Below, piece after piece: positions 1 to 64,000 of a DNA stretch of 64,000 nt; the first letter of the stretch is position 1, and every line of letters starts with the position of its first letter. The notes beneath the pieces were generated by a model. The model was given only the letters and a program-made list of their open reading frames with translations, was not told the DNA's origin and searched no databases. The DNA lies in contig CP098528.1 of the NCBI GenBank assembly GCA_030440445.1, positions 3,224,001-3,288,000 of the forward strand, given 5' to 3'. Source of the stretch: Halomonas sp. KG2. Lineage in GTDB: Bacteria; Pseudomonadota; Gammaproteobacteria; Pseudomonadales; Halomonadaceae. Position numbers and translations under genes: made by a program.

Positions 1-213
1 GCGTTTATCCAGCCCGGCAAGCCCCAGCAGAATGCCTATATCGAACGCTACAACCGAACGGTGCGTTACGATTGGCTGGCCCAGTATCTGTTCGACAGCA
101 CCGAAGAAGTCCAAGGTTATGCTACTCGCTGGCTCTGGCACTACAATCACGAACGACCCAATATGGGACTCGGAGGAATCACTCCTCAACAGAAGTTGGC
201 CATGATGGCCTGA
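1..213 (+). CDS. IS3-family transposase OrfB, C-terminal part (partial)
   Basis: The reading frame is open from base 1 and stops with TGA at 211-213. It encodes the last 70 residues of the DDE transposase, including the region around the third catalytic acid (motif [13 protein letters not shown]). The protein equals the C-terminus of the intact OrfB at 26629-27456. The N-terminal part is outside the window, so whether this copy is intact cannot be judged here. Confidence 0.9.
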   Translation, partial: AFIQPGKPQQNAYIERYNRTVRYDWLAQYLFDSTEEVQGYATRWLWHYNHERPNMGLGGITPQQKLAMMA

Positions 214-252
214 GGCCTACTTTTGAAGCCCTCTAAAAATGGGGGGATTACC
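1..252 (+). mobile_element. IS3-family (IS407-group-like) element, right part, cut by window edge
   Basis: These 252 bases match, with no difference that I could find by eye, the right end of the complete element at 26298-27495. They include the orfB 3' end and the terminal repeat ending GGGGGGATTACC at 252. Sequence after 252 is unrelated to the flank of the other copy, so 252 is the element boundary. The copy has inserted into another IS3-family element that continues to about 931. Identity between copies suggests recent transposition. The left end lies outside the window. Confidence 0.9.
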
Positions 253-537
253 CCGATACCCGGGTTTCAAGGCGGTACAGGAGCGATAGCCTGCTTCTTG
301 AAGGAGGCGTTGAACCTGATTCTTCCCGCAGCGGTACCCTTCATCTTGAGCTTCAATCCATAGTTTCCGATAACCGGGCACGCTTTTCATTTTCTTGGCA
401 CGCTCTAGCAAAAAAGACGTGATGCTTTGATGACGCTTTTGCATTTTCCCGGGACGCCGTTGGCGACCTTTCCATCGGTAGTAACCTGATCGAGAGACAC
501 CGAGTACTTCACAAGTTATTGAGAGCGGCCACTGCAA
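253..537 (-). pseudogene. IS3-family OrfB, N-terminal fragment
   Basis: The fragment begins with the region typical of IS3-family OrfB N-termini (WPLSITCEVLGVSRSGYYRW). It reads about 95 residues to the junction with the inserted element at 252/253, after which the frame continues briefly in unrelated IS sequence to a stop. No DDE residues remain here. OrfB is in the -1 frame relative to OrfA. A run of seven A residues near the OrfA end (minus strand, about 600-607) would allow the usual -1 frameshift that makes an OrfAB fusion. Confidence 0.8.
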
Positions 538-566
538 CTGGCGATGGATCTCAATAAAAGCAAATT

Positions 567-884
567 TTACTTGCCGTGCTTGATAAAGTACTCGTCCGCT
601 TTTTTTAAGATTTCAGTCTCCAGCTGGGATCTTCTTAGCTGTTTTTTCAACCTCTTGATTTCATTTTCAAGCTCCTGAACGCTTTTTTCAGGGCCATCAT
701 TGGCAATTTTCTTGTCAGACGATGTGTGATCCATGGTCAACTCCTTGCGCCAACGACTTAATGTATTCGGATGTATACATAGTTTGGCAGCAAGCGCTGT
801 CTGCGTCTGCGGTGAAGAGAGTGACGTTTGCACGGCTTCACGTTTAAACTCATCGGAATACCTGGGGCTACGCTTATATTTCAT
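567..884 (-). CDS. IS3-family transposase OrfA (helix-turn-helix)
   Basis: This 105-residue protein has an N-terminal helix-turn-helix (about residues 8-50, with the motif [10 protein letters not shown] and then LSRWRKEL). A charged leucine-rich coiled coil follows (about 65-100), as expected for the DNA-binding and oligomerisation half of an IS3-family transposase. It appears intact, but its partner orfB is truncated, so the element cannot move by itself. It differs in sequence from the OrfA at 26369-26635, so two IS3 subgroups are present. Confidence 0.88.
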
Positions 885-932
885 AACACCTTCTCTCTGA
901 AAAAGGTGTCTACTTTTTCAGGGGCACTCCAG

Positions 933-1009
933 GTGAGAAGTGAGAAGTGAGAAGTGAGAAGTGAGAAGTGAGAAGTGAGAAGTGAGAAGTGAGAAGTGAG
1001 AAGTGAGAA
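933..1009. repeat. 7-bp tandem repeat, 11 copies of GTGAGAA
   Basis: Eleven perfect head-to-tail copies of GTGAGAA run from 933 to 1009, followed by a degenerate partial copy to about 1014. The array begins two bases after the probable end of the truncated IS and lies just downstream of the cold-shock gene terminator. Perfect copies of a short unit suggest slippage and probable copy-number variation between strains. No coding function is seen. Confidence 0.95.
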
Positions 1010-1038
1010 GTGAACAGGATACCGATTAGATAAAAACG

Positions 1039-1066
1039 AAAAAACCCCGCGAAAGCGGGGTTTTTT
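1039..1066 (-). terminator. Rho-independent terminator of the cold-shock gene
   Basis: A perfect 6-bp GC stem (CCCCGC / GCGGGG) with a four-base loop lies at 1045-1060. Six T follow on the plus strand and six A precede it, so it can terminate in both directions. On the minus strand it lies about 45 bases past the cold-shock stop codon. Confidence 0.9.
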
Positions 1067-1111
1067 AGCATATTAGCGTTAACCGCTAACAGCGAACATC
1101 ATCGTTTCTAA

Positions 1112-1315
1112 TTAAAGAACTTTGATGTTAGAAGCCTGAAGGCCTTTTTTACCCTGAGTCACGTCGAAGGAAACCTTCTGACCGTCTTGCAGAGTTTTGA
1201 AGCCGTCAGCTTGAATTTCAGAGAAATGCGCGAACAGGTCGTCGCCATTGTCGTCCGGAGAAATGAAGCCGAAGCCTTTAGTGTCGTTAAACCACTTAAC
1301 GGTACCAGTTGCCAT
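1112..1315 (-). CDS. Cold-shock protein (CspA family)
   Basis: The 67-residue product is a single cold-shock domain of the usual length. It contains RNP-1 (KGFGFI) and RNP-2 (LFAHFS) motifs and the N-terminal GTVKWFND signature. Such proteins bind single-stranded RNA and DNA and act as RNA chaperones. I chose the ATG at 1315 because it starts the domain exactly and has GAGGA about eight bases upstream; the longer upstream frame has no family support. About 200 bases upstream to 1517 carry no gene and probably hold the promoter and a long 5' leader, which is common for this family. Which csp paralogue it is cannot be told. Confidence 0.95.
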
Positions 1316-1517
1316 GATCGAAATCCTCGATGTAGCTTGATGTAGAGCCGGGTAATACCCGAGTTGCAGTGGGTAGAACAAGAAACTTTCACCAGACTAA
1401 ACGCTTGGGCGTTTCGATACTGCTGACAACGTTCGACTTGCTAACCAACTGCATTCAGCATGCGCTTAACTTAGCCGCACGTCAATACTATAGTTAAAAA
1501 AAATGTCAGGGTGATGA

Positions 1518-3173
1518 CTAGTCCGCTGCCACCATCCACCCTGCTGCTTTCTCAGCAATCATTAAGGTAGGTGAGTTGGTATTACCGCTGGTAATGGTCG
1601 GCATAATACTGGCGTCCACTACTCGCAGACCGCTCACGCCCTTAACACGCAGCTTGGAATCCACCACGGCCCCCGGATCGTCATCGCGGCCCATTTTCGC
1701 CGTCCCAACGGGGTGAAAGATCGTGGTACCGATATCGCCCGCCAATTTGGCCAGCTCTTCGTCGCTTTGATACTGCACCCCAGGCTTAAACTCTTCTGGC
1801 TGATACTTAGCGAATGCCTGCTGCTCGGCAATTCGCCGCGTAACCCGTAATGAGTCTGCCGCCACCTTGCGGTCTTCTTGCGTGCTCAGGTAGTTAGGCT
1901 CAATGGCGGGCGCCGTCTGTGGATCACGGTTTTTGATCCTTACCGAGCCACGGCTTGTGGGGTTAAGGTTGCAGACACTGGCAGTAATCGCCGGGAAGTC
2001 GTGTAACGGCTGGCCAAACGCATCCAGACTTAATGGCTGTACGTGGTACTCGATGTTGGCGTGCTGATACTCGTCAGAACTGCGCGTAAAGATACATAAC
2101 TGAGAAGGCGCCATACTCATCGGCCCCCTACGTTTCAGCACGTATTCCAAACCAATCATGGCTTTACCCAGTAGAGTACTGGCCATGGTATTGAGCGTTT
2201 TTGCCCCTTTCACCTTATAGACAGAACGAATCTGCAAGTGGTCCTGCAAGTTTTCGCCTACGCCAGGTAGCGCTGCCACCACATCAATACCGTGTTGTTG
2301 TAATAGCTCGGGCGCGCCAATACCGGAAAGCTGCAGAATCTGTGGCGAACCGATAGCGCCAGCACTCAGCACAACTTCTTTATTGGCTGTCACGTTGATC
2401 GTTGCGCCTTCACGCAAAAGCTCAGCGCCCGTGCAGCGTGGTTGGCCACCTTGTGGTTCAAATAGCAAACGATTGACGTGGGTAGAGTGCCAGATCGTTA
2501 GGTTGGTGCGTTGCTTGATCGGCCGCAAAAACGCTTTAGAAGTATTCCAGCGCCAGCCATTGCGCTGGTTGACTTCAAAATAGTTAACGCCTTCGTTATC
2601 ACCACGATTGAAATCGTCAGTGCGCGGAATGCCCGCTTGCACCGCCGCCTCAGCAAAATCATCTAGCACTTGCCAGCTTAAGCGCTGTTTTTCGATCCGC
2701 CATTCGCCACCATGACCATGATAACGGCGATGATCGGCATCGCCTTCACCACCTTCATCCAAACGGTGATGGTCTTCGTGTTTCATAAAATCTGGCAAGC
2801 AGTTCTCCCACCGCCAGGCGTCATCGCCGGTCAACTCGGCCCAGTGATCGTAATCGCGTGCCTGACCACGTAGATAAAGCATGCCGTTAATGCTGGAGCA
2901 GCCACCTAGCGTTTTACCCCGGGGGTAAATAAGTGAGCGGCCATTGAGCCCTTTGTCAGGCTCGGTACGAAACAGCCAGTCAGTGCGCGGGTTGTTGATG
3001 CAGTAAAGATAGCCCACCGGAATATGAATCCAGTGGTAGTTATCCGGCCCGCCTGCTTCAATTAGCAACACCTTATTACTTGGGTTAGCACTGAGTCTGT
3101 TAGCCATCAGGCACCCTGCGGTGCCTGCGCCGATCACAATATAATCGAAGTTATTATTAGTAACATGTGACAT
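1518..3173 (-). CDS. dddA: GMC-family FAD alcohol dehydrogenase, probable 3-hydroxypropionate dehydrogenase
   Basis: The 551-residue protein has the N-terminal FAD-binding Rossmann motif (IVIGAGTAGC, about residues 11-20), the GMC signature GKTLGGCSSINGM (about 86-98), and the C-terminal catalytic His (HPVGTAKMG, about 487) with its partner Asn in the TSGNTNSPT stretch. The general family oxidises choline and other alcohols. It lies 26 bases downstream of an acylating semialdehyde dehydrogenase with a divergent LysR gene. That is the arrangement known for 3-hydroxypropionate catabolism (hpdH/mmsA in Pseudomonas; dddA/dddC in Halomonas). I therefore infer oxidation of 3-hydroxypropionate to malonate semialdehyde. 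Choline dehydrogenase is less likely because no betB or betI neighbour is present. The gene symbol rests on context. Confidence 0.75.
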   Translation of the reverse strand: MSHVTNNNFDYIVIGAGTAGCLMANRLSANPSNKVLLIEAGGPDNYHWIHIPVGYLYCINNPRTDWLFRTEPDKGLNGRSLIYPRGKTLGGCSSINGMLYLRGQARDYDHWAELTGDDAWRWENCLPDFMKHEDHHRLDEGGEGDADHRRYHGHGGEWRIEKQRLSWQVLDDFAEAAVQAGIPRTDDFNRGDNEGVNYFEVNQRNGWRWNTSKAFLRPIKQRTNLTIWHSTHVNRLLFEPQGGQPRCTGAELLREGATINVTANKEVVLSAGAIGSPQILQLSGIGAPELLQQHGIDVVAALPGVGENLQDHLQIRSVYKVKGAKTLNTMASTLLGKAMIGLEYVLKRRGPMSMAPSQLCIFTRSSDEYQHANIEYHVQPLSLDAFGQPLHDFPAITASVCNLNPTSRGSVRIKNRDPQTAPAIEPNYLSTQEDRKVAADSLRVTRRIAEQQAFAKYQPEEFKPGVQYQSDEELAKLAGDIGTTIFHPVGTAKMGRDDDPGAVVDSKLRVKGVSGLRVVDASIMPTITSGNTNSPTLMIAEKAAGWMVAAD

Positions 3174-3199
3174 GAACGGGCTCCCGTAACGTAATGGCG

Positions 3200-4711
3200 T
3201 TACTTCGCCGTAGGCATCACAAACTCGGCGCCTGAATCAATAGAGTCTGACCAGCGCTGCATAATGGATTTCTGTTTGGTATAGAAGCGTACGCCCTCTT
3301 CACCATAAGCATGCGTATCGCCAAACAGCGAACGCTTCCAACCGCCGAAACCATGCCACGCCATGGGTACCGGAATGGGCACATTGATGCCGACCATGCC
3401 CACCTGAATACGGCGACCAAATTCCCGCGCAACGCTACCGCTCTCAGTGAAGCAGCTCACTCCGTTACCAAATTCATGGTCATTGATCAGTTGAATGGCA
3501 GTGGCAATATCCGGCACCCGAACACAGACCAACACTGGGCCGAATATCTCTTCTTTATAAATGGTCATCTCGGGGGTGACATGATCAAACAGAGTACCGC
3601 CCATCCAGAAGCCTTCGGCACAGCCGTCGCCGGTTTGCGCGACATCAAATTCACGGCCATCTACCACCAAGTGTGCGCCTTCTTCTACACCTTTATTAAT
3701 GTAACCGGTAATCCGCTCGTGAGCCTGACGGGTGACAATCGGGCCCATTTCCGCATCCAGCTGCATGCCGTCTTTAACCTTCAGCGCCTTGGCACGTTCC
3801 GCCAGTTGAGCCACCACGCCATCCGCCACATCGCCCACCAGCACCGCCACGCTGATTGCCATACAACGTTCGCCCGCCGAGCCATAAGCAGCGCCGATTA
3901 AGGCATCCACCGCTTTATCCAAGTTGGCATCCGGCATCACTACCATATGGTTTTTAGCGCCACCCAGTGCTTGCACCCGCTTACCGTGCTTAGCGCCGCG
4001 CTCGTAAATCAGGTTAGCAATCGGCGTAGAGCCAACAAACGACAACGCCTTAACATCCGGATGGTCGATCAACGCTTCAACGCTGTCTTTATCGCCCTGA
4101 ACCACATTGAACACACCATCCGGCAGACCAGCCTGCTTGAGCAGATCGGCAATCATCAGCGAGGCACTGGGGTCAAGCGGACTAGGCTTAAGAACAAAGG
4201 TGTTACCTGCAGCAATCGCCACGGGGAACATCCACATCGGTACCATGACGGGGAAGTTGAACGGCGTAATGCCAGCCACCACACCCAATGGCTGACGCAT
4301 GGTCCAGTTATCAATACCCGTACTCACCTGCTCGGTATAGTCGCCCTTTAACAACTGAGGAATACCGCAAGCGAATTCAACGACATCAATCCCCCGGGCA
4401 ACTTCGCCCTGGGCATCAGTAAACACTTTGCCATGCTCTTTAGTAATTGCTTCCGCCAATGCATCTTTATGGGCGTTGAGCAGCTCCAAAAACTTGAACA
4501 TTACCCGTGCCCGGCGAATGGGCGGGGTATCGGCCCAAGTAGGAAATGCCGCTTTAGCGGCTTGCACAGCACTATCTACATCGTGTGCAGAGGCAAGCAC
4601 TACGTTTCCGGTGACGTTACCCGTCGCAGGATTAAAGACATTTTGAGAGCGACCCGAGACTCCCTCGTTGATCTGCCCGTTAATGAAATGGTTAATAGCG
4701 GTTGTTGTCAT
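3200..4711 (-). CDS. mmsA: CoA-acylating (methyl)malonate-semialdehyde dehydrogenase
   Basis: The 503-residue enzyme has the usual length and motifs of Mms[14 protein letters not shown] in the NAD site (about 149-161) and the catalytic Cys in SAGERCMA (C283). The hydrolytic general-base Glu is absent at the ELGG position, which reads QALGGAKNH. That absence is characteristic of the CoA-acylating branch, which makes acetyl-CoA or propionyl-CoA from malonate or methylmalonate semialdehyde. ATG at 4711 is preceded by AAAGGTAG. It is first in a two-gene operon with the GMC dehydrogenase and is divergent from a LysR regulator. The alternative role in valine or inositol breakdown is less favoured because no mmsB or iol genes are nearby. 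It corresponds to dddC in Halomonas. Confidence 0.88.
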
Positions 4712-4848
4712 TGGGCTACCTTTATAAGCAGATTAAAATAACAAATTAAGTATCGACAGATTAACACGCTCTAAAAGGCAATCAATTGAGTAATCTTTAA
4801 CCTGGATATAAGCTTTACTAATAACATAACAGCAACAGGCGCTCGCTT
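4712..4848. promoter_or_regulatory. Divergent promoter region between mmsA and the LysR gene
   Basis: The 137-bp AT-rich region separates two divergent genes, as expected for a LysR regulator that controls its neighbour. A short palindrome, TCAATTGA, lies near 4782-4789, but I cannot assign a definite LysR box or -35/-10 elements. The call rests mainly on gene arrangement. Confidence 0.45.
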
Positions 4849-5751
4849 ATGCAAGAGAACTCAGCGCTACGGGCATTTGTAGCCGTCGCACGTACTGGAA
4901 GCGTTTCACGGGCAGCTGACCAGCTATGCCTGACTCAACCCGCCGTCAGTCTAAAGTTGAAGCAACTTCAGCAGCACTTAGGGTTAACCCTATTCACCCG
5001 TCGCCCTCAGGGGTTAACGCTAACCGCCGATGGCTATGCGTTATTGCCCGCCGCAGAAAATGCCCTGGCCAGCGCCCTGGCCTTTGAGCAACGCGCTAGC
5101 GCTTTGCACAGCACCCTGCGAGGAAAACTAAAAATCGGCACGATTGTTGACCCGGAATTTATTCGGCTGGGCAAATTTCTCAGCCGATTGATGGCTCGCG
5201 CCCCTCAATTGGAAACCGAGCTGCACCACGGGATGAGTGGCAACGTATTAACGAAAGTAGAGCAAGGCGAACTGGATGTGGGCTTTTTTCTCGCCCCTCC
5301 CGGCGAAGGATCAGGAAGCGAAATCCTTGCTTGGCGTGAGCTGACCCACTTCCACTATCACGTAATTGCCCCAGCAGGCTGGGAAACCAAACTGTTAGAT
5401 ACTCGCTGGGAAGCTCTAGCCAGACTTCCCTGGATAGTCACGCCCTCGGTCTCGGCACACCACCGGCTGCTAGAGCGCGTCCTAACCCCAAGTGGCGCCA
5501 CACCTAATAGGGTTGCCCAAGTAGACCAAGAAGCTTGTATGCTGGATTTAGTACGTGCGGGAGTGGGTCTAAGCTTAGCAAGGGACGCGCTGGCAATGGC
5601 CGAACGCCAGGAAAGCGGTTTGGCTGTAGCCGAAAATGTTCGTCTGCCCTGCGCACTTAGCATGATATGGCGCAAAGAACGTGCCGCGGAGCCGACTATC
5701 AGAGCGGCATTGGATACGTTAGACACAGTATGGCCTTACCGGCTGGGGTAG
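4849..5751 (+). CDS. LysR-family regulator, probable activator of the mmsA/GMC operon
   Basis: The 300-residue protein has a typical LysR layout: an N-terminal winged helix-turn-helix (about residues 5-62, including SRAADQLCLTQPAVSLKLKQL) and a C-terminal periplasmic-binding-like effector domain (about 90-295). It is divergent from mmsA. In Pseudomonas, LysR proteins in this position respond to 3-hydroxypropionate and related C3 or C4 acids; I infer the same here from position only. No terminator was found directly after the stop. Confidence 0.85.
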   Translation: MQENSALRAFVAVARTGSVSRAADQLCLTQPAVSLKLKQLQQHLGLTLFTRRPQGLTLTADGYALLPAAENALASALAFEQRASALHSTLRGKLKIGTIVDPEFIRLGKFLSRLMARAPQLETELHHGMSGNVLTKVEQGELDVGFFLAPPGEGSGSEILAWRELTHFHYHVIAPAGWETKLLDTRWEALARLPWIVTPSVSAHHRLLERVLTPSGATPNRVAQVDQEACMLDLVRAGVGLSLARDALAMAERQESGLAVAENVRLPCALSMIWRKERAAEPTIRAALDTLDTVWPYRLG

Positions 5752-5840
5752 CGAATAGGTTATGTAAGGTATTAGCCAACGTTGCCACTAAGCGACTCGA
5801 CATCGAGCGATAACTCACCACGTCTACTGGAGTGCTTACA

Positions 5841-6476
5841 ATGATTCGATACCACCGTTTTCGCCTCTTATCTCAGCCCTTAACGCTGTTTGTCATAGCG
5901 GCCGCAGGTCTCGCCAGCACGCCACTCCATGCCCAATCCAATACGGAAGCCACTTTTGCTGGCGGCTGTTTTTGGTGCATGGAACCGCCCTACGATAAGC
6001 AGCCCGGCGTCAGCGCCACCATCTCTGGTTATATGGGCGGCGAGCTTGAAAACCCTACCTACGAGCAGATTTCTCGCGGTGGAACTGGCCATGTCGAAGT
6101 GGTGCAAATTGCCTACGATGACAGCCAAATCAGCTACGAACAGCTGCTAGAGATTTTCTGGCGCAATATTGACCCCTTCGCCATAGACCGCCAGTTTTGC
6201 GACAGCGGTGACCAGTACCGCTCAGCAATTTTCTACCATGATGATGAACAACGAGAACTAGCAGAAGCATCCAAAGCTGAAATGGAAGCACGCTTTGACC
6301 AGGCTATAGCGACTGAGATAGCCCCTGCCAGCGAGTTCTGGGAAGCTGAAGAGTATCACCAGGATTACTATGAAAAAAATCCACTGCGCTACCGATTTTA
6401 TCGCTTGAGCTGTGGTCGTGATGATCGCTTGGAAGAAGTATGGGGTGAAGAAGCAGGCGGCCCAACATTTCAGTAG
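5841..6476 (+). CDS. msrA: Peptide methionine sulfoxide reductase MsrA, exported form
   Basis: The 211-residue protein starts with a signal peptide (positively charged N-terminus, hydrophobic core to about residue 25, cleavage probable after LHA-Q). The MsrA domain follows, with the catalytic motif GGCFWCMEPPYDK (C43 is the nucleophile). Conserved EEYHQDYY lies near the C-terminus. It should reduce methionine-S-sulfoxide in periplasmic proteins. I prefer ATG 5841 because GGAG lies eight bases upstream; an in-frame GTG at 5832 would lie inside that site. Most MsrA proteins are cytoplasmic, so export is notable. No msrB is adjacent. Confidence 0.92.
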   Translation: MIRYHRFRLLSQPLTLFVIAAAGLASTPLHAQSNTEATFAGGCFWCMEPPYDKQPGVSATISGYMGGELENPTYEQISRGGTGHVEVVQIAYDDSQISYEQLLEIFWRNIDPFAIDRQFCDSGDQYRSAIFYHDDEQRELAEASKAEMEARFDQAIATEIAPASEFWEAEEYHQDYYEKNPLRYRFYRLSCGRDDRLEEVWGEEAGGPTFQ

Positions 6477-6610
6477 CCCACCATAAACGTGCGAGCTTAA
6501 CGGAACGTTTTTTACCGGTGACTGCCTTAGGGGTAGCGCTTTAGTTAAGACGCTAACAATCAATTTGGGCAAAGCAGCGTTTTTTCTACTAGAGTGGAGA
6601 ATCAGTATTA

Positions 6611-6639
6611 ATAGACCAGTCGGCTAATAGCTGGTCTAT
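6611..6639 (+). terminator. Hairpin upstream of the aldehyde dehydrogenase gene
   Basis: A perfect 9-bp stem (ATAGACCAG / CTGGTCTAT) with an 11-base loop is followed by a short T-rich stretch. It may end msrA transcription or act in the leader of the next gene, whose start is 37 bases downstream. Confidence 0.5.
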
Positions 6640-6676
6640 TCTTTAACGCCCCGTTGATCAAAAGATAGGAGATCTT

Positions 6677-8059
6677 ATGAGCAACAGCATCACAACCGTC
6701 AACCCAACCACCGGCGAAACGCTTGAGACTTATGCGCTAATGGATGCCAGCCATGCCAAGCAGATTGTCGAGGCTAGTCATGAAGCGTTTCTCGACTGGC
6801 GGCTTAAACCACTTGAACAGCGCGCTAAGGTAGTGAAAGCCATTGGCGAGGCGCTTAACGCCAATAAAGAAGAGCTTGCCGAACTGATGGTGAAGGAAAT
6901 GGGCAAGCTACCCAACCAAGCCCGCCAGGAAGTCGAGCTTTGCGCAGGTATATGCGATTACACCGCGAAGCATGGCCCCACTACATTAGCTGACGAAGAG
7001 CGCAACCCCAGCAATGGCGAGCGTGGCATTGTCACTTACTCTCCCATGGGCGTTATCTATGGCATACAGCCGTGGAACTTCCCTGCTTATCAGGTAGTGC
7101 GTTACTCCATCGCCAACATTATGGCGGGTAATAGCGTGCTCCTGAAACATGCTGAGAATGTCACTGGCAGTGGCCTACTGCTCGAAAAAATTTATCGTGA
7201 GGCTGGCCTACCGGAAAACGTTTTCCGCACGATCATTATCTCTCACGATGTATCTGATGAGGTGATTGCACACCAGGCGGTTCGTGGCGTCACGCTTACG
7301 GGCAGTGATGGTGCAGGACGTAAAGTGGCGGCAAAAGCAGCCGAGCACCTGAAAAAAACCGTACTGGAATTGGGCTCAAACGATGCCTATTTGGTGCTGG
7401 ATGATGCCGATCTCGATGTTGCCGTCAAAACCTGCGTCACTGGCCGAGTGTTTAATACCGGACAGACCTGCGTGGCTGCAAAACGCTTCGTGGTGACCGA
7501 TGCCAACTACGAAGCGTTCAAAGAGCGTTTTGTGGAAAAAATGAAGGCGCTGAAAGTAGGCGACCCCAGGGCAGATGACACCGACTTAGGCCCCATGGCG
7601 CGGGTTGACCTACGCGATGCTCTCCACGAGCAGGTGGAACAGAGTGTGCGTAAAGGCGCAAAAATCCTCTGCGGCGGAGAAAAGCCATCTGGTAAAGGCG
7701 CGTTTTACCCAGTGACCGTGCTGGATAACGTGACACCCGGCCAGCCCGCCTACGATGACGAGCTATTCGGACCCGTCGCGGCGCTGATTCGCGCTAAAGA
7801 CGACGAAGACGCCATGCGCATTGCTAATGACAGCCGTTATGGTCTCGGCGGCGGCATCATCTCCAAAGACGTGAAGCGTGCTACTGAACTTGCCAGCAAG
7901 TACTTTGACACCGGCATGGTCTTCATCAATGGCTTTGGCGTTGCCACCCCGGAAATGCCGTTTGGCGGCGTCAAAGATTCCGGTTATGGGCGTGAGCATG
8001 GTGGTTTCGGTATGCTTGAGTTCGTTAACGCAAAATCGGTAATTGTTGTTAAAGAGTGA
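6677..8059 (+). CDS. NAD(P)-dependent aldehyde dehydrogenase, succinate-semialdehyde dehydrogenase-like (Sad/YneI type)
   Basis: The 460-residue ALDH is shorter than most (about 480-500) but matches the Sad/YneI length class. The NAD site motif is IQPWNFPAYQV (about 130-140). The catalytic Glu is E231 in TVLELGSND, and the catalytic Cys is C265 in NTGQTCVAAKRF. The usual LELGG is LELGS here. It probably oxidises succinate semialdehyde or a similar short aldehyde to the acid; the exact substrate cannot be read from sequence. AGGAG lies about six bases before ATG 6677. It stands alone, with a terminator 39 bases after the stop. Confidence 0.85.
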   Translation: MSNSITTVNPTTGETLETYALMDASHAKQIVEASHEAFLDWRLKPLEQRAKVVKAIGEALNANKEELAELMVKEMGKLPNQARQEVELCAGICDYTAKHGPTTLADEERNPSNGERGIVTYSPMGVIYGIQPWNFPAYQVVRYSIANIMAGNSVLLKHAENVTGSGLLLEKIYREAGLPENVFRTIIISHDVSDEVIAHQAVRGVTLTGSDGAGRKVAAKAAEHLKKTVLELGSNDAYLVLDDADLDVAVKTCVTGRVFNTGQTCVAAKRFVVTDANYEAFKERFVEKMKALKVGDPRADDTDLGPMARVDLRDALHEQVEQSVRKGAKILCGGEKPSGKGAFYPVTVLDNVTPGQPAYDDELFGPVAALIRAKDDEDAMRIANDSRYGLGGGIISKDVKRATELASKYFDTGMVFINGFGVATPEMPFGGVKDSGYGREHGGFGMLEFVNAKSVIVVKE

Positions 8060-8097
8060 GGCAGTAAACGCTCAGAATCATAGGTCGTAAAAAGAAC

Positions 8098-8134
8098 GCG
8101 CCATTAGCTTTCAACAGGCTAGCGGCGCTTTTTT
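8098..8134 (+). terminator. Rho-independent terminator between convergent genes
   Basis: An 11-bp stem with two mismatches (GCGCCATTAGC / GCTAGCGGCGC) is followed by six T. An A-run on the left side could serve the opposing pgpA transcript as well. Confidence 0.85.
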
Positions 8135-8148
8135 GTTGCTGATATCTT

Positions 8149-8637
8149 TTATGGGTTCAAACGTTGCTCAGAGGCTCCGCGCTGCCAAAATTTCAGTATT
8201 AGTGCCATCACTACCCACGTCACTAACGCCGCAATAACATCATCTAACACAATTCCAAAGCCACCCTGCACATACTCTGCCAAATGAATTGGCGGCGGCT
8301 TCAGCGAATCAAAGAGGCGATAAATAACGAATGCCAACGCCATTACCAGTGGATGGCGTGCCGCTTGTAGCCCAATAACCGCTAACGGGAACGCCAAGTA
8401 CTCATCAGCAACAATGCTGCCATGATCTAATCCTGCGTAGTGCCACGCAGCGACGTGACAAATCGGCACTGCAAGTACCAGCAGAACAGCGATGACAGCG
8501 CCCTGCTGTACCAACGGTCGGCTTAACAACCACCATGCTAAGGGAATGCCCAGCAGCGAACCTACCGTACCCGGCGCGACTGGCGCTAGCCCCAGCCCAA
8601 AGCCGGTGGCTAGCCAAAAATTAAGTGTATCTAGCAT
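8149..8637 (-). CDS. pgpA: Phosphatidylglycerophosphatase A
   Basis: This 162-residue membrane protein has the PgpA family marks: GLGLAPVAPGTVGSL near the N-terminus, an acidic SIVADEY motif (about 74-80), YRLFDSLKPPPI (about 107-118) and GGFGIVLDDVIAAL (about 127-140). It would dephosphorylate phosphatidylglycerophosphate to phosphatidylglycerol at the inner membrane. Its ATG shares one base with the stop of the upstream gene (TAATG), suggesting translational coupling. In many gammaproteobacteria pgpA follows thiL; here it follows a TerB-like gene instead. Confidence 0.93.
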   Translation of the reverse strand: MLDTLNFWLATGFGLGLAPVAPGTVGSLLGIPLAWWLLSRPLVQQGAVIAVLLVLAVPICHVAAWHYAGLDHGSIVADEYLAFPLAVIGLQAARHPLVMALAFVIYRLFDSLKPPPIHLAEYVQGGFGIVLDDVIAALVTWVVMALILKFWQRGASEQRLNP

Positions 8638-9410
8638 TAACCTGCCTGCTGCGCCTGGCGTTCAAGCTCGGCAGCCATGTCGGGCGAGAGATTCAGCGCA
8701 CTTGCCAATTGATCCAACCAGGCGCGCTCCATGGGATTTTGATCATCAGTGACAGCGACGCTGATCAGATACATCTCGCGGGCAGCCTGGGGAGAGTCGG
8801 CTTCACGGGCGAGTGTCTGAGCATCCAGCGGAGCATTAAGCTGCTGCTCGACCCAGCGATGCATCTCCTGATCGGCACCTAGCGCATCGATCTGCTCCGT
8901 AATGAGTGCCTGCTCTTGCTCATCAATGTGGCCATCAGCCCTTGCGGCCATAATCATTGCTTGCAACAGCTCAAGGCTGCGCCGCTCTTGATACTCACCG
9001 CTAAGCACTTCTACCCGTTCGCCCTCGGATGCATTTTGAGCAGCATTAGACGAGTTAGCAGCATTTTTCCCTTCCTGAGAGCTTTGCCATGCTTTCCAGG
9101 CCAGCATGCCCACACCAGCAATTGCGCCGTACTTGAGCGCTTTACCGCCCATGCTACGACCACGCTTAGAGCCAATGAGCATGCCCATTGCGCCACCACC
9201 TAACAGGCTCTTCATATCAAAACCGCTAGAGCCGCCTCCTTGCCGCGAGCCCTGGCCTGCGCTACTGCTGCCACCGCCTAGCTGGCGCGATAGCCCATCA
9301 ATAACGCCTTTAACATCAATACCGTTTCCGCTGTTTCCACTACTGTTTCCACTACTTCTGCTACCGCTGGCCTGCTTCATCAACTGTTGTAAAATCTTGC
9401 TTGCGTTCAT
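8637..9410 (-). CDS. DUF533/TerB-like inner-membrane protein (YebE type)
   Basis: The 257-residue protein has a Ser/Gly/Gln-rich N-terminus (about residues 12-65) and a glycine-rich hydrophobic stretch that could insert in the membrane (about 68-105, with GAMGMLIGSKRG and YGAIAGVGMLAW). A helical TerB-like domain follows (about 135-255). This matches the YebE/DUF533 architecture; the function is not established, though the family is linked to envelope stress in E. coli. It overlaps pgpA by one base. A 105-bp gap with a small hairpin (about 9474-9495) separates it from sbcC. Confidence 0.8.
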   Translation of the reverse strand: MNASKILQQLMKQASGSRSSGNSSGNSGNGIDVKGVIDGLSRQLGGGSSSAGQGSRQGGGSSGFDMKSLLGGGAMGMLIGSKRGRSMGGKALKYGAIAGVGMLAWKAWQSSQEGKNAANSSNAAQNASEGERVEVLSGEYQERRSLELLQAMIMAARADGHIDEQEQALITEQIDALGADQEMHRWVEQQLNAPLDAQTLAREADSPQAAREMYLISVAVTDDQNPMERAWLDQLASALNLSPDMAAELERQAQQAG

Positions 9411-9515
9411 CCTTGCACTCCTAAGTGGATAGTATCTCTAGGACTCGCTAGACGATTCACTTCCGTTATAAAACATGCTGTATGAACGCAGCATGAATTA
9501 ACGCCACCCCAGGCA

Positions 9516-12500
9516 TTAAAGAAGCGCGCCCTTCACTTCCACCGAGCTACCAAGTCGGCTGGCACGCACTTCAACACGGACAGGCATTTGCTCTTTGAGT
9601 TCGCTGACATGAGAGATAATCCCGATCATTCGCCCGCCCATTTGTAACTCACTGAGCATCGCAATCGCTTGGTCTAACGCATCCTGATCAAGGCTGCCAA
9701 AGCCCTCATCAATAAATAGCGTATCCAACTGAATACCGCCTGCGTAGGCCTGTACCACGTCAGAAAGCCCTAGTGCCAGCGCCAACGCCGCCATAAACGA
9801 CTCACCGCCGGAAAGCGTCGCTACCGAACGGCTCTTGCCGGTGTAGGTATCGGCCACATCCAACTCCAGTCCCGAGGCTTTGTTGCCCTTGGATGGGTCT
9901 TCGCGACGCACCAATTGGTAGCGCCCACGACTCATACGCACCAGTCGTTCAGACGCCTGAATCAGTACGTCGTCCAACAGCACTCCTAGCACAAACCGCT
10001 GCAAGCTAATGCGATTACCAGTGCGCCCGTTAGCAACTTCGCTTAATGTCCCCCACACTCGATACTGGGCTTCAAGCTCGGCCTGAGCCGCACGGGCGGC
10101 GGTAAGTTTCTGGCGAATACCCTGCAACGTATTTAACCGCCCATCTAGTGTTCGCCACGCTTCGAGTTGGGTATGCTCCTCCGCTTGGGCGGCTTCGGTG
10201 AGTGTGGCGAGTGCGGCTAGATCTGGCGGCGTTTTTTCGGCCAGCTGGGCGTGGTAATTGTGTAGCGCGCCGTCAAGTTCAGCCAACCGGCGTTGATAGG
10301 CCTCTACCTGGCGAGCCAGATCTTGCCGTTGGCTATCCTCTAGCTGAGCCGCCTGAAAGGCAGCTTCGCTGTCAAACGAACTAGCCTGTAGCGCTATTTG
10401 CCACTCAGCCTGAGCCTGTTCAAGCGCTTGCTGGCTACGCGCCAGCTGCTGGTTTGCACCGCGCAGTTGCTCCTCTGCCCGCGCCTGCTGAGTTTCGCTC
10501 GTCGAAAGCACCTGCTGTGCACGCTCCCAGGCCTGTTCAAGCTCAGCAATTTGGTTATCAAGTTCAGTGAGCGTTTGGCGCATGGCCAACGGGTTACGGG
10601 CATCTTCTGGCAGTGATTGGCTTAATTGATCGCGCTGGCTCTCTAGCCGTAACGCCTCCTCTTTGGCCTTTTCAACCGCAGGCCGTTGGGCTTTGAGCTG
10701 TTTGTCCAGCGTGCCCCAGTCACGGCGACGCTCGTCACGGGCAGCGTTTTGCCGATTAATCTCACCCTCAACATGTTGCCGACGCGCGACTTGGCGGCGC
10801 AATTGTTCGCAGGCCTGTTGCAGCTCAAACGGCGGTTGGCTGGCCCACTCACCAAGCAGGTGACTAAGGCGCTGCGCCTGCTCAGCGTTATAGCTAAGCT
10901 GTTGTGCTAACTGTTGCTCCTGACGCTCAGCGGTTTGTAAGGCGTGGCGGGTTTGCTCCTGGGCTGAGCGGGCTTCTTCTACCTGCGCTTGGGTAACGAT
11001 ATCAGCATGCTGAACCGCTGGGGATGGGTGTTCAAGGCTGCCACACACCGGGCAAGGTGCGTCCTCTTCCAGGGTGAGCGCTAACAGTGCGGCTTGCCCT
11101 TGGTGCCAGCGCATCTCTTGCTCAGTTGCGTGGCGCTTAGCCTGTTCTGCTTCGCTGCGCCGACCTTGAAGTGCCGCCGTTGCCTGCTGTTGTTGAGCGA
11201 CAAGTTCACGCCTCTGCCGCATCAGCGCCTCCAACTCCTGTCGCTGAGCTAGCAGGCTTTCATGGCGGCTCAGCTCTGCAGGGGCGCTGGCCAACTGCTG
11301 ACTTTCCGTTTGCAGCTGCTCAAGAGTAACGCTTAGCGCTTCACCTTGCTGACGAATACCGTCTAATTGAGCTTCATCACGCTTAAGTATGCCATCGGCT
11401 TGCTGCCAAGCGGTTTGTGCCGCTTGCCAGCGCGCTTCAAGCTCACTTAACTGCTGGCTTTTGTGGATAAACTCGCCCAACTGACGATGGCGCTCGCGCA
11501 GTGCAGGTAGTTCGGTCTGGCGCTGGCGGGCCGTTTCAAAGGTACGCTTGGCTTGTTCAGTATTGGTACGCTGGGTAGTCAGCGCGGCATCAGCTTGTCG
11601 CTGCTCTTCTTGGGCGGTAGTGAGTGCCTGCTGCGCTTGGACTAACGCAGCCCTGTAAGGTCGTAGCGCTTGAGCGTGGTCGCTTTGGGTCAAACGACTC
11701 TGAAAGGCCGTTATTTGCGCCTGCTGCTCAAGGTGGCGTGCTTTCTCTGCAGCGAGGCTGTCCCGCGCTTCAAATTGGCGCTGTAACGCTTGGGCTTCAT
11801 CTCGTCGCTGTTCAGCACTACGGCGCTGCTGCTGAGCGGTTTCAAAACGCTGGCGCGCTTGCCCTACTTGCGGGGTTAGCGCCTCTACTTCTTGCGCTAA
11901 TGCCGCTTCGCTTTCCAGCTCGCCCCCGGCCAAAATGCCGCTGATATGCTGGCGGTGATCATTCACCGCTCGCTCAATTTGATTCGCCTGGGTACGCAGG
12001 CGCTCTTCAATACGCTGAAAAATCTGGGTTTGAAATAGCTGCGAAAAAATTTTCTCGCGATCTTTCGATTCCGCTAACAACAGTTCACGAAACTTCCCCT
12101 GGGGGAGCACCATCACTTGGCGAAATTGATTAGCATCCAGACCTATTAAGGCGTGCAGTTGGCTGTTGGCATCGGTGACCTTACGCGCCACCAAACATTC
12201 ATCCTCATCACCTTCCGGGGTCAGCCGCCACAGCTGGGCTTCAGCACTTTGTGTGGTTGTGCCTTCACCAGCCGCCTTGGGGCGCTCCTGCTGGGGCACC
12301 CGGCGCACACGGTAGGCACTATCACGCAGGCGAAAATCCAAGCTAACCTCGGTCAACAAGGTAGCAGCAGCTTGGTCACAGCGCATTTGCCCGGCATCGC
12401 GGTCATTACCGGTGGTCTGGCCGTAAAGCGCAAAACAGATGGCATCTAATATCGAGCTTTTCCCTGCGCCCGTGGGGCCATTAATCAGAAACAACGGGCT

Positions 12501-12581
12501 TTTACCCAACGCAGTAAAGTCAATCGTTTCGCTGCCTGCAAAGGGGCCAAACGCCTGCATGGTGAGCGTTAACGGCGTCAT
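9516..12581 (-). CDS. sbcC: Exonuclease SbcCD, ATPase subunit SbcC
   Basis: The 1021-residue SMC/Rad50-like ATPase has Walker A GPTGAGKSS (about 35-43), long coiled coils rich in Gln, Glu, Ala and Arg (about 180-850), a zinc hook CPVCG near the middle (minus strand, about 11050), ABC signature LSGGES (about 925-935) and Walker B LFIDEGFGSLD. With SbcD it cleaves DNA hairpins and trims ends during replication and repair. It overlaps sbcD by four bases (ATGA), so the two are co-translated. Length is normal for the family. Confidence 0.97.
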   Translation of the reverse strand: MTPLTLTMQAFGPFAGSETIDFTALGKSPLFLINGPTGAGKSSILDAICFALYGQTTGNDRDAGQMRCDQAAATLLTEVSLDFRLRDSAYRVRRVPQQERPKAAGEGTTTQSAEAQLWRLTPEGDEDECLVARKVTDANSQLHALIGLDANQFRQVMVLPQGKFRELLLAESKDREKIFSQLFQTQIFQRIEERLRTQANQIERAVNDHRQHISGILAGGELESEAALAQEVEALTPQVGQARQRFETAQQQRRSAEQRRDEAQALQRQFEARDSLAAEKARHLEQQAQITAFQSRLTQSDHAQALRPYRAALVQAQQALTTAQEEQRQADAALTTQRTNTEQAKRTFETARQRQTELPALRERHRQLGEFIHKSQQLSELEARWQAAQTAWQQADGILKRDEAQLDGIRQQGEALSVTLEQLQTESQQLASAPAELSRHESLLAQRQELEALMRQRRELVAQQQQATAALQGRRSEAEQAKRHATEQEMRWHQGQAALLALTLEEDAPCPVCGSLEHPSPAVQHADIVTQAQVEEARSAQEQTRHALQTAERQEQQLAQQLSYNAEQAQRLSHLLGEWASQPPFELQQACEQLRRQVARRQHVEGEINRQNAARDERRRDWGTLDKQLKAQRPAVEKAKEEALRLESQRDQLSQSLPEDARNPLAMRQTLTELDNQIAELEQAWERAQQVLSTSETQQARAEEQLRGANQQLARSQQALEQAQAEWQIALQASSFDSEAAFQAAQLEDSQRQDLARQVEAYQRRLAELDGALHNYHAQLAEKTPPDLAALATLTEAAQAEEHTQLEAWRTLDGRLNTLQGIRQKLTAARAAQAELEAQYRVWGTLSEVANGRTGNRISLQRFVLGVLLDDVLIQASERLVRMSRGRYQLVRREDPSKGNKASGLELDVADTYTGKSRSVATLSGGESFMAALALALGLSDVVQAYAGGIQLDTLFIDEGFGSLDQDALDQAIAMLSELQMGGRMIGIISHVSELKEQMPVRVEVRASRLGSSVEVKGALL

Positions 12582-13726
12582 GACTGGCTCTCCTGCTCAC
12601 GGCTTAGGGAGGTGATGAGCTCGCGCATGGCACTGGCCTGCTCATCACTCATATTGCCCCCGCTAGTTTGGCTAAAGAAATCACTAAACATATCCAACGC
12701 GCTAAACTGCAGCCGCTCGCGGTCTAGCTGCTGACGCCCTTGGGCTTCCAACATGCCGGGCTTTTCTAAATGCAGCACGTTGGGGTAGACATCGCGTAGC
12801 TTGCCCATGGGGTCAAGAATCGCGTGGCGGTCGGTCAAACGAACGAGTAGATAGTCATCGGTTTGGGTATCGGTTTTGCCTTGTGCTAGCAGCTCGGCCA
12901 GTTCGCCTTCCAGCACACGTACCTCTCGGCGCGGCGTCAGCGGGCGGTGCTCGATCTGGCTCACGCCCTCGGGGCCAATATCCACCAGCGTGACGCCTTT
13001 GCGCTGGTTAGCCTCTGAGAAGCTGTATTTAAGCAGCGAGCCACTGTAGCGAATATGGTTACCACCGCGATATTGCGGCCCATGAAGGTGGCCTAAGGCG
13101 ACATAGTCAAACGACTGCATCGGCTCCCAAGCAACACTTTCCGCGCCCCCCAAGGTTAACGGTCGCTCTGAATCACTGGCACTGCCGCCATCCACAAAGC
13201 AGTGGCTCATAAGCACAGTCGGTCGACCCGCTTGACGCTGGGTGTTGATACGTTCGACTAAGTAACGGTGGGCGCTGTCGAAATCGCGGACATCCACCGA
13301 AAACTGGCTGCGCACATACTCCGGGTCAGCGTAGGGAATACCGAACACATCCACCTCTTCCCCATTAATCGACAGTGTCACGGGATGATCGCAGGCAGAT
13401 AGATCAGACAGAATATGCAGCCCTGCTTGGCGCAGGTGGCGCGCCCCGAAGCCGAGTCGCTCAGCGCCGTCGTGGTTGCCGGAAATCATAATCACCGGTA
13501 GGCCACGCTTTTCACACAGCTCACCAAGCACCTCATCTAACAGCGTGACGGCGGCGGATGGCGGCACCGAACGGTCGTAGATATCGCCTGCAACCAGCAC
13601 AGCATCCACCGCATCGCGGTCGATAATATCCAGTAGCTGGTTCAATACATGGCGCTGGTCTTCCAGCAGGGAGAGGTTGTGAAACAGCCGTCCTAAATGC
13701 CAATCGGCGGTATGAAGTAGTCGCAT
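12578..13726 (-). CDS. sbcD: Exonuclease SbcCD, nuclease subunit SbcD
   Basis: The 382-residue metallophosphoesterase carries the phosphodiesterase motifs LHTADWHLGR at the N-terminus, VAGDIYDR, ISGNHDG and GHLHGPQ, which bind two metal ions. It forms the nuclease of SbcCD. I start it at ATG 13726 so the protein begins MRLLHTADWH as in the family; the open frame extends 23 codons upstream without homology. The upstream promoter region is short (about 145 bp to the next gene, including a terminator). Confidence 0.96.
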   Translation of the reverse strand: MRLLHTADWHLGRLFHNLSLLEDQRHVLNQLLDIIDRDAVDAVLVAGDIYDRSVPPSAAVTLLDEVLGELCEKRGLPVIMISGNHDGAERLGFGARHLRQAGLHILSDLSACDHPVTLSINGEEVDVFGIPYADPEYVRSQFSVDVRDFDSAHRYLVERINTQRQAGRPTVLMSHCFVDGGSASDSERPLTLGGAESVAWEPMQSFDYVALGHLHGPQYRGGNHIRYSGSLLKYSFSEANQRKGVTLVDIGPEGVSQIEHRPLTPRREVRVLEGELAELLAQGKTDTQTDDYLLVRLTDRHAILDPMGKLRDVYPNVLHLEKPGMLEAQGRQQLDRERLQFSALDMFSDFFSQTSGGNMSDEQASAMRELITSLSREQESQS

Positions 13727-13826
13727 GGCAGGCTCAACGCAAAAAATATGCCCCATCATAGCAATCTGCATTCCAAACTGTCCGTCACGCAGCACAAAAA
13801 GCTTGCTACCAAAGCTCTCTACAAAA

Positions 13827-13847
13827 AGCCCCGCACATGGCGGGGCT
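13827..13847 (-). terminator. Terminator of the DASS symporter gene
   Basis: A perfect 8-bp stem (AGCCCCGC / GCGGGGCT) with a five-base loop lies 24 bases past the symporter stop. On the minus strand it is followed by a T-run (five A at 13823-13827 on the plus strand). Confidence 0.85.
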
Positions 13848-13870
13848 GGAGCAACATTAGTGACTGGCTG

Positions 13871-15529
13871 TTAGTCGCGGAACGCGTCCGGATAGGTGGT
13901 TAGATCGATTCCCCACATGAGGGGCAATAAGAAATAAACCGCCGCGACGATAAGCAGCAGTGCGAAAATATTCAGCCAGAACCCGTTGCGTACCATTTCG
14001 ATAATTTTGATTTTTCCGGTCGCAAAAATAATCGCATTGGGGGGCGTGCCCACCGGCAGCATAAAGGCGCAATTCGCTGCCATGGCCGCAGGTACCATTA
14101 GCACGAACGGATGGATATCCAACGCCAGCGCCAACGAGGCAAGCACCGGAAGAATCATCGTGGCCGTTGCTGTATTGGAAGTGATTTCGGTCAAGAACAA
14201 CACCATTCCAGCGGCTAGCAAGATCACTAGCAAGAAGTTAACGCCTTCCAGCACACTCATCTGACCACCGATCCAGGCAGCTAAACCAGAAGAGCCAAAA
14301 CCAGCAGCAATCGCCAAGCCGCCGCCAAATAGCAGCAGAATGCCCCAAGGCACGTCTTTGGCAATATCCCACCCCAGCAAGCAGCCGCCTTTGCTTGGCG
14401 AAGGAATTAAGAACAGCGCAATCGCCGCCACAATGGCAATCATCGTGTCGTTAATACCTGGGATGGTTAGTATTTGGCCTTGCCACAGGAAAGAGCGAGT
14501 AATCCAGAAAAACGCCGCTAACAGGAAAACAACCAGCACTGCTTTCTCTTCAAAGGTGATCTTACCCAGCGCGGCCTTTTCCTTAGCAATGAGCGCTTTG
14601 CCACCCGGAAGGTTGCTGAAGTTAATCGGGTAAATAAAGCGTGTCAGCATTAGCCAACCAATAAACAGCAGCACCACAACAACCGGGAAAGCAAACATCA
14701 TCCAACTGGCAAAGGTAATTTCAACGCCAAACAGCTCATTCACAATCGCTGCCAGAATAATATTGGGAGGCGTACCGATCAGGGTACCCAAACCACCGAT
14801 AGTGCCGCCGTAACCAACGCCAAAAATCAGTGCTTTACTGAATTTATCGATGTCTTCGCTATGATCACCCTCGCTCTTATTCAGCTCCTGGGTTACCTGA
14901 TACACAATTGCAGTGCCAATAGGCAGCATCATCATGACCGACGCCGTGTTGGATACCCACATCGACAAAAAGCCAGTGGCCGCCATAAAGCCGAACACAA
15001 TACTGTTAATGCTGGTGCCCAATACCGAAATAATGGTGAGGGCAATACGCTTATGCAGATCCCACTTTTCCATCGCTAGGGCAATCATAAAACCGCCGAG
15101 GAAAAGGAAGATAATAGGATTACCGTATGCTGCCGTTACCGCACTACTCTCAAGCGCCCCAGTGATCGGTAGCAATACAATGGGCAAAAGTGACGTAACA
15201 GGAATAGGTATGGCTTCGGTAATCCACCACACGGCTACCCAAAGCGTGGTGGCAAGCACCATGCGGCCTTCTAAGCTAAGTTCCGCGGGGTGGAAAAACA
15301 GCAGCACGAAGGCAAACAGCATCGGCCCTAGCACTAGCCCAACCTTTTGAGCTGTCGTATAGGCAGGTGGCTTTGGCGGTCTGCTACCCGAGTGTTGTTG
15401 CTCACCTGACGTAGTAGAGGATGAGCGTCCAGCGCCGGAGGTTGGCAACGCACACATAAGTAGGTTTTTGACTTGGTCATGGGAGTGCCAAAGCGACTCC
15501 CAGAGTGTCATGGTGGCAGTTCTGCGCAT
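13871..15529 (-). CDS. DASS (SLC13) family sodium:dicarboxylate/anion symporter
   Basis: The protein has about 552 residues and roughly a dozen hydrophobic segments. It carries the two family hallmark stretches with SNT motifs: MWVSNTASVMMMLPIG in the first half and LTEITSNTATATMILPV in the second. The family imports C4-dicarboxylates, citrate or sulfate with Na+, which suits a halophile; the substrate cannot be assigned. A Ser-rich N-terminal tail of about 60 residues precedes the first membrane segment. ATG 15529 is preferred; the frame extends two codons to a TTG. It is monocistronic with its own terminator. Confidence 0.88.
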   Translation of the reverse strand: MRRTATMTLWESLWHSHDQVKNLLMCALPTSGAGRSSSTTSGEQQHSGSRPPKPPAYTTAQKVGLVLGPMLFAFVLLFFHPAELSLEGRMVLATTLWVAVWWITEAIPIPVTSLLPIVLLPITGALESSAVTAAYGNPIIFLFLGGFMIALAMEKWDLHKRIALTIISVLGTSINSIVFGFMAATGFLSMWVSNTASVMMMLPIGTAIVYQVTQELNKSEGDHSEDIDKFSKALIFGVGYGGTIGGLGTLIGTPPNIILAAIVNELFGVEITFASWMMFAFPVVVVLLFIGWLMLTRFIYPINFSNLPGGKALIAKEKAALGKITFEEKAVLVVFLLAAFFWITRSFLWQGQILTIPGINDTMIAIVAAIALFLIPSPSKGGCLLGWDIAKDVPWGILLLFGGGLAIAAGFGSSGLAAWIGGQMSVLEGVNFLLVILLAAGMVLFLTEITSNTATATMILPVLASLALALDIHPFVLMVPAAMAANCAFMLPVGTPPNAIIFATGKIKIIEMVRNGFWLNIFALLLIVAAVYFLLPLMWGIDLTTYPDAFRD

Positions 15530-15661
15530 TATCAAAGTACCGTTCGCAGTCAGGTGATCGAAAGGGTGCTTAACTCAGTAAACCCCTATGGCGTATTTAA
15601 ACCAGCCTAGCTGGCTTTTTGGTGCCCTTTATTCACTGCAGCCAAGTATTAGTCCAGCGAA

Positions 15662-15691
15662 TTGACAAAAATTACAACCAAAGTCTAACAA
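15662..15691 (+). promoter_or_regulatory. Possible sigma-70 promoter for the phosphatidyltransferase gene
   Basis: A perfect -35 TTGACA lies at 15662-15667, followed after 18 bases by a weak -10 (TAACAA). It is about 90 bases upstream of the GTG start at 15783. The weak -10 makes this tentative. Confidence 0.3.
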
Positions 15692-15782
15692 CTTTAGTTG
15701 TAGCTGTTAGCGCTCCTTACCCTGATGTGACACTGCGCTTTTATCCCGGTAGGTTTGAGTCTTTTTCCAAGGAGGTAATCAC

Positions 15783-16391
15783 GTGCTCGACCGTTTTACT
15801 ATGCCGTTGACCCATCGACCACTTGCCAGTATGGCTCGGTATCTCAACAACCGGCAGATTACCCCTGACCAAGTTACCTTAGTGGCTTTTTTAGTGGGTA
15901 TGAGCGCGCTACCGCTATTAGCCTTTGAATATTATGTTTTGGCACTAATGGCGATTTTATTGAACCGCCTTGGTGATGGGCTGGATGGCGCGCTTGCCCG
16001 GCTAAGCAGCCAGCAAAGCGATGCGGGTGGGTTTATTGATATCGGGTTGGATTTTGTCTTTTATGCCGCGGTCGTACTGGGGTTCGCGCTGGCTAACCCT
16101 GGGCAAAATGCGCTGGCAGCCGCGCTACTGCTATTCGCATTTATCGGCACGGGAACATCGTTTTTAGCCTTTGCTATTGCGGCGAAAGCACGCAATGTTG
16201 AACGGCCAAACTTTCCACAAAAGGCATTTTACTATTTAGAGGGATTAACCGAAGGCACAGAAACCGTTATCGCGTTAGTGCTCTTTTGCTTATTTCCTCA
16301 CTATTTTCCATGGTTAGCGGGGCTATTCGCAGTCGCTTGCCTAATCACGACTGCCACGCGGCTATGGGGAGGCTATTGGACCCTACGCTAG
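15783..16391 (+). CDS. CDP-alcohol phosphatidyltransferase family protein
   Basis: The 202-residue membrane protein carries the family motif D-G-x2-A-R-x8-G-x3-D-x3-D: DGALARLSSQQSDAGG followed by FIDIGLD (about residues 61-84). About five hydrophobic helices surround it. Such enzymes transfer a phosphoalcohol head group from a CDP donor; the acceptor here is unknown. The start is GTG 15783 with a strong AAGGAGGT six bases upstream. It precedes the cyclic glucan synthase by 137 bp. Phosphoglycerol decoration of glucans is a conceivable link, but this is speculation. Confidence 0.85.
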   Translation: MLDRFTMPLTHRPLASMARYLNNRQITPDQVTLVAFLVGMSALPLLAFEYYVLALMAILLNRLGDGLDGALARLSSQQSDAGGFIDIGLDFVFYAAVVLGFALANPGQNALAAALLLFAFIGTGTSFLAFAIAAKARNVERPNFPQKAFYYLEGLTEGTETVIALVLFCLFPHYFPWLAGLFAVACLITTATRLWGGYWTLR

Positions 16392-16528
16392 CACTTAAGA
16401 TCGCCCTATAACGGTTACGCACGTAATGTGCGTTATCGAACCGACAGCAGCGAACGTTAAGCACATCGTCCTGATAGAAAAGCATTGTTTTAAGAGCTGT
16501 GCTGTACACATTCATCAGGATGTAACCC

Positions 16529-19500
16529 GTGACTCTTTTTTTTCAGACGCCTTTATTTCGTCGTGTGCGCCAACACAAAGCTTCTATGGCATTGTGGAGC
16601 TCCCCTGCGCCAGTACGTGAAGAGTTATTTAGTGCAGAGCGACTTGAGCAGCACGCGGGTAGTTTAGCGCTGGCACAACAAGTTGTGACTGCAAGACCGA
16701 TCAAAGTAGTGTCGTTGACGCGCCGCCTAAACGATAATGCACGCGTATTACTTGCCGCTTACCGCGCTTGCGCAGTCACGCTGGCAGAAGGCCGAGATGT
16801 CGTTCCCGCTGCCGCTTGGTTACTTGATAATTATCATCTTATCGAAGCACAAATTCGTGAAATACGCGGCGATCTTCCGCCGGGTTATTACCGACAGTTA
16901 CCAAAACTTGCAGAAGGCCCCTTTGCGGGCTACCCACGCGTCTTTGGTATTGCGTGGGCATTTATTGCACATACCGATAGCAATATAGAACTCGCTAACT
17001 TACGTACATTTATTAAAGCTTATCAACGCGTACAGCCACTAACAATTGGAGAGTTATGGGCGGTCGCGATAACGCTTCGTATTGTATTAGTTGAAAATTT
17101 ACGTCGACTTGCCGATCAAATTATTAGTGAACAAACGGCGCGCGATGCCGCGGACACACTTGCGGCTAGATGGATTGCTACTGAAAATGACTCGGTAAAC
17201 AACGAATCGGCTAATAGCATCTCGACAGATAGCTGCTCAATGGATGATGGTTCAATTGATCATCAATTCCCTTCTTTTACGTCTCAGAAAACGCCACTGT
17301 CGGCGCCCTTTATAGCTCAATTAGCCAAACGTTTACGCGGTGTTAACCCCCATACCAATGCACTGGCCTGCTGGCTTTTTGAGCAGCTTAATCGCCAGGG
17401 CGAATCCATCGATGATGTCGTGCAAAGTAACCAACAGCGCCAAGGTGCAGCGAACGTTACTGTGCGAAATATCATTACCAGTATGCGTTTTATTTCTAGC
17501 ACCGATTGGGCTGAGCTTTTCGAAAGTGTCAGTTTGGTAGACGCAAAATTACGCGAACACAGCCGCTTTGCGCAGTATGATTTTTCAACACGTAATCAGT
17601 ATCGCATTGCAGTGGAAGAGCTCGCCCGTGGCTCAGCCTATAGCGAGTTGGAAGTCGTTGATCATACGCTAACGCTGTCAGGAGAAGCGCTGCCACTTAC
17701 CGATGATGTCCATGAGGCAGCACGAGTCGAAGACCCCGGTTATTTTTTAGTGGCAGCGGGTAGGAATACGTTAGAAGAACGCCTTAACTATCGCCCGCCA
17801 TTGAAACGGCGCTTTCGCCAGCTGCTGTTGAAAAATGGCATCAATGGCTACGTCATAATGCTGACAGCGACTACCGTCGCTTTGATGGTATTGGCCGGGT
17901 GGTTGCTGTTATCAACGCATTCAGGCGAGGTGTCGTCACTGTGGTTATTGTTATTGGCAGCTCTGGGCGTACTGCCCACGATTGAGTTCGCTACGTCTAT
18001 CGTCAATCGTTTCGTTATTTATAATATCGGCGCTCAGCCACTGCCTAGCCTAGATCTTTCCAAAGGTGTTCCCCCCTCTCTTCGTACGCTGGTGGCAATG
18101 CCAACGCTATTGACCAATGAAACTGACTTACAAGAACAGCTTGATCGGCTTGAGGTGCACCACCTGGGTAGTGATGGCGGTGCTATTAGCTATGCACTGT
18201 TAACGGATGGTGTTGATGCCCAGCAGGCAGAACTAGCCACCGATGAGGCATTGTTGAGCATTTGTGAAAAACGCATTGAGAATTAAACAAACGCTACTGT
18301 GCTTCCAGCCATGAAAAGCGCTTCTTTTTACTGCACCGCAACCGCGTCTACAACGCAGGTGAACAATGCTGGATGGGGTGGGAGCGCAAACGGGGCAAGC
18401 TCCATGAACTCAATAAACTGTTACGTGGCGCAACCGATACGACCTTCAGGGCCCCACCTTCCCTGCCAAGAAATGTGCACTATATTCTCACGCTGGACGC
18501 CGATACACGCCTGCCAAGAGGAGCCGCCAGCAAGCTGGTTGGCAAAATAGCCCACCCGTTAAACCACCCTCGATTTGATACGCAGCAACGGCGGGTAGTG
18601 GAAGGCTATGCAATTTTGCAACCACGCGTCACTCAATCGATGCCTACAGGCGAAAGAGGCTCTATTTATCAACAGCTGTGCTCTTCTCCAGGCGGCATTG
18701 ACCCTTATGCCGCCGCCATTTCAGATCTTTATCAAGACCTAGTTGGTGATGGCTCGTTTGCAGGGAAAGGTATTTATAATATTGATGCCTTTGAGGCATC
18801 GCTTGAGGGCCGTATCGCTGAAAACAGCCTACTAAGTCACGATATGTTTGAGGGCATTTTTGCCCGTGCGGGATTGGCATCAGATATTGAAGTCATAGAA
18901 GACTTTCCAGACCGTTATGATGTGGTGGCAAAACGCCAACATCGCTGGGTGAGAGGCGATTGGCAGTTACTCCCTTGGTTATTAACAGCTTCATTACCGC
19001 CTTCAGGGCGCTTGAAAATACTCGGCAATCTACGCCGATCGCTGCTTCCCCCGTTACTATTAGCCTGCCTTGCAGTGAGCTGGCAACTGCCTCTCATGAT
19101 GGCCGTTGTCAGTAGCTTAATGGTTATTATGGTCATTAGCATACCGGTCTTACTGTCGTTAATAACGTCGTTCGCTCCACTGCGCAAAGGCGTCAACCTT
19201 CGTTACCACTTCCAACAATGGAGGGATGAACTGACGCTGGGATTGAAACAAATTTTGCTGCAACTGATGTTTCTCCCTGACCAAGCGTGGCGGATGCTAG
19301 ATGCCATTGTTAGCACCCTGACACGCGTTTTTATCACTCGCCGCCATTTACTAGAGTGGACATCGTCGGCCCAGACGATGAAATGCCCCCACCTGACCAT
19401 TTGGGGGTTTTATCGGCACATGGCACCCGGTACGTTACTTGGCATAGCCATTGCCTTCAGTGCGTTATGGTTTAACAGTAGTGTTTGGCTAGTGGTCTTG

Positions 19501-22500
19501 CCGATAGCGCTACTATGGATAGCGGCGCTGGTACTGGCAACTTGGCTAAGCAGTACGGTTAGTATTGCGACCCAACCTCTTATAACAGAAGAAACCGCCC
19601 GTGAGTTTCGGCTAATTGCGCGTAGAACCTGGCGCTACTTTGAAACCTTTGTAACTACATCGACCAATCTACTACCGCCGGACAATTTTCAGGAAGAGCC
19701 TCGGCCGGTTATCGCCCAGCGAACGTCACCAACCAATATGGGTCTATACCTGCTGTCGATACTGGCGGCGCGTGATTTTGGTTGGATCGGTAGCCCCAAC
19801 GCGCTAAGCCGTATAGAAACGACACTTGCCGTCATGCATACCCTGCCCCGCTATCGTGGTCACTTCTTTAACTGGTATGCAATCGATGATCTGCGTCCGC
19901 TAAACCCCAGGTATGTATCTACTGTCGATAGCGGCAACCTTGCTGGTCACCTCATTACTCTCGCTAACGCCTTGGAAACCTGGCAGGACACAACGTTTTC
20001 ACCTGACCCTCGCCAAGCAATAGCTGATACATTGGCATTGGCGTTCGAAGCACTTAAATATGAAGAGCTTAAGCGCTCCTCCCAAGCAGCAGAAACACCT
20101 TCGCCCACCAAACCGCTCACTGATCAGCTTGAGAAAGTCGCCACTCTCGTAAGCGCAAATAAAACATCGCCATTAGACTTGGAAGCCCTGACCAAGCAAA
20201 CCAAAAAAGCACTTAGTATCGCTGGCGACCTTTTCAATGAGCATCTCGCTAGTGACGATGATAAAGATGTGCTTTTTTGGGTGGCAGCACTACACAAAAC
20301 GGCTGCACAGCATAGCGGTGACCACACAAACAACACAATCGCCAATGGCGCACATGTAGAGCGGCTCCAGCAACTGGCCAGTAAAGCGCGACGACTTGCC
20401 CTCAGTATGGATTTTGCGTTTCTCCTCAATCCTGAGCGGCAGTTACTGTCGATTGGCTTCTCGCTGGATGACGTCAGTCTGGACATCAGTTGTTATGATC
20501 TGCTGGCTTCAGAGGCACGGCTGGCCAGCCTGTTTGCCATTGCCAAAGGCGATGTAGCCACTCGTCACTGGTTCCGACTTGGGCGCGCTGCAACCCCCTT
20601 AAAAGAGGGTGCGGCAATGATTTCCTGGTCAGGCTCCATGTTCGAATACCTGATGCCGTCGCTGATAATCCGCGCTCCCGCTGGCAGTCTCTTGGAGCAA
20701 ACTAACCGCCTGATAGTTAAACGCCAGGAAACATACGCCGCCCAGTTTTCAGCTCCTTGGGGCATTTCTGAGTCGGGGTATAACGCACGGGACATAGAGC
20801 ATACTTATCAATATTCCAATTTTGGGGTGCCTGGATTAGGGCTGAAGCGTGGCCTATCGGCCGATTTAGTGGTCGCGCCGTACGCAACGGGGCTGGCGGC
20901 AATGATCGACCCAGAGGGGGCCTTCAAAAATTATCGCCGCCTTGCAGAAATGGGCGCGCTAGGACGCTATGGCTACTACGAAGCGCTAGACCTGACCCGC
21001 TCACGGCTCCCCAAAGGCGCCAAGCTGGTGATTGTGCGCAGCTATATGGCACACCACCAAGGCATGACCATCGTCGCCATCGCTAATACGCTTCACCGTG
21101 GGCAGATGCGACAACGCTTCCACCGCGAACCGATGATTCAGGCGAGCGAGCTATTGCTTCAAGAGCGTATTCCACGGGATGTGGCTATTGCTTATCCCCG
21201 TGCCGAAGAGGTGAAATCAACCGCTAGCCAAACCATCAACGAAGCACAAACCGTGCGCCGTCTATCAACCGGCGTCAACGGACCTCCAGTGACTCACCTG
21301 CTCTCAAACGGCAACTACTCTGTCATGTTGACCGCAACAGGTGGCGGCTACAGCCGATGGCACAATCTTGCCATCACTCGCTGGCAACCAGATACCACAC
21401 GCGATCACTGGGGAAGCGTTATTTTTCTCCGCGATACGCGACGCCCAAGCGTTTGGAATGCAACAGGACAGTCACTGGAATCACATACCGACACGAATAA
21501 CGACGACAATCACGTGTTATTTGCTGAAGATTATGCTCGCTATGACCATCGGCACGAATCTATTGCCAGTCACTTAGACATCCTGGTGTCTGGGGAAGAT
21601 GACAGCGAAGTACGTTTGCTAACACTGACCAACAATGGACGCCAAACCTGCGACATTGATGTTACGGTTTATGCAGAATTAGTACTCACCACGCCGAGTA
21701 CCGACAACGCCCATCCTAGCTTTGCCAAAATGTTCGTGGTTACTGAATACCTTCCAGCATTCAATGCGCTAATCGCCACCCGTCGGCGGCGGGCCCCCAG
21801 CGAAGCGCAAGTGTGGGCAGCTCACTTCGCCGTAGTGGAAGGCGATACTGTGGGAGACTTCCAATATGAGACCGACCGCGAGCAATTTATTGGCCGAGGC
21901 AACCGTATTTCCACAGCAACGGCACTTTCTGAAGGCCAGCATTTATCAGGCACGGTAGGCAGTGTTATTGACCCTATTTTTGCATCGCACTACTGCCTGC
22001 GGATCGCGCCAGGAAAAGCCGCCCGCATCGCTTACTGGACGGTTGTTGCCGGCTCACGCGAGGCGCTGATGGATCTCATTGATAAGCATCATGATGTTAG
22101 CGCCTTTGAGCGAGCAAAAATGCTCGCCTGGACTCAAGCGCAAGTGCAGCTACGCCATTTGGGCACTCAGCCAGAGGAGGCCGCCGACTTTCAGCGGCTG
22201 GCTGCCCCACTGCTCTATCCCGACGCATGCTTTAGGGCACCCCAGAAAACGATTCAAAGCGGCGCAGCTCAACAGTCACTGCTATGGCAACACGGGATCT
22301 CCGGTGATTTACCCATCGTATTGCTGCGGATTGAATCCACTGACGATTTGCCACAATTGCATCAATTACTTCGCGCCCATGAGTATTGGCGCATGAAACG
22401 TCTCGAAGTCGATATCGTCATCATCAATGAGCGTGCCTCCTCTTATATTCAAGATCTACAGCAAGCCATTGAAGCCACGATTCTCAGCAGCCAAGCAAGA

Positions 22501-25251
22501 CCCCGGCTTCACAATGGCTATGCCCAGGGAACGGTTTATGCCTTACGCGCCGACTTAGCAAGCGCCCAGTCACGCTCTCAGCTTCTATCAATTGCTCGCG
22601 TGGTGCTGATAGCGCACCGAGGATCAATTGCAGATCAGCTGTCGGTTATGTTGTCTGGTCAGAGCACCGCCAAGCCTCCGCTTGCCATTACTAAACGCGC
22701 CCTCCCCAGACCGTTGATAGATAAGACTCATACTCTTCGCCAACTTAAGCGGCCTACACTCGAGCTTTTTAATGGTTGGGGCGGGTTTGCAAAGCAAGGA
22801 CGAGAGTATGTCACCATCCTAGAAGCGGGCAGCTCAACGCCTGCGCCATGGATTAATGTCATTGCCAATCAACAGTTCGGGTTTCAAGTATCGGCAGAGG
22901 GCGCTGGCTATCTATGGGCAGACAGCAGCCGAGAAAACCAGCTGACGCCGTGGAGCAATGACCCCGTCATTGACCCAAGCGGAGATGCTGTTTATGTCCG
23001 AGATGAAGAGACGTTCGAGCTTTATACCGCAACGGCAAGCCCGATACGTGATTCAGGCCGCTACGTTGCGCGTCATGGCTTTGGCTATAGCCAATTTGAA
23101 CATCAGAATGACGAGCTTAGCTTAGAACTGTTGCACTTTGTGCCCCTGGATGCCCCGTTGCGCATCTCACGGCTGAGACTGACTAATCATTCAAACCGGA
23201 CACGCAAGCTCTCTGTGACCGCTTATGCAGAGTGGGTTTTGGGCACGTCGCGCAGCGCATCAGCTCCCTTCCTGATTACGTCGCAAGCACCAGAAAGCGG
23301 TGCGTTGTTAGTTACCAATCCATGGAATGCCGACTTCCCAGGCCGAGTGGCTTTTCTCGATATTGGCGAGCCACCTACGCAATGGACTGGCAATCGCAGC
23401 GAGTTTATCGGTTATGGAAAAAACCTGGTCGAACCGGCTGGGTTACGCTGTAAAACGCCGCTTTCCGGTACGTTAGGCGCGGGACTAGACCCCTGCGCCG
23501 CTCTTCAGCGTCCCGTGACGCTAGCCCCAGGAGAAACAGTCGACATTATCGTATTGCTTGGTCAGGGTGGCTCCAATGACGACGTTACGAGGCTGATTAC
23601 CCGTTTTCGTGATGCTGACATTGATGCAGAGCTCGCCAACATTCATGACCATTGGAACACGCAGCTCAATGCCATCCAGGTCAAAACACCTGATCGGGCG
23701 ATGGACATCATGCTAAACGGCTGGCTGCTGTATCAGACCATCGCCTGCCGTTTAACGGCTCGCTCAGCGTTTTACCAAGCCAGCAGTGCCTATGGCTTTC
23801 GCGACCAGCTGCAAGATTGCATGGCATTGACGTTTAGCAACGCCGCTACAACGCGCCAGCATTTACTGCGAGCGGCTTCACGCCAATTCCCGGAAGGCGA
23901 TGTACAGCACTGGTGGTTGCCACATTCCGGACAAGGCGTGCGCACGCGCATCTCTGACGACCGGGTTTGGTTGGCTTACGCCTGCGCGCGTTATCTCGCA
24001 ACAACCCAGGACATAACGGTGCTGGATGAGCCGGTGAGTTTTCTAGACGGCGCGCAGTTGTCATCGCATGAGCACGAACACTTTTTCCAGCCGACCACCT
24101 TGCTGGAAACCGCCCCACTGTTTGAACACTGCGCACGCGGACTGGATATCACCCTTTCGCAACTGGGTGAACATGGCTTGCCGCTGATAGGCGGCGGGGA
24201 TTGGAATGACGGTATGAACCGCGTGGGTGCTGGGGGTAAGGGAGAGAGTGTGTGGCTAGGCTGGTTGCTGCTTAAAACACTTCATCAATTTGCGCCAATT
24301 GCCGAGCAGCGCGAGGCCCAAGCCTGCCACTCAGATGATCCTCAACGCGCCGCTCGTTGGTATCAACATGCCCATGCGCTACGCCTAGCGCTTGAAAACA
24401 GCGCTTGGGATGGCCAGTGGTATCGTCGAGCGACTTACGACAACGGCAGCTGGCTAGGCAGCAAACAAAGCGATGCATGCCAGATTGATTCCATCGCCCA
24501 ATCATGGGCGGTGCTTTCCGGCGCCAGCGACCCTCAGCGGTCGACGCTCGCAATGCACTCCCTGGAGCGCGAGCTCATTCTGCATGACCCGCAGTTAGCG
24601 CTGCTTTTTTGGCCTCCCTTTGATCACCCTAAGCAGGATCCCGGCTATATAAGCGGCTACCCGCCTGGAATGCGCGAAAATGGCGGGCAGTATAGTCATG
24701 CATCAATGTGGGCAATTTTGGCCTTTGCACAGCTGGGTGAAGGCGACAAAGCATATCAGCTGTTTACACTGCTTAACCCCATCAACCATGCCACCACCAC
24801 GGAAGCGGCTATCCGCTATCGCGTTGAGCCTTATGTGGTCGCTGCTGATGTGTATTCTGTGGCACCCCATGTGGGTAGAGGAGGCTGGACATGGTATACC
24901 GGCGCCGCCGGTTGGATGTATCAAGCCGGTATGGAGGGTATTTTAGGCATTCGCCGGGAAGCGAGCTGGCTGGTAATTTATCCCTGCCTGCCAGCGAGCT
25001 GGCCGCATTTTACTACCGACATTACCCTTGCCCAATCGCACTATCATATCAAGGTGACCAACGCGCAAGCTTCTCCAGCGACGTTAAGTCAGAATCTCTT
25101 AAGCCAACCCCTCCTAAGCCAAGCCCTCACGGCAACACTGGATGGCGTTTGCTTAGCAGAAACGGAGGTTGGTATGCCCATTCGAGTGCCCCTAGATAGT
25201 CAGCATCATCAACTAGAGATAGTTATCAGGCGATGTGCCCCTGCATCATGA
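16529..25251 (+). pseudogene. ndvB: Cyclic beta-1,2-glucan synthase (NdvB/ChvB type), split by a frameshift
   Basis: Two open frames, 16529-18286 (585 residues, GTG start, AGGA eight bases upstream) and 18373-25251 (2292 residues), together form one cyclic beta-1,2-glucan synthase of about 2,900 residues. Order: N-terminal region, two membrane helices (near 17850-18030), GT84 transferase (DADT near 18500; QHRWVRGDWQ near 18940), more helices (19040-19570), glycoamylase-like domain, two sugar-binding regions and GH94 phosphorylase (GGGDWNDGMNRVG near 24200). The second frame is open upstream to 18280 and reads ELNKRYCASSHEKRFFLLHR, continuing the first. One base is missing between 18278 and 18284, inside the GT domain. 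If real, osmoregulated periplasmic glucan synthesis would be lost. No recognised slippery heptamer lies at the junction. Confidence 0.88.
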
Positions 25252-25298
25252 CAATGTTATGTGGCGTTAAACGCTGATAACACGGAGTGCTCAACAAA

Positions 25299-25358
25299 AC
25301 GGCTTGCCTCTATCCCGAAGAATCATCAGCAAGGGCGCTGTTAGGGGAGGCAAACCGT
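25299..25358. terminator. Inverted repeat between convergent genes
   Basis: A 12-bp stem with one mismatch (ACGGCTTGCCTC / GAGGCAAACCGT) and a 36-base loop lies between the glucan synthase stop and the small secreted-protein gene stop. The last arm is followed by TTGGGAATTTTT. It could terminate the plus-strand gene; the large loop makes this uncertain. Confidence 0.4.
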
Positions 25359-25370
25359 TGGGAATTTTTA

Positions 25371-25700
25371 TCAGTCTAAATCATCTAGCGTAACCACAAG
25401 ATCCCGGGTAGATACATCTACCTTCCAGAAGGTATAGCTGTCGTCGTCTTCATCGACCAAACGAATATCGAAGATAGGACTGTCATACCCCGTAATCGTC
25501 ACCCGCTGAGTATCACCATCCATCAGAACATCATTGCCGAGCACATCCTCTTCCCAGCTTTTCGAATCTGTTGGGCTTATATACATATAATACAAGATAT
25601 AGCCCGTACGATTAGTGATATCGATGTAGTAGTCGGCAGCCATTGCAAGCGAAGAGCTACACAGTATCAGCAGTGCAGCTAATAACACTTTAATGCGCAT
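25371..25700 (-). CDS. Small secreted protein of unknown function
   Basis: The 109-residue product has a clear signal peptide (MRIKVLLAALLILCSSSLAM, cleavage probable after AMA). About 88 mature residues follow, rich in Asp, Tyr and Thr and with mainly beta-type patterns. Visible segments are ITNRTGYILYYMYISP, SWEEDVLGNDVL and SPIFDIRLVDEDDDSYTF. I recognise no enzymatic motif. The ATG at 25700 gives the signal peptide at the terminus; the frame is open 29 codons further upstream. It is convergent with the glucan synthase, and a role in the periplasm is all that can be said. Confidence 0.75.
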   Translation of the reverse strand: MRIKVLLAALLILCSSSLAMAADYYIDITNRTGYILYYMYISPTDSKSWEEDVLGNDVLMDGDTQRVTITGYDSPIFDIRLVDEDDDSYTFWKVDVSTRDLVVTLDDLD

Positions 25701-26293
25701 TGATAAGTTCCTTGTTCTTTTCTCTTTTAAGAGGAGCGATAGGTTGCAACGTAGGTGTCGCCAAGAATAAAACTCAGCGATCGGCACATTATATCGCCAG
25801 TTACTTATCTAATTGAGCGCCCTCCCCAAGTTTTTCATACAACTGCCCGCGAGATACTCACAGCTGGTAGAATGCTGCCCCTTTCAGGCACGTCCACGGC
25901 CTATCGCCACAACGTTTCCCCTTCTACTACCTGAGAGTCGCGCAATGATTGCCACCGTCTACACTGTGTTTCAGCCACTTTTCCGGCTGGGCCTTATCCC
26001 GCAGATTTTAATTGGCATTGTTGCCGGGGTATTCATCGCCCTTTTCACACCGGACATTGCAGGCAATGTGGCACTGCTTGGCCAGCTATTTATTGCCGCT
26101 CTGCAAGCAGTGGCCCCTATTTTAGTTTTTGTGCTGGTTACCGCTGCCATCGCTGCACACAAGAAAGGTCAACCAACACACATTCGCCCCGTGCTCATAC
26201 TGTATGTGGTAGGCACATTAATCGCTGCGCTAATTGCAGTGGCGGCAAGCTTTCTGTTCCCTACCGAACTTTCATTGAATGCGGGGCAAATTG

Positions 26294-26297
26294 ACGG
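26294..26297. repeat. Target-site duplication, left copy (ACGG)
   Basis: ACGG immediately precedes the left terminal repeat GGTAATCCCCCC. The same four bases follow the right end. Four-base duplications are usual for the IS407 group. Confidence 0.88.
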
Positions 26298-26368
26298 GGT
26301 AATCCCCCCGAAAAACCAGGGTGTTCAAAAGTAGAATTTTCCGTAAGCTAAACGCAGGGAGATTCTGC

Positions 26369-26635
26369 ATGAAAAAATCACGTTTTTCTGACAGCCAAAT
26401 ACTGTCAATTCTCAAGCAAGCCGAAGGCGGCGCTCCGGTTCCAGAGCTGTGTCGTGAGCATGGCATGAGCAGTGCGACTTTCTACAAGTGGCGAGCTAAA
26501 TTCGGCGGCATGGATGCGTCCATGATGGCCCGGTTGAAAGAGCTAGAGGATGAAAACCGACGGCTCAAGAAGATGTACGCTGAGGAACGATTGAAAGCGG
26601 ACATCCTCAAGGAAGCCATCGAAAAAAAGTGGTGA
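26369..26635 (+). CDS. IS3-family transposase OrfA
   Basis: The 88-residue helix-turn-helix protein ([18 protein letters not shown], then [20 protein letters not shown]) has a C-terminal leucine-rich coiled coil, matching IS407-group OrfA. ATG 26369 is chosen because the family begins MKK and CAGGGAG lies upstream; the open frame extends further left without support. It overlaps orfB and ends GAA AAA AAG TGG TGA, containing the shift site. Confidence 0.93.
26623..26629 (+). other. Predicted -1 frameshift site A AAA AAG in the transposase
   Basis: The heptamer A AAA AAG lies in the orfA frame seven bases before its TGA stop. Slipping back one base enters the orfB frame and would give the OrfAB fusion transposase, as known for IS3-family elements. 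This is sequence-based; no product was observed. Confidence 0.75.
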
Positions 26636-27456
26636 AGCCGTCTCGACGCCGTGAGATGGCGCAGAAAGCCGTCAATGAGAAGCGCATCAGCATTCGACTG
26701 GCTTGCTGGATGTTCAGCATCAGCGAGACCTGCTATCGCTACCGGGCCAAGCTCAGCAGCGAGAATACCGAGATCGCCGACTGGCTAATCCGGTTGACCC
26801 ATAACCAGCGCAATTGGGGCTTCGGCCTGTGCTTTTTGCACCTGAGAAACGTCAAAGGGTTTGGCTGGAATCACAAACGGGTTTACCGAATTTATCGGGA
26901 GCTGGAACTGAACCTGCGGATAAAACCCAAGAAACGCCTGGTTCGTGAAAAGCCGGAGCCATTGGCCGTGCCGGAAATGATCAATGACAGTTGGTCGATG
27001 GACTTCATGCACGACCAGCTCAACGATGGTCGCAGATACCGGCTGCTGAATGTGATTGATGACTTCAACCGCGAAGGCCTTTGCATCGAAGTAGACTTCT
27101 CGCTTCCGACAGAGCGTGTTATACGGTCACTGGAGCAGATCATTGAGTGGCGGGGCAAACCGCGCTCTATTCGCTGTGACAACGGCCCTGAATACATCAG
27201 CGGCAAGCTGGCGAACTGGGCGAAAAACCAAGGCATTGTGTTGGCGTTTATCCAGCCCGGCAAGCCCCAGCAGAATGCCTATATCGAACGCTACAACCGA
27301 ACGGTGCGTTACGATTGGCTGGCCCAGTATCTGTTCGACAGCACCGAAGAAGTCCAAGGTTATGCTACTCGCTGGCTCTGGCACTACAATCACGAACGAC
27401 CCAATATGGGACTCGGAGGAATCACTCCTCAACAGAAGTTGGCCATGATGGCCTGA
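26629..27456 (+). CDS. IS3-family transposase OrfB (DDE integrase domain)
   Basis: OrfB has about 275 residues and reads in the -1 frame relative to orfA. An N-terminal HTH_21-like region (residues 45-100) precedes the rve integrase core. The acidic residues are visible: D in [10 protein letters not shown] in RCDNGPEY and E in NAYIERYNR, with the usual spacing of about 35 residues between the last two. It carries out strand transfer as an OrfAB fusion. It is complete and without stops; its end is identical to the copy at 1-213. Confidence 0.94.
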
Positions 27457-28399
27457 GGCCTACTTTTGAAGCCCTCTAAAAATGGGGGGATTACCACGGC
27501 AATCCTCCTGGGGATATTTTTAGCGTTCTAAGGGACCTGTTATTGAATGCGGTGGCTAACCCGGTAAGTGCGCTAATGGAAGCGAACTTTATCGCTATTC
27601 TGGCATGGGCCATTGGCCTTGGTTTAATGCTACGCCAAGCCAGCGACACCACCCGCCAAGCGTTAAGCGATTTATCCACTGCTGTCACCCGCATTGTCAC
27701 GCTGGTAATTCGCTTAGCGCCGATTGGCATCTTTGGCTTAGTCGCGGGAACCTTGGCAGAGTCAGGGGTAGAGGCATTGCTCAACTACGCTCAACTGCTA
27801 GGGGTCATCGTAGGCTGTATGCTGTTTGTTGCTCTGGTTAGCAATCCGTTGCTCGTTTACTTCACTACCCGTCAGAACCCTTACCCACTGGTGTTCACCT
27901 GCCTGCGCGGCAGTGCCATCACCGCCTTTTTCACCCGTAGCTCAGCGGCGAATATCCCCGTAAATTTAGAGCTGTGCCGCCGCCTAAAGCTGGATGCCGA
28001 CACCTACGCTATTTCTATTCCGCTCGGCGCGACGATCAACATGTGTGGTGCAGCTATCACCATAACGGTGATTACCTTGGCGACCACCCATACGCTAGGC
28101 ATTACCGTCGACTTCCCCACAGCCCTACTACTGTGCGTGGTGTCTGCACTGGCTGCCTGCGGTGTTTCAGGCGTAGCCGGTGGTTCGCTGATGCTAATTC
28201 CGATGGCTGCCAACCTGTTTGGCATTCCAACAGAAGTTGCCATGCAGGCGGTAGCGATTGGCTTTGTCATCAGCGTGGTACAAGACGCGACCGAAACCGC
28301 GCTGAATTCCTCAACGGATGTGCTGTTCACTGCTGCCGCCTGCCGAGCCCGTCAACCGTCCGACTCTGACCACACGATATAACACAATTTGTTTGACTT

Positions 28400-28443
28400 C
28401 TCGCTGTTCCTTATATAGAACGTTCTATAAAAGGAACAGCGAG
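28400..28443. promoter_or_regulatory. 44-bp palindromic operator upstream of the XRE-azlCD operon
   Basis: The sequence is symmetric about 28421/28422 for 44 bases with a single mismatched pair (28413/28430). The inner core is TATAGAACGTTCTATA and the outer arms are CTCGCTGTTCCTT and AAGGAACAGCGAG. It ends eight bases before the ATG of a DNA-binding regulator, just after a possible -35 TTGACT at 28393. I infer autoregulation by that protein; it could also fold as an RNA hairpin that occludes the ribosome site. Confidence 0.7.
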
Positions 28444-28451
28444 ATAATAGA

Positions 28452-28982
28452 ATGGATGAGCACTCACTAAGTACCCTAGGCCAGCATTTGCAATCCCTTC
28501 GCCAAGCGCGGGGCTGGTCACTCTCCTATCTAGCCAATGCCGCTGGCATTGCCAAATCGAATCTGTGCCGTCTGGAACAAGGTAATGGCAACCCCACCTT
28601 GGACACCATCTGGCGGTTAGCAGTGCAGCTTAATGTCCCCTTCGGCACCCTGGTCGCGCCTATCTCAGTGCCTTTAGGTGAAGATGGCGTGCAAGTTCAG
28701 TTAATTGACCAGGGAAAAGGCTCGCCTCAGGTAGATGCCTATTGGATGCGCTGCGCTCCCCATACCCTGCGTCACGCTGAAGCTCACACCCTGGGCACTC
28801 AAGAAACGCTGACCCTGATCAGCGGCTGGCTAGAAGCCGGCCCAGAAGGGGCAGTGACGACGCTAACCCCTGGCGAAAGCATCACCTTCCGTGCTGATAA
28901 GCCTCACTTTTACCGCACCCAAGACCACGAGGCCACCATGCTACTTACCATTACTTACGGCGAACAGGGAGAAGCGCTATGA
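28452..28982 (+). CDS. XRE-family regulator with cupin domain
   Basis: The 176-residue protein has an N-terminal XRE helix-turn-helix (about residues 8-62, including WSLSYLANAAGIAKSNLCRLEQG) and a C-terminal cupin-like sensor domain (about 100-175). It overlaps azlC by four bases (ATGA) and sits behind a long palindrome, so it most likely regulates its own azlCD operon in response to a small molecule bound by the cupin, perhaps an amino acid. The ligand is unknown. Confidence 0.9.
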   Translation: MDEHSLSTLGQHLQSLRQARGWSLSYLANAAGIAKSNLCRLEQGNGNPTLDTIWRLAVQLNVPFGTLVAPISVPLGEDGVQVQLIDQGKGSPQVDAYWMRCAPHTLRHAEAHTLGTQETLTLISGWLEAGPEGAVTTLTPGESITFRADKPHFYRTQDHEATMLLTITYGEQGEAL

Positions 28983-29704
28983 ACCAACTCGTCAGCCACT
29001 CGCCTTGGCGTAGCGCGCTGCAAGGCGTGCGGGAAGCGATTCCGCTATTGGGTGGTTACATACCGGTGGCGCTATCATTTGGTTTAGTGGCTAGCCAAGC
29101 AGGCTTTAGCACATGGGAAGCCACAGCTATATCAGCGCTGATTTACGCGGGTGCTTCGCAGTTTTTGTTTGTGGGCATGATCGCCACCGGCGCTCCGCTG
29201 TGGTTGGTGGTAGCAATGACATTACTGATTAATGTGCGCCATGTAGTGTACGGCCCTAACCTAGCCGAGCTGCTGCCGCGCAGCCGCCATTGGCCATGGC
29301 TAATGCACGGCCTAACCGACCAGGTATTTGCTCTGGCATTAACCAGGCTTCCTCAGTTGCCTGACGCGAAGCGCTTTAGCTGGTTTGTAGGTGCATCGTT
29401 ACTGGCGTGGGGAGCATGGGCAGTGGGCACTGCCGTGGGGGCTACCGCTGGCGAAACATTTACCGCCCGCTGGCCGTTGTTGGGTGAAATTATGCCCTTC
29501 GCGCTGCCTGCACTATTTCTCACCATGGTGGCTCCGCGTTTTACCGATAAACGCTGGGCAGTAGCAATGGGACTCACCATCATTGCCGCACTGTGTTTAA
29601 CGCTGACTGGATGGGGCAATGTGGCCATCCCATTGGCGGCTGCCTGTGGCGCGCTGTGCTTCTATCTGGTGAAGTTTGAAAAAAGGAGAGGAAGTAATGA
29701 GTAG
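28979..29704 (+). CDS. azlC: AzlC-family branched-chain amino acid exporter, large subunit
   Basis: The 241-residue membrane protein has the family start (REAIPLLGGYIPVALSFGLVA) and the conserved region ALIYAGASQFLFVGMIATGAP and INVRHVVYGPNL. With AzlD it forms an export pair, as YgaZH does for valine in E. coli. It overlaps the upstream regulator by four bases and the downstream azlD by eight. The exported substrate is inferred from the family only. Confidence 0.92.
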   Translation: MNQLVSHSPWRSALQGVREAIPLLGGYIPVALSFGLVASQAGFSTWEATAISALIYAGASQFLFVGMIATGAPLWLVVAMTLLINVRHVVYGPNLAELLPRSRHWPWLMHGLTDQVFALALTRLPQLPDAKRFSWFVGASLLAWGAWAVGTAVGATAGETFTARWPLLGEIMPFALPALFLTMVAPRFTDKRWAVAMGLTIIAALCLTLTGWGNVAIPLAAACGALCFYLVKFEKRRGSNE

Positions 29705-30032
29705 CGCGTTGTGGTTAGCGGTGATGATATCCGCGATAGGTACTCTGCTGATGCGTGTGGTGCCTTTTCTATGGATGCAGCGCCGTATAAACAGTGAGAC
29801 AGGCATTAACAATATGCCTCAGTGGCTAAGTATTCTCGGCCCGCTGATGATCGCCGCTGTGCTCGGTGTTTCTATCGTGCCAGTGAGCCCGAGTGCCGTT
29901 TCATGGATTGCCACTGCTATCGGTCTTGCCGTCACATTGTGGGTATGGTCGCGGCTCCGCTCTTTGGGCTGGCCGGTCGCTGCTGGGGTGGCAGTATTTG
30001 GCATCGTAGAGGTGGGGGTAGCGCTAATATAA
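29697..30032 (+). CDS. azlD: AzlD-family exporter, small subunit
   Basis: The 111-residue protein has four hydrophobic segments and AzlD features (GTLLMRVVPF, ILGPLMIAAVLGVSIV). I start it at ATG 29697, preceded by AAAGGAGAGGAAGTA, so it overlaps the azlC stop by eight bases; the open frame from 29676 would include the ribosome site. It partners AzlC. A stem-loop covers its stop codon. Confidence 0.9.
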   Translation: MSSALWLAVMISAIGTLLMRVVPFLWMQRRINSETGINNMPQWLSILGPLMIAAVLGVSIVPVSPSAVSWIATAIGLAVTLWVWSRLRSLGWPVAAGVAVFGIVEVGVALI

Positions 30033-30044
30033 CGCTACCCCACC
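30011..30044. terminator. Hairpin over the azlD stop, between convergent genes
   Basis: A 12-bp GC-rich stem with one bulge (GGTGGGGGTAGCG / CGCTACCCCACC) spans the end of azlD and reaches nearly to the dctM stop. It has no T-run on the plus strand but probably serves as a bidirectional barrier. Confidence 0.6.
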
Positions 30045-30047
30045 TTA

Positions 30048-31337
30048 CTAAAACGCTTTTGGAAACACTAATTGCGGTAAATACAGAAAGACGCTTGGCA
30101 GTAGTATCATGGCGATAATTATCGACATAATGAGCACTATTAGCGGTATTACTGCCATAAAAGCACGCGGCATGGAAACTTCGCCAATCTGTGTTGCGAT
30201 AAGCAGACAAATACCATAGGGAGGCGTAATCAACCCTAGGGTGAGCGATAAAATCACTACCAGCGCCATATGGACCTGGTTGATATCAGCCGCGATACAC
30301 AGTCCCTGAATAATGGGGAGGAAGATAATAACTGCCGTCACCGGGCTGAGAACGGTTCCAATCACTAACATGAACAGCATCACCAACAGCATGATGCCCA
30401 CCCGCGATTGCGTTACGGTGAGGATAAAGTTAGCGACCTCCTGAGCGATCCCCAAGTACGAAATCAGCCACCCCATAATGCCTGCGGAAGCAACAGCAAA
30501 CATCGGTAACGAAAAGGCTACAACCGAATCTGACAAAATGCCGGGAAGCTGCCTAAAACGTATCGCTCGATAAAAAACAAAGGCCAACAACACGCCTACT
30601 AAGACCGCTACCGAAGCCGCTTCCGTAGCAGTGAATACGCCTAGGGTGATGCCACCTAGCACCACTAGCGGCAGCACCATAGGTGGAGCAGCGGTGATCG
30701 CTGTACGCCCCATTTGGCGGAAAGAGAACTTACCCGTTGCTTTAATATCGTGCTTTCTCGCGATGTAATACACATATCCCATCTGCATCAAACCGACGAG
30801 TATCCCTGGCAGAATGCCCCCCATAAACAGAGCACCCACTGATACATTGCCAAAGGCACCGTAAATTACCATGAGAATCGAGGGTGGAATGATCCCTCCC
30901 AGCACAGACGATGCTGCCGTCAATGCCACAGCAAACGGCGCGGGATAGCCCGACTTCTTCATCGCAGGAATGAGCACCGCCCCCACGCTGGCAGTATCTG
31001 CAGCTGCAGACCCCGAAAGGCTGGCGAACATCATGGATACCATGACATTGATGTGGCCCAGACCGCCGCGAACATGCCCAACGGTGCTATCCGCAAAGCG
31101 CAGCAGGCGGTCGGTGATGCCCCCGTCGTTCATCAGGCGCCCTAACAATAGGAAGAAAGGCACGGCCAGTAACGGGAATGAGTTAATGCTGGCAAACATC
31201 TGATTAACGACCGAGGTTAAAGGCAGCCCCAATTGCATGATCGTCAATATGGAAGCCAAACCAATAGCAAAAGCGATAGGGACACTTAGGCCGATAAGAA
31301 TCAGAAAACTGCCAATCAAGGTAATCAATGGACTCAT
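30048..31337 (-). CDS. dctM: TRAP transporter large membrane subunit (DctM)
   Basis: The 429-residue protein has about twelve hydrophobic helices and DctM stretches such as PLLAVPFFLLLGRLMNDGG, GSAAADTASVGAVLIPAM and LSLTLGLITPPYGICLL. It carries the substrate across the inner membrane using the Na+ gradient, with DctQ and the binding protein. It overlaps dctQ by four bases (ATGA) and is the last gene of the minus-strand set. Confidence 0.93.
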   Translation of the reverse strand: MSPLITLIGSFLILIGLSVPIAFAIGLASILTIMQLGLPLTSVVNQMFASINSFPLLAVPFFLLLGRLMNDGGITDRLLRFADSTVGHVRGGLGHINVMVSMMFASLSGSAAADTASVGAVLIPAMKKSGYPAPFAVALTAASSVLGGIIPPSILMVIYGAFGNVSVGALFMGGILPGILVGLMQMGYVYYIARKHDIKATGKFSFRQMGRTAITAAPPMVLPLVVLGGITLGVFTATEAASVAVLVGVLLAFVFYRAIRFRQLPGILSDSVVAFSLPMFAVASAGIMGWLISYLGIAQEVANFILTVTQSRVGIMLLVMLFMLVIGTVLSPVTAVIIFLPIIQGLCIAADINQVHMALVVILSLTLGLITPPYGICLLIATQIGEVSMPRAFMAVIPLIVLIMSIIIAMILLPSVFLYLPQLVFPKAF

Positions 31338-31840
31338 GATTCGGGGGCCTCTCCACCACTGGCCGCATCTCTACCAGCACGCAGCTTAGCGATATCATCG
31401 CGAATAGTCTCAATAGAAAATAGCAACATGGAGATACCTGCTACGGGGATCGCGGCGAACACATAGGCCATGGGCGTACCTAAGGCTACCGAGCGTCGGT
31501 TCCAGCCCATATCCACCAGTACATTACCGTGCACAATCAGTACATAGATCACGGGCAGACAGGCGAGGCTACCGAATAAGCGTAATACGCGCTGAGTAAT
31601 AACAAAGCTTGGAGGGAACACGTCCACCACATAGTGCCTACGCTTACGCAGTGCAATGGCCGCGCCAATAAAGACCGCCCAAATGAAACAAGCCATAGCA
31701 ACTTCATCGGTCCACGATACTGATATTTTCAGGTAGTTACGTGCCACCACCTGATAGAGCACCGTTAGGATAAAGGCTGCAAACAGCGAGCCCGCGATAA
31801 ATGTCAGGAGTTTCTCCAACAGATCGTTTATTTTCCGCAT
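31334..31840 (-). CDS. dctQ: TRAP transporter small membrane subunit (DctQ)
   Basis: The 168-residue protein has four hydrophobic helices and the family pattern (LYQVVARNYLKISVSWTDE, then WAVFIGAAIALRKRRHYVVD). ATG 31840 is chosen because the family begins shortly before the first helix and AGGG lies upstream; the open frame to 31939 would overlap the dctP end. It lies 76 bases after dctP and overlaps dctM by four bases. Confidence 0.92.
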   Translation of the reverse strand: MRKINDLLEKLLTFIAGSLFAAFILTVLYQVVARNYLKISVSWTDEVAMACFIWAVFIGAAIALRKRRHYVVDVFPPSFVITQRVLRLFGSLACLPVIYVLIVHGNVLVDMGWNRRSVALGTPMAYVFAAIPVAGISMLLFSIETIRDDIAKLRAGRDAASGGEAPES

Positions 31841-31916
31841 TTTTCTGCCCTTACATTGGCGCACTGCTTTCAGATGAGACACAAAGCAGCACGCCAAAGC
31901 GCTGATGGATCGCGGT

Positions 31917-32903
31917 TTACAGGTTGCGAATCGTGTCAAGCAGCTCAGTCAAACCACGTTCCTCAGCAAACTCGTCATGCAGAGGAACGACCGCATCAAT
32001 GAAGGCCTGCTTGTCGACTTCAGTCACCGTTACACCTAGCTCCTCGAATTCCTGAATAAACTCCGCATCGTACTCCACTCCTTTTTCAGTGCCGAACTCA
32101 CCCGCATTCTGGGCCGCATTGAGAATGATGGCCTGATCCTCTTCCGAGAAGCGGTTAAAGCGGTTCTCACTGATGGAAATATGGCTCATCATCACCTGGT
32201 GTTCGGTTTTGGCATGATAAGGAGCTACTTCATAAAGGCGGCTTGAGTAATAACCACTGATGGTGCTCTCGAAGGCCCCCACTACGCCGGTTTGCAGGCC
32301 AGTGTAGATTTCTGTCCATGGTAGCGATGTCGTCAACGCACCGACTGATTGCCACATATCAGCATCCAGGCGGGAACCAGTCACACGCATCTTGATACCT
32401 TGCAGATCAGAGGGCTGGGTGACAGGTCCGGTATTGGTACTTAAATTGCGCGTTCCCCCTCCTGTCAGACTCAACAACTTCAAGCCTACGCCTGACTCCT
32501 GCATAGCGTTGGCGAAGTAGTCAAACACGGGCGAGTCTGGAGAGGTGGCAGCCCGGAATTTATCCATATCTTCAAACAGATAATTAAGACTGAAAATTTC
32601 AAATTCAGGGGTATACGGCGAAATATTCATCACACCGCCAATGATCATATCGGTAGTACCGATACGAATCTCATCGACCATTGTCTGGTCATTACCTAAT
32701 TGGCCACCTGGGAAAATCTGTACATCGATACGCCCATCGGTCGCTTCTGCTACTTCGGCTTTAAACGCTTCAGCAGCATCAATCCATGGGTGAGGAGCAC
32801 TTACTACCGTGCCCAAGCGCAAGGTTTCTGCCATAGCAGGGGAAATAAAAAGCATGGAAGTTGCGGCTGCCAGGGCCAAGCGCGAAAACGTACGTTTTGT
32901 CAT
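31917..32903 (-). CDS. dctP: TRAP transporter periplasmic substrate-binding protein (DctP)
   Basis: The 328-residue protein has a signal peptide (cleavage probable after AMA, about residue 25) and the DctP fold. The conserved Arg that binds a carboxylate lies in IKMRVTGSR (about residue 170). A carboxylated substrate is therefore likely, but its identity cannot be read. AGAGGAAC lies about seven bases before ATG 32903. Its upstream leader holds four 17-bp repeats. It is the first TRAP gene of the block and probably serves the catabolic genes upstream. Confidence 0.9.
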   Translation of the reverse strand: MTKRTFSRLALAAATSMLFISPAMAETLRLGTVVSAPHPWIDAAEAFKAEVAEATDGRIDVQIFPGGQLGNDQTMVDEIRIGTTDMIIGGVMNISPYTPEFEIFSLNYLFEDMDKFRAATSPDSPVFDYFANAMQESGVGLKLLSLTGGGTRNLSTNTGPVTQPSDLQGIKMRVTGSRLDADMWQSVGALTTSLPWTEIYTGLQTGVVGAFESTISGYYSSRLYEVAPYHAKTEHQVMMSHISISENRFNRFSEEDQAIILNAAQNAGEFGTEKGVEYDAEFIQEFEELGVTVTEVDKQAFIDAVVPLHDEFAEERGLTELLDTIRNL

Positions 32904-32927
32904 GGGGACGTTCCTCTTATATGTTTA

Positions 32928-32995
32928 CTAGCGGTCTATGGGTGCTAACTGTCTATAGGTACTAACTGCCGATAGTGACTAGCTGCCGATAGATA
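32928..32995. repeat. Four 17-bp tandem repeats upstream of dctP
   Basis: Four degenerate head-to-tail copies occupy 32928-32944, 32945-32961, 32962-32978 and 32979-32995. Each starts CTA on the plus strand and shares a CTATAG/CGATAG core, for example CTAACTGCCGATAGTGA. They start 25 bases upstream of the dctP ATG, within the 140-bp gap that follows the CMD genes. They could be operator sites or simple slippage repeats. Confidence 0.8.
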
Positions 32996-33042
32996 CTCGC
33001 CAGGGATGTGCCAACGTTTTAAAAAGCGGGTGCTTGCTTAAG

Positions 33043-33621
33043 CTATGCTCCCGATACAGGTTCACCAAGGGTGTGCATAAGCCGGTTTGCCCAGCCAAAC
33101 AGAGTGGTTGAGAGGGTAAGATCCAAAATTTCCTGATCATCCAGCCCTGCTTCACGTAGGCTGGCAATATCATCTTCGGTTACTTGGGGAGGACACTCAG
33201 AGAGCCGCATGCCAAACTTAAGGATGGCACGCTGACGAGCATCGATATCCGCCTTTTCGCCATTGAAGAAGATCTCCTGCATCACCCGCTCATCACGCGT
33301 CAGGTTGTTATAACGCTGAGCATGCACAGCCGCGCAGTAGATACAGCGGTTGACGACCGATGCTGCCACCGCTCCCAGTTCCCGCTCTTCACGGGATAGA
33401 CCACCCTTGTCATACATGATGCCGTTAAATAGAGACGTGCGAATACGCAGCGGCTCAGGATCATGCGCCAACACCAATACATAGTCGGAAATTTTGGTGT
33501 TGGAAGGCGTCTCTTTCAGCGCTTCCCGTTGAGCAGGTGTCGCCTGATCAAAATCAATCGGCGTGATATGGGGACGCCACGTGGGTACCCGGGTAGTGAA
33601 CTTGTGAATGACACGACTCAT
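33043..33621 (-). CDS. AhpD/CMD-fold peroxidase-related protein with CxxC
   Basis: The 192-residue protein belongs to the carboxymuconolactone decarboxylase/AhpD superfamily. The redox motif C-I-Y-C-A-A-V-H is present (C93, C96, H100), with E80/E81 upstream, as in alkylhydroperoxidase-like enzymes. It resembles the uncharacterised peroxidase-related family often paired with a second CMD protein. Its start overlaps the stop of the upstream CMD gene by four bases (ATGA). It may reduce a peroxide or a disulfide formed by the neighbouring flavoenzyme; this is inference. Confidence 0.82.
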   Translation of the reverse strand: MSRVIHKFTTRVPTWRPHITPIDFDQATPAQREALKETPSNTKISDYVLVLAHDPEPLRIRTSLFNGIMYDKGGLSREERELGAVAASVVNRCIYCAAVHAQRYNNLTRDERVMQEIFFNGEKADIDARQRAILKFGMRLSECPPQVTEDDIASLREAGLDDQEILDLTLSTTLFGWANRLMHTLGEPVSGA

Positions 33622-34112
33622 TGGTTTTTCCCCATCACACTCAGCACAGCAGCAACGCGCAGCTGGTAGTTAACGAAAGCAACCAGCCCGGCTAAGCGGA
33701 CAATATCTGCTTCATCAATGCCTGCGGCACGTAGCGAACCGATTGTTGCTTCGCTGGCATCCCGTGGTCGTTCGGTGACCAAATCAACGTAATCCACCAT
33801 CGCAACCAAACGCTGGTTATCCGCCGGTGGCATTTGCCCTGGAAGAGCCAGTTGGTAAGGGTCGGCATCATCGCCATACCCGGCAAGCAAATCAGCATAG
33901 TGCTGTGTCAGCCCTGCTTGCTGGCAAATTCTCGCCATACGACATGCCAGCGCCGCTCTTAAGCTGGCGGGCAGGTTCCCGGCATCACTGGGTAGCAGCG
34001 CTGCTTCATAGGATGCTTGTGTCAGCTCCATCAACTTGCCGCGCATGGTCAGGGCTTCGGCCAGCGGGCCGCTGCTGGGCACGCCAGCGGCTGTTTCCAG
34101 TACATGTGACAT
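33618..34112 (-). CDS. CMD-domain protein lacking the CxxC motif
   Basis: The 164-residue protein has the helical CMD pattern (ASLRAALACRMARICQQAG, later IGSLRAAGIDEADIVRLAGLVAFVNYQLR). The CxxC motif of active AhpD proteins is absent: its two nearby Cys are spaced six residues apart. It resembles the companion subunit of the CMD pair seen in other proteobacteria. AAGGAAC lies five bases before ATG 34112. It is translationally coupled with the CxxC-bearing partner, suggesting a hetero-oligomer. Confidence 0.75.
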   Translation of the reverse strand: MSHVLETAAGVPSSGPLAEALTMRGKLMELTQASYEAALLPSDAGNLPASLRAALACRMARICQQAGLTQHYADLLAGYGDDADPYQLALPGQMPPADNQRLVAMVDYVDLVTERPRDASEATIGSLRAAGIDEADIVRLAGLVAFVNYQLRVAAVLSVMGKNQ

Positions 34113-34160
34113 TTTGGTTCCTTAACATTGCAATACAAAGACGATGTTAGCGCTACGCAT

Positions 34161-35615
34161 TCAAGACAATGGGGAAGGCTCCCACTCATCCCCCAGTAGT
34201 TCCGGAGAGTCGTAGTGTTCGAGTAGCTGCCAGTGGCGTTCAATGTCTTCTCGATAAAAGCCTGCGGCAATTGCACCTGCCAACCAGCTGGCTCCTTCGC
34301 TGATCCCAGGAATGTCACCGCTGACTTTGCCTAAGCTAATAGAGGCGCCATAGTTAAAGCAGTGGATATTACGCAGCCAGGGGGCCGCTCCTGGCTCTCG
34401 TTCTTGGAAGGCAAAGTCGCGATCCACGTAAGGAAAATTGCCCAGCTCCTCATGCTGAAGCTCGGCGGGTGGCTGATATCGATCACGCCACAGCAGGATA
34501 CGATCGGCATACCCTGCCAGCTCGGTACGGGCCAGTGGGTCAACTTCAAACCCAGTTCCCAGAATCAGAAAGTCGCAGCGAACCTGTTTGCCCTGCTGGG
34601 TCGTGATCACCACTTCCGACCCTTCAACTCGAATATTTTCAATGCCACAACCAAAGTGAAAATAAGCATTCTCATGGCGGCTGACGCGCAACGTCGAGCC
34701 ACGAGGAGGCGGCGTCTGAGTGATAAAAGAGTAATGCATAATGCGCCAGCGCCACTCATCCGGCAGTGTTGCGTAGCCATGAGTAAAGCCATAGGAGCCA
34801 ATACCCATCATTTTGTTGATTGTCGGCATCTGCTGACGGCGAATCAGGAAGCGAACCTCGCTGGCGCCATGCTCCAGCGCCTCAGCAGCATTATCAATCG
34901 CCGAGGCGCCTACCCCCACCACGACCACACGCTTCCCTTTAAGGGCAGTAAAGTCGATATCGTCCGCCGTGTGTGCCCAGCTAGATTCCGGCAAACCAGC
35001 AACGAAATCGGGAATCTTGGGGGCACCGGTACCTTCACGGCCAGTCGCCATAATCAGTTTACGTGTTAGAACACGTTCAGCCGTCGCGCCTGGGCCAGAA
35101 AGCTCAAGACTGAGTAGCTCTCCCTCGGGCTTAACATGCTCAACCTTGACACTATTTTCGACCGGCAGGTTGAGAACTTCACGGTACCAGCAAAGGTATT
35201 CCATCCAGGTAGGTCGCGGAATCTTGTCAAGAATTTCCCAAGCCTCGGTGCCAAACTGCGCCTCATACCAAGCCCGGAAGGTCAGTGAGGCAAACCCATA
35301 GCTGGGTCCTGGTAATGTTTTCGGCGAACGCAGTGTCTCCATGCGGGCATAGTTCATCCAGGGCCCTTCTTTACCCGCCGGGTTGCGATCAAAAATACGG
35401 ATATTGGAGATGCCTCCCGACAGTAGCGCGAAAGCCGCCACTAAACCGCACTGCCCCCCCCCCACAATCACGACATCGTAAACGTGCCGCCCATCCTCTC
35501 TCTCTAATGGGGGAACCCAATTAGCAGGTGGCAGGTTCAGACAGGCGAGGTCGTGCTTCACACGTGCATTCAAGGCTTCAAGGCCGGCACCGGCCAAAGA
35601 GGGAGTGAGGGTCAT
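34161..35615 (-). CDS. FAD/NAD(P)-binding oxidoreductase, flavin monooxygenase-like
   Basis: The 484-residue protein has an FAD Rossmann motif (VVIVGGGQCGLVAA, about residues 47-60) and an NAD(P) motif (VVVVGVGASAIDNAAEA, about 230-246), the two-dinucleotide-domain plan of class B flavin monooxygenases. An ATGR-type stretch (LIMATGREGTG) lies between them. It may oxygenate a sulfur or nitrogen atom of the pathway substrate. It overlaps the upstream PLP enzyme gene by four bases (ATGA), so it belongs to the same operon. The true substrate is unknown. Confidence 0.8.
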   Translation of the reverse strand: MTLTPSLAGAGLEALNARVKHDLACLNLPPANWVPPLEREDGRHVYDVVIVGGGQCGLVAAFALLSGGISNIRIFDRNPAGKEGPWMNYARMETLRSPKTLPGPSYGFASLTFRAWYEAQFGTEAWEILDKIPRPTWMEYLCWYREVLNLPVENSVKVEHVKPEGELLSLELSGPGATAERVLTRKLIMATGREGTGAPKIPDFVAGLPESSWAHTADDIDFTALKGKRVVVVGVGASAIDNAAEALEHGASEVRFLIRRQQMPTINKMMGIGSYGFTHGYATLPDEWRWRIMHYSFITQTPPPRGSTLRVSRHENAYFHFGCGIENIRVEGSEVVITTQQGKQVRCDFLILGTGFEVDPLARTELAGYADRILLWRDRYQPPAELQHEELGNFPYVDRDFAFQEREPGAAPWLRNIHCFNYGASISLGKVSGDIPGISEGASWLAGAIAAGFYREDIERHWQLLEHYDSPELLGDEWEPSPLS

Positions 35616-37261
35616 GGCATCATCTCGGCTTGTGTCTGCATGGCCTGTTCGGCTTCATGGGGCCACCAGAACCAACGAACGGGTACATCTTCAGCATGGC
35701 GATTAGCGGGTAAAGGCAAGGCTTTCGCCAGTTCAACCAATTCAAGCGCTCTGGCAAAGCAATCAAGTACTGTGGCCTCGTCAGCTGTTCCAACAGATGC
35801 ATCCTTAGTGAAAAGCGTATCCAATAGGCATGGCGTTACTGACTCTTCGGATTGAGCTGACGCATCAGGGCGCTGGGCAACCCAAACACCACTATGTTCA
35901 TCCACAGAGTAAAGTTTCATTAATACTGGGGCATAACGCGCAATAAACTCGACCGCTGATATTACATAGTTAGCCGACTCATTGCTAAAAAAGAAGTTAA
36001 ATCCGAGTCTTACCCAACCTGGGCGATATATGCTTCTACCTTTTTGGACTAACGCTTCATGCGCTGCAGCCGTATCACTATCAATGGAAAGCAGTTCATG
36101 ACCATAAGGGCCCGCGCAGGAACAGCCACCTCTAGCCTGAATACCGAATAGGTCATTCAGCATGGCAACCACGAGGTTATGGTGTATCGCCCTTTCTCCA
36201 GCAGTGACATTGAACGAGAAGATGGCCAGCCTGGGCGCATTAAGTGAGCCAAGCAGGTTTAGGTTGGCTATTTTTTGCCAGCGTGCCACCGCCATGGCCA
36301 CCAACTCTTTCTCGCGCAGTTCAATGGTCTCAGTGCCAACTTTTGCTTTGATACGGAACGCCAACCCCGCGCGAATGTCGCCCAAAATATTAGGCGTACC
36401 CGCTTCCTCCCGACGCTCGACATTCTGAACATAGCGATGATGGGAGGCAGTTACATAGGATACCGTGCCGCCACCTGAAATAGATGGCTTCGCATTGCAG
36501 CACACCGCTTTGCGAATCACCAGCACGCCGGAACTTCCAGGTCCACCAACAAACTTATGAGGGGAAAGGAAGACGGCATCCAAATGATCGCCTTGGCCGC
36601 TGCCTGCCATATTGATCGCGACATAGGGCCCACTTGCCGCATAGTCGAACACAGCCAAGCCGCCATATTGGTGCGCTAACTTGGCTATCTGGGCCACGGG
36701 CGACAAAATCCCCGTTACATTCGAAGCAGCCGAAAACGCCACGACTTTAACTTCCCGCTCGGCATGTGCCTGCAATTGCTGTTCTAGTATTCCCAGATCA
36801 ACAAGACCATGGCTATCCAGAGGAGTACGTACCAGATCAACATCGCACTCACGCCATACCAGGTCATTGGAGTGATGCTCATAGGGGCCAACGAAAACAA
36901 CCGGTTTGGAGACCTTCGAAGTCACTTGCCCATGGGTCAACTCAAGAATGCGACAGCAACGATCTATCGCCGCGGTTGCACCAGCACCAGCAAAAATGAC
37001 CGCATATTCGTCATCAGCACCTACAGACTCCGCCACAGCTTGGCGAGCAGCTTCCCGTAGCCGCGTGGTCATTTTACCGGTGTAAGAGGTTTCTGTATGC
37101 GTATTGGCATACAGAGGCAACACCTCCTCCTGCATTGCCCGCTCGACGATATCCAACGCCCTTCCCGATGCCGTGTAATCGGCATAGAGCAAGGGGCAGT
37201 CTCCAAATGGGCCGGGGATCAAGCGCCCTTCTCCAATGACCCCACTCTGTAGGCGCTCCAT
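35612..37261 (-). CDS. Class V aminotransferase fold PLP enzyme, cysteine desulfurase-like
   Basis: The 549-residue protein has a class V PLP fold: the pyridoxal lysine in LSPHKFVGGPGSSG (K236), the cofactor Asp in AVFDYAASGP (D206) and His in GPYEHHSNDL. A Cys-rich loop RGGCSCAGPYGH (C380, C382) sits where desulfurases and selenocysteine lyases carry their persulfide Cys. A C-terminal extension of about 140 residues is longer than SufS or IscS. I start it at ATG 37261, four bases after the regulator stop; the longer frame would overlap that gene by 71 bases. It probably breaks a C-S or C-N bond of an amino-acid-like substrate. Confidence 0.78.
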   Translation of the reverse strand: MERLQSGVIGEGRLIPGPFGDCPLLYADYTASGRALDIVERAMQEEVLPLYANTHTETSYTGKMTTRLREAARQAVAESVGADDEYAVIFAGAGATAAIDRCCRILELTHGQVTSKVSKPVVFVGPYEHHSNDLVWRECDVDLVRTPLDSHGLVDLGILEQQLQAHAEREVKVVAFSAASNVTGILSPVAQIAKLAHQYGGLAVFDYAASGPYVAINMAGSGQGDHLDAVFLSPHKFVGGPGSSGVLVIRKAVCCNAKPSISGGGTVSYVTASHHRYVQNVERREEAGTPNILGDIRAGLAFRIKAKVGTETIELREKELVAMAVARWQKIANLNLLGSLNAPRLAIFSFNVTAGERAIHHNLVVAMLNDLFGIQARGGCSCAGPYGHELLSIDSDTAAAHEALVQKGRSIYRPGWVRLGFNFFFSNESANYVISAVEFIARYAPVLMKLYSVDEHSGVWVAQRPDASAQSEESVTPCLLDTLFTKDASVGTADEATVLDCFARALELVELAKALPLPANRHAEDVPVRWFWWPHEAEQAMQTQAEMMP

Positions 37262-37265
37262 CCAC

Positions 37266-37733
37266 TCACGAGAGATCGCCGAGGGGGAGCTCGGTGGTTT
37301 TCTTGACTTGTTCCATTGAGAAGCACGATGTGACATTACTGAGCTCTATTTTCGCAATCAGCCTTTTATAAAAGGCGTCATAAGATTGGTTATTACGCGT
37401 AATGACCTTGAGTAAGTAGTCGTATTCACCTGCGAGACGATTAACTTCTACGATCTCAGGAAAGTTTTTAACCGTTTCCTGAAATGTATCAAGCCAAGCT
37501 TGGTTGTGTTTATCCGTTTTAACCATCACAAACACAGTAAGACTAAGATCCAATTTCTCAGGGTTCAGTACGGCAATTCTTTTTTCTATAATTCCGTCTT
37601 TTTCCAGCTTTTGTATTCGCCGCCAACACGGCGTAACAGAGAGACCAACCCCTTCTGCAAGCTGTGCAATAGAAAGACTATCATCGCGCTGAAGCTGTTC
37701 AAGAATTTTCAAATCAAAACGATCAATAAGCAA
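37266..37733 (-). CDS. Lrp/AsnC-family regulator, DecR-like
   Basis: The 155-residue protein has an AsnC helix-turn-helix (about residues 5-62, including LAEGVGLSVTPCWRRIQKLE) and a RAM effector domain. It closely resembles DecR (YbaO) of E. coli, a cysteine-responsive activator: both share TPCWxR, AGEYDYL, YDEFYKRL-type and FxMEQxKxTTxLP segments. The start is TTG 37733 with GGGGG nine bases upstream. It is first in the minus-strand operon and has a palindrome directly upstream, consistent with autoregulation and control of the genes that follow. The cysteine or thiol ligand is inferred from similarity. Confidence 0.85.
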   Translation of the reverse strand: MLIDRFDLKILEQLQRDDSLSIAQLAEGVGLSVTPCWRRIQKLEKDGIIEKRIAVLNPEKLDLSLTVFVMVKTDKHNQAWLDTFQETVKNFPEIVEVNRLAGEYDYLLKVITRNNQSYDAFYKRLIAKIELSNVTSCFSMEQVKKTTELPLGDLS

Positions 37734-37753
37734 TTTATTTCCCCCACAAACAT

Positions 37754-37778
37754 TTATAAGGAATTTTATTCTTTATAA
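37754..37778. promoter_or_regulatory. Palindromic operator upstream of the DecR-like gene
   Basis: Two 11-bp arms, TTATAAGGAAT and ATTCTTTATAA, are inverted with a 3-base spacer and one mismatch. They lie 21-45 bases upstream of the TTG start. AT-rich palindromes of this size are typical of Lrp-family sites, so autoregulation is likely. Confidence 0.55.
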
Positions 37779-37940
37779 CCTTTGATCGATACGGTCAAGG
37801 GAAATAATTTTTCACCTCCAACTCTGTTGATTTCAACTAAGCATCTACTCCGGCTAAAAGGACATCCCAAAACGGTGCAAAAAAATATGCTGCACCACAA
37901 AGAACAATACATAAAAGATTAAAATCGAAACCACTATGGT

Positions 37941-37978
37941 GTTAAAAGCATGGGGTTAAAAGCATGGCGTTAAAAGCA
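37941..37978. repeat. 14-bp tandem repeat, about three copies, in a 320-bp intergenic region
   Basis: GTTAAAAGCATGG(G/C) repeats at 37941, 37955 and 37969, the last copy partial. The surrounding region 37734-38053 is AT-rich, has no gene and contains the regulator palindrome at its left end. I see no RNA gene in it. Confidence 0.8.
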
Positions 37979-38053
37979 CACAATTGATTAAAACTCTTTG
38001 ATCGATCATGAATATATACGCCCTTGAACACGCACTCTTGAACATATCGCCCT

Positions 38054-38747
38054 ATGAAGCACACTTTCTGCGCCGACCTCAGCCGTGAACAGAATGACCC
38101 ATTAGCTGGGAGCGCTGCCCATGCCGAACTCAATCTATTAATCAGTTGGCCGCGCGCAAAGTGGCTGCGCAAATTGCGCCATGCCAGCGGCATGAACGAC
38201 ACGCTGAAACAGACACTAGATGACATTGCCGATAGCGGCCTACGTATTAACCTGATTCAGTAACTGGGAATGGATAAACATCAGCACCAAGTATTTCTGA
38301 TGCCAGAGCGGCGGCGCTTTCTAATCGCCCGCCATCACTTAGAAAACTTTTTAAGCGCTCTACAAACAGGCAACAGCTTGGCAGAGTGGGAACAGCCCCC
38401 GCTAGAAAAAGACCTACTGCTCTGCTGCACCCACGGCACAAAAGACAAATGCTGCGCCAAGTACGGCTACCAAACCTATAAGGCGCTGGCTCAAACGGTT
38501 GCTGACCACCAGCTACCGTTCGAGGTCTGGGAAAGCAGCCATCTGGGTGGCTGCCGGGGCAGCTCACAACTCCCCCCCCGCCCAACAGTATGCAGAATTA
38601 GCCGCCCTGACTCACCTAAGTACCCAACTAAGTACGGATCAGCACCAGCTAACGCTGCTGGACGATAGCGGCAGTGAGCAAGAACGCCTGATACGCTGGC
38701 AGTGGCAACGGGGCAACACTCAAGGCCAACTCAGCGTGCGCTGCTAA
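38054..38747 (+). pseudogene. Sucrase/ferredoxin-like family protein, degraded
   Basis: The pieces match one thioredoxin-like ferredoxin (Suc_Fer-like) protein: FCADLSREQNDPLAGSAAHAE at the start, then DLLLCCTHGTKDKCCAKYG with the iron-sulfur Cys, and SSHLGGCR. The frame is broken twice. An in-frame TAA lies at 38261-38263, with sequence continuing in the same frame after it. A frameshift then occurs at a run of eight C (38572-38579), after which the C-terminus continues in another frame as QQYAELAALTHL to a stop at 38747. The function is poorly known in bacteria. Two independent lesions favour a real pseudogene, though the C-run could be a read error. Confidence 0.8.
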
Positions 38748-38820
38748 GCCGTCACCATCATGCGAATTGACACTTGCACCGACCTTGAGAAAGGGCCCAT
38801 GGAAAGTACCGTTTGGCATA

Positions 38821-40176
38821 TTACTCAGATGTCATAGCCGCTTTTTCCATCAAATACTCTGCAACCGCCTGATAGGCGGGGAGTGAGGTAGGGTCATTAG
38901 CCGCATTTCCTGCCACCGGGTGCGATGCAAAACGCACAATGACCATCTCAGCGGTGGGGTCAATATAAATGGTTTGTCCATGCACCCCTCTTGCGGCAAA
39001 GGCGCCATGCTCGTTATGCAGAGACCACCACATGCCGCGGTAGCTACCGCCCGGTAAATAACGGTATCCCGCGGCGTCAAACGCTTGCCTGTCGCCGCCT
39101 TCCCGAATGCGCTCAACGGCTGCGGCAGGAAATAGCCGCTCACCATTCATTACGCCTTTATTAAGCACCAACTGGCCGACTCTGGCCAAATCCCGAAGGC
39201 CAGCGCTCAAACCGCCCCCTGCGAACGGCGTACCAATAGAGTCCACGGTAAAGTAAGCATCCTGCTCCATGCCTAACCGCTGCCAAAGACGCGATGACAA
39301 CAGTGACGCCACCGATTCACCCGTCGTGCGCGCGATCACCCAGCCAAGTGCATCGGTATTAATCGTTTTATAGCCAAAGACCTGCCCATGCTCCCCTTCC
39401 GGTTGTACCGTTGCGAGATACTCATAATAAGTACGCGGCCCAGTGTAATCGTCTGGCTTGGGGAGCGGGCTTGCCGCTGCATTGTAGGCCCAGACCTCAG
39501 CGTTGGGGTCACTGTAATCTTCGCTGTAAGCAAGGCCTGTGGTCATCTCAAGCAGTTGCTTCACCGTGGCATTACCAAAAGCACTGTCGGCAAGTTCCGG
39601 TAAAATATCACCCACCAGCGCTTGCTCATCCAGCACGCCTTCTGCCACCAGAATTTCACCTAGCAAGCCGGTCATGGATTTAGTCACCGACATAGCGCCG
39701 TGCTGGCCCGTTTCATCCAAACAGCCTGAGTAAGTCTCATACACCACCTGGCCTTGGTGAAGAATCAGCAGACCATCGGTGTAGTTTTCATTCAGCGACG
39801 CCTGCCACGACATAGGCTCACTAGCGTCAATCGGAGTGAAGGTGACAGCGTTTATCGCGTCATCTAATGCATAGGGCAAAGGAGCAGGTGCGCCCAACCC
39901 ACGGCTGACCTGCTTAGTAGGCAACAGCTCGCGAAAGTGGCACACCGTCCAGCGCATTTTGGGGAAACTAAAGTAGTTGGAGTCTGGCTGGCCAATCAAC
40001 TGCTCCGGTGCAGGTGGGAAGCCCTGCATCCAGCCTAACTGGTTCGGGTCAGAAGCTTCAGCACTTAATACCGAGGTACTCGCCTGCGGAGCAGCCGCAT
40101 GAACCATTGAGCTAAGCAGCAAAGCGGGAAACGCAAGCGGCAACATCACACTAAAACGGCGATAAAATCGTGTCAT
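38821..40176 (-). CDS. Exported serine hydrolase of the beta-lactamase/penicillin-binding fold
   Basis: The 451-residue protein has a signal peptide (cleavage probable after VHA, about residue 27). A class C beta-lactamase-type domain follows, with the SxxK motif SVTK (S163, K166), a Tyr-containing YSEDYSDPN loop and a HGQT motif near the C-terminus. The pattern resembles 6-aminohexanoate-dimer hydrolase and related esterases more than true AmpC. It likely cleaves an ester or amide in the periplasm; the substrate is unknown, and resistance activity should not be assumed. No linked ampR is present. Confidence 0.82.
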   Translation of the reverse strand: MTRFYRRFSVMLPLAFPALLLSSMVHAAAPQASTSVLSAEASDPNQLGWMQGFPPAPEQLIGQPDSNYFSFPKMRWTVCHFRELLPTKQVSRGLGAPAPLPYALDDAINAVTFTPIDASEPMSWQASLNENYTDGLLILHQGQVVYETYSGCLDETGQHGAMSVTKSMTGLLGEILVAEGVLDEQALVGDILPELADSAFGNATVKQLLEMTTGLAYSEDYSDPNAEVWAYNAAASPLPKPDDYTGPRTYYEYLATVQPEGEHGQVFGYKTINTDALGWVIARTTGESVASLLSSRLWQRLGMEQDAYFTVDSIGTPFAGGGLSAGLRDLARVGQLVLNKGVMNGERLFPAAAVERIREGGDRQAFDAAGYRYLPGGSYRGMWWSLHNEHGAFAARGVHGQTIYIDPTAEMVIVRFASHPVAGNAANDPTSLPAYQAVAEYLMEKAAMTSE

Positions 40177-40260
40177 AAAAGCGACTCCCAGACGTACAAC
40201 ACCACATGAGCGTAACGTTTGAGTCTAGTGAATTCTAATAGAATGGATAGCTAAACGAGT

Positions 40261-41313
40261 TCAACGTTCTTTATGCTTACATTGCCAGTGCTTATTGTTC
40301 ATATCATAGCTAAATACTTGGTATTGATGTCGACCGCTTTTCTTTGCACGGTACATAGCGGTGTCGGCATTCTCGAGCAAACTATGTTCATTTGCCCCAT
40401 GATCGGGATAGAGGCTGATCCCGATACTGACACTAATGCCTAGTTTATAGTGACCAATACAGCATGGCATCGCTAATGCCCGAAGGATTTTTTCTGCCAC
40501 TCTGGCAGCATCACTCAGTTTTTCAATTTCACTAAGCAGTACTATAAACTCATCTCCACCCTGTCGGGACATGGAGTCTGTAGCGCGTACACATTCACTG
40601 AGACAGTTAGCGACGAACTGCAACAAGCTGTCGCCAACAGTATGGCCAAGTGAATCATTGATGAACTTAAAGTTATCGATATCTAAATATAACAGTGCAA
40701 CATAATGGTCGTGCCGTTTTGCTAGACGGATAGCGCGAGCAAAGTGTTCTGCAAATAGAAAACGATTAGGCAGCTTGGTTAGCGCATCATAGTGAGCCTG
40801 ATAGGCTAGTTGCTCAGCGCGCGTTAAAGAGTGCTTGGCATCATGAAATACAATCACCGCCCCTACCGTAACACCATGGCTATCATGAATAGGAGCCGCC
40901 GAATCTTCTATCTCTAGTTGACTACCATCCTGGCGAATCAACACGCAGTCCAGAGCCAACCCTACCGTGCGATTTTCTTCTATTGCTCTTAGCGCTGGGT
41001 TAGGCGCGGGCTCGTAAGTTTGGATATGCACGAGCTTCAAGACCTGATCAATTGGCTTACCAAGCGCCTCTGCACTCGTCCAGCCGGTCAATGCTTCAGC
41101 AACGCGGTTCAGATAGGTAACCCTGGCGCTCAAATCGGTCGTCAAAACAGCATCACCGATTGAATTTAGTGTTGCTTTAGCCCACCCCCTTTCTACTTGC
41201 AGGGCATTCTCGACACTCCGCAATCGCTCGTCGGCACCTTGCTCGGCATCGTCTTCTGTCATCTGGGTATTATTGTTTTGGTGACCACCGTACAGCATGA
41301 CGTTTTTATCCAT
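40261..41313 (-). CDS. PAS-GGDEF diguanylate cyclase
   Basis: The protein has a PAS domain (about residues 40-160 from ATG 41313) and a GGDEF domain with an intact active site RQGGDEF and substrate motif DIDNFKFINDSLGH, so it should make c-di-GMP. It stops 15 residues past SGRHQYQVFSYDM, where many relatives continue into an EAL domain, so the phosphodiesterase half may have been lost. The start is uncertain: the frame is open to 41454, and no strong ribosome site is seen at either position. No membrane segment is visible. Confidence 0.78.
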   Translation of the reverse strand: MDKNVMLYGGHQNNNTQMTEDDAEQGADERLRSVENALQVERGWAKATLNSIGDAVLTTDLSARVTYLNRVAEALTGWTSAEALGKPIDQVLKLVHIQTYEPAPNPALRAIEENRTVGLALDCVLIRQDGSQLEIEDSAAPIHDSHGVTVGAVIVFHDAKHSLTRAEQLAYQAHYDALTKLPNRFLFAEHFARAIRLAKRHDHYVALLYLDIDNFKFINDSLGHTVGDSLLQFVANCLSECVRATDSMSRQGGDEFIVLLSEIEKLSDAARVAEKILRALAMPCCIGHYKLGISVSIGISLYPDHGANEHSLLENADTAMYRAKKSGRHQYQVFSYDMNNKHWQCKHKER

Positions 41314-41589
41314 GTGTAGCCGTGTCCAAGGGTAAGGTCGGCGCTGCATTCCTTGCAGCGCACAGTGCAACATCCTGTTCAGGCATATCCCTTGCCTCAC
41401 TGATAGTGACATTAGGCGGTAGATTGACAACTCACTGTGCGTTAGCGAACACAAGCAGCAAGTTATTTAAATTAAAATTGGCGACTCCCAAGCCGACAAA
41501 TCAGTCCTATGTGCGATAGCGTACAGAGATTGCCTCAAGGCACTCTATACTTGAAAGGAGAATGTCTATCGGCTGGAGGGCGCACATCC

Positions 41590-41605
41590 ACAAGGGCTCC
41601 CTTGT
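41590..41605. promoter_or_regulatory. Short palindrome upstream of the first Crp/Fnr gene
   Basis: ACAAGGG and CCCTTGT flank a two-base centre, 54 bases before the ATG at 41660. It may be a regulator site or a small RNA hairpin. Confidence 0.35.
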
Positions 41606-41659
41606 AGAAGCGGCGGCTGAAGAAAGCTGCATCTAAGCTTAAGATAATGAGGATATTCA

Positions 41660-42379
41660 ATGCTTGAACCGAATAATTTCAAGCAAAATGCGTTGCTTGG
41701 TTTACTTCCCCAAAATGATCTCACGAATCTGCTGCCTCACCTTGAAAAAGTGACATTGACATTGGGTCAATCACTTAGTGAACTTGGTCGGCAAATGAGT
41801 CATGTCTACTTTCCGCTGGATTCCATCGTCTCGCTACTCTGCGTGATGGAGAACGGCGCCTCGACGGAGATCGCTATAGTCGGCTACGAGGGTATTGTAG
41901 GCGTCTCGCTCTTTATGGGAGGTGAAACCACCCCTAGCCGAGAGATCGTACAGAGCGCAGGACATGCTTATCGGCTTAAGGGACAACTGCTCAAAAACGA
42001 ATTCTACCGCGCCGGTGCCATGCAGAGACTACTGCTTCGCTATACCCAAGCCTTACTGACCCAGATGGCGCAGACAGCGGTATGCAACCGCCACCACAGT
42101 GTCGACCAACAGCTATGCCGCTGGCTGTTGCTCAGCCTTGATCGGCTGCCGGGAAATGAACTGGTGATGACCCAGGAATTAATTGCCAATATGTTAGGCG
42201 TGCGTCGCGAGGGAGTCACCGAGTCAGCGGGTAAACTTCAAAAGGCCGGTTTGATTTCTTACAACCGAGGGCGCATTAAAGTAATCGACCGCCCTGGGCT
42301 GGAAGCACGGGTCTGCGAGTGCTACTCAGTGGTCAAACGCGAGTATGATCGGCTGCTCAACCACCATCACGTTATGTGA
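41660..42379 (+). CDS. Crp/Fnr-family transcription regulator
   Basis: The 239-residue protein has an N-terminal cyclic-nucleotide-binding-like beta barrel (about 20-130, including YFPLDSIVSLLCVM and IAIVGYEGIVGVSLFMGG) and a C-terminal helix-turn-helix (about 170-225, MTQELIANMLGVRREGVTES). No Fnr-type N-terminal Cys cluster is present, so it does not sense oxygen through an iron-sulfur centre. Similar YFP..SI..L proteins occur widely; the ligand is unknown. A frameshifted paralogue follows 195 bases downstream. Confidence 0.87.
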   Translation: MLEPNNFKQNALLGLLPQNDLTNLLPHLEKVTLTLGQSLSELGRQMSHVYFPLDSIVSLLCVMENGASTEIAIVGYEGIVGVSLFMGGETTPSREIVQSAGHAYRLKGQLLKNEFYRAGAMQRLLLRYTQALLTQMAQTAVCNRHHSVDQQLCRWLLLSLDRLPGNELVMTQELIANMLGVRREGVTESAGKLQKAGLISYNRGRIKVIDRPGLEARVCECYSVVKREYDRLLNHHHVM

Positions 42380-42421
42380 GCAACATAAGCGAAGCCGCTA
42401 ACATAATGCCAAAAGCACCAA

Positions 42422-42442
42422 CACGCTATGTACGCTAGCGTG
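42422..42442 (+). terminator. Hairpin between the two Crp/Fnr genes
   Basis: A perfect 7-bp stem (CACGCTA / TAGCGTG) with a seven-base loop starts 43 bases after the first regulator stop. No T-run follows, so termination is uncertain. Confidence 0.35.
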
Positions 42443-42573
42443 CCGACGCTTGATTCAACCAATGTTAATATGTGGAGGTACCATTAAAAAAAGATGGTGC
42501 GTCTGCAGCCGACATCAAAATGATCGCGATCTTCATTATGCCGTTTGCCAGGTTCTTTCAACCGGAGAGGCAC

Positions 42574-43285
42574 ATGACGTCTATTTTTCACGCTGCCGAT
42601 GCCAACTATCTTCTTGCTGATCTGCCTACTGCTGAGCAAGACGCTTTTATGGCCAGTTGCGAGACTGTGTCGCTTACGTTTGGCGAAGAACTTCACCATC
42701 CTACCGATACAGTCACCCACGCCTACTTCCCCATCACCAGTTTCACAGATCGTCATTCTTCATGGGGATAGCCGCCTTGAAGTCGCGATGGCAGGACGTG
42801 AAGGCATGCTTGGTCTCTCACTGATGCTCGGTATCGAAGAAGCGCCACTGCTCGCAGTTGTTCAGGGAGCCGGGGTAGCGCTGCGTATCAACACTGCTAG
42901 CTTTCAACGGCTCTTGCTAGAGTGCCCGGTACTGCATCTGCGGCTAAAACGGTACCTTTACGTCGTCATTAATCAGCTAGCAAACTCAGCGGCCTGCATC
43001 CATTTTCATCGGATTGAGGAACGCCTTGCCCGCTGGCTGCTAATGACCCAAGACCGCGCCAAATCAGATAGATTGCAGCTAACCCACGAGTTCTTGGCCA
43101 TGATGCTAGGCGTTCGACGAGCAGGGATTACGTTGGCGGCAATTGCCCTGCAAACACGCGGCCTAATTCGCTACCACCGTGGTGAAATCATCATCATGGA
43201 CCGCCCCGGCCTGATCGCAGCGTCTTGCACTTGCTATAGCGAAGATTGTGCGCTGTATGCCCGAGTGCTGACACCACACAGCTAA
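42574..43285 (+). pseudogene. Second Crp/Fnr-family regulator, frameshifted
   Basis: ATG 42574, with GGAGAGG upstream, begins a Crp/Fnr protein (FHAADANYLLADLP, then THAYFPITSF) that soon stops at 42769-42771. The rest continues in another frame (SQIVILHGDSRLEVAMAGREGMLG to a complete HTH MMLGVRRAGITLAA) ending at 43285. The two parts join without overlap near 42741-42760, so a small indel there broke the gene. It is a paralogue of the gene at 41660-42379. Confidence 0.85.
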
Positions 43286-43310
43286 CGGAGCAGTGGTGGA
43301 AAACCACGCG

Positions 43311-45392
43311 TTACCAGCGGTATCTCAAGCTGCCAATGACACTGCGAGACTCGCCGTAGTAGCACCAATATTCACAACTCGCCACGTACTCTTTATCGGT
43401 GAGATTATTGACGTTCAATTGAGCCTGCCAACCATCAGCAAACTCGTAGCCCACCATCGCATCGACCAGCGTGTAGCTACCCACGGCAGTGTTATCTGAC
43501 ACACTGGTGTCTATCGTGCTCCCCACATAACGCACACCTCCACCTAAGGTAACGCCATTCAATGCACCGCCGGTAAAGGCATAGTCCAACCAGGTTGACG
43601 CCTGATGGCGCGGTATCAAGGGCGCCCGCTGATCATCTTCAAGGCGTGAATCGGTATAGGTATAAGCCGCCGTCACTTTTAAGTCATCCGTTAGGTAACC
43701 AACCCCTTCCAACTCAAAGCCCTGAGAGGTCCGCTCACCTTCTTGTACCTGGAAGCCGCTGGGCGAGTTGATCAGCGTATTGCTCTCTTGCAGGTCAAAT
43801 ACTGCGGCCGTGACATAGCCGTCCCAGCCAAAGGGCGCGACTTTGACCCCAGCTTCCCACTGGCGACCTTCGCGGGGCTCGTAAAGATCACCATCGCTGT
43901 CCACTCGACCTAACGGGTCAAAAGATTCGGTATAACTGATATAGGGGTTAACACCGTTTTCCCCTAAATACATCGCACCACCGGACCAGGATACTTGGTC
44001 ATCGTCTGAGCGTTGCGTTGTTCCCGCGGTAACATTCCTATTTTCGGTGTCCGCCTGATCAAAGCGAACCCCACCCAAAAGCACCCAACGGTCATCAATA
44101 CGCAGCTGGTTTTGGGCGTACAAGCCGGTTTGCTCTTTATCAATTTCTCGGGTTACCAAATCATCCGCCCCTACGGGCGTAAAGTTGCCGTAGGTGGGGT
44201 TGAAGATATCGATAGGATCGCCGAAGGGAAACGGATCAGCTTCTTGGCCACTCACCCCAAGGTTCTGATAATCCGCCCCCAGCAGCAGGGTATTTTCTGT
44301 ACGATCGGTGTACCAAGTGCCCATCATACGGTTATCAACCGTCAAACTATCAATGGTGCCATCGCGATACACATGCCCGCGTGCCGCCTGACGTTCATCA
44401 GCCATAAAGAAAGCGTACGTACTACGCAGCTCTAAATCCAGCTCGCTGTAGCGTAAATCCTGCTCGAAGCGCCACGTATCATTAAGCTGATGGCGTAGTT
44501 CATAGCCTAACGCCCACTGGGTACGGTTATCCTTATCGTAACCCGGCTCACTCAGGTTGGTTTGGGGGTCGACACGGCCAAAGGGAGTGTCTTGAACCGT
44601 ACCATAGGGCAGCTTGAAGGAGTTGACTGGAACACCGTCATCTTTCTGCACACTGGCCAAAAAAGTAACCGTTGTATCGTCGCTAACATCCACCGCCAAA
44701 CTCGGCGCAAAGTAGTAACGCTCGTTGTTAGTCGCGTTCAAATCACCATCACGCTCTTTATAAAGGCCGACCAAACGGTAACGAACATTGTCACTCTCGC
44801 CTACCGGGCCACTGGTATCAATGCCCACTTGGCGATGATCGCGATTGCCAAACTGTACATTCACCTCGCCCTGAGGCGTTTCTGTTGGGCGCTTGCTAAC
44901 CGCATTAATCAAGCCTCCAGGAGGCGCTTCGCCGTAAAGAATAGAGGATGGGCCTTTGAACACATCCACCCGCTCCAAGCCAAATGGCTCCGGCAGCCAC
45001 TGGTAAAACCCTTCGCGATAGATCCGCAGGCCATCTTGGTAAGTGGACTGATCAAACCCACGCACCTTGAACCAATCAGTGTTGTTATCACTGCCGAAAT
45101 GCCCCGAAAGCACGCCTGCACGATAACGGAAAGTTTCATCTAATTGCTGGACGTTGCGGGCTTCCAACTCCTCACGATCAACGCTGGATACAGGGCGCGG
45201 CGTTTCCACCAGCGGCGTATCCACTTTCAAGGCAGTTGCGGTTACCACAACAGGATCGTTAGCAACTCGCTCCTCTTGAGCAAGCGCCGCCAAAGGCGCA
45301 ACGCTAAGCATTCCACCAAGCGACACCACCAACGAGCGGCGAACCGCCGCAGTCAGCGGCGCAACAGAAAACGACATGGACGTAGGGAGCAT
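43311..45392 (-). CDS. TonB-dependent siderophore receptor (FhuA/FoxA-type family)
   Basis: The 693-residue outer-membrane receptor has a signal peptide (cleavage probable after LAALA, about residue 38) and a TonB-box-like segment (NDPVVVTATAL). A plug domain (about 60-165, with FKVRGFDQSTYQDGLR and VDVFKGPSSILYGEAPPGG) and a 22-strand-type barrel follow, ending in aromatic ...GSLRYRW. The pattern fits hydroxamate-type ferric siderophore receptors, but the ligand cannot be assigned. A Fur-like palindrome lies upstream. It is separated from the other iron genes by a tRNA and a YceI-like gene. Confidence 0.9.
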   Translation of the reverse strand: MLPTSMSFSVAPLTAAVRRSLVVSLGGMLSVAPLAALAQEERVANDPVVVTATALKVDTPLVETPRPVSSVDREELEARNVQQLDETFRYRAGVLSGHFGSDNNTDWFKVRGFDQSTYQDGLRIYREGFYQWLPEPFGLERVDVFKGPSSILYGEAPPGGLINAVSKRPTETPQGEVNVQFGNRDHRQVGIDTSGPVGESDNVRYRLVGLYKERDGDLNATNNERYYFAPSLAVDVSDDTTVTFLASVQKDDGVPVNSFKLPYGTVQDTPFGRVDPQTNLSEPGYDKDNRTQWALGYELRHQLNDTWRFEQDLRYSELDLELRSTYAFFMADERQAARGHVYRDGTIDSLTVDNRMMGTWYTDRTENTLLLGADYQNLGVSGQEADPFPFGDPIDIFNPTYGNFTPVGADDLVTREIDKEQTGLYAQNQLRIDDRWVLLGGVRFDQADTENRNVTAGTTQRSDDDQVSWSGGAMYLGENGVNPYISYTESFDPLGRVDSDGDLYEPREGRQWEAGVKVAPFGWDGYVTAAVFDLQESNTLINSPSGFQVQEGERTSQGFELEGVGYLTDDLKVTAAYTYTDSRLEDDQRAPLIPRHQASTWLDYAFTGGALNGVTLGGGVRYVGSTIDTSVSDNTAVGSYTLVDAMVGYEFADGWQAQLNVNNLTDKEYVASCEYWCYYGESRSVIGSLRYRW

Positions 45393-45435
45393 AGGAAGGT
45401 CTCACAGGCATGAGGAGAAGCATCGTTATAATAAA

Positions 45436-45460
45436 GCGAATGATACGGATTTTTATTCGC
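45436..45460. promoter_or_regulatory. Fur-like palindrome upstream of the siderophore receptor
   Basis: GCGAATGATA and TTTTATTCGC form inverted arms matching at 8 of 10 positions with a five-base spacer, about 45 bases upstream of the receptor start. The AT-rich GAATNAT pattern is compatible with a Fur box. The assignment rests on gene context. Confidence 0.5.
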
Positions 45461-45628
45461 ATGAACAATAACAGCAACGACGCTAACCTGAGAATGGAGG
45501 CTTGAAAATAGCGGCTAGCCTGGAGAGGAGAGATTTGGAGGTAGTAAAAAATAGGCACGGCAAAGAAATCGCTAGACGGCAAGGCCTGCGATGTTTGAGA
45601 AAAAGCTATAAAGGGAACAAGATAGAAA

Positions 45629-45705
<77 letters not shown>

Positions 45706-45757
45706 GTAAAGCGTGCATATAATAGCGAATGTGTTCGGGCGAGGCTACCCCTTACGG

Positions 45758-45788
45758 TGCTATCTTGTGGTGATAGCAGCAATTTTTT
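45758..45788 (+). terminator. Stem-loop with T-run in the leader of the YceI-like gene
   Basis: A perfect 7-bp stem (TGCTATC / GATAGCA) with a seven-base loop is followed by six T on the plus strand. No plus-strand gene lies upstream within 2.4 kb, so this may be an attenuator in the leader of the following gene or a block against read-through. The remaining region from 45393 to 45821 holds only the Fur-like site and the tRNA. Confidence 0.45.
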
Positions 45789-45821
45789 AGGGGCACTTAT
45801 TGAAAAGCGTGAGGTCTGGTA

Positions 45822-46424
45822 GTGAGTTCCGAAATGCGGAGACGTGCTGTGAAAGCTTTGATTGCTCTTATCCCGCTATTGTTGGCGGTGCCGGTTCATG
45901 CGGATTGGCAGCTAGATCCTGGTCAGTCGCGGGTGCAGGCGTCTATTACTCAATTAGATGGCAGTGCCCCGCAAACCCATCACCATCAGGTGAATAATTT
46001 GCAGGGTGATATCTCTGCCGATGGCACCCTGCGCCTGCCGTTGCGTTTGAGCCAAACGGATTTGCTGACTCGCTTTGGTGATTTGCCGCCGTGGGTGGGC
46101 TTACTGGCCAATACCACGCTAGTCACACTGGTCGCGCAAATGCCGCCAGAGCGGTTAGATGGCTTGGATATTGGTGAATCCATGGTAGAAACGCTTACCT
46201 TTCGGGTACAAACCGACCTGATTAATCAGGAAGAGTCGGTGCCGCTGCGCTTTACCCGCGAAGGACTGAACGAGGTGCGCGTTACCCATGCTGAACCGAT
46301 GGCGATGGATGGCCGCGCGCTGATGGCCAACAGCACGGTGCGAACCGTGCTGTCGTTGCTGGGCTATCAGGAGATTGACGAGCATGTACCGGTCACCTTG
46401 AATGCCCTGCTGGTGAACCGCTAA
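45822..46424 (+). CDS. Secreted YceI-like protein
   Basis: The protein has up to 200 residues and a signal peptide (VKALIALIPLLLAVPVHA, cleavage after HA). The mature part has the YceI-type start (WQLDPGQSRVQASITQLDG) and beta-rich pattern, though more divergent than typical isoprenoid-binding YceI proteins. GTG 45822 has GAGG seven bases upstream; ATG 45834 is an alternative. The family is periplasmic and binds polyisoprenoid-like lipids. It converges with the ABC exporter gene over a shared hairpin. Confidence 0.72.
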   Translation: MSSEMRRRAVKALIALIPLLLAVPVHADWQLDPGQSRVQASITQLDGSAPQTHHHQVNNLQGDISADGTLRLPLRLSQTDLLTRFGDLPPWVGLLANTTLVTLVAQMPPERLDGLDIGESMVETLTFRVQTDLINQEESVPLRFTREGLNEVRVTHAEPMAMDGRALMANSTVRTVLSLLGYQEIDEHVPVTLNALLVNR

Positions 46425-46442
46425 CGCGCCGTAAGGCGCGTT
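46423..46442. terminator. Hairpin overlapping two convergent stop codons
   Basis: An 8-bp GC-rich stem (AACGCGCC / GGCGCGTT) with a GTAA loop spans the end of the YceI-like gene and touches the stop of the ABC exporter. It is symmetric and can act in both directions, although no T-run follows. Confidence 0.55.
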
Positions 46443-48277
46443 CAGTGGCTGAGTGTTTCCACATCGCCTGCCTGGGCAGCGCCAGTTTGTACTCGCCACT
46501 GGGCAGCATAGTGGCCATCAGCCACCAACAAGCTTGAGTGGTTACCACGCTCAGCAACGCGTCCTTTTTCGATCACCACGATTTCATCGGCATGCACAAT
46601 AGTCGAAAGCCGATGGGCAATCATAATCACCGTACGGCCATGGGCGATGCGCTTCAGTGAACGCTGAATGGCAGCTTCAGTTTCGTTATCCACCGCGCTA
46701 GTGGCTTCATCCAGCACCAGAATCGGCGGATCTTTAAGCAGCGCCCTGGCCAGCGAAAGCCGCTGACGTTGGCCGCCAGAGAGTAATACTCCTCGCTCGC
46801 CAACCGGGGTTTCCAACCCTTGGGGCAGCGTTTCAATAAAACTCCAGGCTTCGGCGGTTTTCGCGGCGTCAATAATCGCGGCCTCCGAGGCATCGGGTTT
46901 GCCGTAAGCAATATTGTCGCGAATGCTGCCTTCAAACAGGTACACATCCTGACTCACCAACCCTATCGCTTGGCGCAGCGAGTGCATGCTGACCTCTGTG
47001 ATCGGCTGACCGTCGACCAGTACGCGGCCGCTGACTGGGTCGTAAAAGCGCAGCAGCAATTTGATCAGGGTCGATTTACCGGAACCGGTAGCGCCTACCA
47101 GCGCTAGGGTGTTGCCTGCAGGCACGTGGAGATCAACGCCATTCACCCCTACTTGGCTAGCGGCGTAGTGGAAGCTCACGGCTTCGAACCGCACCTCGCC
47201 TTTCACAGGCGCAGTGAGAGGCGTTGTACTTTCATCTTTAACCGTAATTGGCACTTCCAGTAGGTCAAGAATCCGCTTAGTACTGGCCATCGCGCGCTCG
47301 AACAGGTCGATCACTTGGGCAAGGCCGGTGAGCGGCCACAGCAAGCGCTGGGTAAGGAAAACCAGGACGCCATAAGCGCCTACATTCAGGCTGCCGTCCA
47401 GCGCCATCATGCCGCCGACGGTAAAGGTGGCGAGAAAGCCCGCCAAAATTGCCATACGGATCACGGGTATAAACGCGGAGCTGACCTTTATCGCCCGGCG
47501 ATTGGCTTCTAAATAGGCTTCGCTGGCATCACGGAGGCGCTCGGCTTCCCGTGCTTCACTGGTAAAGCTTTTGATGGTGGCAATGCCGCTTAGGTTGTTG
47601 GAAAGGCGGCTGGCAAGATCACCCACCTTTTCACGCACATCGCTATACAGCGGCCCGGCTTTGCGTTGGAAGAAGAAAGCGCCCCAGATAATCAGCGGAA
47701 TCGGCGTGAACGCCAGTAGCGCAATCAGCGGTGACAGTACAAAGAACACGGCGCCTACCGCGATTACCGTCACACCAACTTGAATCAGTGCGTTAGCTCC
47801 GCCGTCCAGGAAGCGCTCCAGCTGGTTCACGTCGTCGTTCATGGTGGCGACGAGCTGGCCGGAGCTTTTAGATTCGAAAAACGCCATATCCAGGCGCTGG
47901 GCATGCTCGTAGGTGTCCTGGCGCATATCGGCCTGTAGCCGCTGGGCAAGGTTGCGCCAGAGGATTTGGAACAGATACTCGAACAGCGACTCCCCCGCCC
48001 AGATAAAGAACGTCAGCACCGCCAGAATGGTGATTTGTTGATGAGGTGTTTCAAACCCCAGCCGCGCGACAAAGCTGTTTTCCTGATTCACCACCACATC
48101 AATCGCCACACCGATCAGAATTTCCGGAGCGATATCAAATAGTTTATTAATAATGGAACAGGCGGTGGCCGCGGCAATCCGCCGCCGATAACCTTTGGCA
48201 TAGCGCAGCAGTCGCACGAGCGCTTGAAAGCTTTGGTTTGAAGACGTCGCTTGAGCGCGAGGTGGTGAAGAAGCCAC
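46442..48277 (-). CDS. ABC-type exporter, fused permease and ATPase
   Basis: The 611-residue half-transporter has a six-helix exporter membrane domain (about residues 30-330). Its ATPase carries Walker A GATGSGKST (about 395-403), signature LSGGQRQRLSLARALL and Walker B ILVLDEATSAVD. The start is GTG 48277 with AAGGA seven bases upstream. It is directly downstream (75 bp) of the siderophore importer ATPase and on the same strand. A role in siderophore or lipid export, like MsbA or related siderophore exporters, is possible but unproved. Confidence 0.88.
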   Translation of the reverse strand: MASSPPRAQATSSNQSFQALVRLLRYAKGYRRRIAAATACSIINKLFDIAPEILIGVAIDVVVNQENSFVARLGFETPHQQITILAVLTFFIWAGESLFEYLFQILWRNLAQRLQADMRQDTYEHAQRLDMAFFESKSSGQLVATMNDDVNQLERFLDGGANALIQVGVTVIAVGAVFFVLSPLIALLAFTPIPLIIWGAFFFQRKAGPLYSDVREKVGDLASRLSNNLSGIATIKSFTSEAREAERLRDASEAYLEANRRAIKVSSAFIPVIRMAILAGFLATFTVGGMMALDGSLNVGAYGVLVFLTQRLLWPLTGLAQVIDLFERAMASTKRILDLLEVPITVKDESTTPLTAPVKGEVRFEAVSFHYAASQVGVNGVDLHVPAGNTLALVGATGSGKSTLIKLLLRFYDPVSGRVLVDGQPITEVSMHSLRQAIGLVSQDVYLFEGSIRDNIAYGKPDASEAAIIDAAKTAEAWSFIETLPQGLETPVGERGVLLSGGQRQRLSLARALLKDPPILVLDEATSAVDNETEAAIQRSLKRIAHGRTVIMIAHRLSTIVHADEIVVIEKGRVAERGNHSSLLVADGHYAAQWRVQTGAAQAGDVETLSH

Positions 48278-48351
48278 ATCGGTTCCTTTTAGAAGTTATT
48301 GAGAGAATGTAGAGAGAACGAGAACTATGGGCTGAAGTTACTGAGTGGCGC

Positions 48352-49206
48352 TTATGCCAGCTGAGCCACGCGGCGCACGTTAGCCAGCAAGGGGCTGCCG
48401 GTATCCGGATCAAGCAGCAGCGTACAGTCTACCTGGTAAAGCTCGCGCACTAGCTCGGGCGTCACCACCTCAGCGGGTGCTCCCTGAGCAATAATCTGGC
48501 CATCACGCATCGCAATCAGGTTGTCTGAATAACGACAAGCACTGGCGAGGTCGTGCAATACCATCACCACCGTGCGGCCATGGCAAGCCAAGTGGCGCAC
48601 TAGCTCAAACACTTCAATCTGATGGCCTAAGTCTAGCGCAGAGGTGGGTTCATCTAAAAGCAGAAGCGGCGTTTGCTGGGCAATGGTCATGGCGATCCAG
48701 GCACGCTGGCGTTGGCCGCCGGAAAGCGCTTCTAGCGGCCGATCGGCGAGGTCTTCCAAACCAGCAGCGTCGAGCGCGTACTGCACCACGCGCTGGTCTT
48801 CCGCCGACCACTGGCGTAGCCAGCCTTGGTGAGGCTGGCGGCCAAAGCGAATCAATTCAGTGACGGTTAAGCCTTCTGGAGCCACCGCCTCTTGGGGCAG
48901 CAACGCTAGCTGAGTAGCTAACTGACGCGCGGGCAGGCGTTGAATATCCTGGCTATCCAGCAGTACCGCACCGCTATCTGGTTTGTGCAAACGAGCAAGG
49001 CCGGAAAGTAGCGTTGATTTGCCGCAGCCGTTAGGGCCAACAATGGCGGTGACCTGCCCGCTTGGCAGGCTAATGTCCAGGTTTTCAATCACTCGGCGCT
49101 GGCCGTAGCTCATGCACAACGCATTGGTGGCAAGCGTTGGTGAAACAGGCGCTGGTGAAACTTGTCCTGGTGAAACTTGTTCTGGTGAAAGAGATGAGTT
49201 GTTCAT
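48352..49206 (-). CDS. Iron-siderophore ABC importer, ATPase subunit (FecE/FhuC family)
   Basis: The 284-residue ATPase has Walker A GPNGCGKSTL (about 57-66), signature LSGGQRQRAWIAMTIAQ and Walker B LLLLDEPTSALDLGHQ, the FecE/FhuC/BtuD pattern. ATG 49206 overlaps the permease stop by four bases (ATGA), deciding the start. The N-terminus is a short run of near repeats (SPEQV, SPGQV, SPAPV) not seen in usual FecE proteins. It works with the two FecCD permeases and the binding protein upstream. Confidence 0.93.
   Translation of the reverse strand: MNNSSLSPEQVSPGQVSPAPVSPTLATNALCMSYGQRRVIENLDISLPSGQVTAIVGPNGCGKSTLLSGLARLHKPDSGAVLLDSQDIQRLPARQLATQLALLPQEAVAPEGLTVTELIRFGRQPHQGWLRQWSAEDQRVVQYALDAAGLEDLADRPLEALSGGQRQRAWIAMTIAQQTPLLLLDEPTSALDLGHQIEVFELVRHLACHGRTVVMVLHDLASACRYSDNLIAMRDGQIIAQGAPAEVVTPELVRELYQVDCTLLLDPDTGSPLLANVRRVAQLA
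49139..49198. repeat. 15-bp tandem repeats inside the importer ATPase gene
   Basis: Four copies of a 15-base unit starting GGTGAAA lie at 49139, 49154, 49169 and 49184, the last degenerate. They stay in frame and encode five-residue repeats (SPxxV) at the N-terminus of the ATPase, upstream of its folded domain. Confidence 0.85.
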
Positions 49207-50345
49207 GGGCGGCTCCGTTGTGGGCGCATTAATATCCATAGCAGCCAGGGCCCGCCAACCACCGCGGTGACAATACCAACGGGAATTTCAATCGGCGCCA
49301 AGAGGGTGCGCCCGGCAAGGTCGGCCAACAACATCACCAGAGCACCTGCTAAGGTGGCGGCTAGAATCGGCACATGTCGAGCGCTGGAGAGTGAGCGGGC
49401 AATCTCTGGGCCAATCAGCGCGACCATGCCCACAGGCCCCGCCACAGCAACCGCAAAGGCAGTAAGCACAACGGAAAGCATCAGGATCTGTAGCCTGCGG
49501 GCTTTAACACGAAGTCCTAGGCCGCTGGCGGTGGCATCTTTAAAGCGCAGCAGCGTCAGTGAACGCGCCAGCGCCAAGGCGGCAATAATCCCCAATGCCA
49601 AGCCAATTCCCAACAGTTGTACTGCGCCGCCGGGGCGGGCATTGAGTGATCCTACCGTCCACGGGTAGGCGGCATTAGCGGTGTCAATCGCTACCCGCGC
49701 CAGCATTAATTGAGTGACAGCACCAAACACCGCTCCCACGCCAATGCCCGCGACAATAAACCGATAACCCTGAGTACCACTGCCTGCCGCGAGGCCAAAG
49801 GTCAGCACAGCGGCGGTCGTTGCCCCAGCCAATGCCATCGCGGGCGGCGCAATAGACACGCTCATGCCTACAATAGAGGCCACCGCAAACGCCGTTGCGC
49901 CATTATCAATACCGATAATGCCGGGCGTGGCTAGGCGATTGCGTGCCAGGGTTTGCATCAAAATACCTGAAAGTGCGAACGCCGCTCCGGTAAAGCAAGC
50001 AGCGGCCAAACGAGGCAAACGCAGCTCCTGAACCATAAAGGCCGTCATCATGTCGCCCTTACCTAACACGGCAGGAATAACCGCACTGGGCGCCAGCGGT
50101 ACGCTACCTAAGCTTAGATAGAGCAGGCAAGATGCCAGCAATGCCATCAACAAACCAATATTGACGGCTAGCGCGCGCTTTTCGAGCAGGAAACTATAGC
50201 CCCAACGGGGTAGCGCAATATGCCAGTAGCCTTCCGGCGCTGGCACGCTATCGGCATGCTCTGCGGCATGGATTGGAACATTGTTTAAAACATGGCTGGG
50301 AGTGACAACATCCGTTAAAGGCGGATGATTCGCCATTATTTTCAT
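49203..50345 (-). CDS. Iron-siderophore ABC importer, permease subunit (FecCD family)
   Basis: The 380-residue membrane protein has an N-terminal cytoplasmic tail of about 60 residues, then about ten helices. FecCD signatures include LAAACFTGAAFALSGILMQT, RNRLATPGIIGIDNGA and GPVGMVALIGPEIARSL. Start ATG 50345 or 50336. It overlaps the ATPase gene by four bases. A second FecCD permease lies 59 bases upstream, so the importer has two different membrane subunits. Confidence 0.92.
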   Translation of the reverse strand: MKIMANHPPLTDVVTPSHVLNNVPIHAAEHADSVPAPEGYWHIALPRWGYSFLLEKRALAVNIGLLMALLASCLLYLSLGSVPLAPSAVIPAVLGKGDMMTAFMVQELRLPRLAAACFTGAAFALSGILMQTLARNRLATPGIIGIDNGATAFAVASIVGMSVSIAPPAMALAGATTAAVLTFGLAAGSGTQGYRFIVAGIGVGAVFGAVTQLMLARVAIDTANAAYPWTVGSLNARPGGAVQLLGIGLALGIIAALALARSLTLLRFKDATASGLGLRVKARRLQILMLSVVLTAFAVAVAGPVGMVALIGPEIARSLSSARHVPILAATLAGALVMLLADLAGRTLLAPIEIPVGIVTAVVGGPWLLWILMRPQRSRP

Positions 50346-50404
50346 ATCAACACATCACCAAGATGACACCGCGACGCCTGGGCGGCAGGGTGTTAAAAAA
50401 AGCG

Positions 50405-51433
50405 TTACAGCATGGGTAACCGTTTAGCACGCACCACGGCAATCAATACCGGCGCGCCACATAGCGCGGTAAGCACCCCCAATGGCAGCTCGGAAGGTGC
50501 GACGGCAACACGCGAGATAATATCCGCCATAAGCACAATCAATGGGCCTATCGGCAGGCAAAACCACAGCGTGCGGCGAATATCGGGCCCGGCAAACGCA
50601 CGCGCTACAAATGGCACCACCAGCCCTACAAAGGCGATCGGCCCGGCAATCGCAGTTGCCGCGCCAACCAGCAGTGCCACGCAACCTACGGCTACCCAGC
50701 GGATCAGTGTGGGGTGATGCCCCAAGCCACTCGCCGCTCGCTCGCCTAACGCCAGCGCCGCCAGTGGCCGCGCCATGAGAACCACCGCGATGGCAGCAAC
50801 TAGTAAGCTCGGCAACACCGCCACAAGATCATCCAGCCGTCTTCCTGCAAGGCTGCCTACCACCCAAAAACGAATCTCATCAGCGGCGCGCTGGTCGTAC
50901 AGCAGCATTAATGAGGTGAGCGAGCCTAATAACCCAGAAAATGCCGCCCCCGCCAACACTAAACGCACCGGGTCATTTCCCACTCCGCGAAAACGCGCCA
51001 CGCTAAGGACACACACACAGCCGATCAGTGCTCCTAACTGGGCAACCGAAATGCGTAGCGTAGCAGCGCTAGCCCCTAGTACCAGAGCCAGTGCTACTGC
51101 AAAGGCCGCCCCTGCGCTTACCCCCAGCAGACCCGGCTCGGCGAGCGGGTTGCGGGAAATGGCTTGTAGCAGCGCCCCGGCAACGCCCAACGCAATACCC
51201 ACCACAATGCCAATTAAGGTACGCGGAGCGCGAAGCTCCCAGACGATAAACTGCGCTTCGCTGTCGCTGGCACTCTGCAGCAATCCCAGCACTCGGCGTG
51301 GCCCCACCTCACCTGCCCCAATCAGTAAACTAACGACGCTCACCGCCACAAGGGCGGTGAGCAGAATAAGCATCCATGTACGGGGAGCATAGCGCCGACT
51401 GGCGCTGCCCATTGCGCTAGGTAGTGATGTCAC
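50405..51433 (-). CDS. Iron-siderophore ABC importer, permease subunit (FecCD family), second
   Basis: This 342-residue FecCD permease has the usual stretches (RAPRTLIGIVVGIALGVAGALLQ, NPLAEPGLLGVSAGA, AGPIAFVGLVVPFVAR). Its start overlaps the stop of the binding-protein gene by four bases (ATGA). It forms the translocation pore together with the 49203-50345 protein. Confidence 0.93.
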   Translation of the reverse strand: MTSLPSAMGSASRRYAPRTWMLILLTALVAVSVVSLLIGAGEVGPRRVLGLLQSASDSEAQFIVWELRAPRTLIGIVVGIALGVAGALLQAISRNPLAEPGLLGVSAGAAFAVALALVLGASAATLRISVAQLGALIGCVCVLSVARFRGVGNDPVRLVLAGAAFSGLLGSLTSLMLLYDQRAADEIRFWVVGSLAGRRLDDLVAVLPSLLVAAIAVVLMARPLAALALGERAASGLGHHPTLIRWVAVGCVALLVGAATAIAGPIAFVGLVVPFVARAFAGPDIRRTLWFCLPIGPLIVLMADIISRVAVAPSELPLGVLTALCGAPVLIAVVRAKRLPML

Positions 51434-52371
51434 GGCAACAATGCGTTCTCAATATCGTCCAGAATGGCTTGAGCGGCCAGCGGTCCGTTGGCACTGCTCC
51501 ACAGTTGGCCATTCACCGGCACGACCTGATCTTGTTTAACTACGTTCAAACGTGTGAAGGCGGAGCTTTGCTTGGCGGCATCTAACGCCGCTTGGCCATC
51601 GGCGTTAAGCGTAGCCAGGAACAGCCAATCGCCGTCCACTTGGGAAAGATTTTCAAGACTGAGTATATCGCTATGGGGGTGACCTTCAGCAACCAGACCC
51701 GCATCCTGAACCTCTACCCCCACTTTCGCCAATAGGCCAGTGGCGATCAGCTCTTTGGACATCACCATCGGGCCATTGGGCATCCAGCGAGCCAGCACAG
51801 CAGTGCCACCTGCGTTCGCATCATCAATCGCAGCGGCCAATTCGCTAATACGCTGATCGACGGCCGCAATAGCATCGTCGATTTCCGCTTCACGATTGAG
51901 CGCCTGTCCATAAAGCCGCGCTTCTGCTTCCCAGCTATCAGGCGCTAACGGCTGAGCGTGCGGCACTACAGTAGGCGCGATGCGCGATAGCAACTGGTAC
52001 TGCTCTTCCGGTAGCTGGGCGGCGGCCAGAATTAAATCGGGCTGTTGGGCCAGAACCGCTTCAATATTAATCTCACGTACAACGCCGACAATCTCAGGAC
52101 GCTCGCCATTTAGGTGGGCTTCTACATACTCAGCAACGTTATCACCACCGCGGGTAGTGACCGCGCCAACGGGTGTCACGCCAGCAGCCAAAGCAGCATC
52201 TAACGCACCCTCATACAGAGTAACAACACGCTCTGGCGCATCACTAACGTCAACGTCTCCGTATGCGGTATCCAGCGTGCGCGCCTGAGCAACGCTTGCC
52301 AACGATCCACCTACCAATAACCCGCCTACCACAATACCTACAAGTCCGTTGCGCAGCGATGAGTAACCCAT
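51430..52371 (-). CDS. Iron-siderophore ABC importer, periplasmic binding protein (FecB/FhuD type)
   Basis: The 313-residue protein has a signal peptide (GIVVGGLLVGGSLASVAQA, cleavage after AQA, about residue 30) and a class III helical-hinge binding fold (TLYEGALDAALAAGVTPVGAV at the start, PDLILAAAQLPEEQYQLLSRIAPTV in the middle). It delivers a ferric siderophore to the FecCD pair. It is first in the importer operon and divergent from a TonB-dependent receptor, with a Fur-like site between them. Confidence 0.92.
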   Translation of the reverse strand: MGYSSLRNGLVGIVVGGLLVGGSLASVAQARTLDTAYGDVDVSDAPERVVTLYEGALDAALAAGVTPVGAVTTRGGDNVAEYVEAHLNGERPEIVGVVREINIEAVLAQQPDLILAAAQLPEEQYQLLSRIAPTVVPHAQPLAPDSWEAEARLYGQALNREAEIDDAIAAVDQRISELAAAIDDANAGGTAVLARWMPNGPMVMSKELIATGLLAKVGVEVQDAGLVAEGHPHSDILSLENLSQVDGDWLFLATLNADGQAALDAAKQSSAFTRLNVVKQDQVVPVNGQLWSSANGPLAAQAILDDIENALLP

Positions 52372-52400
52372 AAGTAACGCTCCTGAGTGTCTGTGGCAGT

Positions 52401-52419
52401 GATAATAACGATTCTCAAA
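52401..52419. promoter_or_regulatory. Fur-box-like site between importer operon and receptor
   Basis: GATAATAACGATTCTCAAA matches the 19-base Fur consensus at about 11 positions, including a perfect first GATAAT half. It lies 30 bases upstream of the binding-protein start in the divergent region 52372-52650. Iron-dependent repression of both directions is inferred. Confidence 0.5.
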
Positions 52420-52650
52420 AGCACTTGCATCATTATTCCAACGAATCGAACGTTCCAGTTACTGCAACACCCGCTTAATTAGCCGCCTAACAAGCTAATA
52501 GAGGTATATTTTTTCCATAACGCTGTTCGGCATTAAGCAACACGATGTTCGATGAAACAAACTCGCATATGGGAACTTTTCTTCTTAGAATCACCACCTC
52601 GATTGATAACAGTTTTCATTAGCAAACAAGTTTTATCTCAGGGGATCACC

Positions 52651-54783
52651 ATGCCACGCTTCACTCGCACCGCGTTAGCCAGCGCCGTCGCTCTTAGCGT
52701 CTCCGCCACCGCGGCCTTAGCTCAAGAATCAGAACAACTAGACAATATTGTTGTATCTGCAAGTGGTTTTGAGCAGGCACTGGTGGATGCCCCTGCCAGT
52801 ATTTCCGTCGTTTCTCGTGAGGAACTGGAGCGCAAGCGCATTACCAGCGTGGCTGATGCGTTACGTGACGTAGAAGGTGTTGATGTTGGTGGGTCTGTCG
52901 GCAAAACCGGGGGCCGCAATATCAGTATTCGTGGGATGCCTAGCGACTATACATTGATTCTTATTGACGGCCGTCGGCAGAACGCGGCTGGCAGCGTCAC
53001 GCCTAACGGGTTTGGCGAAACGTCTACTAGCTTCTTCCCGCCTGTCTCCAGTATTGAACGTATCGAAGTCATTCGTGGCCCAATGTCGACGCTATATGGC
53101 TCTGACGCCATGGGCGGGGTAATCAACATCATCACTCGTCGAGTAGACCGCGAGTGGGTTGGTTCCGTAGGCGTTGAAAACACATTTAATGAAGATCGTG
53201 ATTTCGGTGATCGCCGCGAAATAAACCTGTACACCAGCGGTCCGCTTATTCAAGACACGCTAGGCATTCAGGTGCGTGGTCGCTTATACGAGCGGGATGC
53301 ATCAGAGCTTACTTACACTGACGGCAACGGCAACCCCATTGACGTTAGCCAGCGCGGCCCCAGCCCCGTTGAAGGCGATACCTATAACCTGGGCGGCAAG
53401 TTAACCTGGACACCCAATGCCGATCACGACCTTTGGGTGGATGGTGAAGTTAATCGACAGCGTTATAACAATGACGAATGCCAGCTTGGTACTTTAGATG
53501 GCCGCACCCGTAGCTGCGCGCCAGATCCTGGCGCCGCCAATGGCTACGCCGACGAGTTGCGCTTTGAGCGTCAGCAGGTTGCTATTGGTCACACTGGCCG
53601 CTTTGCATCAGGCACGCTCGAATCCAGTTTGATGCGCAACACCACAGAAACTAAAGGCCGCACGATTCCTGGTGAAAATGGCGTTGCCTATGACGGCTTC
53701 CCTGGCATCGTGGGCGGCGCGCCTCGCGAGCTAGAAACCACCAATACAGTGTTAGACAGCAAATATGTTATGCCGCTAGGCGACCACATGACCACGGTGG
53801 GTTTGCAGTGGTGGGATGCTAAGCTCGATGATGGGTTAGCAAATGAGACCTTTGAGCAAACTACGTGGTCACTCTTTGCAGAAGATGAGTGGATGCTACG
53901 TGACGATTTGGCGCTAACGCTTGGCGGCCGCTACGATCATCATGATGCCTTTGGCAGCCAGTTCAGCCCACGTAGCTATTTGGTGTGGAACACGACGCCA
54001 AACTGGACACTGAAAGGCGGCGTCAGCCGAGGCTACAAAACGCCCTCGCTGAATGACCTGCATGCGGGAATCAACGGCGTCACCGGTCAGGGCACCATAC
54101 TCACTATCGGCAACCCAAACCTTGAACCGGAAACCAGCACCAGCAGTGAAATTAGTGCACATTACGATAGCCTGGCAGGTTTCACCGCTAGCGCCACGCT
54201 GTTCTATAACGAGTTTGACGACAAAATAGCCAGCGGCAACGACATTGTTGTTGAGAACAACCCGCTCGTACCCGACGGTGTCTATAGCCAAGACGTCAAT
54301 ATCGATGAAGCCGTTACCCAGGGTGTCGAGCTTTCTACCAGCTATCAGTTCACGCCAGATTGGCGCTTATCGGCCAACTACACTTACACCGATAGCGAAC
54401 AGAAGAGCGGTAACAACCGTGGCGAACCGCTGACCGATACCCCGGAGCATGCATTCAATGCCACGCTGCGCTGGCAAGCCACGCCTCAGTTGGACACGTG
54501 GCTTTCCGCCGAGTACCGCAGCGAACGTTACCGTAACCGTGAAAGCGTTAGGGGCGCACCCTCTTTCGACGACCTAGGCGACTTCAAAGCCTATTCACTG
54601 TTCCACTTAGGCGGCAGCTACGCATTTACCGAGCAATTTAACGTGAGTGCCACCATCTACAACTTGTTCGATAAAGACTTCGTCGATTATCGCGCTTATG
54701 GTGACGGCACTAGCTTTGGCAATGTGTATGCCAACAGCGAAGAGGGACGTCGACTGTGGCTCTCTGCACGCTACGAGTTCTAA
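52651..54783 (+). CDS. TonB-dependent receptor (CirA/FepA-like)
   Basis: The receptor has 710 residues from ATG 52651, which has AGGGGA upstream and directly precedes a signal peptide (MPRFTRTALASAVALSVSAT, cleavage after ALA). A TonB box (DNIVVSASG) follows, then a plug (ISIRGMPSDYTLILIDGRRQ, IRGPMSTLYGSDAMGGVIN) and a barrel ending in aromatic ARYEF. The pattern matches catecholate-siderophore and colicin-type receptors. It is divergent from the importer operon and ends with a good terminator. Its closest relative in the window is the broken receptor at 59228-61178. Confidence 0.92.
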   Translation: MPRFTRTALASAVALSVSATAALAQESEQLDNIVVSASGFEQALVDAPASISVVSREELERKRITSVADALRDVEGVDVGGSVGKTGGRNISIRGMPSDYTLILIDGRRQNAAGSVTPNGFGETSTSFFPPVSSIERIEVIRGPMSTLYGSDAMGGVINIITRRVDREWVGSVGVENTFNEDRDFGDRREINLYTSGPLIQDTLGIQVRGRLYERDASELTYTDGNGNPIDVSQRGPSPVEGDTYNLGGKLTWTPNADHDLWVDGEVNRQRYNNDECQLGTLDGRTRSCAPDPGAANGYADELRFERQQVAIGHTGRFASGTLESSLMRNTTETKGRTIPGENGVAYDGFPGIVGGAPRELETTNTVLDSKYVMPLGDHMTTVGLQWWDAKLDDGLANETFEQTTWSLFAEDEWMLRDDLALTLGGRYDHHDAFGSQFSPRSYLVWNTTPNWTLKGGVSRGYKTPSLNDLHAGINGVTGQGTILTIGNPNLEPETSTSSEISAHYDSLAGFTASATLFYNEFDDKIASGNDIVVENNPLVPDGVYSQDVNIDEAVTQGVELSTSYQFTPDWRLSANYTYTDSEQKSGNNRGEPLTDTPEHAFNATLRWQATPQLDTWLSAEYRSERYRNRESVRGAPSFDDLGDFKAYSLFHLGGSYAFTEQFNVSATIYNLFDKDFVDYRAYGDGTSFGNVYANSEEGRRLWLSARYEF

Positions 54784-54831
54784 ACACTACTAGCTAGAAG
54801 GTTCTGTTTACTGTTTCAATGCTGACTTACT

Positions 54832-54858
54832 GCCCTGGCCATGCGCCAGGGCTTTTTT
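54832..54858 (+). terminator. Rho-independent terminator after the receptor gene
   Basis: A perfect 8-bp stem (GCCCTGGC / GCCAGGGC) with a five-base loop is followed by six T. Confidence 0.92.
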
Positions 54859-54905
54859 ACGCCCGCTTAACAGCGAATTCGATGTTTATTAGGGAACTGT
54901 CTGTC

Positions 54906-55991
54906 ATGACCGCGCACCCGCTCGTCCGCTATCTTGCCTTGGTTCTACTGTTGCTCTGCGGCCTTATGCTCTCTAGCGCTTCCTTCGCGCAATCAGCTCC
55001 CAGGGTTGAGCTAGCGCCCGTAAACCGCGAGCCAATTTATACCGAAACAAACCTGGTCGGCACCGTAAACTCCCTGGAAGATGCCCTACTCTCAGCATCA
55101 GTAGCAGGGCTTATTATTCGGGTAGCGGTTAATCCTGGCGACCACGTCGCCAAGGGAGACACGCTAATCGCGCTAGATGACGACCTGGCTCGTTTTGACG
55201 TAGCAGCGGCGGTTGCCGCAGAGCAGGAGGCCCAGGCCACACTAGCGGAAGCAGAACGACTACTGCGGGAAGCGGAATCGGTGGGCGTGGGGCGTAACAT
55301 CGCGGCGACTGAAGCTAGTGCTCGTCGTAGTGCCGTTAACGTGGCCCGCGCCGCACGCTCGCGTTTAACGGCGGAGCAAGCGCGCTTAAACGCCCTTCTG
55401 GCTCGCCATGCAATTAACGCCCCTTTTGATGGTGTCGTCAGCGCTCGCAGCGTCAATCTCGGTGAGTGGGTCACGCCAGGAGATAGCGTTGCGCGACTCG
55501 TTAACCTTGATGAGCTGCGCGCTGATTTTCAGGTGCCCGAAGCCTTTTATGCCGCCGTTCAAGACGAAGCGTTGATCAGCCTGCGCGTGGGCCAACAAAC
55601 CTACGAGACAACTATCGCCACCATGGTGCCGATCAGTGACCCCAGTGCCCGCACATTTCTATTACGCGCCCATGTGCCCGAAGCAGCTTCGCTGTATCCA
55701 GGTAATGCAGTGGATGCCGTGCTGCGGGCGTCGACCGGCAGCGATGGGCTGACGGTTCCCCGCGATGCGCTAAGCCGCTACCCAGACGGGCGAGTCACCG
55801 TATGGGTGGCCACCCCTAATGAAGACAACACTTATCAGGTTACTGAACAGCGTGTGCAGTTGGGCATTAACTTTGCCGATCGCGTGGAAATTGTCGAGGG
55901 CCTCGCTGGTGATGAGCAGGTGGTCATTCGGGGTAATGAATCGCTGGTCGAAGGTGTCAGCGTTGAGGATATCGCAGCGGGGAGCGAGTAA
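54906..55991 (+). CDS. RND efflux periplasmic adaptor (membrane fusion protein)
   Basis: The 361-residue protein has a signal peptide (LALVLLLLCGLMLSSASFAQ), a lipoyl-type domain (SLEDALLSASVAGLIIRVAVNPGDHV), a coiled-coil hairpin (about 95-145, Ala/Glu/Arg-rich), the second lipoyl half (APFDGVVSARSVNLGEWVTPGD) and a beta-barrel domain. ATG 54906 follows AGGGAA; the longer open frame would include the previous terminator. It shares one base with the RND pump start (TAATG). It links the pump to an outer-membrane channel, which is not encoded nearby. Confidence 0.9.
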   Translation: MTAHPLVRYLALVLLLLCGLMLSSASFAQSAPRVELAPVNREPIYTETNLVGTVNSLEDALLSASVAGLIIRVAVNPGDHVAKGDTLIALDDDLARFDVAAAVAAEQEAQATLAEAERLLREAESVGVGRNIAATEASARRSAVNVARAARSRLTAEQARLNALLARHAINAPFDGVVSARSVNLGEWVTPGDSVARLVNLDELRADFQVPEAFYAAVQDEALISLRVGQQTYETTIATMVPISDPSARTFLLRAHVPEAASLYPGNAVDAVLRASTGSDGLTVPRDALSRYPDGRVTVWVATPNEDNTYQVTEQRVQLGINFADRVEIVEGLAGDEQVVIRGNESLVEGVSVEDIAAGSE

Positions 55992-58900
55992 TGTTTGCAG
56001 CCCTACTGCGCCAGCAAACGCTGGTCACTGTTATCGCGCTAATCTTCCTGCTGCTGGGCATTGCCGCCACGCTGCGCATCCCCGTTCAGATGATTCCCGA
56101 CATTGAAGCCCGCACAATAACGGTCGAGACGCGCTGGGCGGGAGCGACACCTCAGGATATCGAAAAAGAGATCCTCATTGAGCAGGAGCAGTACCTGCGC
56201 AATGTGCCAAATCTTACCCGCATGACGGCGATGGCCGAAAGCGGCAGCGCTGAAATTGAGCTTGAATTCCCGTTTAGCGTGGATATGACGGCTGCGCTAA
56301 TTCAAGTCAATAACGCGCTCAGCCAAGTATCGTCATATCCCACCAATGTGGACCAGCCACGGATTGTTTCTGCCGCCTTTTCGACAGACGCGTTTTTGCG
56401 CTTTCACGTGGGTACGCTGCCCGGCAACCCTAAGGCGTTAGATATCCAACTGATGAGCGACTTTATCGACGACCGTGTGCGACCTCGCATGGAAAGCGTT
56501 AAAGGCGTGTCCGAAGTCGGCGTCAATGGCGGCGCTCAGCGGCAGCTACAAATTTTGCTCGACCCGGGCGCGCTGGCCCAGCGCGGGATTTCACTTACCG
56601 AGTTACGCGATGCCATCACCCAACGTAACCGGGATATTTCTGGGGGCGAACTAGAAGCCGGTAAACGTCGCTATCTGATACGCACACTGGGTCGCTTTGA
56701 TGATGCTGAAGACTTGGCGCAGCTGGTTATCGCTCGTCAAGGCGATAGCATCGTGCGGCTTGCCGACGTTGCCGAGGTCCGCCAGGGACAGTCTCGCTTA
56801 AGCCAGCTATCGTTTTATAACGGCCAACCGGGCATTGGTATGGACCTGCGGCGGGAAAGCGGTGCTAATGTCATCGATATAAAATACGCCATTGAGGAAG
56901 AAATCGCGGCCATTAACGACAGCATTCTGCGCCCGGCAGGTATGGAAATGGTGTTGACTGCCGATGATGTGCGCTATGTAGAAGCCTCTGTCAGTAATGT
57001 ATGGAGCAACCTGCTACTTGGGGCGGCCTTTGCAACGTTGGTGATGTACCTGTTTTTGCGCTCCGCTCGCATCACCTTTATTGGCGTTATCGGCATCCCC
57101 TTCTGCACCATTGCGGCTTTTTTAGGGCTGATGCTCACCGGGCGCACGATTAACGTGATTTCCATGGCAGGCATTGCCTTTGCCATAGGCATGAGCGTCG
57201 ATAACAGTATTGTAGTATTGGAAAATATTGAGCGATACCGCCGTTTAGGGCTCGACCGCATTGAGTCGGCGCTACGCGGCGTGCAGGAAGTATGGCCTGC
57301 GACGCTAGCATCGACAGCCACCACCATTTTGGTGTTCCTACCGATTGTGTTTATCGAAGAAGAAGCTGGGCAGCTGTACTCTGATGTAGCGATTGCCGTT
57401 TCCGCTGCTATTTTCGCTTCAATGCTGGTGGCAGTTACGCTAGTGCCGTCCCTCTGTTCGCGCTTTAGTTTTTCGATGCGCAACCAACATGAGAATAGCC
57501 CTGCGGCCTCTCCCCCTTCATGGGCTGGGAAGCGACTTGAGCGTTTGATCGCCACCCCTTTTCGGCGCGGAGCGATCCTGGTAACCACGCTAGCGATCAG
57601 CGGCTGGACTCTCTTGGTACTCACTCCGCCCGCCGAGTACTTACCCGAAGGCGAGGAACCTAAAACCTTTGCGGTGATGAGCCCACCGCCAGGCTATAGC
57701 CTGCAGGAGATGGCGGGAATCGCCGCGCACGTAGAGGATTACTTTTTACCTCATGTAGGCGCTGACCCAGCGGCTTTTTTAGCAGGCGACACTGAGGTAC
57801 CACCGCTGGCCTATATGAACATGCGAGTCGCCCCGACGCGGCTGTTTATCGTCGCGGAAGCAGCGGACCCTGGTGATATCGAAGCGTTAATGGACGCACT
57901 TACCAGCTACTACGAGCGCTTTCCAGGGATGCGCGCGTTTGCCTCGAAAGGCTCGATCATTTCCAGTAACGATGGCGGCACGCGGAGTATCAACCTGGAT
58001 ATCGCCGGCCCGGATTTGGCGACCGTTTATGAAGCCGCCAATAACCTCTACCGAGAAGCCCGCAATGAGTTTGGCAATCCGCGCATTCAGAGCCAGCCCT
58101 CTTCGCTGTCGTTGGATCAGCCGCTGATTCAAATTCGCCCAGATTGGGCGCAGGCGTCAGCGCTTGGCTTAGCGGCAGGAGATGTCGGCTTTTCAGTCGC
58201 CGCACTCACCGAAGGTGCCTATGTAGATGACTTCTTTCTCGATGACGAGAAGATCGATATTTATCTTTATGGCCCCCAGCTGTCGCTACCTCTGGACCAA
58301 CTACCCAACCTTCTGCTGCATACCCCCAGCGGCGCGACGTTGCCGCTCTCTGCCGTCGCCAGCATTGATGAAACCATGGATACCAGCGTTATTCGTCGTG
58401 TCGATGGTAGCCGAACGGTGACCCTGAATGTCATCCCACCACCCAGTATTGCCCTGGAAGCGGGAGTTGAGCAGGCCCAGAGGATGCTGGAGCGGCTTCG
58501 CCATGAAGGGGTATTATCTTCGGCAGTGGCTATTTCAATTTCGGGAGCTAGTGATCAGTTAAATGCTACGCGAGACGCGCTAATGGGTAATTTCTTGATT
58601 GCGATTGTGATTGTCTATTTGCTTTTGGTAGCGATTTTCTCTCACTGGGGCTACCCGCTGCTGATCCTTACCTCCATTCCTTTGGGCGTGGTGGGTGGCA
58701 TTATGGGTCTGGCAGCCATGAATGCAGTGGGCAGCCTACTGCCACTTATTGGCATCGCTCCACTAAGTCAGCCCTTCGATATGATTACGATGCTGGGCTT
58801 TTTGATATTAATGGGAACCGTGGTGAATAACCCCATTCTAGTGGTCGACCAGGCTCGGCGGCGATTACACGATAAGCAGCTATCCGTTCAGGAAGCCGTA

Positions 58901-59146
58901 TCTCAAGCAGTTCAAACCCGCCTGCGCCCGATTGCGATTACCACGCTGACAACCCTATGCGGGCTTTCACCGCTGGTATTTTTACCTGGCGAAGGCACCG
59001 AACTTTACCGTGGTGTCGGGGCGATTGTCTTATTTGGCTTGCTGGGAGCCTCCATCGTGACGGTGACGTTCCTGCCAGCATTGATGATAAGCGTACTGCA
59101 GCTTAGCAAACGACATACGCAGCCTGCCCAAGCCCAACATCCGTAA
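55991..59146 (+). CDS. RND efflux pump, inner-membrane transporter (HAE1-type)
   Basis: The 1051-residue pump has the RND plan: TM1 at the N-terminus, a large periplasmic loop, six central helices, a second loop and the final helices. The proton-relay region reads GMSVDNSIVVLENIERYRR, with D followed by N where AcrB has two Asp, as in many pumps of this subgroup. The start overlaps the adaptor stop (TAATG). Substrates cannot be assigned. Its position between two siderophore receptor paralogues allows a role in siderophore secretion, but multidrug export is equally possible. Confidence 0.92.
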   Translation: MFAALLRQQTLVTVIALIFLLLGIAATLRIPVQMIPDIEARTITVETRWAGATPQDIEKEILIEQEQYLRNVPNLTRMTAMAESGSAEIELEFPFSVDMTAALIQVNNALSQVSSYPTNVDQPRIVSAAFSTDAFLRFHVGTLPGNPKALDIQLMSDFIDDRVRPRMESVKGVSEVGVNGGAQRQLQILLDPGALAQRGISLTELRDAITQRNRDISGGELEAGKRRYLIRTLGRFDDAEDLAQLVIARQGDSIVRLADVAEVRQGQSRLSQLSFYNGQPGIGMDLRRESGANVIDIKYAIEEEIAAINDSILRPAGMEMVLTADDVRYVEASVSNVWSNLLLGAAFATLVMYLFLRSARITFIGVIGIPFCTIAAFLGLMLTGRTINVISMAGIAFAIGMSVDNSIVVLENIERYRRLGLDRIESALRGVQEVWPATLASTATTILVFLPIVFIEEEAGQLYSDVAIAVSAAIFASMLVAVTLVPSLCSRFSFSMRNQHENSPAASPPSWAGKRLERLIATPFRRGAILVTTLAISGWTLLVLTPPAEYLPEGEEPKTFAVMSPPPGYSLQEMAGIAAHVEDYFLPHVGADPAAFLAGDTEVPPLAYMNMRVAPTRLFIVAEAADPGDIEALMDALTSYYERFPGMRAFASKGSIISSNDGGTRSINLDIAGPDLATVYEAANNLYREARNEFGNPRIQSQPSSLSLDQPLIQIRPDWAQASALGLAAGDVGFSVAALTEGAYVDDFFLDDEKIDIYLYGPQLSLPLDQLPNLLLHTPSGATLPLSAVASIDETMDTSVIRRVDGSRTVTLNVIPPPSIALEAGVEQAQRMLERLRHEGVLSSAVAISISGASDQLNATRDALMGNFLIAIVIVYLLLVAIFSHWGYPLLILTSIPLGVVGGIMGLAAMNAVGSLLPLIGIAPLSQPFDMITMLGFLILMGTVVNNPILVVDQARRRLHDKQLSVQEAVSQAVQTRLRPIAITTLTTLCGLSPLVFLPGEGTELYRGVGAIVLFGLLGASIVTVTFLPALMISVLQLSKRHTQPAQAQHP

Positions 59147-59171
59147 ATAAATACGTGGTTCACTCAAAAAC

Positions 59172-59195
59172 GCGGCCACCTAATAAGGTGGCCGC
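59172..59195. terminator. Bidirectional terminator between RND pump and receptor
   Basis: A perfect 10-bp stem (GCGGCCACCT / AGGTGGCCGC) with an AATA loop lies between convergent stops. On the minus strand five T follow (59166-59170); on the plus side only AACGTTT follows. Confidence 0.8.
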
Positions 59196-59227
59196 AACGT
59201 TTAATAGCAAACAGGTACTAACAGGTA

Positions 59228-61178
59228 CTAGAACGCGACATTCAGTCCCAACCAAACACGGCGACCATCGTCCACGTAACCGTACTCTTCGTAAGTAATG
59301 CGCTCATCAAATAGGTTGTAGATACCCGCGTTCACCGTAGTGCTATCGTTGAGTTTGTAACCCATTCCTGCATCAACAAAGGTGTAGGAAGGTGCCACCA
59401 CAGAGCGGCTGGAGGGACCAGTAGTGGGCTGGCTCTCCTCGCCACGGTAGCTCACTTTTGTCCACTGGCTGAGTCGCGAGTTGACCTGCCAGTCAAGTGT
59501 AGCCGAGACCTGATGGCGCGGTAGCTGCGTCAAAGGCTCACCAGCATATTGGCCGCTTTTCTGTTCGGAGTCAGTGAAGGTATAGCTAGCCGTTAACGAC
59601 ACTGCATCTGTCAACGGCGCTGCCAGACTGGCTTCCACCCCCTGTGTAACCGCCTCATCCACGTTAACGCGATAAGTAGGGTCGCTGCCATAGTCGTTAC
59701 GGCCATCGGTACAGATATCCACAGGGCAAGCAATACGCGTAATTTTATCGTCAAAGTCGTTGTGGAACAGCGTCAAACTGCCACTTAGACCTGCATCATT
59801 GGCGTAGAGCAGTGCAATCTCTTTGTTAAGCGACGTTTCAGGTTTAAGGTCCGGGTTACCGTAAATATTGCCACCGCGGCTGACCTGCCCCCAATCGGGA
59901 GTGATTTCGCGTAGGCTTGGCGAGCGATAACCGGTTGAAACGCCCCCTTTAAGGGTCCAGTCAGGTGTCACATTCCAAACGCTGTAAAGGCGCGGACTGA
60001 CGTGGCTGCCGAAGTTATCGTCGTCATCGACGCGTAAGCCACCGGTCAACGCCCAGGTATCGGTCAACATCCACTCATCTTCTACAAATAGCGCCCGCTG
60101 GCTATTTTCGATTTCGGTCCGATCAGATATTCGGTTGGTGGTGGTATCGCTCAGCGACTCCTCTTCGTAGCTCGCGCCAACAGTCACTAAGTGCATGCCT
60201 AGTGGGATCACCGCGCTGGTTTTAGCGGTGGTGTTGGTAATTTCGATATCGCGGGATTTGTTGTCGCTACGCTCACGCTGTACAAAGGTCTCGCTGGTGC
60301 CCCAGTCAAAGCGGCCACTATGGGTAACGGCAACGTGGGTGTTGGTGTATTCGCCGATACTGTCGGTGCAACCACCTTTGCAACCCTCAGCAGCGCCAGA
60401 ACGCCCCACCCGCGAGTGACGATCCTGTTCGGTAACGCCGGCTTCGGCGGTGAAGTCGTGATTATCGTTGGCGGCGAAGTTCAGCCGTGCGGTTAGGCTT
60501 TGCAGGCTTTTCTCTTCGTAGCCATTCAAAATATCATCTTCATCCCGCTCAGACGCACGCCCATAAAGTTGCAGACCTAACCGGTCACCCACTAACGGCC
60601 CGCTTAGGTAGAAATTCGCTTGGCGGCTGTCTCCAGAATTGCTGTTCTCTTGTAGCACCGTGTCGAGCTGCACATTGCCGTGCCATTCATCAGCCACCTT
60701 GCGGGTAATTACGTTGATCACCCCACCGATAGCGTCTGAACCGTAAAGTGTCGACATTGGCCCACGTACCACCTCAATGCGCTCAATCGCTTGTAGTGGC
60801 GGGAGCCAGTCCTGCTCGAACCCAGCGCTACCATTCGGGCGCGATTCCCGAGAATTTTGCGGACGTCCATCCACCAAAATCAAGGTGTACTGGGAGGGCA
60901 TGCCGCGAATTGAAATATCATTGCCACGGTCACCTGCGCCGCCACCGGTAACAATCACACCCGGCACGTCGCGCAGCGCGTCGGTGACATTTTGATAGTG
61001 TCCACGCTCAACGAGAAATAACGCTAATAGAAGCAGGCGCACTGGAAATTTGCTGTTCAAACCCCGATGCGGTAACCACAACATCATCTAGCCGAGGTGT
61101 TCCTTGTGCCAACACGGCACTACTGGCCAATGAAGAGATGGCACCGGCCAATAGCGTGCGACGCAAACGAGAAGACAT
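59228..61178 (-). pseudogene. TonB-dependent receptor (CirA/FepA-like), frameshifted near its start
   Basis: Translation from ATG 61178 gives a signal peptide (MSSRLRRTLLAGAISSLASS), a TonB box (LDDVVVTASGF) and SAPASISVISR, then TGA. The plug and barrel continue in another frame from VERGHYQNVTDALRDVPG to the aromatic end LGLNVAF at 59228. In the paralogue at 52651 the same place reads SVVSREELERKRITSVADAL. About eight bases encoding EEL are therefore missing here, near 61010-61012. The open frame from 61087 alone lacks a signal peptide and is not a credible gene. The rest shows no stop, so loss is recent or an error. Confidence 0.87.
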
Positions 61179-61215
61179 AGCAGGGTTCCTTTAATGTGAA
61201 AGAGCACTCGCAATC

Positions 61216-61242
61216 AAATACGAATCATTAACATTCGTATTT
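61216..61242. promoter_or_regulatory. Fur-like perfect palindrome upstream of the third receptor
   Basis: AAATACGAAT and ATTCGTATTT are perfect 10-bp inverted arms around a seven-base spacer, 38 bases upstream of ATG 61178. It shares the GAAT...ATTC pattern with the site upstream of the first receptor, suggesting a common iron-responsive regulator, probably Fur. Confidence 0.6.
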
Positions 61243-61369
61243 TTGCATAATTCTTACACAAAGAGGTCGCACAGTGCGTTCAGCCATCCGGAACACAAAT
61301 GCCAATTATTTTCATTAACATCATTAAATGGCACAATAGCGTTTCAATTGTTGCCCAGTGGCCCCGACC

Positions 61370-62293
61370 ATGTACGATTTTGATGAACTCGCCGCCTTTG
61401 CCGATGTGATGACTACCGGTAGCCTAACGCGCAGCGCACAAAAGCTAGGACTTGCTAAATCGACACTGAGCCGCCGTATTAGTCAGTTAGAAGCAAGATT
61501 GGGTCAGCCATTGCTCAGGCGGCAAGCTAACCGGCTGATTCCTACGGAAGCGGGTCTGCTATTTCATAACTACTGCACAGAACTGCTAGCGATGGCGGCA
61601 CATAGCCAAGAAGCGCTAGCAGAACTGCGTGAGGAAATCAGCGGAAAAGTAACACTGGAAGTTCACGGGGCATTAGCACGAGGTTGGATGGCAGGCGTCG
61701 TTGATGCATTTTTAACCCGCTATCCCAAGGTGGAATTAACCCTCCACACGCGAGAATCTCCGCCCACTAAAATGCACAGTAACAGTGTGCACATCTGGCT
61801 AGGGGCAACCCACGAATGCGGTCTCAACCAGGAGCGTTTAGGGCACTTGACTCGCGGCCTTTATGCCAACCCCAGCTATCTTACCAACGCTGGTTATCCT
61901 CAGCACCCAAGCGAGCTAGAATCACACGCATGGATTGATTTACTCGATAGCGCCTCTAGCGGCCTGCTGTTCCACCATGCTCATCACGACGACTTTCTGT
62001 TTAATGCGCCCCGCTCGCGGCTGCGCGTCGATCTAACGGTGCTTCAAATTGATGCCATTGCTTATGGTCAAGGCATCGGGCTGCTGCCCCACTGGGTGGT
62101 TGAAAAACGCGAGCAGCATCATCCTGGTGATTTAGTCAGTTGCTTGCCCGGCTGGGAACCTGCCCCACTGCCGATCACCATGTTGTACGCTTACGGCCAC
62201 CATTCGCGTCGGGTTAACGCACTGCTCGAGTTTTTACGCGAGCAAGTTCCGGCTGCTTGGCAATCCAATCACTCCACCACTAACGCTGAATAA
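61370..62293 (+). CDS. LysR-family transcription regulator
   Basis: The 307-residue protein has a LysR helix-turn-helix (about residues 4-60, TGSLTRSAQKLGLAKSTLSRRISQLE) and an effector domain. ATG 61370 begins MYDFDELAAF, the usual LysR start; an in-frame GTG lies four codons upstream. It precedes an AEC carrier by 69 bp on the same strand, which it may control. It resembles CrgA/AaeR-like single-domain regulators; the ligand is unknown. Confidence 0.86.
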   Translation: MYDFDELAAFADVMTTGSLTRSAQKLGLAKSTLSRRISQLEARLGQPLLRRQANRLIPTEAGLLFHNYCTELLAMAAHSQEALAELREEISGKVTLEVHGALARGWMAGVVDAFLTRYPKVELTLHTRESPPTKMHSNSVHIWLGATHECGLNQERLGHLTRGLYANPSYLTNAGYPQHPSELESHAWIDLLDSASSGLLFHHAHHDDFLFNAPRSRLRVDLTVLQIDAIAYGQGIGLLPHWVVEKREQHHPGDLVSCLPGWEPAPLPITMLYAYGHHSRRVNALLEFLREQVPAAWQSNHSTTNAE

Positions 62294-62362
62294 CCAATTC
62301 ACCTTGCCAGTTAGCGGCCTAATTAACGACAATGAGTCGCTAATCATCGTCAAGGAATGGTA

Positions 62363-63238
62363 ATGCTCGCCGAACTTTTTGCCGTGATGGCTCCGGTACT
62401 CGCCGGTGCTGGGCTGGGATATTTATGGGTACGCTTAGGGCATCCCTACCCCGTCGATTTCATTACTCGTTTGGTGTTTAACATCGGCACACCCGCGCTG
62501 GTGCTTGCCTCACTTTCTGGGGCTAATATTGATGCCAATAGCTTTGGACAGATGATGCTTGCCACGACGCTGGTGATTCTCACCATGGGCGCAGCGAGCT
62601 TTGTGGTCGCCAAACTGTTGCGCCGCAGTTGGCGCGTATTACTCGCCCCGATGATGTATCCCAACACCGGCAATATGGGACTCCCCGTTGTTCTGTATGC
62701 CTTTGGCAGCGCAGGGTTTGCCTATGGTATTACGGTGATGGTGACGGTCTCGCTCTTTCAGTTCACCTTAGGGGCTGTTCTCAATAGCAACGGAAGCCCG
62801 ACTAAAACGCTGCTGAAAACGCCCACCGTCTATGCCATTTTAATCTCAATGGCGCTGCTGTTAACCGACACATCACTGCCCCCTTGGCTAGCCAATACGG
62901 TCGACTTAATGTCTGGTTTCACCGTACCGCTTATGTTGATCACGCTCGGTGTTTCCCTAGCCAGCATCCAGGTAAAAAGCCTGCGTTCCGGCATCGGTTT
63001 TAGCCTAGTACGTATTCCCCTTGCCGCTGGGGCAGCGTGGCTAATTGCGGGTTGGGTTGGCCTGCCCCCACTGGCGCAAAGCATTCTGGTGCTACAAATG
63101 TGCATGCCTGTGGCAGTGTTTAACTACTTGTTCGCCCAGCGAGCCCAGCGCGAACCGGCGTATGTTGCCAGCCTCGTTTTTTGCTCTACGCTGCTTGCCC
63201 TGGTGTATTTACCGATACTGCTGGCATTTCTGATGTAG
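62363..63238 (+). CDS. AEC-family (auxin efflux carrier) transporter
   Basis: The 291-residue protein has about ten hydrophobic helices in two halves and the family stretch PMMYPNTGNMGLPVVLYAFG. Bacterial AEC members transport small organic acids such as malate or malonate. I prefer ATG 62363 because AAGGA lies six bases upstream; ATG 62357 directly abuts that site. It probably forms a pair with the preceding LysR gene. Confidence 0.87.
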   Translation: MLAELFAVMAPVLAGAGLGYLWVRLGHPYPVDFITRLVFNIGTPALVLASLSGANIDANSFGQMMLATTLVILTMGAASFVVAKLLRRSWRVLLAPMMYPNTGNMGLPVVLYAFGSAGFAYGITVMVTVSLFQFTLGAVLNSNGSPTKTLLKTPTVYAILISMALLLTDTSLPPWLANTVDLMSGFTVPLMLITLGVSLASIQVKSLRSGIGFSLVRIPLAAGAAWLIAGWVGLPPLAQSILVLQMCMPVAVFNYLFAQRAQREPAYVASLVFCSTLLALVYLPILLAFLM

Positions 63239-63376
63239 CGTTTTTGCTATAGCCCGTCTGATTTAGCCCGCCGGATATATAGCAGCACAGGGAACCCCGC
63301 TCGCTTTAAACAGTCACTGCTAGGCATGGAACATGATCATCATGATCATCGAAGGCCCCGACGACAGGAGTGAGCA

Positions 63377-64000
63377 TGATTCGCCAACCTCAATCACAAG
63401 CACGCCAAGCAGTGTTAACGACGCCTTCTCATCGTTGGTTTCTAACAGCTATTGGCGGGTTAATGTTGGCGGGCACTGTTAGCAATGCCCAAGCAGAAAT
63501 GGTTCACGACGCGATCGAAACCGATCAAATTACCTTGTCACTTGAACGTGTGACTAGTGGGTTGAACACCCCTTGGGCAGTGGCTTTTTTACCTGACGGG
63601 CGTTTTTTAGTCAGCGAACGCCGTGGTCAACTCACCCTGGTAGATCAAGAAGGTAACCAGCAAACGCTCGAAGAAATGCCCACGGTCAGCCACCAGGGGC
63701 AAGGTGGGCTTCTCGATATCACCTTGCACCCTTCCTTTGGTGACGGTGAACATGACTGGATTTATTTCACCTGGAGCAAACCAGACGGCAATAACAGTCG
63801 CTCAGCACTATCACGGGTTAAGTGGCAAGGGGATTCACTCGGTGAGGTCGAGCACCTTTTTGAACAGGACCGCGCTTCTTCACCCGGCCGTCATTACGGC
63901 TCGCGTTTGGCGTGGCTAGCAGACGGCACACTATTAATGAGTATTGGTGACCGCGGCGTTAACCCATCCCGTGCCCAGGCAAGCGACGACCACGCGGGGT
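63377..64000 (+). CDS. PQQ-dependent sugar dehydrogenase, N-terminal part (runs off the window)
   Basis: From ATG 63377, with AGGAGTGAG just upstream, 208 codons are open to the window end. A signal peptide (FLTAIGGLMLAGTVSNAQA) is followed by a six-bladed propeller of the soluble glucose/aldose sugar dehydrogenase family: LNTPWAVAFLPDGRFLVSER, GQGGLLDITLHPSF, and RHYGSRLAWLADGTLLMSIGDRG. The family oxidises aldose sugars in the periplasm with PQQ and calcium. The catalytic His in the propeller (QGGL region) cannot be fully checked because the gene is incomplete here. Confidence 0.88.

Follow-up and report, generated by a model that had tools for sequence, protein, structure and literature searches.

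A DecR-like regulator, a SufS-like PLP enzyme and an FMO-CMD module in a putative catabolic operon of Halomonas sp. KG2

Introduction

What is the function of an operon in which a DecR-like regulator is combined with a desulfurase-like PLP enzyme, a flavin monooxygenase-fold protein (FMO), two CMD proteins and a TRAP importer? Such a row of eight genes (Lrp, class V PLP enzyme, FMO, CMD1, CMD2, DctP, DctQ and DctM) lies on the minus strand, at 30048-37733, of the 64,000-nucleotide stretch of Halomonas sp. KG2 analyzed here (the window). Searches of the open-access full-text literature for the gene set, its families and the pathway brought up no description of the cluster among the papers listed. 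Catabolism of an imported cysteine-yielding compound is the best reading of the operon, and we propose it tentatively, a little short of an even chance. The operon probably imports a compound, oxidizes it and removes sulfur from a cysteine-like product.

Results and Discussion

Gene organization and the DecR-like regulator

As the first-pass annotation had described, the eight genes form a tightly spaced row, with 4-bp overlaps at three junctions (PLP/FMO, CMD1/CMD2 and DctQ/DctM) and gaps of 48 bp between FMO and CMD1 and 139 bp between CMD2 and DctP. If the PLP gene begins at its first ATG, it shares 71 bp with Lrp. For DctQ the inner ATG (~31840) of the TTG open reading frame ending at 31939 was taken as the start. 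The nearest named protein relatives belong to Halomonas/Vreelandella. Another 17 genomes of the same family (L052-L068) carry the Lrp, PLP, FMO, CMD1, CMD2 and TRAP genes as one cluster, a recurrence that rules out a chance arrangement.

Table 1. Features of the operon and its upstream region (window coordinates)
Feature	Position	Strand	Remarks
Candidate operator TGAAAAATTATTTC	37801..37814	-	upstream of Lrp gene
Lrp/AsnC-family regulator, DecR/CyuR-like	37266..37733	-	TTG start; PF01037 and PF13412
Class V PLP enzyme, predicted SufS fold, CxC loop (C405, C407), long C-terminal extension	35612..37336 (or inner start)	-	PF00266
FMO, predicted class B NAD(P)H/FAD monooxygenase-fold protein, distant kin of hydroxylases from urate gene clusters	34161..35615	-
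CMD1, TIGR04029-like, without conserved cysteine	33618..34112	-
CMD2, TIGR01926 peroxidase-related protein, E-x11-C-x2-C-x3-H motif	33043..33621	-	TIGR01926 above cut-off
DctP, TRAP substrate-binding protein	31917..32903	-	PF03480; TIGR00787 above cut-off
DctQ, TRAP small permease	31334..31939 (likely start near 31840)	-	PF04290
DctM, TRAP large permease	30048..31337	-	PF06808; TIGR00786 above cut-off

The regulator shares 48.0% identity with E. coli DecR/CyuR (over 150 amino acids) but only 35.4% with E. coli Lrp (over 147 amino acids), which agrees with its earlier description as DecR-like. An Lrp-family gene is located at most 1.5 kb from the PLP gene in 63 of 77 PLP loci, which was counted in favor of the main reading, and E. 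coli Lrp is the best match for none of these 63 genes. In E. coli, DecR/CyuR goes together with cyuPA, a cysteine importer and a desulfidase, as described in two reports (PMC11408624, PMC9040844). The E. coli system resembles the present operon in its regulator, its importer and its sulfur-removing enzyme, a role that is putative here, whereas the SufS-fold PLP enzyme, the TRAP importer and the added hydroxylase-fold protein with the CMD pair set the operon apart.

The PLP enzyme and its gene neighborhood

The PLP protein carries the RGGCSCAGPYGH loop, and its Pfam domain spans just residues 51-413 of 574, so the C-terminal extension is real; the class V enzyme with this loop and a long extension is present as initially noted. 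In the predicted model residues 1-18 have a pLDDT below 50, and an inner start is possible. The model reaches TM scores of 0.83-0.89 (normalized by target length) in the 50 matches listed, all of which are titled cysteine desulfurase or selenocysteine lyase. In both the model and the sequence alignment the loop Cys, the active-site His and the PLP Lys align with those of SufS, and C405 and C407 are invariant. The predicted fold and the active-site residues thus support a SufS-like enzyme, in line with the desulfurase-like assignment made at first. With 154.3 bits, however, the protein stays far below the cut-off of the curated SufS model TIGR01979 (475.1), and in addition the CxC loop, the C-terminal extension and the adjoining DecR-like gene distinguish it from SufS-type cysteine desulfurases. 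Members of this SufS-like family are mostly recorded as 'aminotransferase class V'.

The sulfur reading of the PLP enzyme rests on gene context. A Blh-like persulfide-dioxygenase gene adjoins the PLP gene in 5 of the 77 PLP loci, all on rhizobial plasmids (calls by annotation, with the family model run on one and the other four matched to that one by BLAST), and TauE is next in two of these five. At three roseobacter plasmid loci from two species the PLP gene is paired with a DAO oxidase, PF14196 and M20 (family models run on one of the three), a combination that we read as a path leading to free cysteine. These neighbors strengthen the sulfur link proposed in the first pass. Against the main reading counts that a Blh-like gene is absent from the operon itself. 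None was seen either at two loci (L185 and L187) whose PLP proteins are 66-73% identical to the rhizobial one. In the KG2 genome the best score with the Blh model is 398 bits, short of its cut-off of 625, and the model also gives below-cut-off matches in 13 of 14 control genomes.

The FMO and the CMD pair

The predicted FMO model has a class B hydroxylase fold, with NADPH-dependent hydroxylases as best structural matches. HpyO of Xanthomonas is described as a FAD urate hydroxylase that depends on FAD and NAD(P)H (PMC4562309). The NAD(P)H-flavin hydroxylase fold of an HpyO-type enzyme is present in the FMO model, and FMO relatives at ~40% identity, one of them in Pseudoxanthomonas, lie beside urate-pathway genes; the FMO is putative kin of HpyO. 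Among the 47 FMO loci that lack the CMD pair, 11 have a urate-type neighbor (match to hydroxyisourate hydrolase or OHCU decarboxylase) and 4 more a PuuE-like match alone; three of the urate-pathway neighbor genes were confirmed by family model. Urate genes beside some FMO relatives are a pointer to a nitrogen heterocycle, and were counted against the main reading. The FMO-CMD1-CMD2 module could then degrade a sulfur-free nitrogen heterocycle, for instance a cyclic ureide, and the PLP enzyme would serve a different, though linked, purpose, for example in cysteine homeostasis during hydroxylase activity; the frequent occurrence of the module without a PLP gene (see below) would suit this as well. 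We consider it unlikely, however, as hydroxyisourate hydrolase or OHCU decarboxylase was matched near none of the 62 CMD-pair FMO loci (window counted) and the repeated joining of the module to a PLP gene argues for a direct metabolic link. As no urate gene was seen near any of these 62 loci, urate catabolism was rejected as a reading and the window FMO was not filed as HpyO.

AhpD is defined by the motif E-x11-C-x2-C-x3-H. In CMD2 this motif is formed by E81, C93, C96 and H100, which are kept in 60 of 60 aligned sequences. CMD1, for which no Pfam domain was found, is missing the motif, and none of its alignment columns that reach 95% conservation (56 sequences) is a cysteine; it is presumed to be a non-catalytic partner. 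(The length filters were passed by 56 CMD1, 60 CMD2 and 58 FMO rows.) Like CMD_Avi_7170 and perox_Avi_7169, which belong to TIGR04029 and TIGR04030, the two proteins are one of each kind and adjacent, but CMD1 just misses the TIGR04029 cut-off (93.8 bits against 100.75) and CMD2 clearly misses that of TIGR04030 (150.6 against 233.15). The A. fabrum CMD1 is above the former cut-off with 101.9. Both models are labelled hypothetical equivalogs.

Distribution of the module

The CMD pair is present at 62 of the 109 FMO loci sampled, where one FMO set consisted of the best 80 of at least 142 confirmed candidates. At 33 of these 62 loci the PLP enzyme is encoded too, and the gene order is kept in 32 of the 33. 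The other 29 have no PLP gene within 12 kb, some of them on short contigs, and were counted against the main reading. FMO-CMD1-CMD2 is a module in its own right. In the neighborhood search that had been suggested as a check, PLP, FMO, CMD1 and CMD2 were found together also in Rhodobacterales, in Ahrensia, on one Rhizobium plasmid and in a MAG titled Deltaproteobacteria. Co-occurrence beyond close relatives is confirmed by this, and marine and soil bacteria that are only distantly related share the core enzymes.

Among 201 genomes of the same family searched at E <= 1e-60, the FMO was found in 20, the PLP enzyme in 35 and both in 18 (Fisher p 3.5e-14, relatedness ignored); loci were fetched for all 20 FMO and all 35 PLP genomes. 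This joint occurrence was counted in favor of the main reading, and so were the kept gene order and the repeated changes of FMO adjacency described below. Two further results speak against the main reading: three genomes of the same genus keep Lrp-PLP and have no FMO match genome-wide, and in a phylum-wide draw, where 23 of 398 genomes had a PLP gene, the FMO stood beside it at one of 19 new loci (L188; G435, with its PLP match at the contig edge, was left out). On the PLP tree, FMO adjacency changes at least four times, which suggests that the PLP enzyme and the FMO module were assembled repeatedly; in this tree, long branches meet, matches shorter than 400 amino acids, among them a shortened one in G137, were excluded, and the Rhodobacterales rows came mainly via the FMO search, which inflates the FMO labels in that clade. 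Some species or strains are counted more than once among the plasmid and genome loci, neighbor gene labels are BLAST best matches to a small self-made reference set, and partner absence is weak at several loci because contigs end near the genes.

Importers and possible substrates

The Pfam domains of DctP, DctQ and DctM are all above cut-off. Among the matches listed, the solved relatives of DctP are mostly TRAP binding proteins. Since this set is mixed, with uncharacterised TRAP proteins as well as sialic acid binders, no ligand was assigned to DctP. The organosulfur amino acid that the first-pass annotation proposed as cargo of DctPQM is a hypothetical ligand, and relatives have spermidine-type or amino-acid-type ABC importers in place of TRAP. 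The FMO-CMD1-CMD2 module commonly has its own importer.

An importer suits catabolism better than the thiol or oxidative-stress defence that the first-pass annotation had in mind, with the flavoenzyme and the CMD pair removing reactive sulfur or peroxide. This part of the annotation was not borne out. The best structural matches of the FMO are hydroxylases and the module commonly has an importer, and for both reasons defence was ranked low as the main role and appears very unlikely; the CMD-pair loci without a PLP gene and the urate-type matches of FMO relatives point away from it too.

Most spermidine-type ABC versions of the module are accompanied by an octopine/nopaline dehydrogenase-family gene. 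The main reading does not account for the octopine-dehydrogenase-family gene of the Rhodobacterales clusters, which was counted against it. Such a gene, like the spermidine-type or amino-acid-type importers, would fit a substrate of the opine type or another N-substituted amino acid, and the PLP enzyme would then cut a C-N or a C-S bond but not truly desulfurate. We regard such a substrate as quite improbable, since the catalytic residues of cysteine desulfurases are kept in the PLP enzyme and no octopine-dehydrogenase-family gene was seen near the TRAP version here or at the TRAP-type locus L098, where the contig ends just after DctM.

Proposed pathway

Under the preferred reading, in which the cell breaks down an imported compound that yields cysteine, the operon would be substrate-induced and catabolic. 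Judging from its family, DctPQM may import an organic acid or amino-acid derivative, which the FMO, by its fold a class B NAD(P)H-dependent hydroxylase, would oxygenate. CMD1/CMD2, an AhpD-type subunit with a motif-less partner, might process either what the FMO has oxygenated or reactive by-products. The oxygenation step would set free cysteine or a close analogue, and the DecR-like regulator, by its homology, would sense the released thiol. Active site and context suggest that the SufS-fold PLP enzyme takes the sulfur as enzyme persulfide and leaves alanine; a Blh-like enzyme whose gene lies outside the operon could conceivably oxidize this persulfide to sulfite. Taken as a whole, the first-pass interpretation is partly supported.

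In a more specific form, which lies on the unlikely side, the substrate would be an adduct of cysteine, either cyclic or N/S-substituted (one of the thiazolidine type, for instance), that is opened by a urate-cluster-like class B hydroxylase and the CMD heteropair before a catabolic SufS-like enzyme desulfurates the freed cysteine. The cassette would have been assembled several times with at least three kinds of importers (TRAP, spermidine-type ABC and amino-acid ABC) and would constitute a new aerobic route. If true, an oxygen-dependent branch would be added to the bacterial organosulfur catabolism of marine and rhizosphere bacteria, the SufS-like family would gain a catabolic role, and relatives of the TIGR04029/TIGR04030 proteins would be placed in context. 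Because the cassette is conserved, cultured laboratory strains could be used to test the question.

A candidate operator upstream of the Lrp gene

The TTGACC hexamer is located, by eye, 2 bases downstream of the candidate operator TGAAAAATTATTTC. In a promoter scan it was not part of any listed promoter, with 1 minus-strand match vs 1.8 in shuffles. The exact sequence TGAAAWWWTATTTC occurs a single time in the 4.57-Mb genome, and with one mismatch there are 8 genome matches in total, the same number as for the reversed control. Of the 23 loci with Lrp and PLP on the same strand (window counted), 15 have a best TGAAAWWWTATTTC match upstream of Lrp with 0-1 mismatches, one of the 15 coming from another family (L179); at a few same-strand loci the best match lies away from the aligned position. 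In the 36 divergent Lrp/PLP loci the matches are no better than in 60 simple base shuffles (at best L119). TGAAAWWWTATTTC as universal operator of the whole PLP family was rejected on these grounds, and the absence of the candidate operator from the divergent class was counted against the main reading. The DecR/CyuR binding site is given as GAAwAAATTGTxGxxATTTsyCC (PMC11408624), and by eye the half-site words of the candidate operator are similar to it, with shorter spacing.

Operon organisation and occurrence

All eight genes that the first-pass annotation had placed in one minus-strand row were located, and they encode a DecR-like Lrp-family regulator (Lrp), a SufS-like class V PLP enzyme (PLP), a class B NAD(P)H/FAD monooxygenase-fold protein (FMO), two carboxymuconolactone-decarboxylase-type proteins (CMD1, CMD2) and the TRAP importer DctPQM. 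In protein searches Vreelandella and Halomonas were the nearest named relatives. When 201 genomes of the same family were surveyed (matches at E <= 1e-60), PLP was found in 35, FMO in 20 and both in 18; the Lrp, PLP, FMO, CMD and TRAP genes occur together in 17 fetched relatives (L052-L068). Three genomes of the same genus (G010, G144 and G174) carry Lrp and PLP, the latter with 82-83% identity, and have no FMO match. The upstream genes of G010 score above cut-off with models for an RND efflux permease and an adaptor. Among the papers listed by full-text searches of open-licence literature aimed at this gene cluster, none was a description of it. Known enzyme families are combined here in a new way, and the combination is broadly and apparently repeatedly distributed.

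Features of the operon and its surroundings
Feature	Position	Strand	Remark
Lrp, PLP, FMO, CMD1, CMD2, DctP, DctQ, DctM	30048-37733	minus	8 genes head to tail
Candidate operator TGAAAAATTATTTC	37801-37814	minus	5' of Lrp
PF00375 sodium:dicarboxylate symporter ORF	25813-26334	+	family match, family positions 1-94
Integrase-core transposase ORF	26629-27456		between the two PF00375 ORFs; span 25813-28382 listed +
PF00375 sodium:dicarboxylate symporter ORF	27543-28382	+	family match, family positions 124-383
HTH regulator, then AzlC and AzlD family genes	28452-30032	+	tail to tail with operon
2292-aa protein	18373-25251	+	Glycoamylase and GH94 domains

Regulator and candidate operator

The proposed resemblance of the regulator to DecR is supported: identity is 48.0% to E. 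coli DecR (150 residues) versus 35.4% to E. coli Lrp (147 residues). DecR, also named CyuR, regulates cyuPA in a cysteine-dependent manner (PMC11408624). The sole exact match of TGAAAWWWTATTTC in the KG2 genome is the candidate operator site upstream of Lrp; with one mismatch it is as common there as a reversed control. With 0-1 mismatches the candidate operator lies upstream of Lrp at 15 of 23 same-strand Lrp/PLP loci, including one from another family, and in 36 divergent loci matches were no better than shuffles. By eye the candidate operator is like the half-sites of the published CyuR motif (PMC11408624), with shorter spacing.

PLP enzyme and its neighbours

The predicted structure (pLDDT 88.0) matches SufS-type cysteine desulfurases in Foldseek with TM 0.83-0.89 by target length. 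In the profile alignment the second loop cysteine, C407, falls on the SufS loop cysteine, and the PLP lysine and active-site histidine align as well. Against the SufS model itself the enzyme's score falls well short of the cut-off.

At 63 of 77 PLP loci there is an Lrp-family gene no more than 1.5 kb from PLP. Upstream of Lrp-PLP, five loci from two bacterial families (L072, L073, L074, L179, L180) have ORFs of ~1052-1067 and ~396-420 aa, which in L074 match RND efflux models. In E. coli, transporter genes (mdlAB) likewise come after decR.

An MBL-fold gene comes next after PLP in five rhizobial plasmid loci, followed in two by a TauE-family gene; none was seen beside PLP at the remaining 72 of the 77 loci. 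One of these MBL proteins was run against family models and scored 561 bits over the dioxygenase portion of Blh (cut-off 625); the others match this protein by BLAST. The KG2 genome has a Blh-like gene unlinked to the operon (398 bits, below cut-off), and of 14 control genomes 13 likewise give the model a hit under its cut-off. ORFs near this gene are presumably YeeE/YedE-like.

In three roseobacter plasmid loci (two species; family models run on one) PLP is followed by an FAD oxidoreductase, a PF14196 protein and an M20 amidohydrolase. This set may be read as ring opening plus N-acyl-cysteine hydrolysis, which would yield cysteine.

The FMO-CMD module

Where all four genes are present, the order PLP-FMO-CMD1-CMD2 is kept on one strand at 32 of 33 loci. 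The species scan contributed 13 of these loci. Each of the 13 also carries spermidine-type ABC genes and an octopine-dehydrogenase-family gene; an Lrp gene is present in 12 and an MFS gene in 10. In the three MFS-bearing loci whose gene order was mapped (L102, L104, L111), the MFS gene separates PLP from FMO. The co-occurrence reaches beyond the window's family, for example to Rhizobium sp. N621, in which FMO is accompanied by an amino-acid ABC importer and CMD1-CMD2 adjoin Lrp, PLP, an MBL gene and TauE.

On the PLP tree (77 rows, some sampled through the FMO search) the FMO label changes at least four times, counting strongly supported branches only. The simplest reading, tempered by this sampling, is that FMO and PLP were joined separately in the window's family, Rhodobacterales and Rhizobium, with one loss. 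Among 398 genomes drawn across the phylum 23 had PLP, and the module was found at 1 of 19 newly fetched loci (L188); viewed from the PLP side, the FMO link is a minority trait.

A metagenome-assembled locus (L136:11401-15040) has a 47% FMO relative, adjoined on the opposite strand by a TauE-like ORF (assigned by eye, without NCBIfam match), phosphotransacetylase and sulfoacetaldehyde acetyltransferase, which hints at sulfonate metabolism near the FMO family. In G184, of the same genus, a second FMO (49%; L070:5500-12000) is accompanied by spermidine-type ABC genes, a DsbA-like gene and an ORF that by eye looks like a dipeptidase.

Possible function

The first-pass annotation had proposed import of an organosulfur amino acid or related thiol, with FMO and the CMD pair handling reactive sulfur or peroxide. 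This interpretation is partly supported. Its putative sulfur link is based on three things: a regulator that resembles DecR, an active site of the desulfurase kind, and the sulfur genes that adjoin PLP in some relatives. The protective role fared less well. FMO and the CMD pair form a unit of their own whose importers vary, and therefore conversion of an imported compound is more likely than protection of the cell. We suggest that the module may supply the PLP enzyme with cysteine or an analogue. Our boldest guess at the substrate would be a thiazolidine-type or otherwise substituted cysteine, given the roseobacter context and the fact that distant relatives of FMO have heterocycle-related neighbours.

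Elsewhere in the window, we take the 2292-aa protein to resemble cyclic beta-glucan synthases.
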